Assembly (NCBI GenBank): GCA_018398805.1
Contig: JAGFBZ010002127.1
Coordinates: forward strand, 111,234-175,233
Reading direction: 5' to 3'
Source: Hirundichthys speculiger
Lineage: Eukaryota; Chordata; Actinopteri; Beloniformes; Exocoetidae
Length of the DNA stretch: 64,000 bases
Positions within the stretch are counted from its first letter, which is position 1, and every line of letters starts with the position of its first letter. A program made the position numbers and the translations under genes. The notes beneath the pieces are model-generated. The model saw only the letters and a program-made list of their open reading frames with translations, searched no databases and had not been told where the DNA came from. Below, in pieces: positions 1 through 64,000 of this stretch.

Positions 1-3000
1 TACCTCCCTCAGCTTGGTCCCCTGTGCTTGTGATACCTCTTGAACCCCTGCACAGTGGCTGACATCAGAGGCGACGGAGTTGACAGGGATAAAATCAATG
101 GGTCACCTCCCATGACAATTAAAGATTTGGCATTGTCATGACTGGCTTCTGAACTGTCATAAAACAAAGAGAAAGAAGCAACAGAATTTTATTTTCTTCT
201 TCATAGTCTCATACAAATGGGTAAAATATTGGACTGATATAATCCCTCTCTATTTCACACATTGAGAAACAAAACAGCATTACTTTTAATGTAACTAAAT
301 ATAATTTTGATGAAGATTTTTTAAATCTATTCCCGAGCTTTGAAATTTCACATTTGATGAAAAGCAGTTTTCATCAAGACCACAACTGAACTAAAAATCT
401 CTTTACTAATAACTGACAATCACAATGCCAGAGTGACAACATATGTGCATGTTTTTTTTTTTTGTTTTTTTTTTTTTTTGGTTAACATTTAAATGTGGTC
501 AATACTCGGTGTATCAATCAGCAGTAGGTAAATTGGGATTTGGGGGTTCCTTTGTTGTGTGTGTGTATGTACATAGGCTATACAATCAGAATAAATACTC
601 TGTAAATCAGACAAGATAATGCATTCCTCTCATCTGCACAACAGTATTTTTTAAGAACTCTTTAAAGTCACCCTATGTAGCGATACCATTTCTGACCACA
701 CGGATCATATAGATCTGCTGCACTGACAAAAGAACCTCTGACAATGAGTGAAGACGGTCTGGCATGTCTTGTGTTAGCGCTTTGCCCTACTCAAGGTGAA
801 CTTTGTTGTGTTTCATGGGTTTTACACATGAACTCTCTTTTTTTATATACTGCCTCCACGTGGTCAGACATGGTACTGCTGCATAGAGTGGCAGTAATAG
901 TTATATAAATCTTAAAATGAACATTACAAAACATAAAAGATAGACTTTTACAAATCAAAATTTTCAACGTTTCTGTGACTTAGTAATAACATTAATTTTG
1001 ATCGTTTTCTTGTTCTTTTTCTTAAGAAAGCAAGTCTTGACAAACAACTATTACATAGAGACATGAAGCTACATACATTTACTAGGATCGATATCCACAG
1101 ACGTATGAGTCTTTTAGTTTCCTTCTCTCTGCTTCATTCATTTCTACATATAGCTCTGAATTTAAAGATTTTAAATTAAACATATGTACAAAACAGTAAC
1201 CAGACAAGGCCCAAAAGACAAAAGAGACTTATTTAATGTTATAGCCAGGGACGGATCTTTTTAGCATACATCATTTACTCATGGAGAAATCCGTCCAGAT
1301 ATTGTGTTCAAAGCATGACTATGCTGACAGACAAGATTCATGCTTGTTTCCTTGACACTTAGTTCGTCAGATTGCTTTATGTAACAGTAAATGTAGACAC
1401 CCTGCCAAAAGTATTGCATTTAAGGTACCATGTATCATATATTACATATAGCTTCAGTTTTTCTGGTGCCAGAAGTTCACTTTCCTCCTAACTGTTCTGA
1501 CAACCTTGCTGTTGCTGTCCTGTCTGTATGTGCAGAGACGGTCTCCTTTTTTTTTTCACGCCATGTGAATTGTACCTTTAGAGTTGAGAGCTGTAATCCA
1601 AACACTGTTTTAAATGGAAATCAGAGATTTGCATGCTTTTATAACATCAGTTTTTTTTTCCTTATGACCTTTCCATCCAGCTGTCAGTCTCTCTGTCATG
1701 ATGAGTGGCTGGAGGTGCTGAACTCCTTGATAAAAACCAATAAAAGACAAAAGGGATTCTGTAGATCGCAGTGAAAAACTTTTGAGTTACTGCTTTGATC
1801 TTTGGCACACAACAGGTGAAGTGATGTAATGTAATTGAGGAGACATTGAGGGAAACTCGAAGATGATGTCCATGAAAGAACAGCCGGCAAACAGCAATAC
1901 CAATGATAGTAAAGCAGACGTCACTGCAGACTGAGCACATTCAGAGCAGCAAGTTATTCCTCATCGCTAATCTTATTTAAGTGAACTGTTTAAAAAATAG
2001 TGGCTCAAAGAATAATTTTTGGCACACTGACGAGCAAAGTGTTGGCTCACAGTTCAAGCTCTGACAACGTGTAGCTTATTTAAGATATTCTTCTTGATAA
2101 CATTTGAAGCCATAAGGATTTAAATTATATTATAATTTCAGTTAGTTTTTGCATTAAAACATTTGATTGACTGGTCATTCAAAAGGTTAATCATTATGTT
2201 CTTAAAGAACTTTTCAGAGCCTTTACTATTTCACTTTTACTTGAGTAAGCAAGTTGAATCAGTACTTTTATTTTTTTCTTTTCAAAGGCAAGCGAATGAA
2301 CTTTTTCAACCCCTGAAATAAATGTGTACTTTCACACATGAAATGTCTCTTCTTATTTTATTATGGGATCAAAACCCCCAGTGGACAGTCCTTAAGCCAC
2401 TTTTATTTTTTGAATACTATTTATTGAGCATGATGAAGGACAGCAAACCAATTTAAAATAATCCACTATCAGGAATTTAAAAGCGGCACATTGCGGTATG
2501 TGCACATTAATTAATCCCAGGCAGTCTGTCGCTAACTAATTTAATTAAAGAGGACCAACCAGGGTTTTTTTTTTCTTTTGCAGACACTTTTCTTTCTCAG
2601 TCACCATTAACGCCGTGCACAAAGCACTGGTTTCCATCTGCTTCTGCACCTCTCAACCTCTGGTCATGCAAGTTATTCCTCTAATCACTCCCCTGTTTTT
2701 TTTTCTTTCTTTTTTTTGTTATTTGGGAGTTTGTGTTTTGAGGGTCTTTTTTCCACTCAAAGATTAAGAGTCATGTCAGGAGCATGATATCAGTGCTTCC
2801 TGTCTCTCTGTTGATTTTTATGACATTTGCTGGAGAAAAGAAACAGGGGTGAAGGAAAACCAGATTAAAGTTAAGTGTGGCAGAACATTATCATTGTGGA
2901 CTACTTTTACTATATGCCTAAAATATGTGGTCAACAACAAGTCAAATGTGCACATTCACCATCATGAAAACAATATGACCGTGTAGAACGTTTCCACCTT

Positions 3001-3021
3001 ATGAGTGAATTAGCTTCTTTC
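1..3021. other. Non-coding AT-rich flank
   Basis: No exon, RNA gene or transposon end that I can recognise. The stretch has many homopolymer T runs (for example near 452-479, 2562 and 2700) and only short chance reading frames without family-like motifs. It may be intron or intergenic DNA; nothing in it decides which. Confidence 0.5.
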
Positions 3022-4174
3022 TTAACCTGTTAACGTTCCGACGGCCCGCCCGCCAATGCGACATATCTTTGGAAAGCTAAGATATATGTGATTCAATCAA
3101 TGTAAACCATTTCAGAATATAATCATAACAGCAGGTACAATCAACGCCTTTGTCACACCACAAACAAACAAACAAGGAGTTACGAAATCAACGCAACTCA
3201 CCTTATGAGCGTTATAAAAGTCGTCCGATCAAAAATATTCCCACAAAAATGGTCTGGTTAAACTCACAAAGGTCCAGTCGATCCAATCCAGTAAAGTATT
3301 TAGTCCAAAATGCATTATTATACCAGAAAATATCCACAAAAACGCCACTGGTAGCTGGTCGGTGTTTAGTAACTTCCACGTATTCTTGGTCATAAAACTC
3401 TTTATTCTGTGTTGACATACGTGTCTGTGGTCTTAAAATGGAGGGGGTCATCTGAACTTTCGATTGACACCTCATACAGCCATACAGCAGCTTCCCTGTC
3501 CTGTCCACAGCCTACAATAGCCAATAAGGGCCAACGTTGAAACGAAGCCATGTCCTACTTTGCTTCAGGAAAAAACCAGCCAGTTAGAATCAATCGTGCT
3601 GATGACTGATGCATTGAATAGCCAATGAAATTCTGAAAACATCGATGTGACGGTCGAGGGGGTGGAGATAACGGGGAAACAAAGAAAGCTGTGCGTAAAT
3701 GGTAATTAGATAGTCTCATGAACGTGCGTCATCACGCGCCTCAGCAGGACACCCCAGTGTGGCTTATTTCTCAGCGTTTTTTTACTTTGGGAGCGTATTT
3801 ATTGTAGAAAATGGTGAAAAGGACTGTCCAAGAAGGAAGAGGAGGAATTTGCTCGTCGTGAAAGTTACGTGTCAGGAGAGGGGATCAGATAAGATCAGAT
3901 AAGAGAGCGCATGCCTGCGCAGAAGACATTTTCTCCGTCGGAGAAGATTTTGCTCTGCATACGTAAGTATTTGACTAAATTGTGACTTATATTACAGCTT
4001 ATATTATATTATTACGTGTATATTGTATCATAATTGGTAGTATTATTCATATTATTATTACGTTTTACTGTATATTTCGACATAAACAAGTTTTACTTTG
4101 AATAAATACAAAAGCCTTTGTTTGTGTGTGGGGGGAGGAGTATGTGTGAGTTGTTTGTTGGGGTGTGTGTGTGT

Positions 4175-4192
4175 GGGGGGGGGGGGGGGGGG
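4175..4192 (+). repeat. 18-base G homopolymer after a GT run
   Basis: A (GT)n tract runs directly into eighteen consecutive G bases inside the piggyBac derivative. Such runs are unstable and error-prone in sequencing, so the exact length should not be trusted. Confidence 0.9.
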
Positions 4193-4271
4193 TTCATTGT
4201 GTAAAGTAGTACAATACAGAAAAGATGGAAAGTTTTGTAAATGACTTATTTCTTTATTTTCACATAATGGG

Positions 4272-4794
4272 CATTCATCTGAGGATTCAGATGTGGACTG
4301 GGAGCCAGTCAGAAAGTGGTCACATAGAGGGTCAAAGGTGCAGATGGACATTGGCAGATGAAGGACATCTCAGTTCCACCAGCTGTGAAGGAGTACAGCC
4401 GGTATGTGCTGTATATTCAACTGTGTATTCATTTTGAAATGAAACAATTTTTGTGTTGCACATATTTATGTTTTTGTATATATTTTTTTCATTGTTGTTC
4501 CAGGTGTATGGGTGGAGAGGAGAGATCCCTCTGCACCAGAAGGCATTCTGGGAGACCCTCACCGAGCAGCTGGCAGAAGCAGGGTCTTCCTCCACAGCCA
4601 GACCTGTCCCACCTCCTGCTCCGTGTGGAGCACATCACATACTGGTTTTTATCAGTGGGCAGAGGACTACTGGTAGGCTGAAGTGCAGGCACTGTCATGC
4701 TAAAACACAGTTGAAATGCTCCTCGTGTGATGTGCCTTTGTGCTTGATACCGACTAGAGATTGCTACAGTGACTGGCATGCTGCCAACCTGTAA
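4272..4794 (+). pseudogene. piggyBac transposase remnant (PGBD-like)
   Basis: Three pieces of a piggyBac transposase are readable. An acidic N-terminal piece (SEDSDVDWEPVRKWS, from 4272) runs to a stop at 4359. A second frame gives PPAVKEYSR. A GT at about 4402 and an AG at about 4503 would join it to CMGG, the familiar segment that precedes the third catalytic aspartate in this family. A last frame, to the stop at 4792-4794, gives IPLHQKAFWETL and a cysteine-rich ribbon (CRHCHAKT...KCSSCDVPLC...CYSDWH) that many piggyBac transposases carry at the C terminus. The DDD catalytic core between these pieces is absent and the frames do not connect, so it cannot make a working transposase. The family call is firm from the cysteine pattern; the exon junction is inference. 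Confidence 0.7.
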
Positions 4795-5529
4795 ATGGTT
4801 ATAATTGTAAATATGTTCAAATTTGTGAATAGTTTGCTGTGTTGTAAAAGATAGTCATTTTTTTAATATAAATTACATTTTCCACAACAACACTTGTTTT
4901 GACTCTTTTTATATGCAAAATTTAGCTTTATGTTTCAGTAACTTTTTTTCAGCAATATTGATAGTGAATCTGGATGTGGGATAGGATACCTCTAAGTGTC
5001 ACCTTTCATTAGAGGCCAAGATTATGACTGTACGATGAAGCGTTCAAGAGTTATGTCCTTTTATCCGAGGTATGTGGCCATGTTTATCCAGGTGCCATTT
5101 TGGAGTCTCCAAATGGCCATTTTTGGAAACGCCTAGACATACTCTTACAAAAACGTGTGTAAAATACTCATTTTTAGTGGTATTGTTATCAAATTTGAAC
5201 TTGCACTAGGTAAGGCTTCATGCTGTGGTCCCATTGTGTTTTCCAGCTAATAAGTCACAGCTGCACTCATCTGCAGACATCTGTTTACAAAAAAAATTCA
5301 GGCGGAAATAAAAAACTTATATTTCAGTGTGTTCAAACTTAGATTACTCAATGCTAGTAGCACTTACAGTGATTCTGACAGTTGGAGGAAAAACTTCAGA
5401 GTGTTACCTTTCAAAAGACACCAAAACCATCCATGTGCTACAAACGGTTCAAGAACAGCTTTCAATTTACTTTGGGTATGCCTTGGATAGGCGTTTTATG
5501 CAAATTATACAGGAATGTTAAGGGGTTAA

Positions 5530-6620
5530 AAACACGTGTTGGGCCACCATGTGTTACTCAAAGACTACCTGGTTTTCTGAGACAAAGAACCTCAAAAGGA
5601 CTCAATCCCCAACATGCTTTGCAACATTTTATTGTTTTACAATTCAATTCAATTTTATTTTATTTGTATAGCATCTGTTAGAATGTCAATTGTCTCTAAA
5701 AAGCGTGATGTGGCCTCAGTTGAACCCCTGAGAAAATAGCAGAGATCGTCTTAAACGGCTTGATCACGAGTTAAGCCATAGACGACCAGAGCATGTTTAC
5801 TGGGAGGACACTAACTATCTGGGCAAGTTCACTTTCTACACAAACTAGTGCAGTTCATAGTTCACAGAAATTAAAATGAACTAGTTCAGTTCATAGTTCA
5901 CAGAAATTAAAATGAACTAGTTCAGTTCATCATTTCAAAACAATGAAGTAATTAGTTCATTTTTAATTATTTTTTCTTATTCTTTTTTAATGTTGCTGCG
6001 AGCAATTACGGTAATTGTCAAAATGATTGCCACTGCCCATATACTACACCACCACAAATGGCAATTATTTTATCCATTTTATCTGTTAAAAAATAGGTCC
6101 AATTCTGAATCTTGATCCAACCAGGGTTCACATTAGCGTTGAAGGGACAGCTCATGTAAAACTGTAATTTCCCTTTCAGCTTCTCTCTACAGCAGCCGTT
6201 CCCAAACTTCAGAATACCAAGGCCCAATCTGAAATGTGAAAAATATACGCGGTCCACCCAAACCTTTAATCACAACTGTGATCAACATACATGACTAGGA
6301 ACCATGATCTGATATTAATGTGAGGGGTCAACAAATAGGTGACACTTTTCATATTAAGTTAAAATGACAATAACTTAACTGGTTTGTTTTATTTCATCTT
6401 AGTGTTCTTTTATTTATTATTTCATGAATATTTTATAATACTAAAATGTGTTATTAAAAACACATTTTAAAAAGATTGATGATTTAAAACATATTTAATG
6501 ACCTCTCACCGCCCACCTGTAGTACCCCCACGGACCACTAGCCACTAGTGATTTCTAGCTTAGAATACAACAACAATATAGCTGATAAATTGAGTATTAT
6601 TTTGTTTATGTTTGTTGCAG
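5530..6620. other. Intergenic DNA with repeat fragments
   Basis: Holds a short AATTCAATTTTATTT fragment near 5640 of a common fish repeat, the dispersed unit at 5697-5825 (listed separately), a tandemly doubled stretch around 5850-5930 (AACTAGTTCAGTTCATAGTT), and a degenerate hAT-looking stretch 6192-6545 that starts CAGCCGTTCCCAAACT. No gene seen. Confidence 0.4.
5697..5825 (+). repeat. Dispersed unit U1, copy 1
   Basis: About 125 bp starting AAAAAGCGTGATGTGGCC and ending near TGTTTACTGGGAG. A clearly related copy lies on the opposite strand at about 57587-57717. I do not recognise the family. It has no obvious RNA-gene boxes and no open frame. Confidence 0.6.
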
Positions 6621-7796
6621 ACATCTCTCTGTCTCTCACTACTTTTCATACATTTAAGGTTTCCCAAAGATCGGGTTTTAAGGAGGGAGTGGGAACTTGC
6701 AGTGAGAAGAGATGGTTTTGTGGCAACCAAAAGGTCCTTGCTATGCAGCAAACATTTCAAGGCGAATGACTTCGACAGAACTGGGCAAATTGTCCAGTTG
6801 AGACATGGTGTCAAACCATCTGTCTTTAACTTTCCATCTCATTTACAAAAGGTATGCATCATTTGGAATAAATTACAGTACACTTGATGATGCCAAACAT
6901 TTTTTTTAAATGTTGTATTCTTACATTTTAGCAAGAACCATCAAGGAAGACCGCAACTTCAAGGAAAGCAGAGGAAAGCCTTCCAGTACACTTGCCTGAG
7001 CCTTTCCTTGAAGCTGAACATCATTGTAATGTTGTGAGTATTTGCATGTAATATTTTTCATACTCAAAAGAGCAGCAAGGCTCTGGTCAAATCAAAACCT
7101 CTATCGCATTTCCATCCCTTTTCCCATCAGGACCACAATTATGCTTTGCCTGCTTCTCCCACTGCTTTAAAGGCCAGACTTCGTGAAGCCCTGGCTAGAG
7201 TGGAGAGTCTGGAGCGTGAGAAGAGAAACAGCATGCTCCGGGAACGACGGGCAAAGAAAAATGTTAGTGCTCTTCTTGAGGATCTGAGGGAGAAAAACCT
7301 CATAAATGAAGAGTTGAAAGAAAAGCTGGAATGCTACTCAGGTGAAATGGAAATACTCTTTTGGAAATTTATGTTTATAGTCTGTGATTAACTCTTTGTC
7401 TTCTAAGTTTATGCTTACTGAATTCAGATCTTCGCATAGACCTCCTGGCAAAGAGGGGTCATGAGTACACCAGGGAGCAGAGGGAGTTTGCCCTCACACT
7501 ACACCTTCATGGTCCAAAGGCATATAGTTTCCTGAGAGTATCAAAATCTTCCTCTCCCACATCCCCATACATTGCAACTGTATTCTCAGTGTTGCCTGAT
7601 TGATTACTGACATTCAAGTTAGTTCTGTGGCTGCAGGTGTAGCCATTGCATACATTAAAACCACTTCAATACTACAGACAATGTTTGTGAAAATGAAAAT
7701 GACCAATTGAAAAGCTCACATCACACACTGTGTTGTGATACATAATGAGCTTTCTTTTATTTTTCAAAGGTGGCTGAATTCAGTGGATGCAAAGCC
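6621..7796 (+). pseudogene. THAP9 / P-element-like transposase, 5' exons only
   Basis: Four consecutive exons with canonical splice sites can be read: 6621-6851, 6932-7033, 7131-7341 and 7428-7603. The first encodes the later part of a THAP zinc finger (FPKDRVLRREWE, then LLCSKHF with the Cys/His ligands, then KPSVFNFP, the AVPTIF-box position). The second is a short linker; the third is a charged coiled coil (LREALARVESLEREKR and on). The fourth begins the region seen in P-element/THAP9 transposases (REFALTLHLHGPKAYSFLR). Just after this the conserved LPLPHPHTLQL is readable at about 7539-7571 in a different frame, so exon 4 is frameshifted. A further piece WLNSVDAKPGL follows an AG at 7769. 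The first zinc-ligand cysteines and the whole catalytic part are missing. Likely a dead transposon or gene fragment, less likely a domesticated THAP gene. Confidence 0.7.
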
Positions 7797-7797
7797 T

Positions 7798-7910
7798 GGC
7801 CTTAATATATATATATATGTAAATACTTGTGATATTGTAAATACTTGTGATATTGTAAATACATACTTGTGATATTGTAAATACTTGTGATATTGTAAAT
7901 ACTTCAGATA
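7798..7910 (+). repeat. TA run plus 18-bp tandem repeat
   Basis: A short (TA)n is followed by about five copies of an 18-bp unit AAATACTTGTGATATTGT, the last ones degenerate. It directly follows the truncated THAP9-like segment. Confidence 0.8.
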
Positions 7911-9019
7911 TTGTAAAGACCTGAACATTGAACGTTTTCTGGGTTCTATCTTTTCTTTTTGTTGTATCTATGTCTGTCTATAATGTGTGACGTTTGTTTT
8001 GACAAACAAATCACGTGAAATTAGTTTCACAACAGCGATTTATGATCACTTTTGTGTGTGCAGAAACGCCACTCCTCCATAGATGTAATGCATTGTCCTG
8101 GCGAGTGGTCCGTACCAAGATGGCGGACCTATAGGCACGTCACTTCAGTGGGTGGCGGCATTCGATGCGGCGTCTATGTATATATGTCTATGTTGTATCG
8201 TATCGTATCCTATCATATCGTATTGTATCAATACCAAATTTCTTCCTACTAGCTACACATATAAGCTGAGTGATTTAAAATAGTCCCTCCCCTTTATAGG
8301 ATTTCACTGGCGAGCTCTCGCTGCAATTAGGTTAGCTGACTCTCACATTGATGCATGAAAAGCTGAAAATACCCCAAGTTTTGACGACAGTTACACTGTC
8401 ACCACGATGCACAGAACCCACAGTTCAGTTCAGCAGCGGTTGATGTCGCCACCTTCAAAGTCTACAGAGACCAATGCTGAGGATGTCTTCAGTATGTACG
8501 TGCGAGTGGCGGGGTTAGTTTTTCAGTTAAAAACTTTAATAAAGCTTGTAACTAGGGCAGAGGGGATTCCTCTGAGACTGCAAGGGAACCTGAGCTTCCA
8601 CTGCCATTGATATAGTATAAGATATAAATGAATATAATATATTATATATTAATAATATAATATTTTAAAAAAATGATCTAATACGTACGGTTGTGTTAAC
8701 ATTTCATCGACTATAAATTTGTTAGAACACGTTAAACATGCAGACGAGTTGATTCAGAATCGGCTACTTCTTCACCAGTAACGTAGTTAACTTGTCCGTA
8801 CATTCCCATACCGCTTTCTGGTCAATACATTTCTCCATAAAAGCTGACAGTTTCTGGGACTGCATGGAGCATTTTTTTCATTGCTGCGAAAGTCCACAGG
8901 CATTGGCTGAAATGCCAATGTTATCCCGCCCCCCAGACTCTCAGCGTCTTTGGGAGTGAATGGAGCTGTGGGTTGGCCTTGGCTGGCCGCAGTTTTGACT
9001 GACAGGTTTCCAAGATATA
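7911..9019. other. Non-coding stretch
   Basis: Contains a TATCGTATC-type simple tract near 8190-8230 and an AT-only stretch near 8625-8670. No recognisable coding sequence; the frames at 8407-8610 and 8787-9026 show no family motif. Confidence 0.4.
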
Positions 9020-9385
9020 CAGTCATGGAAAAAATTATTAGACCACCATTTTTTCTTCACTTTCTTGTTCATTTTAATACCTGGTACCACTAAACGTCAT
9101 CATGTGACTAAAACAGACAGAAAAGAAAACACTGAATGCATAAAAGCAGTGTTTTTGGCAGTACAACGCCATAGCTATTGATGTAAAAACTTAAATGATT
9201 TAGGTTATAATCAAGAAAACCATGGAAAATGGTAAGATATCAGCTCTTAAATAAAACTCTTATGAGCAATATTTGTGGTTATCGTTATGTTTGACCATAC
9301 AAATGTACCTTTAGTTGTACCAGGCATTAAAACGAACAAGAAACTGAAGAAAACAAGGGTGGTCTAATAATTTTTTCCATGACTG
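9020..9385. mobile_element. Tc1/mariner-type palindromic MITE, copy 1
   Basis: Flanked by TA on both sides (9018-9019, 9386-9387). The ends are long inverted repeats, beginning CAGTCATGGAAAAAATTATT and ending with its near reverse complement; the inner part is also largely self-complementary. No coding sequence. A second copy is at 40810-41162. The TA duplication and fold-back structure fit Tc1/mariner-derived MITEs; the exact family name is not claimed. Confidence 0.75.
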
Positions 9386-9387
9386 TA

Positions 9388-10157
9388 TATACTGTCACGT
9401 CTCATGCACGACTTGTCCCATTGCGGATTTTGCATGCAGAGTCGAATGAGAAGCAGCGACCATTTGTTGGCATTTCTACAGCGAAATACTTCATTTCTTA
9501 CACTGTAAATAAAACACTCACGGTATATCATTGTTTGTATTTTAAATAATCAACATTAACAACAACTTTAACAAAATGTCTACTTGGTATGATAGGGTCA
9601 CAGACCATTTTCTAGAAAAGGAACGAAGGGCAGAATTTACATGTAAATAAATTGACACGTTTTATGATGCACTCCGACTATGAGCTTCCCCTGTTTGAAA
9701 GACCAGAAATCTCCACTGACCTAGGGATAGCTTCTTTGGTGACATAAACATAACGTTCTTGTCTGTATATGTCATACAATTAGGATTGTTCTCTTTTGTG
9801 TCTCAAAGGCAGTCGTGTCTCTGCGTTTGTTGGTCTCTCTTTCCTGTCACCTCAGACCTCCAACCGGTCGAGGCAGATGGCAGCTCTGAGACTGCTGCTT
9901 TATCTCCCTGTTAACCAGGCGTTTTCGTCTCCACTGTCGCCTCGTCCTTGGTCAGGCTGAGGGATTGCACTGAAGTGATGCAATCTGTTGGGTTCCTTCG
10001 CTAAGCTGTTTTGTTTTTTATTTATTAACTTACATTATATTAAACTTGAAATTGATTGGAAGTCATTTTTTACTGAACGGGAGTATATAAAACTTTCTAG
10101 GCTGTTCACGTTTTCTGTGTAAAGTGCCTGGAAATAACTGAAAAGTAAAATGAAATG
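9388..10157. other. Non-coding stretch
   Basis: No gene, RNA or transposon end recognised. The sequence on either side of the MITE at 9020-9385 seems to be ordinary single-copy-looking DNA. Confidence 0.35.
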
Positions 10158-10165
10158 ACCTAGAG

Positions 10166-10392
10166 CAGGGGTGGCCAACACTGATCCTCAAGAACCGCAA
10201 ACCTACCTGCCTTAGATGTTTCCCTGCTTCAGCAGCGCACCCGATTCTCATGAATGGGTTGTTCACAGACTTGTGAAGACCTGGATGACAAGCTGATGAT
10301 GATTCATTCATGTGAATCAGGTGCGCTGAAGCAGGGAAACATCTAAGACATGCAGGGTTGCGGCTCTGGAGGACCAGGCTTGGCCACCCCTG
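10166..10392. mobile_element. hAT-type palindromic MITE
   Basis: Termini CAGGGGTGGCCAA and its reverse complement TTGGCCACCCCTG; inner halves are also inverted copies around ACATCTAAG/CTTAGATGT. Flanking 8-mers ACCTAGAG and ATGTAGAA agree at five of eight positions, as expected for an old 8-bp hAT duplication. Non-coding. Confidence 0.7.
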
Positions 10393-10400
10393 ATGTAGAA

Positions 10401-12328
10401 CAAACTAGATAAGTACATACACTCACACAGCACTTTTTATTATGTATATAATCTTGATACAGTGTGGAACTCTTCTGATACAAAGTACGCAGTGCCTTCC
10501 CTCTATAATCACACACAGCTGAGCATATTGAGGCCAGTGTGGAGTTCAATGTCTTGTCCAAGAACTTGTCAACAGTTGGATGAGCTGGAGAACAAACACT
10601 GACCTTCCGTCTGGAAGAGAACCAGTCTTCTCGCGGATCCACAGCCGACTTGAATGGAAAACATGGACATGGCCACTGAAGGATGTGATTTCTTCAGCAT
10701 GTCGTCTGACTGACAGTTTGGCACCATGAGGCTTGATATCTAATCAGAAACACACTAGATGATCAAAACAAACACACACAAACTCTTGCTCACAAGCATG
10801 GACTCAAGGAATAAGACACGACAGAGACCATAATTGTCAGTGATTGCATTTGGATGTCAGCCCATCATTCCACTAATTAGCACTATGGCAGAAATAGCTG
10901 TAGATTCCCCCGGTCCCCAAACTTCCAAAACACCAACATGTTGGTATCTACTATGTAGTCTTCTCAATCTCTCAACAATGGCTCTGTCTCCATTTCCAAA
11001 ATGTCTGCAGCTTTTTTTCTCTCTCTGAAGTACATTCAAAGTGTCTTGACATCAAGCTTACCGCAAACAACTGATAAAATGCAGCTAAAAGAAATAAATA
11101 TATCAAAGGTGTGCTTGATAGAAATACAAATTTTTGTTTTTTTGTCTTTTTAGTCAAAGTTTCCACAGAGCATCAATCGCGTCTTTGTGGTGCGTTTTAG
11201 TTTTTGACATAACGATTACGCAATAATCTAACGAAGCGGATGTCATCCTTAAGACAGCAAGAAACAAACGGTGCAAGAAAGAGACAGGGAAAAGAAGGGA
11301 ATTCATCTCGCATTAAGATGAGAGCATATGACGCTCCTTTTGGAGAGCAAACATGTGGGGGAGGCAAAGACGGGAGAAGGAGGACAAGACTAATAAATGA
11401 AGAGAAAAGAAAATGAAATGAAAGGACGAGAGAAGATGGGCCGCTTACACTGATCAAAGTGTGAATATTCACAGCGCTCTCGTCTCCAAGATTAAATACT
11501 AATAACTCTCAACAGCTGCTCAGTGAGCTTGCTAACCCTCATTACCACAATGTTCTACATGTGTACCACTTTAGAAACACAGAGCTTTATTGCAGCGCAA
11601 GATGTTCACCGAGAGGAAACGAAATCAGCACCTTCAGGAATTCCTGCGGGGAAACTGAAAATATGATTACAAATATTTATTCGGTGACAACTTTAGGGAT
11701 GCTTAATTAAATAAACCAAAAAAACATAAAAAATCAAGACATAATGCGGTAATTATTCAGCAGCTGCTAGCTATCATGTAAATCTCTCCGTTTCATCTTT
11801 TAGACGATCAGATTGCTCCCATAGTAATGAGACAAACTTGAAATGTCTCAACTGACGTGGGATAAGATCAAAACTGCATGAGCTTCATGCATAGTTTTTT
11901 TGCATTTTGAACGTCAGCAGGTTATTTCTGATCAGTGCCGGGTATCTAATTTGTTGAAAAGGACGTTTCACTGGTTGATGATCTGCTCATACTCTCCCAA
12001 TGCATGTGATTTATGAACACAGGGAATGGAAAATGGTCATTCTGGCATAGGTTTCAGGTCGAACGCCTTTCCTGACACAGTCCTCCCATTTGTCTGTTCT
12101 TGGGACTGGCTCTATGAGAGCACTGACTCGTGACCCGCTCAATGACTGGGCTTTTTGCAATGTGGGCAACATTAACAATCCTACAGCCTTTCAGTTGGAA
12201 GGAAAGCAGGTCCACCTGCTACGTCACATCCGCCCCAATTTGTATGACTTATAAATGAACAAGAACTCTCAACAACAAAAAGGTCTCTCTACTACAACAA
12301 CGAATGTGATTCTTTCTAATATAGAAAT
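10401..12328. other. Non-coding stretch
   Basis: No coding family found on either strand. The purine-rich tract 11270-11440 gives artefactual open frames on the minus strand. No repeat boundary recognised. Confidence 0.35.
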
Positions 12329-12329
12329 T

Positions 12330-13472
12330 AAGGCTGGGCAAGTTAACACGCTATTATCGCATTAACTCAGTATTTTTTAATGCCGACATTTATCTTATCG
12401 CGCGTTAACGCATGTTGCACACATGCTTTTGTTCTGAAAACTCTGTTACTGGCTGCTGCGGAACCGGAAGACAATTGGTAGGCAAAGCTAAAACCTACAT
12501 GGATAACGGTAAAAATCCGTGAACTTTACAGTTCGGGTAGCAACTCAGGTAGCAATATTAACAATTCTGTCTAAAAAAAAAAAAATTCTGGACTGCAACA
12601 AAACTTTTGCGTCATTCTCCGTGTTACATCAGATCTGCTCCATGTGTTCACTGTCGTGCTGTTTTCTTACTGGTTACTTTAGTGCGGCTCCATCTAGTGG
12701 CACAGATGTGTAACGACAACAGAAAGTCTAGTCCTCGATTATAAAACAAATTCAGTCCTGTGGCCTGTTTTTTCATTTCGTACTTTTGATCCAAGTCTAA
12801 AATTGAAATATAAAAAAACTGGCATTTTTTCATTTTTTTGTGTTAGATTAAAAAATGAAAAACGTCATAAAATGTCACTTTTTATTTTATTTTTTTATAT
12901 TTTTGATTGACAATTGAAAATGGAAAGAATGAATGATACATGGACTGGTAAAATTACTGAACTTTAACATGGACATTTTCATTTTCATTTTAAAGTTCTC
13001 CCAGACGGAGGATTCAACAGAAACAAGGTTATTTGTAACAACTGACAAGTTGAACTCCCCGTTAAAAGTTTCTGCTGTTACCTCAGAAATTACCTGTTTT
13101 AATGTTCTGATTGTGCTGAGCCACAATCATTTTGTTGGATTTTGTTTGTAGATTTTTTTTTTTTTATATATATAAAAACAAGATGACATTAATGTCCTGG
13201 CAGTGGCAATAAGCTTTATTTTATTTTACATTTTTTAAGATGAGATTTACACTAAATATGTGTTACTGACAAGTGCTGATGTTAAAAGTGTTTAAACAAC
13301 AAATGTTATGACACTTTAGTTCATATGGCAGCAGAACATTTAAATGAAAGTGCACTTTACACCACTTTTGAATTCATTATTTAATTTTGCATATACAACG
13401 CGATTAATCGTGATTAATCAGGGAAATAATGCGATTAATCACGATTAAAAATTTTAATTGTTGCCCAGCCCT
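12330..13472. mobile_element. Non-autonomous DNA transposon, AGGGCTGGGCAA family
   Basis: Starts AAGGCTGGGCAAGTTAACAC and ends TTGTTGCCCAGCCCT, an inverted pair; next to both ends are TTAAC/GATTAATC-rich segments. Length about 1.14 kb, no transposase frame. A diverged second copy begins at 63668 and runs off the window. The flanks are AT-rich and I could not settle the target duplication. Confidence 0.65.
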
Positions 13473-14849
13473 AATTAATAGTGTTGATATCAAACCGCTT
13501 TAGATGCTGAACAAAAAGCCAAGTCAGAAGCCAGTCAATCACCTGAAGGCCATCTGCAAATTTTAGTATTTAAGAAAAAGAAAATGAAGGTGTCTGTGGC
13601 GTTGATTCATTCACAGGCGAGCGATATTTCAATATAGTTAAAGGGTGTTTGATTTCGTACTTACCACATTGCGTGATTGAGAGCGCAAATGATGTGCGTG
13701 TCTACAGCAGTTTCTAACAAGAACTTGTCACGGTGCCCTGATGTGCAGAATCACCATAATGACCCATAAATTACACCATAACGAGTGTGCCAGATGGTGA
13801 GGGAGCATGTCGCACAACTGCACTCTGCAGAGTGGACTAGACACCAGAGTTTTCTGAAGGCAGAATGACACAGCAGGGATGAAATACATGATTGCAACTT
13901 TTTGTTTTGTTTTGTTTTGGGTTTTTTCTTTCCAATAAAGCCAGCATGAGTCTAAGATAACAAGAAGGCAGTTAAAACAGGATGAAAACCACTTATGACC
14001 ATTACCGAGCACATAAAGGGCGTTTATCAAAAACATGCATCGACATTTTTATTCCTAATTTCTGACTGAATTCACTGTAGTGTGTGATCACGACTGTGAC
14101 AAATATCCTAAGTGTGTAATCGGTGCATAGCGTCTGTGTGTATCTGTCAGGAAGGCATGGAAAGTTTCTTTTTTGTTTATTTTCTGTATGACTGGCAGCT
14201 GGGCAGCATAAGAGTTGACGGTTAATCAGCACATCACTTCCTAATGGGCTAAAATGGACACACAAATGCACACCACACACACATGCACACAAGCACAGCA
14301 AGAAGCATAATTGCTTGTGATTGCATTTGGATACCCATCCACACTCAGTCTGATTAGCTATGTGACGCTAACAGGGAAAGAACGGCGGAGCAGACAAGGG
14401 GGGGGGAGAGGGAGAGCGTATGAGGAAAGATGACTTATTAGTTGGCACAGTTGTCCCTTATTGTCATTCATGAGAAGTTTTAAGCAATTAAAGTCAGTCT
14501 AACTCCACTAAACAACCCTATATATTTGCTGTGGGTAAATTAACACAGTTTCTGTCACATTCACAGCGCAAAATTTCAACCTTACTATGCTGTTTTAGAC
14601 ACATGCAAACAATCATTCTCAGTCTCAGTTTTCACCGAGTGGAAAAAGTCAAATAAACCACATGATTTCAGTCATCTTTTTTCAATGGTAATTTTACTTA
14701 TAAAAATAGAAGAAGAACATTTTTGGAAGGTATGGGGCTGCTGGAAGTCCTTTGCGTGTTCTTTTTTACGTAAAGAGAAGAAGATTGTGCTAAACTCTCA
14801 TCTTTCACTCTGTTTTCATCATTTGTGTTACAGAAATGCTACCAGATAG
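13473..14849. other. Non-coding stretch
   Basis: No gene seen. Contains a short CA-rich tract near 14260-14300 and a G-run near 14399. Reading frames here lack any domain-like pattern. Confidence 0.35.
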
Positions 14850-14945
14850 GCAAGGCAAGTTTATTTGTACAGCACATTTCGTGTACAAGACAATGCAAGG
14901 TGCTTTACATAAAACTAGCAAATAAGAAACAAAACAGAAACACAA
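14850..14945 (+). repeat. Fragment of dispersed repeat B
   Basis: Shares AGGCAAGTTTATTTGTACAG and the following CAAGGTGCTTTACA with the start of the longer copy at 18904. This is a very common fish-genome motif; I do not know its transposon class. The rest of the element is not present here. Confidence 0.6.
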
Positions 14946-15840
14946 TCTGGATGCAGATGGAGCCAAAACAGTCCAAGGCAGACATGTTTCAGTCTATTTG
15001 GGGTCTCCATTAGGAAAGCCTTATATATTACCCCCTTGCTGATTCTGTCTGTTACAATAGATTTGGCTGTGTCTAAAAGGTGCTGTCTAAATATAATTTT
15101 CAGGGTTTTTTTTTTCTGATCTTCCTGACTGTTTACATCATATACCAAATGTGATCAGGTGCCATCTGTGTATCCCTATCCACATAGTTGTTTTAAGGTG
15201 AATTTACATTAGTGAAGGTCTGGAGAAGTTTTACGCTGGTGCATCTCTTACCAGGAACGGACCCACAGCAAGAATTTTCTGAAACTTCTAAGGGATCAAA
15301 ATAAGTCCCTGTCTGTCTTGTCTGTTTTTCTTCTTTTATTTCTTCTCTTCTTCTGTGTTGTCTTCTTCTTTCATTTATTGGTGGTTGGTAAGCAGCAAAT
15401 GTAGCCCACCAAATGGCATGGGGTGTGAGTCAGTAGATCCTACCGGGTCCAACACTGTAATGGAGAGACAATGACTTAAAGGGCCATGGGGGAGCTTGGG
15501 CCTGTTACAGTTCCAGCCTCCTCGGTTTCAGTCCCCCATTAACGGAAACCTGCAAATAGTAGGCTACACATATAAAAATGACATAGATAAACCAAAAATG
15601 GAGTGTAGCAGACTGACTATGCTGCTGTTGAATGATACTGGTGTAGTGTACGAAGTACCTTTTAGTATTTCATAACTAACTAAACCGAACTTGTTAACAA
15701 GAAAACAAAGTCTGACACAACAAGAGCTGTTAGAAAATACATAAGTTAAAGTGAGAATCATTAAGTCCTAAATGGGGGAAGCTCTTCCTTTATACTATTT
15801 TATAGCATAAACTACCATAAAAAAGGTATTAAATTATTTT
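14946..15840. other. Non-coding stretch
   Basis: Simple TTCTTC-rich tract near 15325-15375; otherwise no feature that I can support. Confidence 0.35.
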
Positions 15841-16436
15841 CAGTGTTATTTATATAACCCCTTTCAAACACAAGTGCTACTCAAAGTGCTTCACAAAATA
15901 AAACAGCAACAGATGACAAATACGAGTAAATACAAGTTAAAAACAATGAGAAAACACACACATAAAAGTATAATATAAACTAATAAGTGTAATAAACTAG
16001 TATAAACGAGTATAGTTTATATGAAAATATAAAATCAGAATATCAACCATAGACTTTTTCAAAAAGGAAGGTCTTAAATTTAGACTTAGAGTCACATTTT
16101 GTATCCAGACCAGTAGCTGGTTCCACAAGAAAGGAGCTTGAAAACTAAAGTTCTGCCATCCAGTCTGGACTTGGACACTCTGGGAACTGTGAGTAAAACC
16201 AGCTGAGACCGAAGTGCTCTGGTAAGTTGAAATGGAAGAATGAGGTCTTTAAGACAGATGTCCCTGGTCAATTAGGGCTTTATGCATCATAGGGAGAATT
16301 TTTAAATGAATACTAAACTGAACAGGTGACCAATGTTACCTGAAGCTAAAACAGGGGAGATGTGATCTCTCTTGGCAGATCCAGTCAGAAGTCTGGCAGC
16401 AGTGTTATGGATCAACTGGAGCATTTTAATGGAATG

Positions 16437-18210
16437 TGTTAGATCCCCCAGTTGTGGTTCAGTCTCTGACTAGCAGAGTCTGTCACCGGGACCAGCTCTC
16501 CATCTCTTCAGGTAAGAAGTTGTGGTCTAGGGGGGTTCACTTCGCTAAGATTTCCTCAACTTATTTAAGCTGGTGTCGAGGGGATTCCCCTAGCTCTCAT
16601 TGCATACAACTTCCAGCCATCTATCCTGCTTCCCCCAATAACTGACCTAAGAGGAATAGCCAATTGGCTCAAAGTCCAGCTATCGGTCACGTCTGTTAAT
16701 CTGCAGCTCCCCTCTCATGATCTGGGCTCTTGTTACTGGCTAGGATAAATTTAGTGGCTTGGACAGCAAGCCCCAAGGATATGTGACAATATTATGACTA
16801 GAATAACCTATAAGAATCTATGTTACTAGTGCAGAGGCATAACCACCGTCGTTGCAATTGTGGATACAAATGTAATGTCCACCACGACGTCTTATGATTT
16901 TTATATTCATTAAAGCAGATTAGCAAGGTTAAGCAGCAGCATTCATTGGTTATACAAATTCTAATTCAACATAAAAAGGCAATTTAAAACTGTGGCTTAC
17001 AAATCGATTCATCTGGTTGGTCCAAGGACAGGCTGGAATGTACGCAAATGGCCACTTTGCATTGTTCAAGGCCACTGATGCAGGGTGGAAAGAGCGCAAG
17101 GTCAGGCCCGTGGGAACTCTGGTTTGCCCCTCCTCCCTGCTAGCAGTGAGCTAGGCTAACTCAAAAAGGCTCTAATCGGTTCTTAAAAATTTGGGAAATT
17201 GGTTGATCCTGTTCTGGCGTCTTCTGTCTTCGTTTCTTGAAGAATTCCTTTCAGATTATCCTTCCAGATGGATGGTGCTCTCCTCGGTCCAGCTAGTCCT
17301 TCTTGTTCCGAAGACGCTCCAGGAATCCAACCCCGAATTCTCTCTGTCTTCTCTTTTTATGTGCTCTCTCTCTCCTTGCTCAGCCTGCACCAGCCTTCAT
17401 TTGATTGGTTACCCAAATTCACAGAGGTGTGAATAATTATACATAAAACTCTTTGTTTTGTCTTCCCCCTCATGCATTATTCACAGACAGTGTCACACAG
17501 CCATTTCATAGGTTAGAGATATGAGAAGAGGCGTTCACCTAATTATCATGCCATCATGACATCACAAGACTCCTCACAAGGTTACCTTGTTTTTCTGGGG
17601 CAAATAATGCATTAAGCTAAAGCTAGTTAGCTGAAGCTAACCCTTATTTAATGATTTATACACCATGATCTGTCCCACAATTTCACCAATTGATGTATTG
17701 CTGGCTTGATTCGTTTAATCACAGAATATGCGCTCACTCACCATATTTCTGCACAAAGCACACAGCCACTGCCAGCCTGCCCAAGGTCAGCCTGCCCCGC
17801 TATCCTGCACCTGGCTGACCCAGCACTAGCCACGGTTACGCTGGTGTATATTGCAGAGAAAACTCATTGTTTACAAATAATAGACTGCTTATCGCTCTTT
17901 GTTGTGTCTTCAGTAGCTTTGAGCTGCCCCTGTCTGATAAACATAGCCGTTGTTTTCATTCCATCGTGGCACACAGTGACCCTCGGCAGCTCAGCTCAGC
18001 CGCTGGCAGTACTGCCTTGGCCCAACGAGAAATACATTTTTAACATAGATCTTATCCCAAAATCACTAATACATCTTGTTTCTGATCATTGACTAGAATC
18101 ACACATTTCATTGATTAGAGATTGATTACAAATCACATTAATTACCACTTTTCTGTTACTCCACTACACTATAAGAGAGAAATCTCTTGCATAAAGCTGG
18201 TATAATTCCA
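16437..18210 (-). mobile_element. Insertion in repeat A, possibly a solo LTR
   Basis: About 1.77 kb interrupting repeat A. The boundaries TGTTAGATCC... and ...TATAATTCCA allow a TG...CA reading on the minus strand, as in LTRs. I find no clean target duplication (left GGAATG, right ACTTCC) and no gag or pol. The frame at 17706-18092 has no recognisable domain. The insertion is well supported by the interruption; the LTR interpretation is weak. Confidence 0.35.
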
Positions 18211-18903
18211 ACTTCCTTCTGGGTCACTTGACAAATGACTTAGACATTCAGCTGAAATGGCATTGCAGTACTCCACCTTTGATGTAACAAATGCATGTAT
18301 TAGTTTTTTCTCTGTTGAAATGGGAAAAGTATGTTGCTCATTTTTTAAATATTACGCAAATGGAAGAAAGCCACTTTAGATACCTTTTTGATATGTGTTT
18401 CAGAAGCACAAATTCTTGTAAAAGATGACTCCAAGGTTTCTCACAGTAGTGCTGGAAGTAAAACTGATGCCGTCATGAGAAATTAAATTACTGGGAATTG
18501 AATTTCTGAATTGTTTGGGGCCAAATACTATGATTTCAGTTTTGCTGAAATTTAGAAGCAGAAAATTTTACGTCACCTGCACTTTTATATCTTCGTTTCA
18601 GCAATGTATTAGTGTGATGGGGCTTCATAGATGAATACGGCTGGGTGTCGTCAGCATAACACCCAAAGTTAATGTCATGATTTCTAATGATGTTACCTAA
18701 AGAAAGCGTGTAAAGAATAAACTAAGTTGGCCCAGAACCCATTTAAACACCGTAGCTACTGTAACTACAGAGGACACACCATTTACATGGACAAAGTGAA
18801 CTCTGTCTGATAAATATGACCTAAACCAGCCTGAAGCTGAAGCCTTAATCACAATAAAGTGCTCAAGTCTATGTTATAAAATATTGTGGTCAATGGTGTC
18901 AAA

Positions 18904-20376
18904 AGGCAAGGCAAGTTTATTTGTAGAGCACAATTCGTACACAAGGCAATTCAAAGTGCTTTACAGATTTTAGGAGCATGAAACTGAAATACAGCTTCTT
19001 CTTGTTTAGTCGTGACTCTGGGCACGTGCAGGAGACCACTCCCTGAGGTTCTCAGAGTCCGGGTTGGTTCATATGGATCTAACATGTCAGAGATGTACTT
19101 TGGGGCCATGAAGAGACTTGAACACAACCAGAGCTGTTTTAAAGTCTATTCTCTGAGCGACAGGAAGACAGTGCAGAGACCTCAGGACTGGACTAATATG
19201 GTCGTATTTCCTGGTTCTAGTCAGGACCAGTGCAGAGACCTCAGGACTGGACTAATACGGTCGTATTTCCTGGTTCTAGTCAGGACCAGTGCAGAGACCT
19301 CAGGACTGGACTAATATGGTCATATTTCCTGGTTCTAGTCAGGACCAGTGCAGAGACCTCAGGACTGGACTAATACGGTCGTATTTCCTGGTTCTAGTCA
19401 GGACCAGTGCAGAGACCTCAGGACTGGACTAATATGGTCGTATTTCCTGGTTCTAGTCAGGACCAGTGCAGAGACCTCAGGACTGGACTAATACGGTCGT
19501 ATTTCCTGGTTCTAGTCAGGACCAGTGCAGAGACCTCAGGACTGGACTAATATGGTCGTATTTCCTGGTTCTAGTCAGGACCAGTGCAGAGACCTCAGAA
19601 CTGGACTAATACGGTCGTATTTCCTGGTTCTAGTCAGGACCGGTGTAGAGACCTCAGGACTGGACTAATATGGTCGTATCTCCTGGTTCTAGTCAGGACC
19701 GGTGCAGAGACCTCAGGACTGGACTAATACGGTCGTATTTCCTGGTTCTAGTCAGGACCGGTGCAGAGACCTCAGGACTGGACTAATACGGTCGTATTTC
19801 CTGGTTCTAGTCAGGACCGGTGCAGAGACCTCAGGACTGGACTAATACGGTCGTATTTCCTGGTTCTAGTCAGGACCGGTGCAGAGACCTCAGGACTGGA
19901 CTAATACGGTCGTATTTCCTGGTTCTAGTCAGGACCGGTGCAGAGACCTCAGGACTGGACTAATACGGTCGTATCTCCTGGTTCTAGTCAGGACCGGTGC
20001 AGAGACCTCAGGACTGGACTAATACGGTCGTATTTCCTGGTTCTAGTCAGGACCAGTGCAGAGACCTCAGGACTGGACTAATACAGTCGTATTTCCTGGT
20101 TCTAGTCAGGACCAGTGCAGAGACCTCAGGACTGGACTAATATGGTCGTATCTCCTGGTTCTAGTCAGGACCAGTGCAGAGACCTCAGGACTGGACTAAT
20201 ATGGTCGTATCTCCTGGTTCTAGTCAGGACTCGTGCAGCAGCATTCTGGATGTACTGCAGCTGTCTTACAGCTGGTTTAGAGCCCAGTGAGCAGGCCGTT
20301 ACAGTAGTCTAACCTGGTGGAGACCAACACATGGTTTAGTCTTTCTAAATCTGGTTTAGACACTATTCCTTTGAGT
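18904..20376 (+). repeat. Dispersed repeat B containing a minisatellite
   Basis: Begins AAGGCAAGGCAAGTTTATTT and ends near ACACTATTCCTTTGAG. Its ends are close to the breakpoints in repeat A. The inner part (about 19012-20330) carries a segment found in many fish repeats, of which a 59-bp portion has been amplified (19171-20232). Confidence 0.55.
19171..20232 (+). repeat. 59-bp minisatellite, 18 units
   Basis: Eighteen head-to-tail units of 59 bp, each starting GTGCAGAGACCTCAGGACTG; 18 x 59 = 1062 bp matches the length exactly with no indels. Units 1-10 alternate strictly between AATATGG and AATACGG, giving a 118-bp higher-order period; units 10-15 are all AATACGG. A second variant (CCAGTG versus CCGGTG) marks a block in units 9-15. 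The last unit runs into the unique right part (GTGCAGCAGCATTCTGG). Open frames across it are a by-product of repetition. Confidence 0.92.
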
Positions 20377-20935
20377 AGCTGCACTGAGGTCCAACAGAAT
20401 AAGCACAGAGAGAAGACCACCGTCAGAGGCAACGAGGGGGTCATTTGTAACTAAAATTAAAGCATTTTCAATACTATGATGAATCCTGAATGCAGATTGA
20501 AACTAAACAACATTCCCCAGATCTGACACAGCGCCACTTCCTTTCCAATTTTCTCAATGTTTGTTTAATGGAGTGTATCTGGTATGATTTATAATTTCCT
20601 CCTCATCAGGAGCAGAGCTATCAAGGGCTGAACGCAGAGAGGCAGCAGTGCTGTCAACAAAGCTGTCCAGTTGTGAATGAGTAAAGTAAGGTGAGCAGCC
20701 CTGAGCAATACTGGTACATGGAGATAATGATGAAGACAGCAGTTCCTTAAATCTGTTGACAGGGTTTACTGATAAAGTCCTACGGTAATGGGTTTTTGCT
20801 GATTTTATATGTCTATAAGTCTTATTAAAGGCATGGAGTTACATAGGTTTTAAAATTGAATTTAGAATTGATTGATGTGAGATCTGATCTGATTCCGTTT
20901 CAAGTACAACCACAGTTTTGTGATTACAACATTAC

Positions 20936-20971
20936 AACCTCTTAAACCTGCAAGTACAGGTTTAAGAGGTT
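20936..20971. repeat. Perfect 15-bp hairpin next to a CA/TG palindrome
   Basis: AACCTCTTAAACCTG, a six-base loop CAAGTA, then the exact reverse complement CAGGTTTAAGAGGTT. Immediately after it an ACACACACACC/TGTGTGTGTGT fold follows. Both could extrude as cruciforms. No terminator role is expected in this setting. Confidence 0.85.
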
Positions 20972-22651
20972 TAAACACACACACCTGTGTGTGTGTTTTT
21001 TTTTTTTTTAACTCACATGTGTGTACCTGCAGAGGTGAGAGCAGAACAGGGATCAGCAGATCAGAGCTTTTTCTCAGTGACTTCAGATTTCTTTCTTTTT
21101 TTTTTTTTAACACCAGTGAAAATATTAACATACTCATATTCCACAAACTGTCACATCAATTCTACAAGCTCGTGCATTTTGAAACATATTTGTCTTCATA
21201 AAGAGGAGTCAACAGAAGGAATCTATGTGGAGAAAACTTGTAATCACTTATTGATCTGTTAGCAATTGAAATAAATACGGTAGTCATTTTAAAGAAAACT
21301 TTCAAACTTAATGTCTTTTCTTTTTTTCTTCTTCAATAGTTCTTCATTTTAATCAAGTGCTATAAAATGTTATAATAAAAGGTATAACTGCACAGAGCAG
21401 AATAAGACAGAAGAGCTGTATCCTGGTTGGCTTTAACTTGTTTTTCACTTTGTCCTTTTGCAGTTCCAGTCTGCCAAGGTTGTGTTTCAGTATTTTTTTC
21501 ACTCAGCAGTTGATGGTTATGTCACAAATAAATGTTGGCGATAAAGCTTACATTCACTCTTATTAAATTGCCAATCAGGTCCATGGAGTTTAGATTTGAA
21601 TGTGAGAGGCGTATTGGAACGTATCATCATGTCTGATTCACAGTTAATTATCATTAGCAGGCAGATTCAACGCGAAGCATCTATGATAAAGATGAACATT
21701 TTTCCCTGTACTGGCTCTTTCAGCGTGTGCAGATGGTGAGATGCAGGAGACTGAATGGTTGAGGAGGGGGAAGGACAGAGAGGAAGTCGAGGAGAATGGA
21801 GGTGGGAGACGTACAGATGAGAGTTTGGAGGAGATGAGGAAGGGAACCGGTGGAGATCAGTTGTGGAAGAGAGAGCAGAAAAAGGAGGTGGAAGGAGAGA
21901 GCACAGGGGAACGTGATGCGTGTGAATGAGTGACTGCCGTGCACGTGTATTTACAGTGCAATACAGGAGCAGATGAAAATGGGGCTGAAATATCTGACTG
22001 GGGCCCTGAACACTGGTATAATGATGGAAACCAGTGGAAAAGTTGAAACGGAGAAGGAGGAGCCAAAATATTGTGTGGGAGGGGAAACGGCTTTACATGC
22101 TGGATAGAGTCGACTCCTGCCAAGATGGCAACAACCAGAACTCTCACCAACGGACTTCCAAACCACTCTCCAGCAGTCTACGGGTGACATCACAGAAGTG
22201 TTTGTCCAGTTCTCTTCATGCAGCCTGTTTATCAACTCAGTTTATCAAGACTGCAGGAGAACAGATGAAGCAGTAATCGTTCACTGACTGGACACACCTT
22301 TATATTTCTCTTTTTATGCATTCTTTCATAAAGACCATGGATGGAGGTGCTTACGCCTAAACTGCATTTGATTTCAATAACTGGTAACCATATAGAAGCA
22401 GCTGTGAGTTGATTAGTAGCACAATCTCATAGTTAATAATCACAACAATCACAAAGCAATGATTTTTAACTCGTGTAGACGAACAAAATCTGTGCAGTTT
22501 TTTTCTTTCTTTCTTTGTTTTGTGACACTAGAATTTTTTTTTCAAAGGAAACAGAGCTAAAAAAAAAAAAAAGACTTTTTTAACAAGCAACATTGTGAGA
22601 TTTTGTTTCTCAAACTCTAACAAAGTAGTTTTTAAAAGGTTAAAAACTTAA
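20972..22651. other. Non-coding stretch left of the LTR element
   Basis: Purine-rich tract 21735-21920 produces opposed open frames on both strands with no domain content. No gene found. The last four bases before the element, CACA at 22652-22655, are its left target duplication. Confidence 0.4.
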
Positions 22652-22655
22652 CACA

Positions 22656-24546
22656 TGTAGGGGTACTCGTGTGACTTTATTAATATTTTAATAATTACCT
22701 AGGGTGCCACCGGCTTTTGTTAAAAAGACGGAAAACTTAAAAGAACAAATAAGTCACAATTTATAGTGGGTTCTTGACGAGTTGGATTGGCCATGGAAAA
22801 TCAATCATCAGAGTCGCTAATACGTTGTACAACATTTATTTAGACAGAGACAAGAACACAAAACATATAAGACATTCATATATATATATATATAAACAGG
22901 CACATCAACATCGCGAATTCTTCATATTTGGCTATAGCGCATGACAGGAAGTGACGATAGAGAGAAGAAGGAAGGAAGAAAGTCATAACAAAAAAGATGG
23001 CGGGTACGAACGGGTTGCTAACAGCTAATCTGTTATCAAAGTGAACAAATTAATAGGGGCAATTCTCGAACTAATTAGCTGCCGAATAATGGGGAAGTGT
23101 GGTCCGGACGTGGTCCGTGACGCACGGACCGGTCGGAACCGTCAACACTGGGAGACACCACATCTGATTCTCTGTCAGCCTTACCCTGGGCGAGTCTGGC
23201 GGCTTACTGTCGTCGGCGCATCGGTTTGGCACGGTTCGCAGTGGCGTCCTCCGGGAACCGTGTCTGGTCGATGGCTCTCTTTGAAGTCCCTGGAGTCAGG
23301 TCTCCGGACGTAGCGCGTGACTCGGCGGGTCGTACCGCTTTCTCCCGTCTGGCAGGCGAGTTGGTCCCGTGGCCTCTGACTTCGGTCGACAGGAACCGGC
23401 AGTTAAAAGTTCGATTGCCCGTCGAAAAAACTGACGTGAAGGCTTACAAAAGAAAACTTGTTCTCAACTTACAACTAACGTTTGTTAGTTGCAATTATGC
23501 AGTGATCGTTCTATTACAGTCGATGGGGCACGACTATAAAGCTTTTGTAAAAATGAGGGCAAAAAAAAAGGTGTCGAAACAAAGTAACAACTTAAGCAAA
23601 TTAAGATGGATTTCAGAGTCTTTATCGTATCACAAAGTTTCAAAGAAAATAATATAAAAAAAAAAGGAGGGAAAGTTTCAGAATTAAGAGAGGAAGAAGC
23701 AAGGCGTCAGAGAGAAAAGACAAAAGTGTAAGAGCTAAGAGAATAGAGCGAAGAGCGTAAGAAAACAGACAAAGGAGTCTCGTCTTATTTGTACTGATGA
23801 ATATTAATGAGCGTTTATGCAAAACAAGAGGGTTTGGTCGATGCTTCGTCCAATCAGAGACAGGGATTTTCCCAGAAAATCTGGAGCATTGCATTCTGGG
23901 AGATGAAGTTTTCATCCTCTGTCTCCTCGGCATGCGTAGTCCAACAAAGTTTTTAAACACATTTAAACGTTACTACTATTATCAGGGTGTGTAAAACATC
24001 ACAAACACAAATATCACAAGTTATGTCACAAGATAATAATAACTTTTAACCTTTCATTTAACAAACTGTCCTGTGGAAGATCAGGTTATAAAATGACAGG
24101 AATTTGAAACAGAAAAATCATTTCACTCCACTTCCCAGTCTCTCTCTTTTTTTGGTGTTCGTGAAATGTTATTTGTCTTGAGTTATAACATTTTAAGGAA
24201 ATCATAGTAGTTTTGTTTGTAAGAAAATTGTTTATATAAACTTTTCATCGTCTGTTCAGAAGACGAGAGGTGGGGGTTGTACAAAACTTCCCGGGGTGCG
24301 CTCTCCTGCACCAGCACGTCTGATAGATACCAGACCTCCTTTAGGAGTTGGTGTTTGCAAAATACCAACTGTCATGAAATGATGTTTAATGGCTTCTTAA
24401 GGTGGTCTCAGGGGAGAGTCACCATGGCAACGTGCATTCTTGAATTTTATGGCTTACGGTGCTCGGGTCCGGTTGGTACGGGGTGAAAGTTTTCAGGGCT
24501 GCAGAGGCTCCAATCAACAGAATAAAATCCGAAGAGGGATCCTACA
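22656..24546 (-). repeat. 3' LTR of the retroelement
   Basis: 1891 bp, nearly identical to 32076-33962. Differences I can see are indels: a longer TA run near 22880, loss of a few bases near 23052, and small changes near 23870 and 23950. Read on the minus strand, it starts TGTAGGATCC and ends CCCCTACA; an AATAAA (complement of 22676-22681) lies about 20 bp from that end, implying a very short U5. Open frames on the plus strand inside it (for example 23226-23657) run against the element and recur in the other LTR. Confidence 0.93.
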
Positions 24547-24559
24547 TCTCCCCCCTTTT
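24547..24559 (-). promoter_or_regulatory. Polypurine tract
   Basis: On the minus strand AAAAGGGGGGAGA sits directly against the first base of the 3' LTR. This is the expected plus-strand priming site of an LTR retroelement. Confidence 0.85.
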
Positions 24560-25428
24560 GATCGATGCTTCTGGTTCTTTAGATGGCGTCGATCAATCCA
24601 AAGGTCCCGTCTGAGGAAGGAAGGTCTGAACAGAGTTAGATCAGTGTCTCCCAGTATTCTATCGCTAACAGTCGATCTAGACTCCTACCGTCCTTATAAC
24701 GGTGTTACTATTTCTAAGTGAGCACACTCCGATGGCTCCATATTCTACTCATGTGGTAAGTTTATTTATCGTTAGCAAGAACCTTTTGGCGTGAGGATCT
24801 TTACAGGCATGCAGGACAAGACAGACGCAAAACACACAGTGAGTAATCTGAGCCGAGGCCTCGACCTTTGGCTATGATTGTCTATCCTAACTCTAATTCA
24901 GATTTCCCGGGTATGGGCTAATCTACGATTTTATGACCACACAATAAAGAAGAAAACTTCTAAAAAGAAAAAAAAAAAGAATATAGGTGAAATGGGTATA
25001 TTTCACATCATAAAGTCGACAAAAAAAAGGTGTTCTACTAGTACACATCGGGGAGAGAGAGAAGGAAACTTCTACAAGAGCGAGGGGTTTATGGATGAGC
25101 ACCCCCCTTTTGTCAGCTTCCTGCTGGACTCGTATCAGGCCGCTGGGGTCAGTGTTGTCGCTCTAGTGGGGAATGAGAGCATAGGCGTCGTTAGAAACAT
25201 GTTGGAACAAACGTCAACTTAGAATCACACCAGGTACCCGTCTTCCAACTGGTTGGTAGACCGGTACCCACACGTTCGTGAGTTCGCTCGGACACACTTT
25301 ATTCAAACTTATCCTACGCTGAGGGGTTGAACCAATAATTATCGCACTACCAGTCTACGCTGTCAACTATCGTTACAGGAGTGATAATTGCTCTAATTAT
25401 CTCTGAGAACGAAAGTATATGATTCCTA
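24560..25428 (-). other. Region between pol and purine tract, no env
   Basis: No minus-strand frame of useful length and no signal-peptide or membrane pattern. Contains A-rich tracts (about 24950-24985, 25020-25030). The open frame 24878-25222 is on the wrong strand and featureless. Confidence 0.6.
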
Positions 25429-27813
25429 CTAACTATTGGCTATCATGTGGTCCCCTGCGAGTCCCATGGGGGTTTGGTGCAACTCGGTTGGGTTGCAATG
25501 GACCCGTCTGAGAAGGGGGTCCTTTCGGCCTTGATTGGTCCTGCTCTGAGACACCACTGGAGACAGTGTGTCTGTGACTGTGTGTGGTCCTGTCCAACGT
25601 GGGAGGAGTTTTCGTGTGAGCTTCCCTGGCCTGGTACCAGGTCTGGTATGCTGCAGGGATCGGTAGCACCACACTTCGTCACTCACCTGAGGTTCCACGT
25701 GGGAGGTTTGCTGGTCATGATAGGCTTTCCGACCGTCGGTTGTTTTCTCTAGTCGTTTTTTCACAAAAACGAAAGTCGTGCGCGGGTGTACGTGCAGGTC
25801 GGCGAGGTATTGGAGCGCAACGTATGCGTTTGTTCGTTCTACCTGGCCCGAAGATTGGTGTTGATGGCTGATAAGGGGTTTTGTTTTCACCCCTAACGTC
25901 TGCCAGACTTGTCGCATCACGTCTGCGGTACGGTGCGTTCCCCGGTCGGAGTCGACGCGGTTTGGAAGCCTGAACCAGAAAGAGACGTGGTTCATCAGAA
26001 TATAGGCCGTTGCCTCGGTCGTGTCATTGGTGGCTGGGAGGCGTTCAATCCACGTGGTGGATTCGCGGGTCACAGCCAAGAGGTTTTTGTTACCTCGCGT
26101 CGATTCGGTGGGAGGTCCCATCCAGTCAATCTGGAGGTCGGACCAAGGAAATGAGGTTCCCTGTTGTTGCAGGGGAGCTCTGTGTGTTGCTTCGGTGCCC
26201 TTGTGTGTCGCCGACGGGGTGTCATGGGCATACATTAGCATCTCCCCCCTTTGTTTGCGGGGGACCACGAGCCCTGGCGAAGGGTGTGCTCCGGAAACAC
26301 ATTGTAGGATGCCCGTGACCATTCGAAAGAGAGAACGCATGTCTACTAAGGAGGGCGAGTCAGGAACGTCGCTGACGTTTGCCGGCGTAGCCTGCGTCTC
26401 GGGTGTGTCCGTTAAGGATTTGATAACGAATAAAATGGCCGGGTCCTGATATCGAAGAGCGGTTGAGTCGTCAGTTGTGAATGCAGGTTCGACGGACCGA
26501 GGGTCCGGAGGGTGATTCACGTCGTCACCTGTGGTGGTCGCTTTAGTTATTGCGCCGATGGGCGCAAATTGGGTGGGTGGGAGGGAGACAGGTAGCCACG
26601 CCTGGTTGAAGAGCTCCGGTGTGGCTCGTAAGGCGCTGTGTTCGGCTACTGTGCTCTCGATATCATTCAGGTTCCTGTCTGGACCTGGTATGTGGTCGTT
26701 GCCTCCGACAACTTTGTTACGGACGACGTCTAAGGGGAACCAGGAGGGCGTTATGGCTGACCGCATATTTGGGTTCTGTGGCGCCAGCGTGTTGCGCAAC
26801 TCTTGGTTGGCGGCTGATCTGTCATTCCCCAAATATCGGCGCACTTCTGTTAACTGGTTCTCGTGGCGTTCGGTCCCATGAGCCACAAGAGGGCAGTAGG
26901 GTTCGACTGCCTCAGACGCACTAGAAGAGCACGAAAAGTCATCCCGTCCAGCAGCTGCACCTGTTGGTGGCGTTGGACTTGGTTGCTCGTCCACCATCCG
27001 AGTTTTTAGGTCGGGTGGTTGGATCGAGTGTGGCCGGGGAAGGTTTGGGTGTTCTTTGGTTTCACCCGATGGGGTTTGAACAAAGTAACACTGTGCTTCT
27101 CTTGGCTCGTGGACGGTCAGGGTCAAAGGTCGTCGGACTTGAGCCCAGAGCTTTTGCCGTTTGAAATCGATTACGGGTTCAAACCGGTTAAGCAGGTCTT
27201 TTCCTACCAGAAATGGTATGGAATCGAAGGGCGACACATAGACTGGGTGGACCAGTTTCATGGGGCCAACGGACAGTTGGACGAGTGAAACGGTCGTTAG
27301 GATGATGTTCTCGTGGGAGAACGGTCTTACCTTCAATGAACATGGGCGCGTTTTCAAATCCTTATTGGTTTGATTTGCGAATAGACGCAGTCGTTGGAAC
27401 AGGGCATTTGACATGATGGTCACGTCTGCAGCTGTGTCCAGCAAGGCGTCACAGGTTATCATGCCCTCCAGTGTGAGGGACAGGTAGAATTTTCGAGTGG
27501 AACCCTTTTCGGTGAGGTGGCAGATAAATTGGTTGACAGGTGGTTCCACCTGGACCGTCGAGTTGTTCTGATGTGCGGGTTCATCCTTCTTATCCAGTTG
27601 GGCGACCCAAGTGGCCCTGGGAGGAGGAGCGTCCTCACTTACCTCTGTGGGGTAATTAACGGGACGACTTTGGTCCACCCCCCTTTTGTTGGGAGAGACA
27701 ACCGCCAGGGCAGCATCGCTAAGACTAACGAGTTCGGGGCCCGCGTCAGGGGTGCCCAGCGCGTCGTTGGGTCTAGCGGTCGCGTGACTGACGGCAGAAA
27801 CTGTGAAGATCAA
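25429..27813 (-). CDS. Pol-like protein: protease plus integrase, no RT
   Basis: 794 residues, uninterrupted. An aspartic-protease domain lies near residues 100-215 with LLDTAADVTIM at about 125-134 (alanine where the usual motif has glycine) and FLVGKDLLNR at about 201-210. A proline- and polar-rich stretch follows to about 450, where RT and RNase H would be expected; no YxDD or other RT motif is seen. Residues 457-544 look like the pre-integrase linker, with the two histidines of an H2C2 finger (AHDTPSATH) but not its cysteines. The integrase core has D563, D623 and E659 (spacings 59 and 35) and SSGQVERTN; a GPY/F-like module (LLPRWTGPHTV) is near the C terminus. The frame overlaps gag by 41 bp in the +1 frame; the first Met may not be the real start. 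Function beyond integration is inference. Confidence 0.88.
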   Translation of the reverse strand: MIFTVSAVSHATARPNDALGTPDAGPELVSLSDAALAVVSPNKRGVDQSRPVNYPTEVSEDAPPPRATWVAQLDKKDEPAHQNNSTVQVEPPVNQFICHLTEKGSTRKFYLSLTLEGMITCDALLDTAADVTIMSNALFQRLRLFANQTNKDLKTRPCSLKVRPFSHENIILTTVSLVQLSVGPMKLVHPVYVSPFDSIPFLVGKDLLNRFEPVIDFKRQKLWAQVRRPLTLTVHEPREAQCYFVQTPSGETKEHPNLPRPHSIQPPDLKTRMVDEQPSPTPPTGAAAGRDDFSCSSSASEAVEPYCPLVAHGTERHENQLTEVRRYLGNDRSAANQELRNTLAPQNPNMRSAITPSWFPLDVVRNKVVGGNDHIPGPDRNLNDIESTVAEHSALRATPELFNQAWLPVSLPPTQFAPIGAITKATTTGDDVNHPPDPRSVEPAFTTDDSTALRYQDPAILFVIKSLTDTPETQATPANVSDVPDSPSLVDMRSLFRMVTGILQCVSGAHPSPGLVVPRKQRGEMLMYAHDTPSATHKGTEATHRAPLQQQGTSFPWSDLQIDWMGPPTESTRGNKNLLAVTRESTTWIERLPATNDTTEATAYILMNHVSFWFRLPNRVDSDRGTHRTADVMRQVWQTLGVKTKPLISHQHQSSGQVERTNAYVALQYLADLHVHPRTTFVFVKKRLEKTTDGRKAYHDQQTSHVEPQVSDEVWCYRSLQHTRPGTRPGKLTRKLLPRWTGPHTVTDTLSPVVSQSRTNQGRKDPLLRRVHCNPTELHQTPMGLAGDHMIANS

Positions 27814-29848
27814 CCTCCTTTTCCGGATGTCCCTTCTCCATTTCCTGTAAAAACAATTTAATGTTTTTCATTTCGGTTTTGGTCAGGTACAGAACCTCTT
27901 GTTCGTCTTCTACGTCGTGCCTAGTGTTTCTCGCATCTGAATGATCTCTCATTGGTGGAGGACGACGAGAAGTGGGCGGTGACCATTCTGACAGATATCT
28001 ACCGTGGTTTTGGTTTCGATATCCGCGGTCCGAATGGTGAGGTACAGGTCGATCGTACCTGTTGTGTGGATACCTTCCCCGTTGGGGGGTCCCGTGAAAT
28101 CCATCACGCCACCGTCGTTCGCTCGGTGGGGATCGTGGTTCACGGTCGGGCCAATAAGACCTGGCGCGGTTGGGTTCGCGATTCGGTCGATTTGGGCTAG
28201 ACGGAGGTGTGTGTCCTCGCCCATGTTGTAGTGCGGACGTAGGAGCAGGGGTTGATCGAGACGCTTTAGGTCTGGTGGCCCCTTCGAGCTCCATGGACAG
28301 GGGTTCTGCACTTATTGCGAATACGGCGTGGTCAGGGGGCTTGGCATGCGACTGTTTCTGCCTCTGGAAACCCAGACAAGCTAGCTCTCGTAGCTGTGCA
28401 ATGCTGGAAGAGCGAGGGTTTGCCATGACTCCGAGATGGTGGCTCGTGGCGGGATGGAGATTTTGAACGAAGAGCGACTTGAAGTTCTGCTCTTCCTCCA
28501 TCCCAGGCTCGTTACGAGTACCAAAATAGGCTTCGAGTAGTCTATAATAGTACTGTTGGGGAGGCTCTTGTCGACCCTGTTTGACCGTAAGCGCTGCTGT
28601 CAGACCACTTTGAGATGCACTGTCGGAGAACTCTCTCTCCAAAGTTTGGCACAACCTGTCGAAATCTCCTTTAACGATTTCAGGTTGGCGATCGACGAAT
28701 CGGCTGACTTCACGATTTGCCGTCAACTTAATCAGATAAATTTTGTCCTGGGCCGAGGCATCAGGGAACCTTTGCAGGTAGAACCTGAGGTCTTCCAAGT
28801 ATGCTCGAGTGTCATTTATCGCTCCAGGAACGGGTTCAAACTTTGGTATGTGTCGGGCTAACCGTTCTAATTCCCTGTCGGGGAGGCCCCGGGGAACCTG
28901 TTGAACCGCTGGGGAGGGCGACTGCCCTCGACGCATTGGGTCTAGGTTTGACTCGAGAGGTTGATACGGGTTCGCGAATGGTGACATGAGTGGCGGTGAA
29001 GGAGGTTCACTACCAGCTCCTGGTACGCGAGGATCAGCCTTTAGTTCGATAGAAAAGGGCGGAGGTGTTCCAGCCGTTCTGGCTGTGAGGGACCTCCTCA
29101 GCTCTTTTCTAGCCGTCTCTAAGTCTTCAGCCATGCTGGTAATTTGGCGGTGGGCCTCTGTGAGCCCACGCTGAGCTTGAGCGAGCTGCGCCTGCAACAG
29201 TAGAACCTGTTCCCGTTTGGCGTCAAGTTGCTTACTGTAAGCGCAGCTCTCTTCCTGCGTTGTTGCAGCTATCCGTCGGACTTCTGCGAGTTCCCGATGG
29301 GACGCTTTACACGCTTCGTCCACGTCCTTGAGGAAGGCGCTTTGAGTGGCGATTGCCTGATCGCGTTCGTTTTTCTCGATTTCTAAGGTTGTGATCGTGG
29401 CTTCGCACTCGTCCATTTTCTTTCTGGCCTCATCCCGCTCGGCTACGAGCTGGGCCATCTGAGCGTTTGTTTCCTCAAGCTTGGACTTGTACTGTTCCAC
29501 TTGGGTTTCAAGAAAAGCGTTGGTTTTCTGCGATTGGGTTAATTTATGCGAACGTGACTCGAGTGAGCTACGTGCCTTTCCTAGCAGAGCTTGTGCTGTT
29601 AGGAACTGGGAAGTTAGCAAAATCGTCATGCTACCTAGCATTTTGGTCAGAGCTTTGTCTTTCGGAGGGTCGGTGAGTGCCTCCGCTATTAAGTCGGACA
29701 GTTTTGAGTCGATTTCGGTGGTGGTTAATCGCTCAATGTGTTCTTGATAGCCAGGATTTAGCTTCCCCGTGAGTTCGGTTACAGCTAATTCCAGGTTATC
29801 AAAGATGGTTCCGTGGCTAGAACCTTCAGAAGGGTCTGCACCTGCCAT
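27773..29848 (-). CDS. Gag-like structural protein
   Basis: 691 residues. Starts MAGADPSE with A at -3 and G at +4, a good eukaryotic context. Residues about 85-255 are a long heptad-rich coiled coil (for example LEETNAQMAQLVAERDEARK). Residues about 325-500 look like a retroelement capsid (LARHIPKFEPVPG, YLEDLRFYLQRFPD, LTVKQGRQEPPQQYYYRLLEA). Residues about 540-650 are Arg/Pro/Gly/Tyr-rich, and there is no CCHC zinc knuckle; nucleic-acid binding by the basic tail is likely but inferred. The Gag would form the particle. The end overlaps the pol-like frame, so expression of the latter would need a +1 shift, re-initiation or splicing. Confidence 0.88.
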   Translation of the reverse strand: MAGADPSEGSSHGTIFDNLELAVTELTGKLNPGYQEHIERLTTTEIDSKLSDLIAEALTDPPKDKALTKMLGSMTILLTSQFLTAQALLGKARSSLESRSHKLTQSQKTNAFLETQVEQYKSKLEETNAQMAQLVAERDEARKKMDECEATITTLEIEKNERDQAIATQSAFLKDVDEACKASHRELAEVRRIAATTQEESCAYSKQLDAKREQVLLLQAQLAQAQRGLTEAHRQITSMAEDLETARKELRRSLTARTAGTPPPFSIELKADPRVPGAGSEPPSPPLMSPFANPYQPLESNLDPMRRGQSPSPAVQQVPRGLPDRELERLARHIPKFEPVPGAINDTRAYLEDLRFYLQRFPDASAQDKIYLIKLTANREVSRFVDRQPEIVKGDFDRLCQTLEREFSDSASQSGLTAALTVKQGRQEPPQQYYYRLLEAYFGTRNEPGMEEEQNFKSLFVQNLHPATSHHLGVMANPRSSSIAQLRELACLGFQRQKQSHAKPPDHAVFAISAEPLSMELEGATRPKASRSTPAPTSALQHGRGHTPPSSPNRPNREPNRARSYWPDREPRSPPSERRWRDGFHGTPQRGRYPHNRYDRPVPHHSDRGYRNQNHGRYLSEWSPPTSRRPPPMRDHSDARNTRHDVEDEQEVLYLTKTEMKNIKLFLQEMEKGHPEKEVDLHSFCRQSRDR

Positions 29849-29929
29849 TTTCTCTGTTGTCTGAGCTTTGTTGGCAGTTTCCTTAACTTCTTTAGCTTCG
29901 TGCCACCTAGCTAGCCGAACGTTGGTTCT

Positions 29930-30540
29930 GGCTTAGCCTAATCTGTTCCACTTAGTTTGGCTTAAATTTGGAAATCTACCTAGCTTCAGTTAGCGCTTAG
30001 CGTACTAGCCTAGCCGCTTAGCCTTGCTAGCTTAGCTTCCTGACTTCCTGAGCCCCAAAACAGCCTAGTTAGCTTCGGTTAGCACTTAGCCTACTAGCCT
30101 AGCTACCTAGCCTAGCCTAGCTCAACTAGCTTAGCTTCCTGACTTCCTGAGCCGCAAACAGCCTAGTTAGCCTTGGTTAGCACTTAGCCTACTAGCCTAG
30201 CTACCTAGCCTAGCCTAACCTAGCTCCACTAGCTTAACCTCTTGGTTTGATTAACAACAAAAACAAAAAAACAAAAAAATAACAAAAATTAGCCTAGTTA
30301 GCCTTGGTTAGCGCTTAGCCTCCTAGCCTAGCTACTTAGCCTAGCCTAACCTAGCTTAACTAGCTACCACTGGCTGAGTTAGCACTTAGCCTACTAGCTT
30401 AATGAACTACAAAACAGCTGAGCTAGCTCGTGTTAGCACCTAGCCTCCTAGCTTAGCCACCTAGCTTAGCCTGACTTAGCTTGATCAGCTATGAGTCGAC
30501 CTGGTTAGCTTCAGTTAGCATTTAGCTGGCTGAGGGCTTA
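29930..30540 (-). repeat. TAGCC-rich degenerate tandem repeat in leader
   Basis: Five to six imperfect copies, about 90-125 bp each, built from GCCTAGCTACCTAGCC- and TTAGCACTTAGCCTAC-type blocks (plus-strand spelling). They lie in the untranslated leader between the 5' LTR and gag. No coding content. Confidence 0.75.
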
Positions 30541-32051
30541 GCTGAGCTTCTCTGACTATCTACGTAGCCTATACTGACCCCTAGTGGTCACTCCTCAGTG
30601 CTGCAGCTCTCTATGGGTCGAATTATCACTCCTGTTTGATAGTCAACCTTATACAGTTCTTTTTAGACTGCTCAATCGAAATATGTTCACGAGAATGTGT
30701 CATTCAATAATCAGAGGTGATCTGCTGTTGTCTTTTCTTGGGACAAAATTATTACATATAGTGCCTTTAGCACCAACTTGGTTATTCTGACAATAACCAC
30801 AAGAGGGTGGCGTTTCTCCACCTGCAAACGTGAGGTTTCGTCACGGAGGGTGTTACCAGTGCGATGACGTCGTCACGTCACGCCCTGACTCCGCCCACCG
30901 TGAGGTTCCCAACTGTGTAACAGGAGTCACTTCACCTCTGGCCCGCGGCCAGAAACGACAATGAGAGCTCACGCGTCGCGTGTGCGCGCAGCTGCTCACA
31001 AAATGACTTTATGTGACACAAACTCAAAAGCGTTAGTTAATTCAATAACTCTTGACACAAACTGAACCCAGCGGGTTCTCAACTTCACTCTGCTGCAGAA
31101 GTCTTATCAAAACTCAGCCTCGGCTGAACACAATACTTTTGCGCGCGTGCTCGTGCCCATGCAGCACGCGCGAGTGGAAGACGTTTAGCTTCTAACTCGG
31201 ATTTTCTTGGGCCTGATCGCCCCTGTCTTCTCCCAGGAAGTGATTACAAGTAGTCCTGCCACACGGACTTTGAATCTCAAGCGGCAGTGCTCAAAAATTT
31301 GTGTTCGCTTTAGAAGTTTCACACTTCAGCTGCGCAAACAGAACTTTCCGCTGTGTGAGCGGATAAAAGCGCGTCAGCGCGTGAACGCGCCTGGCTCGAG
31401 TCGGCTTTGCCAAATGATCACAGATCGTGTCTCCCGACCCCAGTTTCCTCAGAAACTGTTGTCTGGACTTTACTACTGTGACAACAAATAAATAAATTCT
31501 CTCTTCAGACGTTGGTCTGAGAGAACGATAGTTTCTGCAGCTTCTGGGTGCAGAACCGGACGGCCCGCGGGGCGGGGTCGTTCTTCCGTGTTCTCTCACG
31601 GTTACAAAGGAGGATTTTCGTTACCACACTGTGGATTGCTTTCCGTACTTTCGCGAAGCAATATTTCTGTGGCGACAACGCGCAAAAATGAGACAACGAA
31701 TTTCTGGTTAGCTACGCCAGATACGTCGCTCTGCTGAACCTCGTGCACGCGCCGGATTTCAGGAGCGCTCAGAGCAGCTGCGAAATTTCAGGGATACGCT
31801 GAAACTTCGCCTGCTGGGGCCCCTTTTCAACAAAATCTTAAACATGCATGCATAACATTAGAACGTAATCAACACTGAGTCCAGCGACTCTACCAGCGGC
31901 CTCTCGGGCACGCGCTTCGTAGCTGCAACTTTGTCTCTGTGTCTGCTCACAGGAGAAAAAGCGGGGGGGTTGGTCTGAGCGCAGCTGCGCGCTTCAGAGC
32001 AAACTTAGATCAGCGGACTTTCAGATTGATTTTCCACAACGTCGCAAGTCG
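30541..32051 (-). other. GC-rich part of the retroelement leader
   Basis: No gene. CpG-rich with structure potential: CGCGCGTGCT (31142-31151) pairs exactly with AGCACGCGCG (31163-31172) across an 11-base loop. In a retroelement leader such hairpins can act in dimerisation or packaging, but that is only a possibility here. Confidence 0.5.
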
Positions 32052-32069
32052 TCCCATCTGGCCGTGCCA
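32052..32069 (-). promoter_or_regulatory. Candidate tRNA primer-binding site
   Basis: Six bases after the 5' LTR the minus strand reads TGGCACGGCCAGATGGGA. It begins TGG as expected, and from memory resembles the complement of an arginine tRNA 3' end with one irregularity in the middle. The tRNA assignment is tentative. Confidence 0.4.
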
Positions 32070-32075
32070 ATAAGA

Positions 32076-33962
32076 TGTAGGGGTACTCGTGTGACTTTAT
32101 TAATATTTTAATAATTACCTAGGGTGCCACCGGCTTTTGTTAAAAAGACGGAAAACTTAAAAGAACAAATAAGTCACAATTTATAGTGGGTTCTTGACGA
32201 GTTGGATTGGCCATGGAAAATCAATCATCAGAGTCGCTAATACGTTGTACAACATTTATTTAGACAGAGACAAGAACACAAAACATATAAGACATTCATA
32301 TATATATAAACAGGCACATCAACATCGCGAATTCTTCATATTTGGCTATAGCGCATGACAGGAAGTGACGATAGAGAGAAGAAGGAAGGAAGAAAGTCAT
32401 AACAAAAAAGATGGCGGGTACGAACGGGTTGCTAACAGCTAATCTGTTATCAAAGTGAACAAATTAATAAAGAGGGGCAATTCTCGAACTAATTAGCTGC
32501 CGAATAATGGGGAAGTGTGGTCCGGACGTGGTCCGTGACGCACGGACCGGTCGGAACCGTCAACACTGGGAGACACCACATCTGATTCTCTGTCAGCCTT
32601 ACCCTGGGCGAGTCTGGCGGCTTACTGTCGTCGGCGCATCGGTTTGGCACGGTTCGCAGTGGCGTCCTCCGGGAACCGTGTCTGGTCGATGGCTCTCTTT
32701 GAAGTCCCTGGAGTCAGGTCTCCGGACGTAGCGCGTGACTCGGCGGGTCGTACCGCTTTCTCCCGTCTGGCAGGCGAGTTGGTCCCGTGGCCTCTGACTT
32801 CGGTCGACAGGAACCGGCAGTTAAAAGTTCGATTGCCCGTCGAAAAAACTGACGTGAAGGCTTACAAAAGAAAACTTGTTCTCAACTTACAACTAACGTT
32901 TGTTAGTTGCAATTATGCAGTGATCGTTCTATTACAGTCGATGGGGCACGACTATAAAGCTTTTGTAAAAATGAGGGCAAAAAAAAAGGTGTCGAAACAA
33001 AGTAACAACTTAAGCAAATTAAGATGGATTTCAGAGTCTTTATCGTATCACAAAGTTTCAAAGAAAATAATATAAAAAAAAAGGAGGGAAAGTTTCAGAA
33101 TTAAGAGAGGAAGAAGCAAGGCGTCAGAGAGAAAAGACAAAAGTGTAAGAGCTAAGAGAATAGAGCGAAGAGCGTAAGAAAACAGACAAAGGAGTCTCGT
33201 CTTATTTGTACTGATGAATATTAATGAGCGTTTATGCAAAACAAGAGGGTTTGGTCGATGCTTCGTCCAATCAGAGACAGGGATTTTCCCGCAGAAAATC
33301 TGGAGCATTGCATTCTGGGAGATGAAGTTTTCATCCTCTGTCTCCTCGGCATGCGTAGTCCAACAAAGTTTTAAACACATTTAAACCGTTACTATTATCA
33401 GGGTGTGTAAAACATCACAAACACAAATATCACAAGTTATGTCACAAGATAATAATAACTTTTAACCTTTCATTTAACAAACTGTCCTGTGGAAGATCAG
33501 GTTATAAAATGACAGGAATTTGAAACAGAAAAATCATTTCACTCCACTTCCCAGTCTCTCTCTTTTTTTGGTGTTCGTGAAATGTTATTTGTCTTGAGTT
33601 ATAACATTTTAAGGAAATCATAGTAGTTTTGTTTGTAAGAAAATTGTTTATATAAACTTTTCATCGTCTGTTCAGAAGACGAGAGGTGGGGGTTGTACAA
33701 AACTTCCCGGGGTGCGCTCTCCTGCACCAGCACGTCTGATAGATACCAGACCTCCTTTAGGAGTTGGTGTTTGCAAAATACCAACTGTCATGAAATGATG
33801 TTTAATGGCTTCTTAAGGTGGTCTCAGGGGAGAGTCACCATGGCAACGTGCATTCTTGAATTTTATGGCTTACGGTGCTCGGGTCCGGTTGGTACGGGGT
33901 GAAAGTTTTCAGGGCTGCAGAGGCTCCAATCAACAGAATAAAATCCGAAGAGGGATCCTACA
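32076..33962 (-). repeat. 5' LTR of the retroelement
   Basis: 1887 bp; the promoter-side copy, since gag lies to its left on the minus strand. Same termini and same AATAAA position (complement of 32096-32101) as the other LTR. Its outer edge abuts CACA at 33963-33966, the right target duplication. Confidence 0.93.
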
Positions 33963-33966
33963 CACA

Positions 33967-36900
33967 GAACAAAGAAAAACCCAAAATGGCCGTCATGGCC
34001 GCCCCAGACCATGACACATCTATTCACTAGAAATAAATGTATTAACCCAACCTGCCCAAAACAATAAGCATGAATAACAGAATATAAGTTGCAAGATTCA
34101 CTTTATTGACCTGTAAGGATACACTTTTTAATGTTGATGATTTATGCACCATCACAAATAAAACCACCTGAATATTCTGATTCTCTCTAGCTCATTGCTG
34201 GACAACAGAAGTGTTTCTGGAACTTCTAGAGCAGGATGGGTCCCCATCGTCATTTTTTTTACAGGTGTTCAGTGGTAACAGGGAGTTGTTTCAGTGTCTT
34301 ATACTTATATTTGCTTACGTGCAGCTTTTCTCATCTCTCTCAACCAGTTTCTGGCAGTGCTGGAGCTGTGACTGGGCCGTGTGGCACCATGCTAATCAAA
34401 AGTGGCTACATGCCTGTTTTGGCTCCATGTCACACGTTGACAAAGCAGCAGACACTTTCTCAACTCCACATTCTTGCTGCGGGACTTCTTCTGGCAAAAA
34501 GAAATTAACTATTCGAGCCAGACGCACACGCACATTGGCACGCGAGCACGAACAGCACACAGGTCCACGCTAACATACACACGCGCACACGCTCGCATGG
34601 ACACTTGTCAGTACAAAAAAACAAGAGAACAAATACGACACCAACGTGGTGTAGGTGGGCGGTTTAGGTGTGAACATGTAAATGACAGGCGTACAGACAA
34701 GAATAACCAGCTGGCATGTCCCTCTGTTTTCCTCCGTCACTTCCATTAATAAAAGATTGACAAGACAGCTTTACACCCATGCAGATTGATTTAGTCAAAT
34801 TACATGTGAGGGATGACATGCCTAATTTAGACTTGTTAGATCCTTCACTCAGTTTGAGATTTAACCCCCCACCCCCAACCCCCTGCCTTCTCTCAACCAC
34901 ATCTTACAGACTTCCTCACCCTCACTGCAGGCTTAATTTTATTTTTCTTTCTTCATTTAATTGCGTTGAACATAATGGATATGACTTGTGGACACTTCCA
35001 CTGCTCCATTTATTGTATTTAATTTGTTCAGGGTTCTGTTGATCATTGCTCCATAGTTTCTATTATAGATGTCAAAGATCTTATTTAGCCAGAGTGAAAC
35101 GACCTCCAGGGGCCAATGAGGCAATTAAAAGGACGTTTTTAACTACAGCAGACATTCGCTGGAAGGTTTCGCCATGGAAATCTCAATTTCATTTTCGCCT
35201 GATTTATAGATGTATTGTTGATTTGTTATCTTTCTTGTCTTACAAAAATGTTATTTGTGGTTTTAATTTCCATCTTTCATATTTAAACTGCTTTATTTCT
35301 GTTTTATTTTGAAGTCTGTTTACCTTCTGCATCTTAGATTGCTTATTTTCTTTTCTTTGTTTTTTTAATCTTTATTATTTTATTTTGCATCACTTATCCC
35401 ATTGTGAATTGGGTTTAGTTTTGTTTTTGGCTCTTGTGTAAATTGAGAATCTCGGTCAACTTAAAAGGGGACATAAATACAAAAAAATGTAACATGGAAC
35501 ATGTGTAGTTTCTCCTCCGACACATGTTACTCTTTTAAAGCAGAACAAAGTCATTTTGTTCAAAATATCAGCTTCAGTTTCATTTTGCTGACTTTTATGA
35601 AGCATCTCTTGGCTGCAGCGTTGTGTGCCTCCTATTGGCAAAAACCAGACGAAGTAAGTTTCCAATCTTGTCCCAGTCAGCATATAGCTTATGGTACTAT
35701 ATCACAGATCTACGACAATAAAACTACAGTGCACATCACTGCAGAGGTGACTAAGATGCTGAAGAAAGTAATGGCAGAAGAGAAAATGAGGGAGTGACAG
35801 AAGAAGAGACCCAACAAAAGTATGTCTTAGATTTGTAACAGTGACTTAACCTCCACCAACTATAATGAGAGTCAAAGTGCTACAAACAGCAAAAATAAAA
35901 TCATCTGGGCTGCTTTAACTGGTCATTTCCCCCTCTCAGGCAGACGGTGGAAGCTGGTAGTATAACACTGTGGTGGTCTATCTGCGTATGTCCCAATCAG
36001 CCCCGCTGGAATAATAAACAGCAATCCTTCAAAGTGTTCAGCGAGCTGTGACCACATGGTGAAGTATATTAAATGATCACAGGAAGAAATTTCTTGGCAG
36101 ATCAGCGACACTGCACCGGATGTAGCTATCTATGAATAAATTAATGCAACGCTCCACAAAGATGCATCTTATGAGCATGTTCGACCTGGATGCTTCCGCG
36201 TGCATCCGGATCAGGCTGGGAGGCTGTGGGGTTGAGGGACCAGGTCACTGCCCTGTCCCACCCTCTCCAGCATGTGTTCATACCACGCCTGTTTAATGCA
36301 CATCACTAGATCAGAGCACAAGACACATGGGTCACACACTAGGCTACATGGTAGGGTTGGAGGTGCTCTTTGTGGTGGGGATCCAAGTGGTGGGTGGGTT
36401 GTGGCTCAGCAGTGGGTCACTGTCCTCTTTACCACTCCCTAAACACTCCTCCACTCCAATTTTAATGCAATCACCTACCCTTATTCACTTAGTTGGGGGT
36501 CACACAGCACTACTGGTAGCACTACTGTTTTCTAATCAGGGAGTTGGAAAACAGCCTAAACTTCACTTCACTGGAGTTTTGGTCAGGGTCTCTAGGCACC
36601 ACTGTGTGGACCTGCATGGGGAGAATCTTGGGACAGGTGTGGTGCCCCTGGTTTTGTTTCATCTCCCCGTTCTCCCCCCACACACCATCACTGTCTGTTT
36701 TATGTCTTCTTGTTTAGTGTCTTTTTCTGTTCTTTTGAACTCCGCTGTCGGGGATTTAAGTCCTCTCTGACAGAATCAAGGTTTTAGGACTTAATAAAGC
36801 ATGTAAGATTCAACAAAGACAACTGGTGAAGGACACACTCACTATCACTATCACTTTTGCACAAAAAAAAGATGCATCTTATGAAGTAAATCACAAATGA

Positions 36901-38148
36901 GTGACAGATCTGAAACAATTCATGACATCAATGATCGTCATCTCTGACGTGGCGGTGGTCTCATAGAACTGTCCCATTGTCTTCTCTACTACCATGCTGC
37001 AAAATGTCAAAAAAAAAAAAAAAACAGGATTTGTGTCTGAAAGTAGTAATTGTACATTTCATTTAGGAAGCAAATGACCAACCTTGTATGGACCAAACAT
37101 GACGGGAAACAAATATTTATACCCTCACACACCAGCACACAGAGACTTCATCCTCCAGCATAAAATTACATCTTTCTCTCAGACTACTCAGTTGTGCGCT
37201 GGCTCTAACAAAACATTTTCCCATTTTTGCTTCATTTAAAGCTAATGAAGTGGTTCAAACACGGTCTTTCATGCTTAGGTGCATCCTCTCAGATGCAAAG
37301 GCCAGATAAAAAAAAAATTAAGCTCATTCCAAATGACTAATAGCTTTTACCTTCCTGGTGGTGCTGTCAAAGGACTCACGTGTATCTTTTCTTCTGTCAG
37401 TGCTTTGAGATAAGTGGGCATGTGAACAGGGAGGGATTGTCTATGAAGTGCCTCTCCAGGCTGTGATTGAGTGTCTTATAAGTATTTCACCGAGAACAAC
37501 TGCACTTTGATGTTGGTTACATTCAGCAAGGGCAAGTTTAAAATTCAGCGTTCGTCTTACTGACAAGCCTACACCTTTATTTGATTGGACGCTTGTCAAA
37601 AGAAGCAAACGCGATGACAATGGTAACATTTGTTTAAAGTCTGAGTGAAGCAGAAAGAAAATCCTGTGTGAGTTGTGTTCTCTGTTCTGAGACCCTGAGA
37701 GTGTGAGAATGTGTCCTGGCAGACTAGTTTACATGGACTGTAGGAACCAGGAAAATCCAGGCAGAATTTTGTGTGTTCTGACCAAACTAAAATGCTTAGA
37801 TGAGAAACTACAAATGTACACTGTTACTACGAAATGTTTTGGTCACATTCCAGTTGTGTTCAATATTACAAGCAATTTTATACTGTACACGGTTAATGAT
37901 AAACACATATAATGCCTTTAAACTTAGGTTCTAAAAAAGCTGCTTTACTACATGTTTTTTTATTTCACCTACACATACACACACATAGTCAATGTACTTC
38001 TTTTAAAGGCCTGGGATAAACTTCCAGTTTGACAAAGCCTTCACATCTGGTCACATACACGACCACATGTGCATCTTCCTTCAGTACATCTCATACCTGA
38101 GATCTCTGCTTGGGGGCAGAATACAGATGCAGAGTCGAAAATACGACA
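33967..38148. other. Non-coding stretch right of the LTR element
   Basis: Includes a CACACG-rich tract near 34515-34600. Frames at 34211-34573, 35501-35797 and 36327-36770 show no domain or splice context I can support. No transposon ends recognised. Confidence 0.35.
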
Positions 38149-38327
38149 GTATACAACAGTTTTCTTCAATACTGCTCCTCATGACCCACTGCCCTGCTTG
38201 TCTTCGATGTTTCCCTGCTCAGACACACCTGACTTTAATCAGTGGGTCAGCGACAGACTTGCATAGACCCTGAAGACAAACTGATAGTCATCCAATCAGG
38301 TGTGATTGTGCAGAGAAACATCTAAAA

Positions 38328-40040
38328 CAGGGGTCGGCAACCTTTACTATCAAAAGAGCCATTTTTTGTTCTTCTCCCCTTAATAAAATTCATCTGGAGC
38401 CCCAAACTTCTTTGACCCATAAAATGAAGATAACACAGTGTATGAAGTTTTATATATAGTTATTCTGTATTCAGAGGGATTTGAATCTACCCAAAAGCTT
38501 ATTCCCAGTATGTTTGGCAGTTTTTAAAGTTTTTAATGCAAAAGGTCATACAAGATACTAATTAAAGTTTCCTTTCCATTTTTTTTTGTCATCCACTGTA
38601 AAAGAACTATAGTTTGTTGCATTTATAAAATGACAGAACAACAAACAGAAAACTGTTAACATTTTATTGCTGTTTTTACCTGTTTCAAAGGAAAACCTCA
38701 AACTCTTATAAAGACTGAATATTGGCTGCTGCTGTATGTTTGGGAGCAGAACCAAGACAATTTCCTATCAACTTGTTGACATGGAAGTAAATATATTTAA
38801 TCGTGAATCTTTTGAATGAGGACAAAAAAAAACAGTGGCATGTGTAAACCTACTTTGAAATAAAACAAAGAACCATGCAGGGTCATTTGAGTCATTCCCT
38901 TACTTGTAAAACATTGATCAAATAAAAAGTAGCCCACTTTAAAATAAATAAAACGTACAGCTGCAGCTTAATAACTTAAAAAAAAAATGTAAATGTAAAA
39001 AAAGGCCAGTTTGTATTTAATTATGACTTAAGTCCATTTCAGTGTGTTGCCATCCTCTTGTTTTCTCCTCAGCCACGTACCACAATCAATAGGGATGTCC
39101 GATAATATCGGCCCACCGATATTATCGGCCCGATATTGGCATAAAAATGTAATATCGGTAAATATCGGTATCGGGTTTTTTTTTTGTTTGTTTTTTGTTT
39201 TTGTTTTTTTTTTGCACAGACAATGTGTTGTTACCTAAAATTAGTTTTGAGGAAAAATAGCCCGCATATATCGGTATCGTTTTTTTTTTTTGTTTTTTTT
39301 TTTTGCACAGACAATGTGTTAATTCCACGACAGGAGATATGTGATGTTACCTAAAATTAGTTATGAGGAAAAATAGCCCGCATATATCGGTATCGGTAGA
39401 TATCGGTATCGGAAATTGAGAGTTGGACAATATCGGCATATCGGATATCGGCAAAAAAGCCAATATCGGACATCCCTAGCAATCAACCATCGAGCCTGAA
39501 CATAAAACATAACCTAAAATTTGTTGTAGTTCATGCTGGAGAAAACCTGCTCACATCAATATGTGGATCCAAAGATTGACAGGACTCCAGATCCATGAAC
39601 ATGTCTTCATGTTCATATAAATGTTGGGAATGACATTCATGTTTCAAAGACAAATTTGTCGGGTTTGGGAAGGTTTCTAATATCGCTCCTTTTGTGTGTT
39701 ACTCCACAACAGCACCGACGTGGTGCGGGAATATTTTTTTTTTATTTGTTACGGCGGTACATGAGGAACACAAAGATGTCCGGCGCTAGTCACCGAACGT
39801 GCGCTCGTCTTTATTTTCTTTCCCAGGATGTAACAAACAGATACGACTTCCTCGTTGCAGTAACCTGGCAGTATTTTGCGCTAAACACACACATTCTGCC
39901 CCCTGCTGGCAAGCAACCTACAGGGCACTACATGTGCTCCAGAGCAAGAATTGCCTTCTGACAAGTTTTTCCCCAAAGCTACAGGGAGCCACTCCAGAGA
40001 GGCTAAAGAGCCGCATGCGGCCACGGGTTGCCGACCCCTG
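38328..40040. mobile_element. hAT-type non-autonomous element nested in MITE
   Basis: 1713 bp with ends CAGGGGTCGGCAACC and GGTTGCCGACCCCTG and a perfect 8-bp duplication ATCTAAAA (38320-38327, 40041-40048). No transposase frame. It is itself interrupted at 39090-39478. Confidence 0.85.
39090..39478. mobile_element. Innermost hAT-type MITE
   Basis: 389 bp, ends TAGGGATGTCCGATA and TATCGGACATCCCTA, filled with ATATCGGTATCGG blocks. Flanking 8-mers ACAATCAA (39082-39089) and GCAATCAA (39479-39486) match at seven of eight positions. An internal near-duplication repeats the TTTTTTTTTGCACAGACAAT segment. Confidence 0.8.
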
Positions 40041-40097
40041 ATCTAAAACATGCAGTGCATGACACAAGGACCTGGATTGAAGAACACTGGTATACAA

Positions 40098-40809
40098 CAT
40101 GGTGACAATGTTAGAAGAGGAAGTTATTGTTTTGCTTTCGTTGGTATCATGGCAGAGAAAACGACACTGGCACCATTGGTGATAGCATGTTAGGCCATTA
40201 AATCAGTGCAATAAGGATAGGAGTTTGTTTCTCTCATTTAGTATTTTTATATGTCCTCTGCAACATTTGACAACTTGTTAAGTCAGACTGCCCCCCTTCT
40301 TCAACACAGCGCCATGCACTTTGAGCCCGTAATAACCCGCTCACATGCACACATTGCAGGCGTTGTCTGCGTCTGTCTCCATAGGTTTTGAATGATGTGA
40401 CATCAGCTGTTGCTGAACTGAATTGTGGGTTCCATGTGTTGTGTCGATATCATTGCCTATGTCAAAAGTTGGGGAAAGTTGGGGAATTTTCAACTTTTCT
40501 CGCTTCAATGCATGTGTCAGCCAATCAAGTTGGGGCTACAGAGGTAGAGCTAGCCGATATTATTGGCTAGCTCTAGTTGTGGGCGAGACTAATTCAAAGC
40601 ATGAAATCAAGCCAATCAAGAAATTTGATTGGCTATTTTTGCTATGACTAAGAAATGTTAGAAGCATCACCCCTGGTGCAGCCACAACATTGCTGTGTGA
40701 GTCCACAGCAACTGCAGTAGCACTCCCACTTGTAGTCAAGTGGTGCAAAAACCTATGCTAGTGCCTCTAACATTCAAGTGGATATTGGACCTCATGTGCG
40801 TGTCACCTA
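40098..40809. other. Non-coding stretch with a hairpin
   Basis: TAGAGCTAGCC (40545-40555) pairs exactly with GGCTAGCTCTA (40565-40575) over a nine-base loop. GCCAATCAA-type words flank it on both sides. No gene found. Confidence 0.5.
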
Positions 40810-41162
40810 CAGTCATGGAAAAAATTATTAGACCACCCTTGTTTTCTTCAGTTTCTTGTTCATTTTAATGCCTGGTACAACTAAAGGTACATTTGTTTGG
40901 ACAAACATAACGATAACCACAAAGATTGCTCATGAGAGTTTTATTTAAGAGCTGATATCTTACCATTTTCCATGGTTTTCTTGATTATAACCTAAATCCC
41001 TTAAGGTTTTACATCAATATATGGTGTTGTACTGCCAAAAACACTGCTTTTATGCATTCAGTGTTTTATTTTCTGTCTGTCACATGATGATGTTTAGTGG
41101 TACCAGGTATTAAAATGAACAAGAAAGTGAAGAAAAAATAATAATAATTTTTTCCATGACTG
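40810..41162. mobile_element. Tc1/mariner-type palindromic MITE, copy 2
   Basis: Same ends and inner sequence as the copy at 9020-9385, in the opposite internal orientation, again between TA dinucleotides (40808-40809, 41163-41164). The right terminal repeat has lost several bases around 41140. Confidence 0.75.
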
Positions 41163-41164
41163 TA

Positions 41165-41870
41165 TTTTTTCAATGACGTGCAAATCACGAGTTCACTTAT
41201 GTGTTGTAAACAGAAATTATATCTCGGCCTGAAGGCTGATTTATGGAGTACCTAGACCACCGGGGCAAGCCCTATGCTGTAAGCAATGCTGGACCCCAAC
41301 ATGCGCCTCTCACCAAATCTAACTAGAAGTTTCATCGACTCGGACCACAACAAATGTGATTGGTCCACCTGGTAGATCTTCAATCTTCATATTATCCACT
41401 GCTACTTCCTATACAAGTTGAGCAGAACAACAGTTTGCTGCAATGTCTTTAAAAATTACTGATACTCAACATGTATCAGCGCCAACTCACGTAAAGTACA
41501 CTTTATTTGCTCTGTTGCTATACCTGAGTTTTATAAAGGCAGATCAACAGTGCATGCTATAACACTGCAGAAAAGAACCCACACTGCCCCCGACACAAAT
41601 GTCAGAGCCCAAGCATGAACGAGTGCAAGTTTAGACACGTCTTTCAACATTGGTGGATTACTGTGCTATTGAGACTTAAGACAGGTTTATGCTCAGAAAT
41701 CAGGTCGTCCGCATGTGTGACGCAGATAATACAGATATGCCCCCCCACCCTCCGCAGACACTTTGGTGCTCCTCCCCAAAATTGTAGGTGACTCCAGACA
41801 GTGCCGCAGATAGTGTCGCAGGGAAGCGAGAAAGGAGGCCTCTGATTGGTCAATTCTACATCCGCGTAGA
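41165..41870. other. Non-coding, probably part of a Harbinger remnant
   Basis: The part from about 41668 (ACAGGTTTATGCTCAGAAAT) to 41870 resembles the 5' non-coding end of fish Harbinger elements. The inner limit is uncertain and no matching right terminus was found. Confidence 0.3.
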
Positions 41871-42056
41871 AAAGAGCGCGTCATCCAAGAAATGAGGAAG
41901 TACCCACATCTGTACGATTCTCGTTCTCCACACTACAAAGACAGCACATATTCTAGTAATTCATGGAGGGAGATAGCGATGAATGTGGGTCTAGATACGG
42001 CCGAGACGGTGAGGAAGTGGAAAAACGCAAGAGATAAGTTTACTAAGTTTAGCTAG
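41871..42056 (+). pseudogene. MADF-domain fragment, PIF/Harbinger-type
   Basis: From 41871 to a stop at 42054-42056 the frame reads KERVIQEMRKYPHLYDSR, then YKDSTYSSNSWREIA and VRKWKNARDKFTKF. This is most of a MADF (Myb/SANT-like DNA-binding) domain as carried by the second gene of PIF/Harbinger transposons: the WREIA and W/KWKNxRDKF positions fit. The frame ends right after the domain, and the DDE transposase gene is not nearby. Probably a truncated Harbinger copy rather than a host transcription factor. Confidence 0.6.
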
Positions 42057-43261
42057 TTTGTGATTGTCCCTCTTGCATTGTGGCGTGGAATAACATAGCG
42101 CAGACCGCGCTTTAAAATTGGGCATAATTCAAAAATAACTGCAGCATACCTGCCACAAGCTACTGTGACACATTGCTGCGAGAGTATACACAGCCCTTAT
42201 ACAGTGTTGTATCTCGTATTCAGTAGTCTTGAAGTTACGAGGTTCACACTGCATGACTGATGAGCGACAGCAGATTACACACAACATAATCCGACAATTA
42301 TTCAGTCACCCTGTGGTTCTGGTTGGCTCCTGGACTGTGTTTTATCAACAAAACATATATAAGAAGTGCCTTGGGAAATAAAGCAGACAGGAGCTGTTTT
42401 TTGGAAGTGGACCAAGAAAAGTAATAAGCTGTGGAAGTTGTTTGCACAATGATTTGTTGCCATTTTGATGTTTTTTTCTTTGCTGTTGGCTTTGAAAATT
42501 ATTTATACATCCAGTCTTCTGCTGTCAACCCAACGCCTGGTCTCTTTATGTGTGTCTTTATTGAAAGGGTACAAAGACAGAATAAGAGCAACTTTGTTAT
42601 TTCTCTTTATACCTACAGTGAGTGGGTTCTTGACAAAATGCATCTAATTTTTGTTCATAATTTTTCCAAGGTAGGTTGAAAAGGTAGCCCCTGTTCTGCA
42701 AATTTTAGCATCATGTCTTTTTGCGATGAAGGCAGAATAATTCCTCGTTAAACACAAAGCAGCTCCTGTAGATGTCAAATTTAGTAACAAAGTATCAGGA
42801 ATAGGTTTGTCTTATGCAATACAAATGAGTTTTTTTGGCTCATAGCATCACTGTATAGGTATATTTCTTTTGCATCACTGTTTGAAATTAACTCTTGTTT
42901 ACTCTCTTGGTCTGTCACTGTCATGACACCTCATGTTGCAGCCAGTGTTGATCAGCTTTGTCGATGTGTGACATCGTGCCATGAAGTTATATGCAGTTGA
43001 GGCGAAAGATGATTCACAGGAGTTAAAGTTACTGTGGCTGTTTTTTGGCAAAAGTAGGAACAGCAGACTGCAAGGGCTAGATAATTCTTCCTTTAATAAA
43101 AAAAAAAATCAAATATTCCTTCATATGAAATTGAAATATTATATTTTAACATGAAAAACTAATGGGTGTTGCTGTAAATTCATACTCATTATAGAAAAAG
43201 GACCCATGACTTGTCCAAAAAAATCACTTCAGAAAAATAAATAAATAAATAAATACAGTTG
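42057..43261. other. Non-coding stretch
   Basis: No coding family or transposon end recognised. The frames at 42431-42679 lack motifs. Confidence 0.35.
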
Positions 43262-43440
43262 AAATGGCCTTGTGTGAGTGGTTGTTTGTCTGCATGTGGC
43301 CCTGCAATGGACTGGAGACCTGTCCAGGGTGGACCCCTGCTTTTCACCCGAAGAGAGCTGGAATAGACTCGAGCAACATCCCATGACCCTGCATAGGATT
43401 AAGCTAGCATAGATGATGGATGGTTGGATGGATGAAAATG
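43262..43440 (+). repeat. Retroposon tail, CCCTGCAATGGACTGG family
   Basis: Contains TGGCCCTGCAATGGACTGGA, GACCTGTCCAGGGTG and a terminal (GGAT/GATG)n, the hallmark order of a very common fish non-LTR/SINE-type tail. It ends about 125 bp before the Polinton-type element. A degenerate relative is at 62220-62410. Confidence 0.65.
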
Positions 43441-43616
43441 GCCTCAATGTCCCTTGTGGTAGTTGCAATGATAAAGACAAAACACAGAAGAAAAAAATTG
43501 TTATCGAAACTAATAAATTGCACCTCTTGCAAAACAGGACTGATCAGATCAGCTCTGATATAACAGAAGAATTAACCAAGTTCCTTCCATCAAGGTGACA
43601 GTTTTATTACCCCTTT

Positions 43617-43700
43617 TTGACCTTTCATGACCTTATGACCTTTCATGACCTTTATGACCCTTTAATGACCCTTTAATGATTTTATGACTTTATGACCCTC
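43617..43700 (+). repeat. Subterminal ATGACC tandem repeat (left)
   Basis: Six to eight imperfect copies of CTTTCATGACC/CTTTAATGACC, about 50 bp inside the element end. Mirrored at 56288-56368 in the right arm. Short tandem repeats next to the termini are a plausible protein-binding site, which is inference. Confidence 0.75.
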
Positions 43701-44261
43701 ACCAGATCTGTTTCCGGGCACTTTTATTGTTTCCGGGCAGTTTTATTGCTTATCTTGCCCCCACATCTGTTTTAGTGTGTTAAACCTACCCCACCCCTCT
43801 TACCCAAAACTTTGTCACTTTACAGTTCCAACTGAACCTTCTGGCTAACCACTGCACTGCTGTGCAAAACAAATCTGTGATATCATTAAGAGCTTCACAT
43901 GGAGGAGAGTTCACATGGTTTTTTTATTCTGATGTGCTGTGTACATTTTGATACAAACTTCAGTGTATGTTTTTATATTTGACTTTTAATGAATTTGTTA
44001 AGATTCTGAACAATTTTTCTGTATAGATTACCGGCAATGATAATCTTTTTTTCATCAACAAAATTAAATCTTCACATCTTATAAGACAATACTAAGTACC
44101 TCAGCAACAGACCAATGTTTTTTTTTTTTCAGAAACCTGACCTGTTTCATGTGTTACACATTTAAGTAACAGTTAAAATGATCCATCCAGTTTCTTCTGC
44201 TCATCTTTTCTCTCAGTACTTCTGCATGTCTTTCTCTTCAATCACCCACCACACACCCACA

Positions 44262-44300
<39 letters not shown>

Positions 44301-45968
44301 ACAGACAAACTATTTCTCCTCTCCTCTCCTCCTCTTACCCCCACCACCACCCCACACACTGACAGATTTTTATATTTGACTTTTAGTGAATTTGCTAAGA
44401 TTCTGAACAATTTTTTGTATAGATTACCCACAAATTCAGTACTGGACAGTACAGTGGAGCAGTTTTCTCCAACAGACTAGTTCAGGACAGATACAGGAAG
44501 TTCATTCCTACCAACAGCAATTAAACTGTTAAACCAGTCACCTCTGGCTGGTAGAGAGCTCTCAGCTCCCTTTGACATTTAACCCTCCTGTTATGTCCGT
44601 TTCTCAGGAACATCAATCATGTTCCTGGGTCTATTTGACCCGGGCATGTTTGATACTCCAAAAGTGTCTAAAAAACTAAACACTCCCAATAAACACTGTT
44701 TATATCTTATGATTAACTCCATCACTAATGATTTCAATCAACATTTAGTGCAGTTATCCTTTACCTCTCACACATCATGATTCAATGAAAAATAATTTAC
44801 TTGTTTGTTTGGTTTTTTTTAAATGAATGTTAAAACATTTTTAAATGTGCATTAGAAAGACCTATCTTAAAAATACAATAGTTCAATCTGACATTGACTT
44901 TTTTTGTGATTATTCTATTTTTTAACTTTTCTTTTTGGGGTGATGTTGATAAATTAACACAAGAAAACCTTAGCTTCACGGTCAAAGTGACCAGCTGAAT
45001 TAAAATCAAAATCTACTGGATTTACAATGAAAGAAAACTTAAGATTTGTTTTTGAACCAGAAAGATCTCCTTCCAAATGACAAATGCGTTGTAGGCTGAT
45101 CTATCAGTCATGTTTATAAAGATGAGCAGCATCCAGCTTGCAGTCATTCGTTTGGTGCTTTTAGACCCCATGACTTTGTCTAAATGATCCATCTCCCCAC
45201 TTTGGTGGCATTGTAGGGATCATATTTGGTTTCTGATCTTCTCTTGAGCTGATTTCAAAAATGTTATGTTTGAGTTACATAACCAATCTTGAATTACATA
45301 GCTGAGTTATGTAGTCAAGAAAAAACAAATCTAAATTTCTGACATGGTGTCTTGCTCTATATTGCAGTTAGTCACAGAATTTTTTAAGCACTTTAATTCT
45401 CACTATTCACTAATATCTTCTCCCCCCTCCCTGTTTCCTGTGTGCCTGTGTTCCTGGGTAAACAGTCACAGTTTTACGGACCATCCTCACGGATCTGTTT
45501 ATCCCAATTGCAAACTGGTAGTTTTATTGTGTTAAACATTTAAAGTGTATCAGTTAATACGATGCATCCACACTGCAAATTATTTGGTTCTTACCAGGAA
45601 AAAAACTTAAATTTAGAAGCGTTAGATATTTTTCTTGTTTTAATAATTACTTTTTTATTTTAAGTCTCAGTATAATATTATATCGAGTAATATTTTACTT
45701 TTCTGTCTCAACCAGGGAGAGAATCCTAAAATGAGACAATTAACACTTAAAATAAATGTTTTTTACGTTTTTTCCTCCTCCTCCTCATCAAAATAAATCT
45801 TGTTTTAAGATTCAATAACCAATTATACCTTTCTTAAATCTAGAAACAAGTGTTCTCTACAATCTTAATTTAAGAAATCTTACCAAGATAAATTATCTTG
45901 CTGCATGGACAGATTTTTCCACTCGTTTTGAGTACCTTTTTCCTTAGTTACAGTGTTTTTAATCTTGT

Positions 45969-46151
45969 TTGAAGCGTGGATTACCCACAAATTCAGTACT
46001 GGACAGACAGCGGAGCAGTTTCTCCAGCAGAATAGTTCAGCTTCGCTGTCACAAGGACAGATACAGGAAGTCATTCCTGCCAACAGCAATTAAACTGTTT
46101 AACCAGTCACCTCTGGCTGGTAGAGAGCTCTCAGCTCCCTTTGACATTTAA
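45969..46151 (+). pseudogene. LINE-type C-terminal tail fragment (left arm)
   Basis: The frame reads LPTNSVLDRQRSS, then VQLRCHKDRYRKSFLPTAIK and LFNQSPLAGREL. The RYRKSFLPTAIKLFN part resembles the tail that follows the reverse transcriptase in many fish non-LTR retrotransposons. A shortened relative lies at about 44424-44580 in the same arm. No reverse transcriptase is attached. Family assignment is tentative. Confidence 0.35.
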
Positions 46152-46312
46152 CTTGGACTAAGGTTTACACTATTCCACTTTAGTTGTTTAAGTTAAACTA
46201 AGCTCAATATGTCACTTGATCACACAGTCACTTTCATTGTACTGCATTGCACTGTAATATACCATATACCATCTTCTTGCACACATTTTGTTTATAATTT
46301 TGTTTATAATAC

Positions 46313-46317
<5 letters not shown>

Positions 46318-46360
<43 letters not shown>
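46318..46360. repeat. (TA)n microsatellite, left arm
   Basis: Uninterrupted alternating TA. The right-arm counterpart (53240-53297) is longer, one of the clearest length differences between the arms. Confidence 0.9.
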
Positions 46361-46362
<2 letters not shown>

Positions 46363-46908
46363 ATTTACAAGAGTACTTTCAAACTTTTTGTTTTGTCTTG
46401 GTGGTGGTCACTTTATACTTCAATGTTGCTACTTGTAACGACAGAATTAAAGACAACGTTCGAATAAGCTCCAGTCAAGTTTTATGTTCTATGAATCAAT
46501 CAATACCAATAGGATGTATCTATCCATAAGGGTTTTTAACACTATTGTCAATGACAGATTTTTATATTTGACTTTTAATGAATTTGCTAAGATTCTGAAC
46601 AATTTTTCTGTATAGATTACCCGCAAATGATAATCTTTTTCATCAAAATTAAATCTTCACTCTTATAAGACAATACTAAGTACCTCAGGAACAGAGCAAT
46701 GTTTTTTCTGAAACCTGTTTTTCTTAACATGCCTACTTGTCTCGTGTTTTTTTCTAAACACTGCTGTTAGTTTTTAATCTCATGTTTTTAAAAACACTGT
46801 TGTTCACTCACGTTGTCTCAGTACCGCTATCAATGAACTCTTGTTGAGTCTATCTGCTGTGAAAAAGGCTTCACAACCCCCAATCACCACGCTTCCTACA
46901 GTTTCCAT

Positions 46909-47213
46909 TGGACCGTCTTAGCCACACCCCCCCACCACAAAAACCAACTTTCTGAACCATCGATAGTCCCATTGGTCCGCCTTAGCCACAGCCACCACAA
47001 AAACCAACTTTCTGGACCATCAATAGTCCCATTGGTCTGCCTTAGCCACACCCACCACACAAAAACCAACTTACTGAACCATCGATAGTCCCCATTGGTC
47101 CGCCTTAGCCACACCCCACCACAAAAACCAACTTTCTGAACCATTGATAGTCCCATTGGTCCGCCTTAGCCACACCCACCACAAAAACCAACTTTCTGAA
47201 CCACCGATGACTG
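46909..47213 (-). repeat. 60-bp minisatellite, left arm
   Basis: About five units; on the minus strand each holds GTTGGTTTTTGTGGTGGGTG and GGACCAATGGGACTAT. Because 60 is a multiple of three, the array gives long spurious frames with a 20-residue period. Confidence 0.85.
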
Positions 47214-47936
47214 AGAGGGAAAAACACAAAAACAACAACAACAAAAAAAAGAGAAGAAACCTCTTTTTTCTTAACATGAAAAAGTGTACATGCCTACTTG
47301 AGTGTGCTCCTCTTTTTTTACCGTCAGGTTAAAAACTTGTTCTAACATGCTGTGTACATTTTGATACAAACTTCAGTGTATGTTTTTATATTTGACTTTT
47401 AATGAATTTGCTAAGATTCTGAACTATTTTTGTATAGATTACCACAAATGATAATCTTTTTTCATCGGAATTTAAATCTCCACTTTATAACACAATACTA
47501 ATTCCCTCAGGCACAATCCAATAGTTTCTCCGTGCTACATACCATGCTGCTGCGGAGTACTTTGTCCTGGCTCTTTTTCAATTCGGAGTGCGGTCGCTTT
47601 CGTACTTTGCTCGCTTTATCTATGGTAGCCTGGTGTGAAAAACACCTTCCTCTTCCTTTGCCTTTCGTAACTGAAATAACGCTCTAGTGACGTGAAAAAC
47701 TCTTTCCTTCTAGACCACCCCTTGACCACACCCCCTTTCAGACCCTAACCAATCCCATTTGTTAGGGTTTCACCACAGCCACTCGCCACACCTTTACCAC
47801 TCCCACTTGCTACGCCTTCACCACTCCCACTTACGAAAACTGTTTAAAGAGAGGGTCTTTTTCTTCCTCCCAGACCATTGAAACTCTACAGCCTTTTTAA
47901 AGTCCTGAAGCCATTTGAAGACCCAAGGAAGAAACC

Positions 47937-48608
47937 ATGCTGGCAATGACTCGTCTGAATGCTCGCAGGTGTTTAATCATGACCCCTGAGTACATCCCAG
48001 GGGTGTCGGCGGACAAGATGATCTCGCACGAGCCTACGCTGAAGCCTATACCCGAGTTGGTGGCTGAATGTCCCGCGGGTCAGGAGCCCGAGTCTCCGAT
48101 TCTGGAGATGGAGGGATCAACCCAGACCTTGTCTCCTCTTCCTGATACCCCGGTGAGTCCAACCCCTCCTTCACTCGTGGATGAGAGTACGGTGGACGGG
48201 TTGATGTCAAGTTTGATCCTGAAACTGGTGAAAGCTGCATTCAACTATCTGCTCAAACTCCTCGTCAACAAGATCCGGAAAGAGGAATGCTACGGTTGCA
48301 CAGTTGACCATCCAAGTCAGAGACAGCATGAGTGTTTGGACATCCTTGAAGAAGACTTCTTCGAAAGCAATGCTCGGATGAGAGAGATTAGAGAACGACT
48401 CCTTAACCGTAATTTCATTCCAGGCGTCAACCAATTCTTGAACATGTATAACATCCATGTGGAGGAATCGAGAGTCTCAAAAATTGTAGAAACTCTGATG
48501 ACCAACATACGTTACCCTGATGAGGAGGAGGATGACAACTTTCTGAGCGGAGACTCCTTCAGAAACAACCTTGAGACTCTGGGTAGCTTCTGGGAGTGTG
48601 TTGAATAG
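47937..48608 (+). CDS. Uncharacterised Polinton-type protein, left copy
   Basis: 223 codons, ATG context ACCATGC. The N-terminal third is Pro/Glu/Ser-rich and looks disordered. Residues about 85-112 form an amphipathic stretch (LILKLVKAAFNYLLKLLVNK) followed at about 118-132 by CYGCTVDHPSQRQHECL, a Cys/His cluster that could bind zinc. The last 90 residues are helical and acidic at the end (RYPDEEEDD). I recall similar C-x2-C...HPSQ...H-x-C proteins recurring in Polinton and adintovirus-like elements, with no function known to me. It is open, and identical in protein sequence to the copy in the other arm, which suggests recent duplication, gene conversion or selection. A translated neighbour is the integrase fragment 0.8 kb downstream. 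Confidence 0.75.
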   Translation: MLAMTRLNARRCLIMTPEYIPGVSADKMISHEPTLKPIPELVAECPAGQEPESPILEMEGSTQTLSPLPDTPVSPTPPSLVDESTVDGLMSSLILKLVKAAFNYLLKLLVNKIRKEECYGCTVDHPSQRQHECLDILEEDFFESNARMREIRERLLNRNFIPGVNQFLNMYNIHVEESRVSKIVETLMTNIRYPDEEEDDNFLSGDSFRNNLETLGSFWECVE

Positions 48609-49396
48609 TTTTCTACATGCCAGTACTACTGTTTTTTATATTTTAACGATACCCAAGAGAAAAAAAAAAACATACAAAAAAAGAAGGAACCTCTTTTTCA
48701 TAATTGTGATATTAAAAATTTATTTCAGGCCTTCTGAGGCCTTCCTGACCTGGAGAAAAATCACTGACAGGGCTGGATGACATTTGATTAACTGTGATTA
48801 AACTCGTCCAAGACGAGGCCACTGTGTTGATATGATATTAAGGCGTCAACTTGTCTGCAGTTTGACGTGTGTCCCAATAAGATCAAGATTGTGTTGTTCA
48901 GATATGGATGCAACTGGTTTCCTTAAATTACTGCTGGCCCTGAGTAACGTGGGCATTCTGTGTTGGTTCTGGCTCTCGTGAACATCGAAAATAAATCTCT
49001 GTGCACCTGCGTCAGTTTCTCTGTGCCTTAATTAACAGCTGAATTGATACTACACCACTGCATAGTATTACCAGCCTTCACAGGTAAATAAGATCCTGAA
49101 TTTTTACATAACAATAATAAGAAAAAGTGTACATGTTTTAAAGTTTTTAAAAACATTGTATTTAGTCATGTGTGATTTTTTTTAATTTACACATGTTTTT
49201 ATGTTGACCCATGTTTTAAAATACTGTTGTTGTGTTTTTTTGTATTTACTCATGTCAGTTTTATACAGTTTTTTCTATATAGCGTTGTTAGTTTTTTTCT
49301 ATATAGTGTTATTAGTTTCAAAACACAGTTGTTTACTCATACTGATGCTGAATAAAAACTTCAACTAAGTACTTTAGTCCTCATTTGTGTGTCAGC
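48609..49396 (+). other. Non-coding part of left arm before integrase start
   Basis: No gene. Mirrored at 50218-51004 with a handful of substitutions, several of them C/T changes at CpG, for example GCGTCAG versus GCGTTAG near 49008. Confidence 0.5.
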
Positions 49397-49951
49397 ATGT
49401 CAGTGAAACACTTGATGAAAAGAGTTTATTACGATCCAGCCCATCCGGGTGGTTTCGGTGGTGGAGAACGACTCCGTTGTGGGCTGCAAGATGAAATGGG
49501 TGAGTCAGTCAAGCTGGAAAATGTGAAAGATTTTTTATCCGAACAAGATTCTTATACTCTTCACAAACCAGCCCGGATACATTTTCCGAGAAACAGAGTT
49601 TTTGTCTCACGTCCTTTATTCCAATTCCAAGCTGACCTATGTGATATGCAAGCTCTAGCTCAGCATAACGATGGGTATAATTATTTATTAACGGTCATAG
49701 ATGTATTTTCCAAGAAGGCCTACGTACGGGCCTTGAAGAGAAAAAACTGCTGCCCACCGGTGTATAAACTCAAAGATTACGATGGGTGGGGTGTATTCAT
49801 TCTTGAATTTCCTCTTATGAACAATCGTTGAACTTTTACCGTACAAGTTTTGGAGCACTTGTGAGGTATTTTCCTTATTGACCTCTATAGGGGTCATTTT
49901 AATGCTACTATGATAACTATGATTATAGCTTTTTACCAAGTCCTGTAACAC
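49397..49951 (+). pseudogene. Polinton integrase, scrambled into three pieces
   Basis: Piece a (49397-49741, plus): MSVKHLMKRVYYDPAHPGGF, then SYTLHKPARIHFPRNRV, then FQADLCDMQALAQHNDGYNY and VIDVFSKKAYVRALKRK. This is the N-terminal part of a Polinton integrase, including the first catalytic aspartate (QADL). Piece c (about 49750-49800, plus): PPVYKLKDYDG, a motif from the C-terminal chromo-like end. Piece b (49951 back to about 49835, minus): LVKSYNHSYHSSIKMTPIEV and NLYGK, from just after the third catalytic residue. The second Asp and the Glu are missing. The order a+, c+, b- shows a deletion and an inversion at the centre of the palindrome. The first 10 codons lie in the left arm; in the right arm the same start runs into a stop after 19 codons. 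Confidence 0.8.
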
Positions 49952-50188
49952 ATCGAGGCAGGGCCGGAGTGGGCCCTTTTCTCAGTCCGGGAATTTAATT
50001 CAAATTCAGGCCACTCTGATACGGAGGACAAATTTGAGTACATAGAAAAAGATAAAACAAAAACAAAAAAAAAATTCTCTCACAATGCCTTTTATTTTAT
50101 TTAGATTATGGCATACAATTATTTACGCCCCTTTAACAATGTATAATCGAAATTCAGGCTACAAATAAAGCGTGATGAAGCGTTTGGC
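49952..50188. other. Rest of the central spacer
   Basis: Unpaired DNA between integrase piece b and the right arm, with a GGCCGGAGTGGGCCC stretch near 49965 that may come from another repeat. No gene. Confidence 0.4.
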
Positions 50189-51004
50189 AACTCTTTTCAT
50201 CAAGTGTTTCACTGACATGCTGACACACAAATGAGGACTAAAGTACTTAGTTGAAGTTTTTATTCAGCATCAGTATGAGTAAACAACTGTGTTTTGAAAC
50301 TAATAACACTATATAGAAAAAAACTAACAACGCTATATAGAAAAAACTGTATAAAACTGACATGAGTAAATACAAAAAAACACAACAACAGTATTTTAAA
50401 ACATGGGTCAACATAAAAACATGTGTAAATTAAAAAAAATCACACATGACTAAATACAATGTTTTTAAAAACTTTAAAACATGTACACTTTTTCTTATTA
50501 TTGTTATGTAAAAATTCAGGATCTTATTTACCTGTGAAGGCTGGTAATACTATGCAGTGGTGTAGTATCAATTCAGCTGTTAATTAAGGCACAGAGAAAC
50601 TAACGCAGGTGCACAGAGATTTATTTTCGATGTTCACGAGAGCCAGAACCAACACAGAATGCCCACGTTACTCAGGGCCAGCAGTAATTTAAGGAAACCA
50701 GTTGCATCCATATCTGAACAACACAATCTTGATCTTATTGGGACACACGTCAAACTGCAGACAAGTTGACGCTTAATATCATATCAACACAGTGGCCTCG
50801 TCTTGGACGAGTTTAATCACAGTTAATCAAATGTCATCCAGCCCTGTCAGTGATTTTTCTCCAGGTCAGGAAGGCCTCAGAAGGCCTGAAATCAATTTTT
50901 AATATCACAATTATGAAAAAGAGGTTCCTTCTTTTTTTGTATGTTTTTTTTTTCTCTTGGGTATCGTTAAAATATAAAAAACAGTAGTACTGGCATGTAG
51001 AAAA

Positions 51005-51676
51005 CTATTCAACACACTCCCAGAAGCTACCCAGAGTCTCAAGGTTGTTTCTGAAGGAGTCTCCGCTCAGAAAGTTGTCATCCTCCTCCTCATCAGGGTA
51101 ACGTATGTTGGTCATCAGAGTTTCTACAATTTTTGAGACTCTCGATTCCTCCACATGGATGTTATACATGTTCAAGAATTGGTTGACGCCTGGAATGAAA
51201 TTACGGTTAAGGAGTCGTTCTCTAATCTCTCTCATCCGAGCATTGCTTTCGAAGAAGTCTTCTTCAAGGATGTCCAAACACTCATGCTGTCTCTGACTTG
51301 GATGGTCAACTGTGCAACCGTAGCATTCCTCTTTCCGGATCTTGTTGACGAGGAGTTTGAGCAGATAGTTGAATGCAGCTTTCACCAGTTTCAGGATCAA
51401 ACTTGACATCAACCCGTCCACCGTACTCTCATCCACGAGTGAAGGAGGGGTTGGACTCACCGGGGTATCAGGAAGAGGAGACAAGGTCTGGGTTGATCCC
51501 TCCATCTCCAGAATCGGAGACTCGGGCTCCTGACCCGCGGGACATTCAGCCACCAACTCGGGTATAGGCTTCAGCGTAGGCTCGTGCGAGATCATCTTGT
51601 CCGCCGACACCCCTGGGATGTACTCAGGGGTCATGATTAAACACCTGCGAGCGTTCAGACGAGTCATTGCCAGCAT
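51005..51676 (-). CDS. Uncharacterised Polinton-type protein, right copy
   Basis: Mirror copy of 47937-48608: same 223 residues with no amino-acid change, same upstream context. It lies in the same position in the right arm, so the two genes point toward the centre of the element. Function unknown; see the left copy for features. Confidence 0.75.
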   Translation of the reverse strand: MLAMTRLNARRCLIMTPEYIPGVSADKMISHEPTLKPIPELVAECPAGQEPESPILEMEGSTQTLSPLPDTPVSPTPPSLVDESTVDGLMSSLILKLVKAAFNYLLKLLVNKIRKEECYGCTVDHPSQRQHECLDILEEDFFESNARMREIRERLLNRNFIPGVNQFLNMYNIHVEESRVSKIVETLMTNIRYPDEEEDDNFLSGDSFRNNLETLGSFWECVE

Positions 51677-52406
51677 GGTTTCTTCCTTGGGTCTTCAAAT
51701 GGCTTCAGGACTTTAAAAAGGCTGTAGAGTTTCAATGGTCTGGGAGGAAGAAAAAGACCCTCTCTTTAAACAGTTTTCGTAAGTTGGAGTGGTGAAGGCG
51801 TAGCAAGTGGGAGTGGTAAAGGTGTGGCGAGTGGCTGTGGTGAAACCCTAACAAATGGGATTGGTTAGGGTCTGAAAGGGGGTGTGGTCAAGGGGTGGTC
51901 TAGAAGGAAAGAGTTTTTCACGTCACTAGAGCGTTATTTCAGTTACGAAAGGCAAAGGAAGAGGAAGGTGTTTTTCACACCAGGCTACCATAGATAAAGC
52001 GAGCAAAGTACGAAAGCGACCGCACTCCGAATTGAAAAAGAGCCAGGACAAAGTACTCCGCAGCAGCATGGTATGTAGCACGGAGAAACTATTGGATTGT
52101 GCCTGAGGGAATTAGTATTGTGTTATAAAGTGGAGATTTAAATTCCGATGAAAAAAGATTATCATTTGTGGTAATCTATACAAAAATAGTTCAGAATCTT
52201 AGCAAATTCATTAAAAGTCAAATATAAAAACATACACTGAAGTTTGTATCAAAATGTACACAGCATGTTAGAACAAGTTTTTAACCTGACGGTAAAAAAA
52301 AGAGGAGCACACTCAAGTAGGCATGTACACTTTTTCATGTTAAGAAAAAAGAGGTTTCTTCTCTTTTTTTTGTTGTTGTTGTTTTTTGTTTTTCCCTCTC
52401 AGTCAT

Positions 52407-52706
52407 CGGTGGTTCAGAAAGTTGGTTTTTGTGGTGGGTGTGGCTAAGGCGGACCAATGGGACTATCAATGGTTCAGAAAGTTGGTTTTTGTGGTGGGTG
52501 TGGCTAAGGCGGACCAATGGGACTATCGATGGTTCAGTAAGTTGGTTTTTGTGGTGGGTGTGGCTAAGGCAGACCAATGGGACTATTGATGGTCCAGAAA
52601 GTTGGTTTTTGTGGTGGCTGTGGCTAAGGCGGACCAATGGGACTATCGATGGTTCAGAAAGTTGGTTTTTGTGGTGGGTGTGGCTAAGACGGTCCAATGG
52701 AACTGT
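52407..52706 (+). repeat. 60-bp minisatellite, right arm
   Basis: Five units in exact 60-bp phase, mirror of 46909-47213. The left-arm array contains small indels that this one lacks. Confidence 0.88.
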
Positions 52707-53237
52707 AGGAAGCGTGGTGATTGGGGGTTGTGAAGCCTTTTTCACAGCAGATAGACTCAACAAGAGTTCATTGATAGCGGTACTGAGACAACGTGAGTGA
52801 ACAACAGTGTTTTTAAAAACATGAGATTAAAAACTAACAGCAGTGTTTAGAAAAAAACACGAGACAAGTAGGCATGTTAAGAAAAACAGGTTTCAGAAAA
52901 AACATTGCTCTGTTCCTGAGGTACTTAGTATTGTCTTATAAGATGAAAGATTAATTTTGATGAAAAAGATTATCATTTGCGGGTAATCTATACAGAAAAA
53001 TTGTTCAGAATCTTAGCAAATTCATTAAAAGTCAAATATAAAAATCTGTCATTGACAATAGTGTTAAAAACCCTTATGGATAGATACATCCTATTGGTAT
53101 TGATTGATTCATAGAACATAAACTTGACTGGAGCTTATTCGAACGTGTCTTTAATTCTGTCGTTACAGTAGCAACATTGAAGTATAAAGTGACCACCACC
53201 AAGACAAAACAAAAAGTTTGAAAGTACTCTTGTAAAT

Positions 53238-53239
<2 letters not shown>

Positions 53240-53297
<58 letters not shown>
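53240..53297. repeat. (TA)n microsatellite, right arm
   Basis: Right-arm counterpart of 46318-46360, longer by more than ten bases. Confidence 0.9.
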
Positions 53298-53301
<4 letters not shown>

Positions 53302-53465
53302 GTATTATAAAAACAAAATTATAAACAAAATGTGTGCAAGAAGATGGTATATGGTATATTACAGTGCAATGCAGTACAATGAAAAGTGACTGTGTGATCA
53401 AGTGACATATTGAGCTTAGTTTAACTTAAACAACTAAAGTGGAATAGTGTAAACCTTAGTCCAAG

Positions 53466-53648
53466 TTAAATGTCAAAGGGAGCTGAGAGCTCTCTACCAG
53501 CCAGAGGTGACTGGTTAAACAGTTTAATTGCTGTTGGCAGGAATGACTTCCTGTATCTGTCCTTGTGACAGCGAAGCTGAACTATTCTGCTGGAGAAACT
53601 GCTCCGCTGTCTGTCCAGTACTGAATTTGTGGGTAATCCACGCTTCAA
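53466..53648 (-). pseudogene. LINE-type C-terminal tail fragment (right arm)
   Basis: Mirror copy of 45969-46151 with the same 60-codon frame. A shortened relative lies at about 55035-55180. Same caveat on family. Confidence 0.35.
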
Positions 53649-55691
53649 ACAAGATTAAAAACACTGTAACTAAGGAAAAAGGTACTCAAAACGAGTGGAA
53701 AAATCTGTCCATGCAGCAAGATAATTTATCTTGGTAAGATTTCTTAAATTAAGATTGTAGAGAACACTTGTTTCTAGATTTAAGAAAGGTATAATTGGTT
53801 ATTGAATCTTAAAACAAGATTTATTTTGATGAGGAGGAGGAGGAAAAAACGTAAAACATCTTATTTTAAGTGTTAATTGTCTCATTTTAGGATTCTCTCC
53901 CTGGTTGAGACAGAAAAGTAAAATATTACTCGATATAATATTATACTGAGACTTAAAATAAAAAAGTAATTATTAAAACAAGAAAAATATCTAACGCTTC
54001 TAAATTTAAGTTTTTTTCCTGGTAAGAACCAAATAATTTGCAGTGTGGATGCATCGTATTAACTGATACACTTTAAATGTTTAACACAATAAAACTACCA
54101 GTTTGCAATTGGGATAAACAGATCCGTGAGGATGGTCCGTAAAACTGTGACTGTTTACCCAGGAACACAGGCACACAGGAAACAGGGAGGGGGGAGAAGA
54201 TATTAGTGAATAGTGAGAATTAAAGTGCTTAAAAAATTCTGTGACTAACTGCAATATAGAGCAAGACACCATGTCAGAAATTTAGATTTGTTTTTTTCTT
54301 GACTACATAACTCAGCTATGTAATTCAAGATTGGTTATGTAACTCAAACATAACATTTTTTAAATCAGCTCAAGAGAAGATCAGAAACCAAATATGATCC
54401 CTACAATGCCACCAAAGTGGGGAGATGGATCATTTAGACAAAGTCATGGGGTCTAAAAGCACCAAACGAATGACTGCAAGCTGGATGCTGCTCATCTTTA
54501 TAACATGACTGATAGATCAGCCTACAACGCATTTGTCATTTGGAAGGAGATCTTTCTGGTTCAAAAACAAATCTTAAGTTTTCTTTCATTGTAAATCCAG
54601 TAGATTTTGATTTTAATTCAGCTGGTCACTTTGACCGTGAAGCTAAGGTTTTCTTGTGTTAATTTATCAACATCACCCCAAAAAGAAAAGTTAAAAAATA
54701 GAATAATCACAAAAAAAGTCAATGTCAGATTGAACTATTGTATTTTTAAGATAGGTCTTTCTAATGCACATTTAAAAATGTTTTAACATTCATTTAAAAA
54801 AACCAAACAAACAAGTAAATTATTTTTCATTGAATCATGATGTGTGAGAGGTAAAGGATAACTGCACTAAATGTTGATTGAAATCATTAGTGATGGAGTT
54901 AATCATAAGATATAAACAGTGTTTATTGGGAGTGTTTAGTTTTTTAGACACTTTTGGAGTATCAAACATGCCCGGGTCAAATAGACCCAGGAACATGATT
55001 GATGTTCCTGAGAAACGGACATAACAGGAGGGTTAAATGTCAAAGGGAGCTGAGAGCTCTCTACCAGCCAGAGGTGACTGGTTTAACAGTTTAATTGCTG
55101 TTGGTAGGAATGACTTCCTGTATCTGTCCTGAACTAGTCTGTTGGAGAAACTGCTCCACTGTCTGTCCAGTACTGAATTTGTGGGTAATCTATACAAAAA
55201 TTGTTCAGAATCTTAGCAAATTCACTAAAAGTCAAATATAAAAATCTGTCAGTGTGTGGGGTGGTGGTGGGGGGTAAGAGGAGGAGAGGAGAGGAGAAAT
55301 AGTTTGTCTGTGTGTGTGTGTGGGGTGTGTGCGTGTGGGTGGGTGGGTGTGGTGGTCGGGGGATTGAAGAGAAAGACATGCAGAAGTACTGAGAGAAAAG
55401 ATGAGCAGAAGAAACTGGATGGATCATTTTAACTGTTACTTAAATGTTTAACACATGAAACAGGTCAGGTCTCTGAAAAAAAAAACATTGGTCTGTTGCT
55501 GAGGTACTTAGTATTGTCTTATAAGAGTGAAGATTTAATTTTGATGAAAAAGATTATCATTTGCCGGTAATCTATACAGAAAAATTGTTCAGAATCTTAG
55601 CAAATTCACTAAAAGTCAAATATAAAAATCTGTCAGTGTGTGGGGTGGTGGGGGTAAGAGGAGGAGAGGAGAGGAGAAATAGTTTGTCTGT

Positions 55692-55730
<39 letters not shown>

Positions 55731-56287
55731 TGTGCGTGTGGGTGGGTGATTGAAGAGAAAGACATGCAGAAGTACTGAGAGAAAAGATGAGCAGAAGAAA
55801 CTGGATGGATCATTTTAACTGTTACTTAAATGTGTAACACATGAAACAGGTCAGGTTTCTGAAAAAAAAAAACATTGGTCTGTTGCTGAGGTACTTAGTA
55901 TTGTCTTATAAGAGTGAAGATTTAATTTTGATGAAAAAGATTATCATTTGCCGGTAATCTATACAGAAAAATTGTTCAGAATCTTAACAAATTCATTAAA
56001 AGTCAAATATAAAAACATACACTGAAGTTTGTATCAAAATGTACACAGCACATCAGAATAAAAAAACCATGTGAACTCTCCTCCATGTGAAGCTCTTAAT
56101 GATATCACAAATTTGTTTTGCACAGCAGTGCAGTGGTTAGCCAGAAGGTTCAGTTGGAACTGTAAAGTGACAAAGTTTTGGGTAAGAGGGGTGGGGTAGG
56201 TTTAACACACTAAAACAGATGTGGGGGCAAGATAAGCAATAAAACTGCCCGGAAACAATAAAAGTGCCCGGAAACAGATCTGGTGAG

Positions 56288-56368
56288 GGTCATAAAGTCA
56301 TAAAATCATTAAAGGGTCATTAAAGGGTCATAAAGGTCATGAAAGGTCATAAGGTCATGAAAGGTCAA
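56288..56368 (-). repeat. Subterminal ATGACC tandem repeat (right)
   Basis: Reverse-complement counterpart of the left subterminal array (GGTCATAAAG/GGTCATTAAAG on the plus strand), same distance from the element end. Confidence 0.75.
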
Positions 56369-56426
56369 AAAGGGGTAATAAAACTGTCACCTTGATGGAA
56401 GGAACTTGGTTAATTCTTCTTATAAC

Positions 56427-57586
56427 ATTTCCAGTAAAATCCAGAATACAGTAGATGTTTGGAAACCCTATTCTTGGGAGTGAAGAAGGAGCAAGTGAGC
56501 AAGACAGGAGAGAGGTAAAGGGAGAGATGAGGGGAAAGCACTTGAGAAAGTAGAGGTGGCGAGATCAAAGTAAACCATGGAAAAAAGGTACTAAAGTAAG
56601 AGACAAACCAAGCAGGAAAAAAAAGAGTTATACACTTTAAGGAGCTTATCGCTCACATGATAATCATCACTCAATTTGATTGGTTAGCAGATAGAAGGTC
56701 AAGAAGGCAGCTACTCATGATTATGCCTCCCAGCTTGGCCCGATTCAGCCATTTCTGGCACTGGCTATGGTGTACATCTGTGTTAGTGCCTGTTTGTGTG
56801 TGAGCGTCTGTGGCCCTGTACATCGGACCAATTTGAATTTTAGACCTTGAGGATGAGGCCATTGAAACGAAGCACATTTTTGCAAGTCACAAGACTAGTT
56901 TGTTTTTCAGCTTAAAGAAACAAATAGGCTGAGGTGAAGGTTGGGTAGATATTCGAACAAGTACAAGGTCTTCGCAAGCACAGAGAAACAAGGATATTTT
57001 TGTCCGGGTGAGAAAGACCAATTCAGACAGTTGGGTCAAACTGAGGTTATGTTCAAGTCTCTTTAAGCTATAATAGACTTTACCATCAAACAAGTAAAGT
57101 TGTGGCAGTACAGGAGGCAAAATCAGAAGGAAATATTGTCTGTCAGTGGGGTGTTTTTGGAAGAACCTTACCATCTTTTTAGATTGTAAACTACGTCTTT
57201 AAATTAGGGATACAAACGATCAACAACGGTATTAAAAGCACTGCGATGTGTTCTGCAGGATGTGCTCATGCTCAGAAAACAGTGCAGACCTCTGATGGTG
57301 TCCTTTGGTGAACAACACCAGGATCTTACAAATTACAAAACTGCCAAAATATGGAAGCCTGGTCAGCGTCTTCAGTCCTAACTTGTTCCTGGATCTGCTC
57401 TGGTCTGACTGGGAGGCAACAATTCACGGGTTGGGGTCATCTTATCTGAATGCTGTAACTGCTTGATTGGCAAAAAAAAATCCAGAATGTCCTGCATATT
57501 TTGCAGTTCATTTGCATCTTTTAATGCTTGTCTTAAAATTCCCCAAATAAGTAAGTTACACACATTCACACTTTCGGCTACCTGAA
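56427..57586. other. Non-coding stretch right of the Polinton element
   Basis: Frames at 56671-56877, 56887-57174 and 57378-57569 (minus) show no recognisable domain. No repeat end found. Confidence 0.35.
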
Positions 57587-57717
57587 AGTCCTAATTAGTT
57601 GGTGCGCTCCCAGTAAACACGCTATGGTTGTCTATTGTTTAACTGGCAAGCAAGCCATTTAAGACAATCTCTGCTTTTTTCTCAGGGGTTTAACTGAGGC
57701 CAAATCACGCTTTTTAT
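57587..57717 (-). repeat. Dispersed unit U1, copy 2
   Basis: Reverse complement matches 5697-5825 over about 120 bp (AAAAAGCGTGATTTGGCCTC..., GTGTTTACTGGGAG) with roughly one change in eight. Family unknown. Confidence 0.6.
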
Positions 57718-57756
57718 ACAAGAGTTAATTCGAGAGGTAGAGCCGTTTGTGCACGT

Positions 57757-57845
57757 CCACATGTGACCTGGTGGACGAGAATTGATGCCATTTGTACGCG
57801 CTCTTGTACGCGCCGATATGCGAGTTGCGAGTAGCGGGTTGTTAC
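57757..57845 (+). repeat. Dispersed unit U2, copy 1
   Basis: CCTGGTGGACGAGAATTGAT... CTCTTGTACGCGCCGATATG. A diverged inverted copy lies at 60590-60680. CpG-rich for this window. Confidence 0.6.
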
Positions 57846-58784
57846 ACCCTGCTACCTGCAATCCTAAACCCGCGATCACAAGATACCGAGTTTGTGGAAA
57901 GTGCAAAGACACGCCCATTGCCACACCTACAAAGTGAGTAAGGGAGTCGACATAATAGGTAGCGGCTTCAGCGAGCGGAAGATTGCATTAGCAGTTAGTG
58001 GAGGTTCCTATACTCGCAATTTGCGGGTAGTGGCTAGTGGTAACTGGTAAAGGGAAATGTACGATCTGGGCCAATGCTCCTTACAATGCTGTCAAGCAAA
58101 ATATTTTCTTGAAATGACCCACTATGGCAATACCTACTTCAACAGAAATTTGGAGAACATTTGCAAATTTGCTGGTGTCAGTTGAAAGACGTCCTCAATA
58201 TAACAACATCCTCTCAAATGTGCACAATGTAGTTACAAAACTTGGCAGGTGTGGAGTTCATGGCAGAGGTCAAAGACGGTTGTGATCAGATCTCTGAATA
58301 CGGAGAAAATGAGCCTGAAGTAGAGGAACAAGTCATCACCTCCTCGAATGTATATCCTAGAACCACACCTTTTTTTTTTTTTGGATTAATGTATTCGCAA
58401 GTTGTCACTTAACCTATTTGTGCCTTGGTTGTAATAATTTAGTATTTACTGGTATTGTTTTAACCCCGCTTTCGTATGTGCGCAAGTGTGTCATCATGGT
58501 AGAATATGGTTGGAGAGTCTGCACAAAGGTGGCTTTGAGTATTGAACAGCTGTATCCCAAAATGTATAATCACAAAACAAATCAGAGAGAGTGCTCATGG
58601 GAAATTCTTTGGCTTCATGGCTCTTGTGATGCTATTGTAAGGCATGTAGGGTTTTTTTTAACCAGTCTATCCTTAAAGGAAGTTCATCTGCAATGTCTTC
58701 TTTTTTTAGCTGAATGATGAAATACAGTTTTCTGAGCTGCTGTACAAATATCTCGTACAAAAACTTTTAAAATCTTATATATCA
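57846..58784. other. Non-coding stretch
   Basis: Contains a short imperfect palindrome ACTCGCAATTTGCGGGTA near 58014 and a T-run at 58370. Nothing else recognised. Confidence 0.35.
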
Positions 58785-58930
58785 AGTATCAAGTATCAAG
58801 TCAATTTTATTGTCAGATATGCTATACATGCTCGATGTGCAGCATACATGAAATTTCAGTCCTCTCGGGCCCACGGTGCAACAGGGTAATAAGTAATAAT
58901 AATTTATAAGTGAAAAACTAAACAAGCAGG
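58785..58930 (+). repeat. Common fish dispersed repeat fragment
   Basis: AAGTCAATTTTATTGTCAGA, GCTATACATGCTCGATGTGC and GGGCCCACGGTGCAA in that order; I recognise this as a frequent fish repeat tail but not its class. Confidence 0.5.
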
Positions 58931-59857
58931 ACCTACGACATAAGTACTCAATCTTTTTGTTATGTTTGTTTTTGGCAAACTTATAAGCATCAGTTGGTCT
59001 AGGAGAAAAGCATGTCTCTTACTTTTACACAGACTGAAAGCATGAAAGAAAGGGGATAAAATGGAGGGAAACTATTTTTGAACAGGAAACAAGGTTTCTT
59101 TCTATTTCCAGTCTTGATGGTATCTTTACTACATTGTACTATCTGAAAAAGCTTTTAACTGTCCACAAGTGTTCCATGACTAAAACAATTTATTCAAAGC
59201 ACTTGGAGAAGAGAATAGCACAAATAGCGCTGCATGCATGTCTGTATGTTTGTCTGTTTTTGTGCGTGTGCGTGTGCTTGTGCATGTACGTGTGTGTGTG
59301 TTTGGCTTGCAGGGAGGGGAGGCGCAGGTGGTGGGTTACAGGCATAGGAGGTCTTTAGAGGCTCTTTTCAAACCACCAGGGACAAAGAGAGGGACATTTT
59401 TACCACTCCTTTTATCTTGTTACCATTCACCCTTTTCTCACACTCTTACCCTCCTCCACTTTTTCATTTTTCCTTTTTCTTTTTTCATTCACTCCCTCCT
59501 GCTCGGACTCGCTCTCTGCACAAATTGTATACTTCTACCTCCATCTAGTGGCAAATCCTGTGAAGGACACTTTTCACTCAGCTCATATTGTCTCCTAAAG
59601 ATTACCATCCTAGAAATGTATGTTTTTGCATCTTTGAGTAAATCAACATGACCAGAGTTTTTTTATTGTTACTATTGTGCATTACTCACCCTCTTAAAAC
59701 AACCGGAACTTGGCAAAATTGTTGTTGCTCTGTTTTTAAAAATGTAATTACTTCTTTCTTTTACCTCATATTTTTTTTAAATCGGAGTGAAAAGATCAGT
59801 TATAAAACCTGTGCAGAGACCAATAATCTGGTCATTTTTAAAAGTCTAGAATGGACA
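58931..59857. other. Non-coding stretch
   Basis: Includes a GTGTGCGTG-type simple tract at 59255-59305 and pyrimidine-rich DNA at 59400-59510. No gene seen. Confidence 0.35.
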
Positions 59858-60040
59858 GTGAACCTGCCAGTGCAGTCGCTCATCCTCCACGTCAAAAGGA
59901 GTCAGCTGAGGGTGAGGGTTGGACATCTGGTTAGGATGTCTCCTGGGGAAGTGTTTTTGGCACTGGGAGAAGGTCCTGACGCAAACCCAGGACACGCTGG
60001 AGAGATTATATCTCTCTGCTGGCCCAGGAATACTGGAATT
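59858..60040 (+). pseudogene. Non-LTR retrotransposon C-terminal fragment
   Basis: The frame contains RSQLRVRVGHLVRMSPGEVF, matching the well-known tail of fish LINE reverse-transcriptase proteins (usually L-R-W-F-G-H-x-V-R-M-P-x-G), followed at DNA level by CCAGGACACGCTGGAGAGAT and TCTCTCTGCTGGCCCAGGAA. Truncated at the 5' side and with the reading frame drifting from the family sequence, so it is a dead fragment. Confidence 0.55.
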
Positions 60041-60886
60041 ATAATTGGCATCAAAGTAAAGATAACAAGGGTGTAAAAATAAGTATATGTGTGAGGATAA
60101 GCAGTGACCTTGAAACATGATGAAAAACTGTTTGACTTATAGAGAAATGAATCTCTCTATTGAAAATTGAAAATGGTAAATCCAAAATAAATGCACAATA
60201 GTTCTGTGGAAAATCTCAAATTATGTAACAACATCTGGATTGAACCTTGTAATAATAATTGTAATATTAATTAGGATCATGGTTTAACATCAGCTTAGTC
60301 AAATGGCTCAATATAACTGAACTAAGGCAGAAAAAAGAGGCTTCAAATGCACTCTATACGAAATCTAGGGGTGATGTCTCAGAGGGTTTGTCCAGTTCTT
60401 ATACAGTTTATGGTAAAGATCAAAGCATTACTTAAGCATTTGTCACATGACATTTGGGGGTATATATAGGACTCACAACATAAGTAACAAACCTCTCTAA
60501 ACTGTTCACTGTGGTATATTCAGGAGAGTTTGTTTCATCTCATGAAAGCAGTTCTTCAGCTAATCCACTTTTTTTGAACATACAGGCCTCGATCGTACAC
60601 TTCCTGCTACCCGCATGTCGGCGCGTATACAAGAACACGTCCAAATGGCATCAATGTGTGTCCACCAGGAAGAGGAGGAAGCTCTACAGCAGAATCCCAG
60701 ACGAGCTGTGCACGAGAGCTGCTCCGATCTGAAAACTCCTCAACCCTGACAAAAACAACTTGCTTCAGTCCACTGAACATTTTTTTATGCACAAGAACCA
60801 TTTTTTTCTGGTCTATGTTAACTTTATTTCATGGAAATGAGGGACTTCAAACCTCTTCAACTTAATAAATGTGAGTGTTTTCTCAG
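60041..60886. other. Non-coding, contains U2 copy 2
   Basis: Holds the U2 repeat at 60590-60680. Otherwise no feature. An AG at about 60886 (TTTTCTCAG) looks like the splice acceptor of the kinase remnant that follows. Confidence 0.4.
60590..60680 (-). repeat. Dispersed unit U2, copy 2 (inverted)
   Basis: On the minus strand CCTGGTGGACACACATTGAT... TTCTTGTATACGCGCCGACA, aligned with 57757-57845 over about 70 bp. Confidence 0.6.
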
Positions 60887-61924
60887 CAGATGCTGATGGC
60901 TCTGAAAGCACGGGATGACATCGGTCTGGTTCATACCTAGATTCCAACCAGACAACACAATGCTGGTAAACCATCCGTTACAACCCATCAGAGTAAAGCT
61001 GATAGGTTTTGGTCTAAAGAGAGAGAGAACGGTGTAATCTTTGCTGACAAGCCCTCAGAGGTTCTGCTGCACCTTCCCTCCTTGGATAAAGGTGTAGATT
61101 TGTGGTCTCTTGGCTGTGTTCTGGCATTTTTGTACCTTGGCGATGAGCTGTATCCACATCAGTGTGATTATGAGGCCATGAGGATGAATATGCAGTTGAA
61201 TGGTACTCCTGAGAAGAATTTCCTGGATACTGTATTAAATTCAGATTGATTTTTTTCTCTTTTTTTGATCTTGTGTTTTCTGAAATCCCCAGTGCAGTAC
61301 ACGCTGGAAACAGAAGAGGAGATTGTACAATATTGTCATTATTCTCTGGATGACCTGCTGATGCGGCAGCCAGATAAAATGGTCCCTATTATGTGTGAAG
61401 ACACTCATCGGCCTCCTCAAGCAGATGTTAGCGGTGAATCCAGGAAACCAAATCACTGCAGGTGAAGCTCTCTGTCATAATATTCGGACTTTGAAACACC
61501 CTCCTGCTGTCTGTAGTCTCATTTATTTGATCAGTGCAGAGGAAATAATGAAAGCGTCCCAATTCGAGGAAACAAACAGCAGTTCTGGGACTTTGAAGAG
61601 AAAAACAGCAGAACGTCTGGACACCATGGCTGCAGAGATCACAAACAAGCAAAAGCAGCCAGCTTGAGCAGTGAAACCACCAATGATGTGACTGAGAGTC
61701 GCAGCTCACATTAAAAAAGGAAACACAGCTCCTGGAACCTCTGAAAAGCTGGCGGTTAGAAACAAAACAAATGAAGCCAGCGCCAGTGAAGAGGAAGCGA
61801 CATCTATACCACGTACTGGCACAAAAGGCCAGCAGGGAATCTCTAAAGATCTGGTTGTTAGACACAGCACATATGAAGTCACTTCCTGTGAAGAGAAAAT
61901 AACATCAACAGCAAGAGACCTGTG
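60887..61924 (+). pseudogene. HIPK-like protein kinase, C-lobe remnant
   Basis: In order: the helix before the catalytic loop (QMLMALKARDDIGLVHT), a stop and shift at the catalytic loop, then LVNHPLQPIRVKLIGFGL, where the DFG aspartate is Gly, then a shifted frame with SEVLLHLPSLDKGVDLWSLG and YLGDELYPHQCDYEAMRMNM (subdomains VIII-X), a stop at 61247, FLKSPVQYTLETEEEIVQYC and SLDDLL in the same frame, then another shift to LIGLLKQMLAVNPGNQITAG. The SPSLDKGVDLWSLGC / YLG pattern and CDYEAMRMNMQLNGTPE are typical of homeodomain-interacting protein kinases and their many fish paralogues. At least three frameshifts and two stops mean it is dead. The stretch 61710-61924 continues as a polar tail (KLAVRNKTNEASASEEEAT) ending in a stop. 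An AG precedes the first exon; N-lobe exons are not found upstream. Confidence 0.72.
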
Positions 61925-62219
61925 AGAAAAGACCAACAGGGGGAACCTTGATTTAGCTCACGGAGTAAATCAGTGTAGGTGAAGTTAAACCTGTCGAGAA
62001 ACATCTCCGAGGGATATGCAAATTCTTCTCGAGGTAGTTCCAACTCCTTCACATCCAGCAGAAGACAGATAAATGAAGGTAAACAAAGATAAATTAAGAC
62101 ATTCAACTCCATCAGCACCACACAGTTAGACGATAAACTGCCTTTCTGCAAACATTTTTGCATTTGAAAAAACATCCACGCTCTCCAGAGTTGAACATTA
62201 AATTTTTTTTTTTATTATA
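61925..62219. other. Non-coding stretch
   Basis: Immediately downstream of the kinase remnant; no feature recognised. Confidence 0.35.
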
Positions 62220-62410
62220 TATTCAGGGCAGCAGTTTGAATCCCTGCTGGATTCTTCCCATGTCTGCGTGGGTTCTCTCCGGATGCTCCGGATGCTTCCT
62301 CCCAGCCTCCAAAAAGGCTTTTTGGTGATTCTGAATGATTTTTAGCGGTGAGCGTGCACGGTTGCTTGTCTCTGTGATCGACTGAAGACCTGCCCAAGTG
62401 TACCGTGATG
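62220..62410 (+). repeat. Degenerate retroposon tail
   Basis: GCAGTTTGAATCCCTGCTGG, GTCTGCGTGGGTTCTCTCCG and TGCTTGTCTCTGTGATCGAC keep the order of the family seen at 43262-43440, but more diverged. The upstream part corresponds to the region before the segment present at 43262. Confidence 0.5.
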
Positions 62411-63667
62411 GTGGGTTTTAAAAAAAAATTAATCTAAATCTTTAAATTTCAGTCAGTTGTGCAAAGTTTCTTGTGGAAATATATGTTTTATTTGCATATT
62501 TCCAGCAATATCCAATAAAATATGAATGGATTTATATATTATATTTGATATGAAAGTCTAGATTTGTGAAACAAAAACTTATGATCAACCACAACACAGA
62601 TTCATATTATAGAGCAAAGATGTCTCTATATACTGGTGATAATCATGAGATTATAATCAGAGTATCGTTGAGATTAGAATAGGATATATTTATTAACGGT
62701 GTGAAGTATTTTATGTTGAAATAATTTTACAGTGCTGGAATTTTTTTTTTTTTAATTCTTTGCTGAGGCCTTGCTGATTGTGTAATCTGTGTTACAGTGA
62801 CCTGACCAGCTCAGAGCTGATTGTTTTTGCTCTGCCAAGTCCTGTGCCAGCTTGTCTTCAGCTCTGTCCGATACTTTCCTCCTTAAAAGCTTTGCTCATC
62901 CTGTGCTCTCGGTCACACTCTGGCAGTGCGTAAGGCTGCCTCATGATCTTGGATCTGTGCCCGTTATTTGCATTGAATAAACATGAAAAGATAATTTGTT
63001 ATCTCTTAATTTCTGTCACACCATTTTTGTGCAGTTCTGCGCTTTTATTTTCTCTGAAATACATTGAGAGATGCCAGTCTCTCACGTTATAATAGAGTCA
63101 TTTTGGTCCATTCTTCTTTAGGGTATTGCTTCAGTTCATCAAGGTTTAAGAGGTTTATCTGCTTGTGCGCAGGTCTCTTAAGGGCCAATCACAGCATTTC
63201 AATTCAGATGAAGTTTGTACTTGGACCAAACTATCACAAAAATGTGATTCTTCTATGATTTTTTCATGCTGCAAAACACAGCATCACCCCTCCACCACTG
63301 TGCTTGACAGTGGGTATGGTGTTCATATATATAAAAAACCTTAACACTAAGACCCTCTGCAATCACATGAATTTAATTTAATAAATACTAAAAGAAGAAG
63401 TACTAATTTTTGAATGACTGTAAGCAAGTAATTGGTGCATCTCCCAAGTATATATGGCAGCTATGTTAATTGGGGATCTTTACAATGCACATAATGTTAT
63501 AGTACTAAGACATATTAAATTCAGTGTTTTAAATAAGCTTCTCCATATATTTACTGAAATAAGGTGAAAAGCTAAGGAAGAAGAGGATTAAACAATGACC
63601 AAATACATTCATCCCGAAGAATTATTAAGACTGCATTTAGTAAAGTGAAGAATCATTACTTTTTATT
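62411..63667. other. Non-coding stretch
   Basis: No gene or repeat end recognised. The frame 63064-63258 is featureless. Confidence 0.35.
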
Positions 63668-64000
63668 AGGGCTGGGCAAGATAATGCGTTATTATTGATT
63701 AATTCATTAATTTATTAATGCTGACATTTATTTTATCGCACATTAACACATGTTGCTCACATGCTTTTGTTCTGAAAAGTCAGTTGCTAGCCGCTGCGGA
63801 AGTGGAAGAGAATTGGTGGAAAAAAATTAGATAGAATTCCTGTATAAACATGAACTTTACTTTCTAGTACTTTCTTTACTTTCTAAATAAAGGAAATTTC
63901 AATACTGAATTTTTAAATGCTGCTCCCTGTTAAAGGTTTCTGATGTTACCTTGGAAATTGCCTGTTTTAATGTTATGATTGTGGCTCAGGATTTTGTTGT
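63668..64000 (+). mobile_element. AGGGCTGGGCAA element, truncated by window end
   Basis: Starts AGGGCTGGGCAAGATAATGC and continues through ACATGCTTTTGTTCTGAAAA and GCTGCGGAAGTGGAAGA, parallel to the copy at 12330. It leaves the window before its right terminus. Confidence 0.65.

What the first reader, a model, noticed from the sequence alone, without database searches (positions are those of the whole stretch)
43565..56420. A 12.9-kb Polinton-type element that is one giant palindrome
AG...CT termini, a perfect 6-bp duplication TATAAC, and Polinton integrase pieces identify the element, yet it consists of two ~6-kb inverted arms around a 762-bp centre. Polinton terminal repeats known to me are usually a few hundred to about a thousand bases; here nearly the whole element is terminal repeat. 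A transcript across it would form very long double-stranded RNA, and the single strand could snap back. One route is template switching during protein-primed, strand-displacing replication of a full-length Polinton. That mechanism is inference; the structure and duplication are read directly. The intact flanking duplication suggests the palindrome was inserted as such, or arose by change inside an inserted copy.
Basis: partly seen in the sequence, partly recalled or inferred. Interest (0 to 1): 0.92.

Follow-up and report, generated by a model that had tools for sequence, protein, structure and literature searches.

The report
Virus-like transposon doubled into a palindrome
In what is likely a fish genome, a 12.9-kb virus-like Maverick (Polinton) element consists of one of its ends written twice, as two mirror-image arms of about 6 kb meeting in a wrecked integrase gene; it was likely made when copying DNA snapped back on itself and then likely inserted whole.

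Summary
Window 43565-56420 (12,856 bp) has two inverted arms (5,862 and 6,232 bp; 14 mismatches in 5,831 aligned columns) around a 762-bp centre, flanked by a perfect TATAAC duplication, with ends AGAAGA...TCTTCT. The largest terminal repeat reported for intact vertebrate Mavericks (134 elements) is 1,447 bp, mean 402 (PMC8097293); these arms are about four times that. Each arm runs terminus, accessory region with an intact 223-aa ORF of unknown family, start of integrase. The centre is not an ordinary loop: it holds integrase residues 1-117 and about 288-299 on the + strand, 195-248 on the - strand, and 222 bp of unknown filler. Two inverted integrase copies thus met here and lost different parts. 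The right arm has a 381-bp unit that the left arm apparently lost by one exchange. Best reading: an inverted duplication of the integrase-side end, made before insertion by snap-back during protein-primed replication (inferred). An assembly error is not excluded: no reads were available, and the excess of indels points to consensus error. It is a foldback-type variant of a known family, with precedents in AAV snapback genomes and Foldback/Galileo elements.

The parts
43559..43564 (.). Left copy of the 6-bp target site duplication TATAAC
   Evidence: Read directly
43565..49426 (+). Left arm, 5,862 bp: terminus AGAAGA, accessory region, first 10 codons of integrase
   Evidence: Self-BLAST and arm alignment
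43970..44435 (+). Left-arm single unit, apparently a recombinant of the two tandem units of the right arm (12 sites match unit 1, then 2 sites match unit 2)
   Evidence: 8 of the 12 sites lie in a CA-rich stretch
46905..47208 (+). 60-bp tandem array, about 5 copies, inside the left arm (mirrored at 52405-52704)
47937..48608 (+). Intact 223-aa accessory ORF of unknown family, pointing to the centre
   Evidence: 0 of 300 Markov-generated arms has an ORF this long; no Pfam hit and no homologue at the thresholds used
49397..49747 (+). Integrase residues 1-117 (left copy); the first 30 bp lie in the arm
   Evidence: tblastn, 73.7% identity to P0121, E 1e-56; 30 of 30 queries hit this block
49427..50188 (.). 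762-bp centre that does not pair with itself
49751..49786 (+). Integrase residues about 288-299, in frame with 1-117 (about 170 residues missing between)
   Evidence: 11 of 11 residues identical to P0123, E 0.013; 21 of 30 queries give a separate hit here at E <= 0.1
49802..49966 (-). Integrase residues 195-248 (right copy, opposite strand)
   Evidence: 69% identity to P0121, E 1.5e-15; 30 of 30 queries hit this block
49967..50188 (.). 222-bp filler of unknown origin between integrase residue 195 and codon 10 of the right copy
   Evidence: Matches elsewhere in the window are short and mostly low-complexity
50189..56420 (-). Right arm, 6,232 bp, reverse complement of the left arm; its inner end (50218-50189) is integrase codons 1-10
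51005..51676 (-). Second copy of the 223-aa accessory ORF, identical translation
55177..56015 (-). 387-bp tandem duplication in the right arm, one unit more than the left arm
56421..56426 (.). Right copy of the target site duplication TATAAC

Best explanation
This is a 12,856-bp Maverick/Polinton-type insertion, flanked by a perfect 6-bp duplication, that consists of two inverted copies of the integrase-side end meeting in a broken integrase gene, and it most likely arose by snap-back copying during protein-primed replication and then likely inserted as a ready-made palindrome. Shown: the arms, the duplication, the terminal motif, and the order terminus - accessory gene - integrase start in both arms. 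Also shown: the centre keeps integrase 1-117 and about 288-299 from one copy, and 195-248 plus the first 10 codons from the other. Inferred: a displaced or truncated strand carrying one origin folded back inside the integrase gene and was copied to its own end, giving a molecule with an origin at both ends. Integrase supplied by an intact relative would have inserted it. Each copy then lost different integrase stretches next to the fold, which would have made the centre asymmetric and easier to maintain. Today its integrase gene is broken, and no ORF long enough or similar enough to be an intact polymerase or capsid gene was found. It would therefore depend on helpers, but it is predicted to keep the end sequences they act on.
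For: Perfect TATAAC on both sides with different outer flanks. Terminal AGAAGA, a trinucleotide written twice like the (AGT)2 motif of vertebrate Mavericks. Both arms enter the integrase gene from its start, and the centre holds pieces of two inverted integrase copies, as expected if the inverted join lay inside or beyond integrase. Arms are nearly identical: 14 of 5,831 columns differ (0.24%; about 7 isolated changes by my reading), close to 3 of 1,882 (0.16%) for the LTR pair at 22655/32075 in this window. So the arms are recent or homogenised. The total length, 12,856 bp, lies within the 12,723-24,620 bp of intact vertebrate Mavericks. AAV populations carry symmetric and asymmetric snapback genomes made of one end (PMC8235507, passages).
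Against: No second copy, donor or read was available; nine requests to search the window's own genome did not complete. Repair after insertion would leave the same duplication. The filler is unexplained. No inverted repeat that could mark a fold point survives in the centre (10- and 12-base scan). The AAV authors favour end joining for their snapback genomes. The two internal integrase deletions need extra steps. Arm differences are indel-heavy (30 gaps, 14 mismatches), as in the LTR pair (6 and 3), so part of the divergence is probably consensus error.
Confidence: 0.48

Rival explanations
1. Change after insertion: a normal full-length element was inserted with its duplication; a break inside it was repaired by copying inward from the other terminal repeat, and the ends were joined in the integrase gene with filler.
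For: Gives identical arms, an intact duplication and a patchwork centre with unknown filler. Terminal repeat growth by recruiting neighbouring sequence is described for Galileo (PMC3573991, passages).
Against: Needs nearly 6 kb of repair copying and loss of the other genes; no polymerase, ATPase or capsid family was matched by the 52 of 60 stop-to-stop ORFs of the left arm and centre that were scanned.
Confidence: 0.18
2. Two broken integrase-side ends of replicating molecules were end-joined head to head before insertion, without any snap-back.
For: Unequal ends (integrase about 299 against 248) and 222 bp of filler suit end joining; the AAV authors prefer this route for their snapback genomes.
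Against: Two different donors would be expected to differ more than 14 of 5,831 columns unless clonal.
Confidence: 0.16
3. Assembly artefact: reads of one arm were used to build the other.
For: Arms are nearly identical and many differences look like consensus error; the LTR pair shows the same 2:1 excess of indels. No reads were available.
Against: Different unique flanks carry the same 6-bp duplication; the arms differ by a 381-bp unit whose left version looks like a single-exchange product (12 sites then 2; a collapsed repeat in assembly could mimic this); the centre has asymmetric losses and filler that a mirrored read would not create.
Confidence: 0.13
4. Two elements inserted near each other in opposite orientation and recombined or lost the DNA between.
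For: Gives inverted copies, as seen.
Against: The outer 6-bp duplications would then be expected to differ; a match by chance is about 1 in 4,096 (my estimate). Arm identity is also too high for independent insertions unless very young.
Confidence: 0.05

Closest known systems
Vertebrate Maverick/Polinton elements (PMC8097293; section 7 read, other passages)
   Same: 6-bp duplication, AG...CT ends, closely related integrase with the accessory region outside it and the gene pointing inward, total size in range
   Different: Inverted repeat about 6 kb instead of 46-1,447 bp; both ends are the integrase end; integrase broken; no polymerase, ATPase, protease or capsid gene detected; end motif (AGA)2, not among the three motifs named there
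AAV snapback (defective interfering) genomes (PMC8235507, passages read)
   Same: One end of a linear genome duplicated as an inverted copy, symmetric or asymmetric, able to replicate with helper
   Different: Single-stranded parvovirus with hairpin ends, not protein-primed (recalled); there seen as packaged molecules, here as a chromosomal insertion
Foldback and Galileo 2-TIR elements of Drosophila (PMC3573991 passages; PMC4079207 search listing only)
   Same: Element made almost wholly of long, internally repetitive inverted repeats; in Galileo the number of tandem units can differ between the two arms
   Different: Other transposase families; Galileo repeats in D. mojavensis up to about 1.26 kb; 7-bp duplications
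Adenovirus incomplete-particle and symmetric (SYREC) genomes (recalled; the 1976 paper was not held)
   Same: Protein-primed linear DNA with one end duplicated on both sides (recalled)
   Different: Not integrated by an integrase; content recalled, not checked here

Membership tests
Maverick/Polinton | 6-bp target site duplication | tested here: met
   TATAAC on both sides
Maverick/Polinton | AG...CT ends with a repeated end motif | tested here: met
   AGAAGA...TCTTCT; the published motifs are (AGT)2, (AG)3 and (AC)3A, so the exact motif is not on that list
Maverick/Polinton | Maverick-type integrase | tested here: met
   Three integrase blocks, best E 1e-56, but the gene is broken and scrambled; among the queries P0165 is named integrase of a minnow adintovirus
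Maverick/Polinton | Protein-primed polymerase, ATPase, protease, capsid genes | tested here: not met
   No such Pfam hit in 52 of 60 stop-to-stop ORFs of >=45 aa from the left arm and centre; so a derivative, not a complete element
Maverick/Polinton | Terminal inverted repeats of 46-1,447 bp (published range, not strictly defining) | tested here: not met
   5,862 and 6,232 bp
Foldback-type element (architecture) | Element almost wholly made of long inverted repeats with a short middle | tested here: met
   12,094 of 12,856 bp are arms
Foldback (FB) or Galileo family | FB/Galileo transposase lineage and 7- to 9-bp duplication (7 bp; 9 bp recalled) | tested here: not met
   6-bp duplication and Maverick integrase
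Defective interfering / snapback genome | Replicates with helper and lowers helper output | not testable with these tools
   No expression, copy number or helper data

The most novel reading that the evidence does not exclude
A germline-borne defective-interfering Maverick: a self-complementary snap-back genome that kept both replication ends, entered the chromosome through a helper's integrase, and now acts as an inherited brake on its own virus-like family, by competing for polymerase and integrase and by yielding double-stranded RNA against the accessory and integrase genes.
Probability: 0.1. Interest if true: 0.9.

Novelty: new variant of a known kind. Interest (0 to 1): 0.62.

Why it matters
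Mavericks are thought to replicate as protein-primed linear DNA, but their particles have not been observed (abstract of PMC8097293). An inserted molecule with the anatomy of a snap-back replication product would be a fossil of that hidden stage. It would also extend to this group the kind of defective genome known from AAV and, from memory, adenovirus. It gives a concrete search image (one end written twice, centre in integrase, 6-bp duplication) for asking whether such products recur, spread, and limit their parents.

Tried and rejected
Searches that gave nothing: the 223-aa protein had no homologue at E <= 0.01 among about 5.8 billion proteins (253 candidates), no Pfam family at E <= 10 and no viral contigs relative. 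Its single-sequence structure was too weak to use (mean pLDDT 47.5), so no fold search was made. P0006 found no relative in viral contigs. The integrase alignment A1 found one distant viral locus, L001 at 28%, and none in genome contigs; L001 was not used further. Rfam found nothing at its gathering scores. Searching 52 ORFs of the left arm and centre against PHROGs gave nothing at E <= 0.01.

The filler 49967-50188 has only short, mostly low-complexity matches elsewhere in the window. The resemblance of a CAGGGCCGG stretch at its edge to the end of a hAT-type element was my recollection and is not supported; the 15-base motif occurs once in the window at up to 3 mismatches. No 10- or 12-base inverted repeat lies inside the centre once pairs between the arm ends are filtered out; one 9-base pair was found. 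So a surviving fold point was not found.

Considered and dropped: that the arms' divergence dates the palindrome. The indel excess, shared with the LTR pair, suggests that consensus error contributes, so I give no age. That overlapping transcripts certainly form double-stranded RNA: AATAAA/ATTAAA motifs lie between the 223-aa ORF and the centre in both arms, so transcripts may end before the fold.

Literature on palindromic or foldback Polintons: searches. Where more papers matched than were listed I saw only the list (15 of 44, 20 of 23, 20 of 32, 12 of 18; in full 1 of 1, 0, and 7 of 7), with titles and abstract starts. Passages were seen in PMC8097293, PMC3573991, PMC12910113, PMC6431247 and PMC4642659. 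None showed such an element. PMC4642659 mentions long terminal repeats in Polinton-like viruses without a length in the passages seen. The library holds open-licence papers only.
Full report
Observation. Self-BLAST and a global alignment give a left arm 43565-49426 (5,862 bp), a right arm 50189-56420 read in reverse (6,232 bp) and a 762-bp centre. Of 5,831 aligned columns 14 differ, with 30 gaps. TATAAC stands immediately outside both ends, and the ends read AGAAGAATTAACC and GGTTAATTCTTCT. Joined at one copy of TATAAC, the two host flanks give a plain empty site; no uninterrupted relative of it was found in the window.

Comparison with normal elements. In intact vertebrate Mavericks (134 elements) the terminal inverted repeats span 46 to 1,447 bp (mean 402, SD 276) and the elements 12,723 to 24,620 bp. 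The genes generally lie in two modules facing the centre, most elements have accessory regions outside them, and the end motifs named are (AGT)2, (AG)3 and (AC)3A (PMC8097293, section 7 read in full). Here the repeats are about 6 kb and the total is 12,856 bp, near the lower limit of that range. The end motif is (AGA)2, of the same style but not on that list. Each arm reads terminus, accessory region, integrase start, which is the integrase side of a normal element.

The centre. Thirty related integrases (P0121-P0149 and P0165; those with an organism name are from fish) were compared with the window by tblastn. The + strand carries residues 1-117 (49397-49747; 30 of 30 queries) and, in the same frame, residues about 288-299 (49751-49786; 21 of 30 queries as a separate hit at E <= 0.1; 11 of 11 residues identical to P0123, E 0.013, weak on its own). 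The - strand carries residues 195-248 (49966-49802; 30 of 30 queries). The right arm itself ends after integrase codon 10 (50218-50189). Residues about 118-194, 249-287 and beyond about 299 gave no clear block; a few queries extend a block by some residues. Between codon 10 and residue 195 of the right copy lie 222 bp of unknown filler. The simplest reading is two integrase copies meeting tail to tail, the left running at least to residue 299 and the right at least to 248, after which each lost different parts. A one-step join with several template switches would also fit. No integrase hit lies elsewhere in the window (0 of 82 hits at E <= 0.1).

Arm differences. The right arm holds a 387-bp tandem duplication (55177-56015). 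The left arm has one unit. At the 14 ungapped columns where the two right units differ, the left unit matches unit 1 at the first 12 and unit 2 at the last 2. Eight of those 12 lie in a CA-rich stretch, so they are less secure. The pattern is the product of one exchange between the units, which suggests that the left arm lost a unit rather than the right arm gaining one; collapse of a repeat in assembly could mimic it. Since the units differ from each other more than the whole arms do, the tandem duplication is probably older than the palindrome, or the arms have since been homogenised.

Control for assembly noise. The two long terminal repeats of a neighbouring LTR element (22655-24546 and 32075-33962) differ at 3 of 1,882 columns with 6 gaps, the same 2:1 excess of gaps over mismatches as the arms. 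Residual consensus error therefore probably contributes, and the small indels are not evidence of age. The arms are about as alike as this LTR pair.

Contents. The only long ORF of the arm outside repeats encodes 223 aa, identical in both arms. The longest ATG ORF in 300 Markov-generated arms was 176 aa, so it is unlikely to be chance. It has no relative by these searches. Of 60 stop-to-stop ORFs of at least 45 aa listed for the left arm and centre, 52 were scanned with Pfam: eight families matched one ORF each at E 0.017 to 0.07, among them the integrase core at 0.028; none is a polymerase, ATPase, protease or capsid family. No PHROGs family reached E 0.01. Shorter decayed pieces and the mirrored right arm were not scanned.

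Host. The named integrase relatives at the top of the lists come from fish (for example Lucifuga dentata and Scophthalmus maximus). The window's own organism was not identified.

Mechanism. Protein-primed, strand-displacing replication (established for adenovirus, from general knowledge; inferred for Mavericks from their polymerase) leaves long single strands with one origin. If such a strand breaks or folds inside the integrase gene and primes on itself, the product is a hairpin that the next round opens into an inverted dimer with an origin at both ends. An integrase from an intact relative would see two normal ends and insert it with a 6-bp duplication. AAV populations hold one-ended snapback genomes, symmetric and asymmetric, and the authors suggest both double-stranded RNA production and regulation of the parent (PMC8235507, passages). 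They favour end joining for its origin, which I keep as a rival. Asymmetric losses next to the fold are what I would expect if a perfect centre is unstable; that is inference.

Alternatives. Repair of an already inserted element by copying in from the other terminal repeat gives the same picture and cannot be excluded without an empty-site survey or a second copy. An artefact is made less likely by the matched duplication on different flanks, the exchange product in one arm and the asymmetric centre, but only reads can settle it. Two independent insertions would not be expected to share the outer duplication.

Verdict. This is a real and unusual architecture on present evidence: a foldback-type derivative of a Maverick. 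The family and the foldback shape are each known. Their combination was not found in the searches made here, which cover open-licence papers only and were mostly seen as listings.

Noticed in passing
22655-33962: LTR retroelement with 1.9-kb near-identical LTRs (3 of 1,882 columns differ); its minus-strand ORF 25429-27867 shows weak protease, H2C2 and integrase matches but no reverse transcriptase match, so it may be a derivative that lost it.
   Followed up: partly
19169-20238: 59-bp minisatellite, 18 copies, 97% matches.
   Followed up: no
46905-47208 and 52405-52704: 60-bp tandem array of about five units inside both arms, and a ~150-bp unit dispersed at several places in each arm; sub-repeats reminiscent of Galileo arms.
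   Followed up: partly
47937-48608 and 51005-51676: Intact 223-aa ORF with no detectable relative and a Cys/His-containing stretch; a candidate new accessory gene of fish Mavericks.
   Followed up: partly
49967-50188: 222-bp filler of unknown origin next to the right integrase remnant.
   Followed up: partly
4438-4794: ORF with a Cys-rich stretch that I recall as typical of the C-terminal end of piggyBac transposases; not tested.
   Followed up: no
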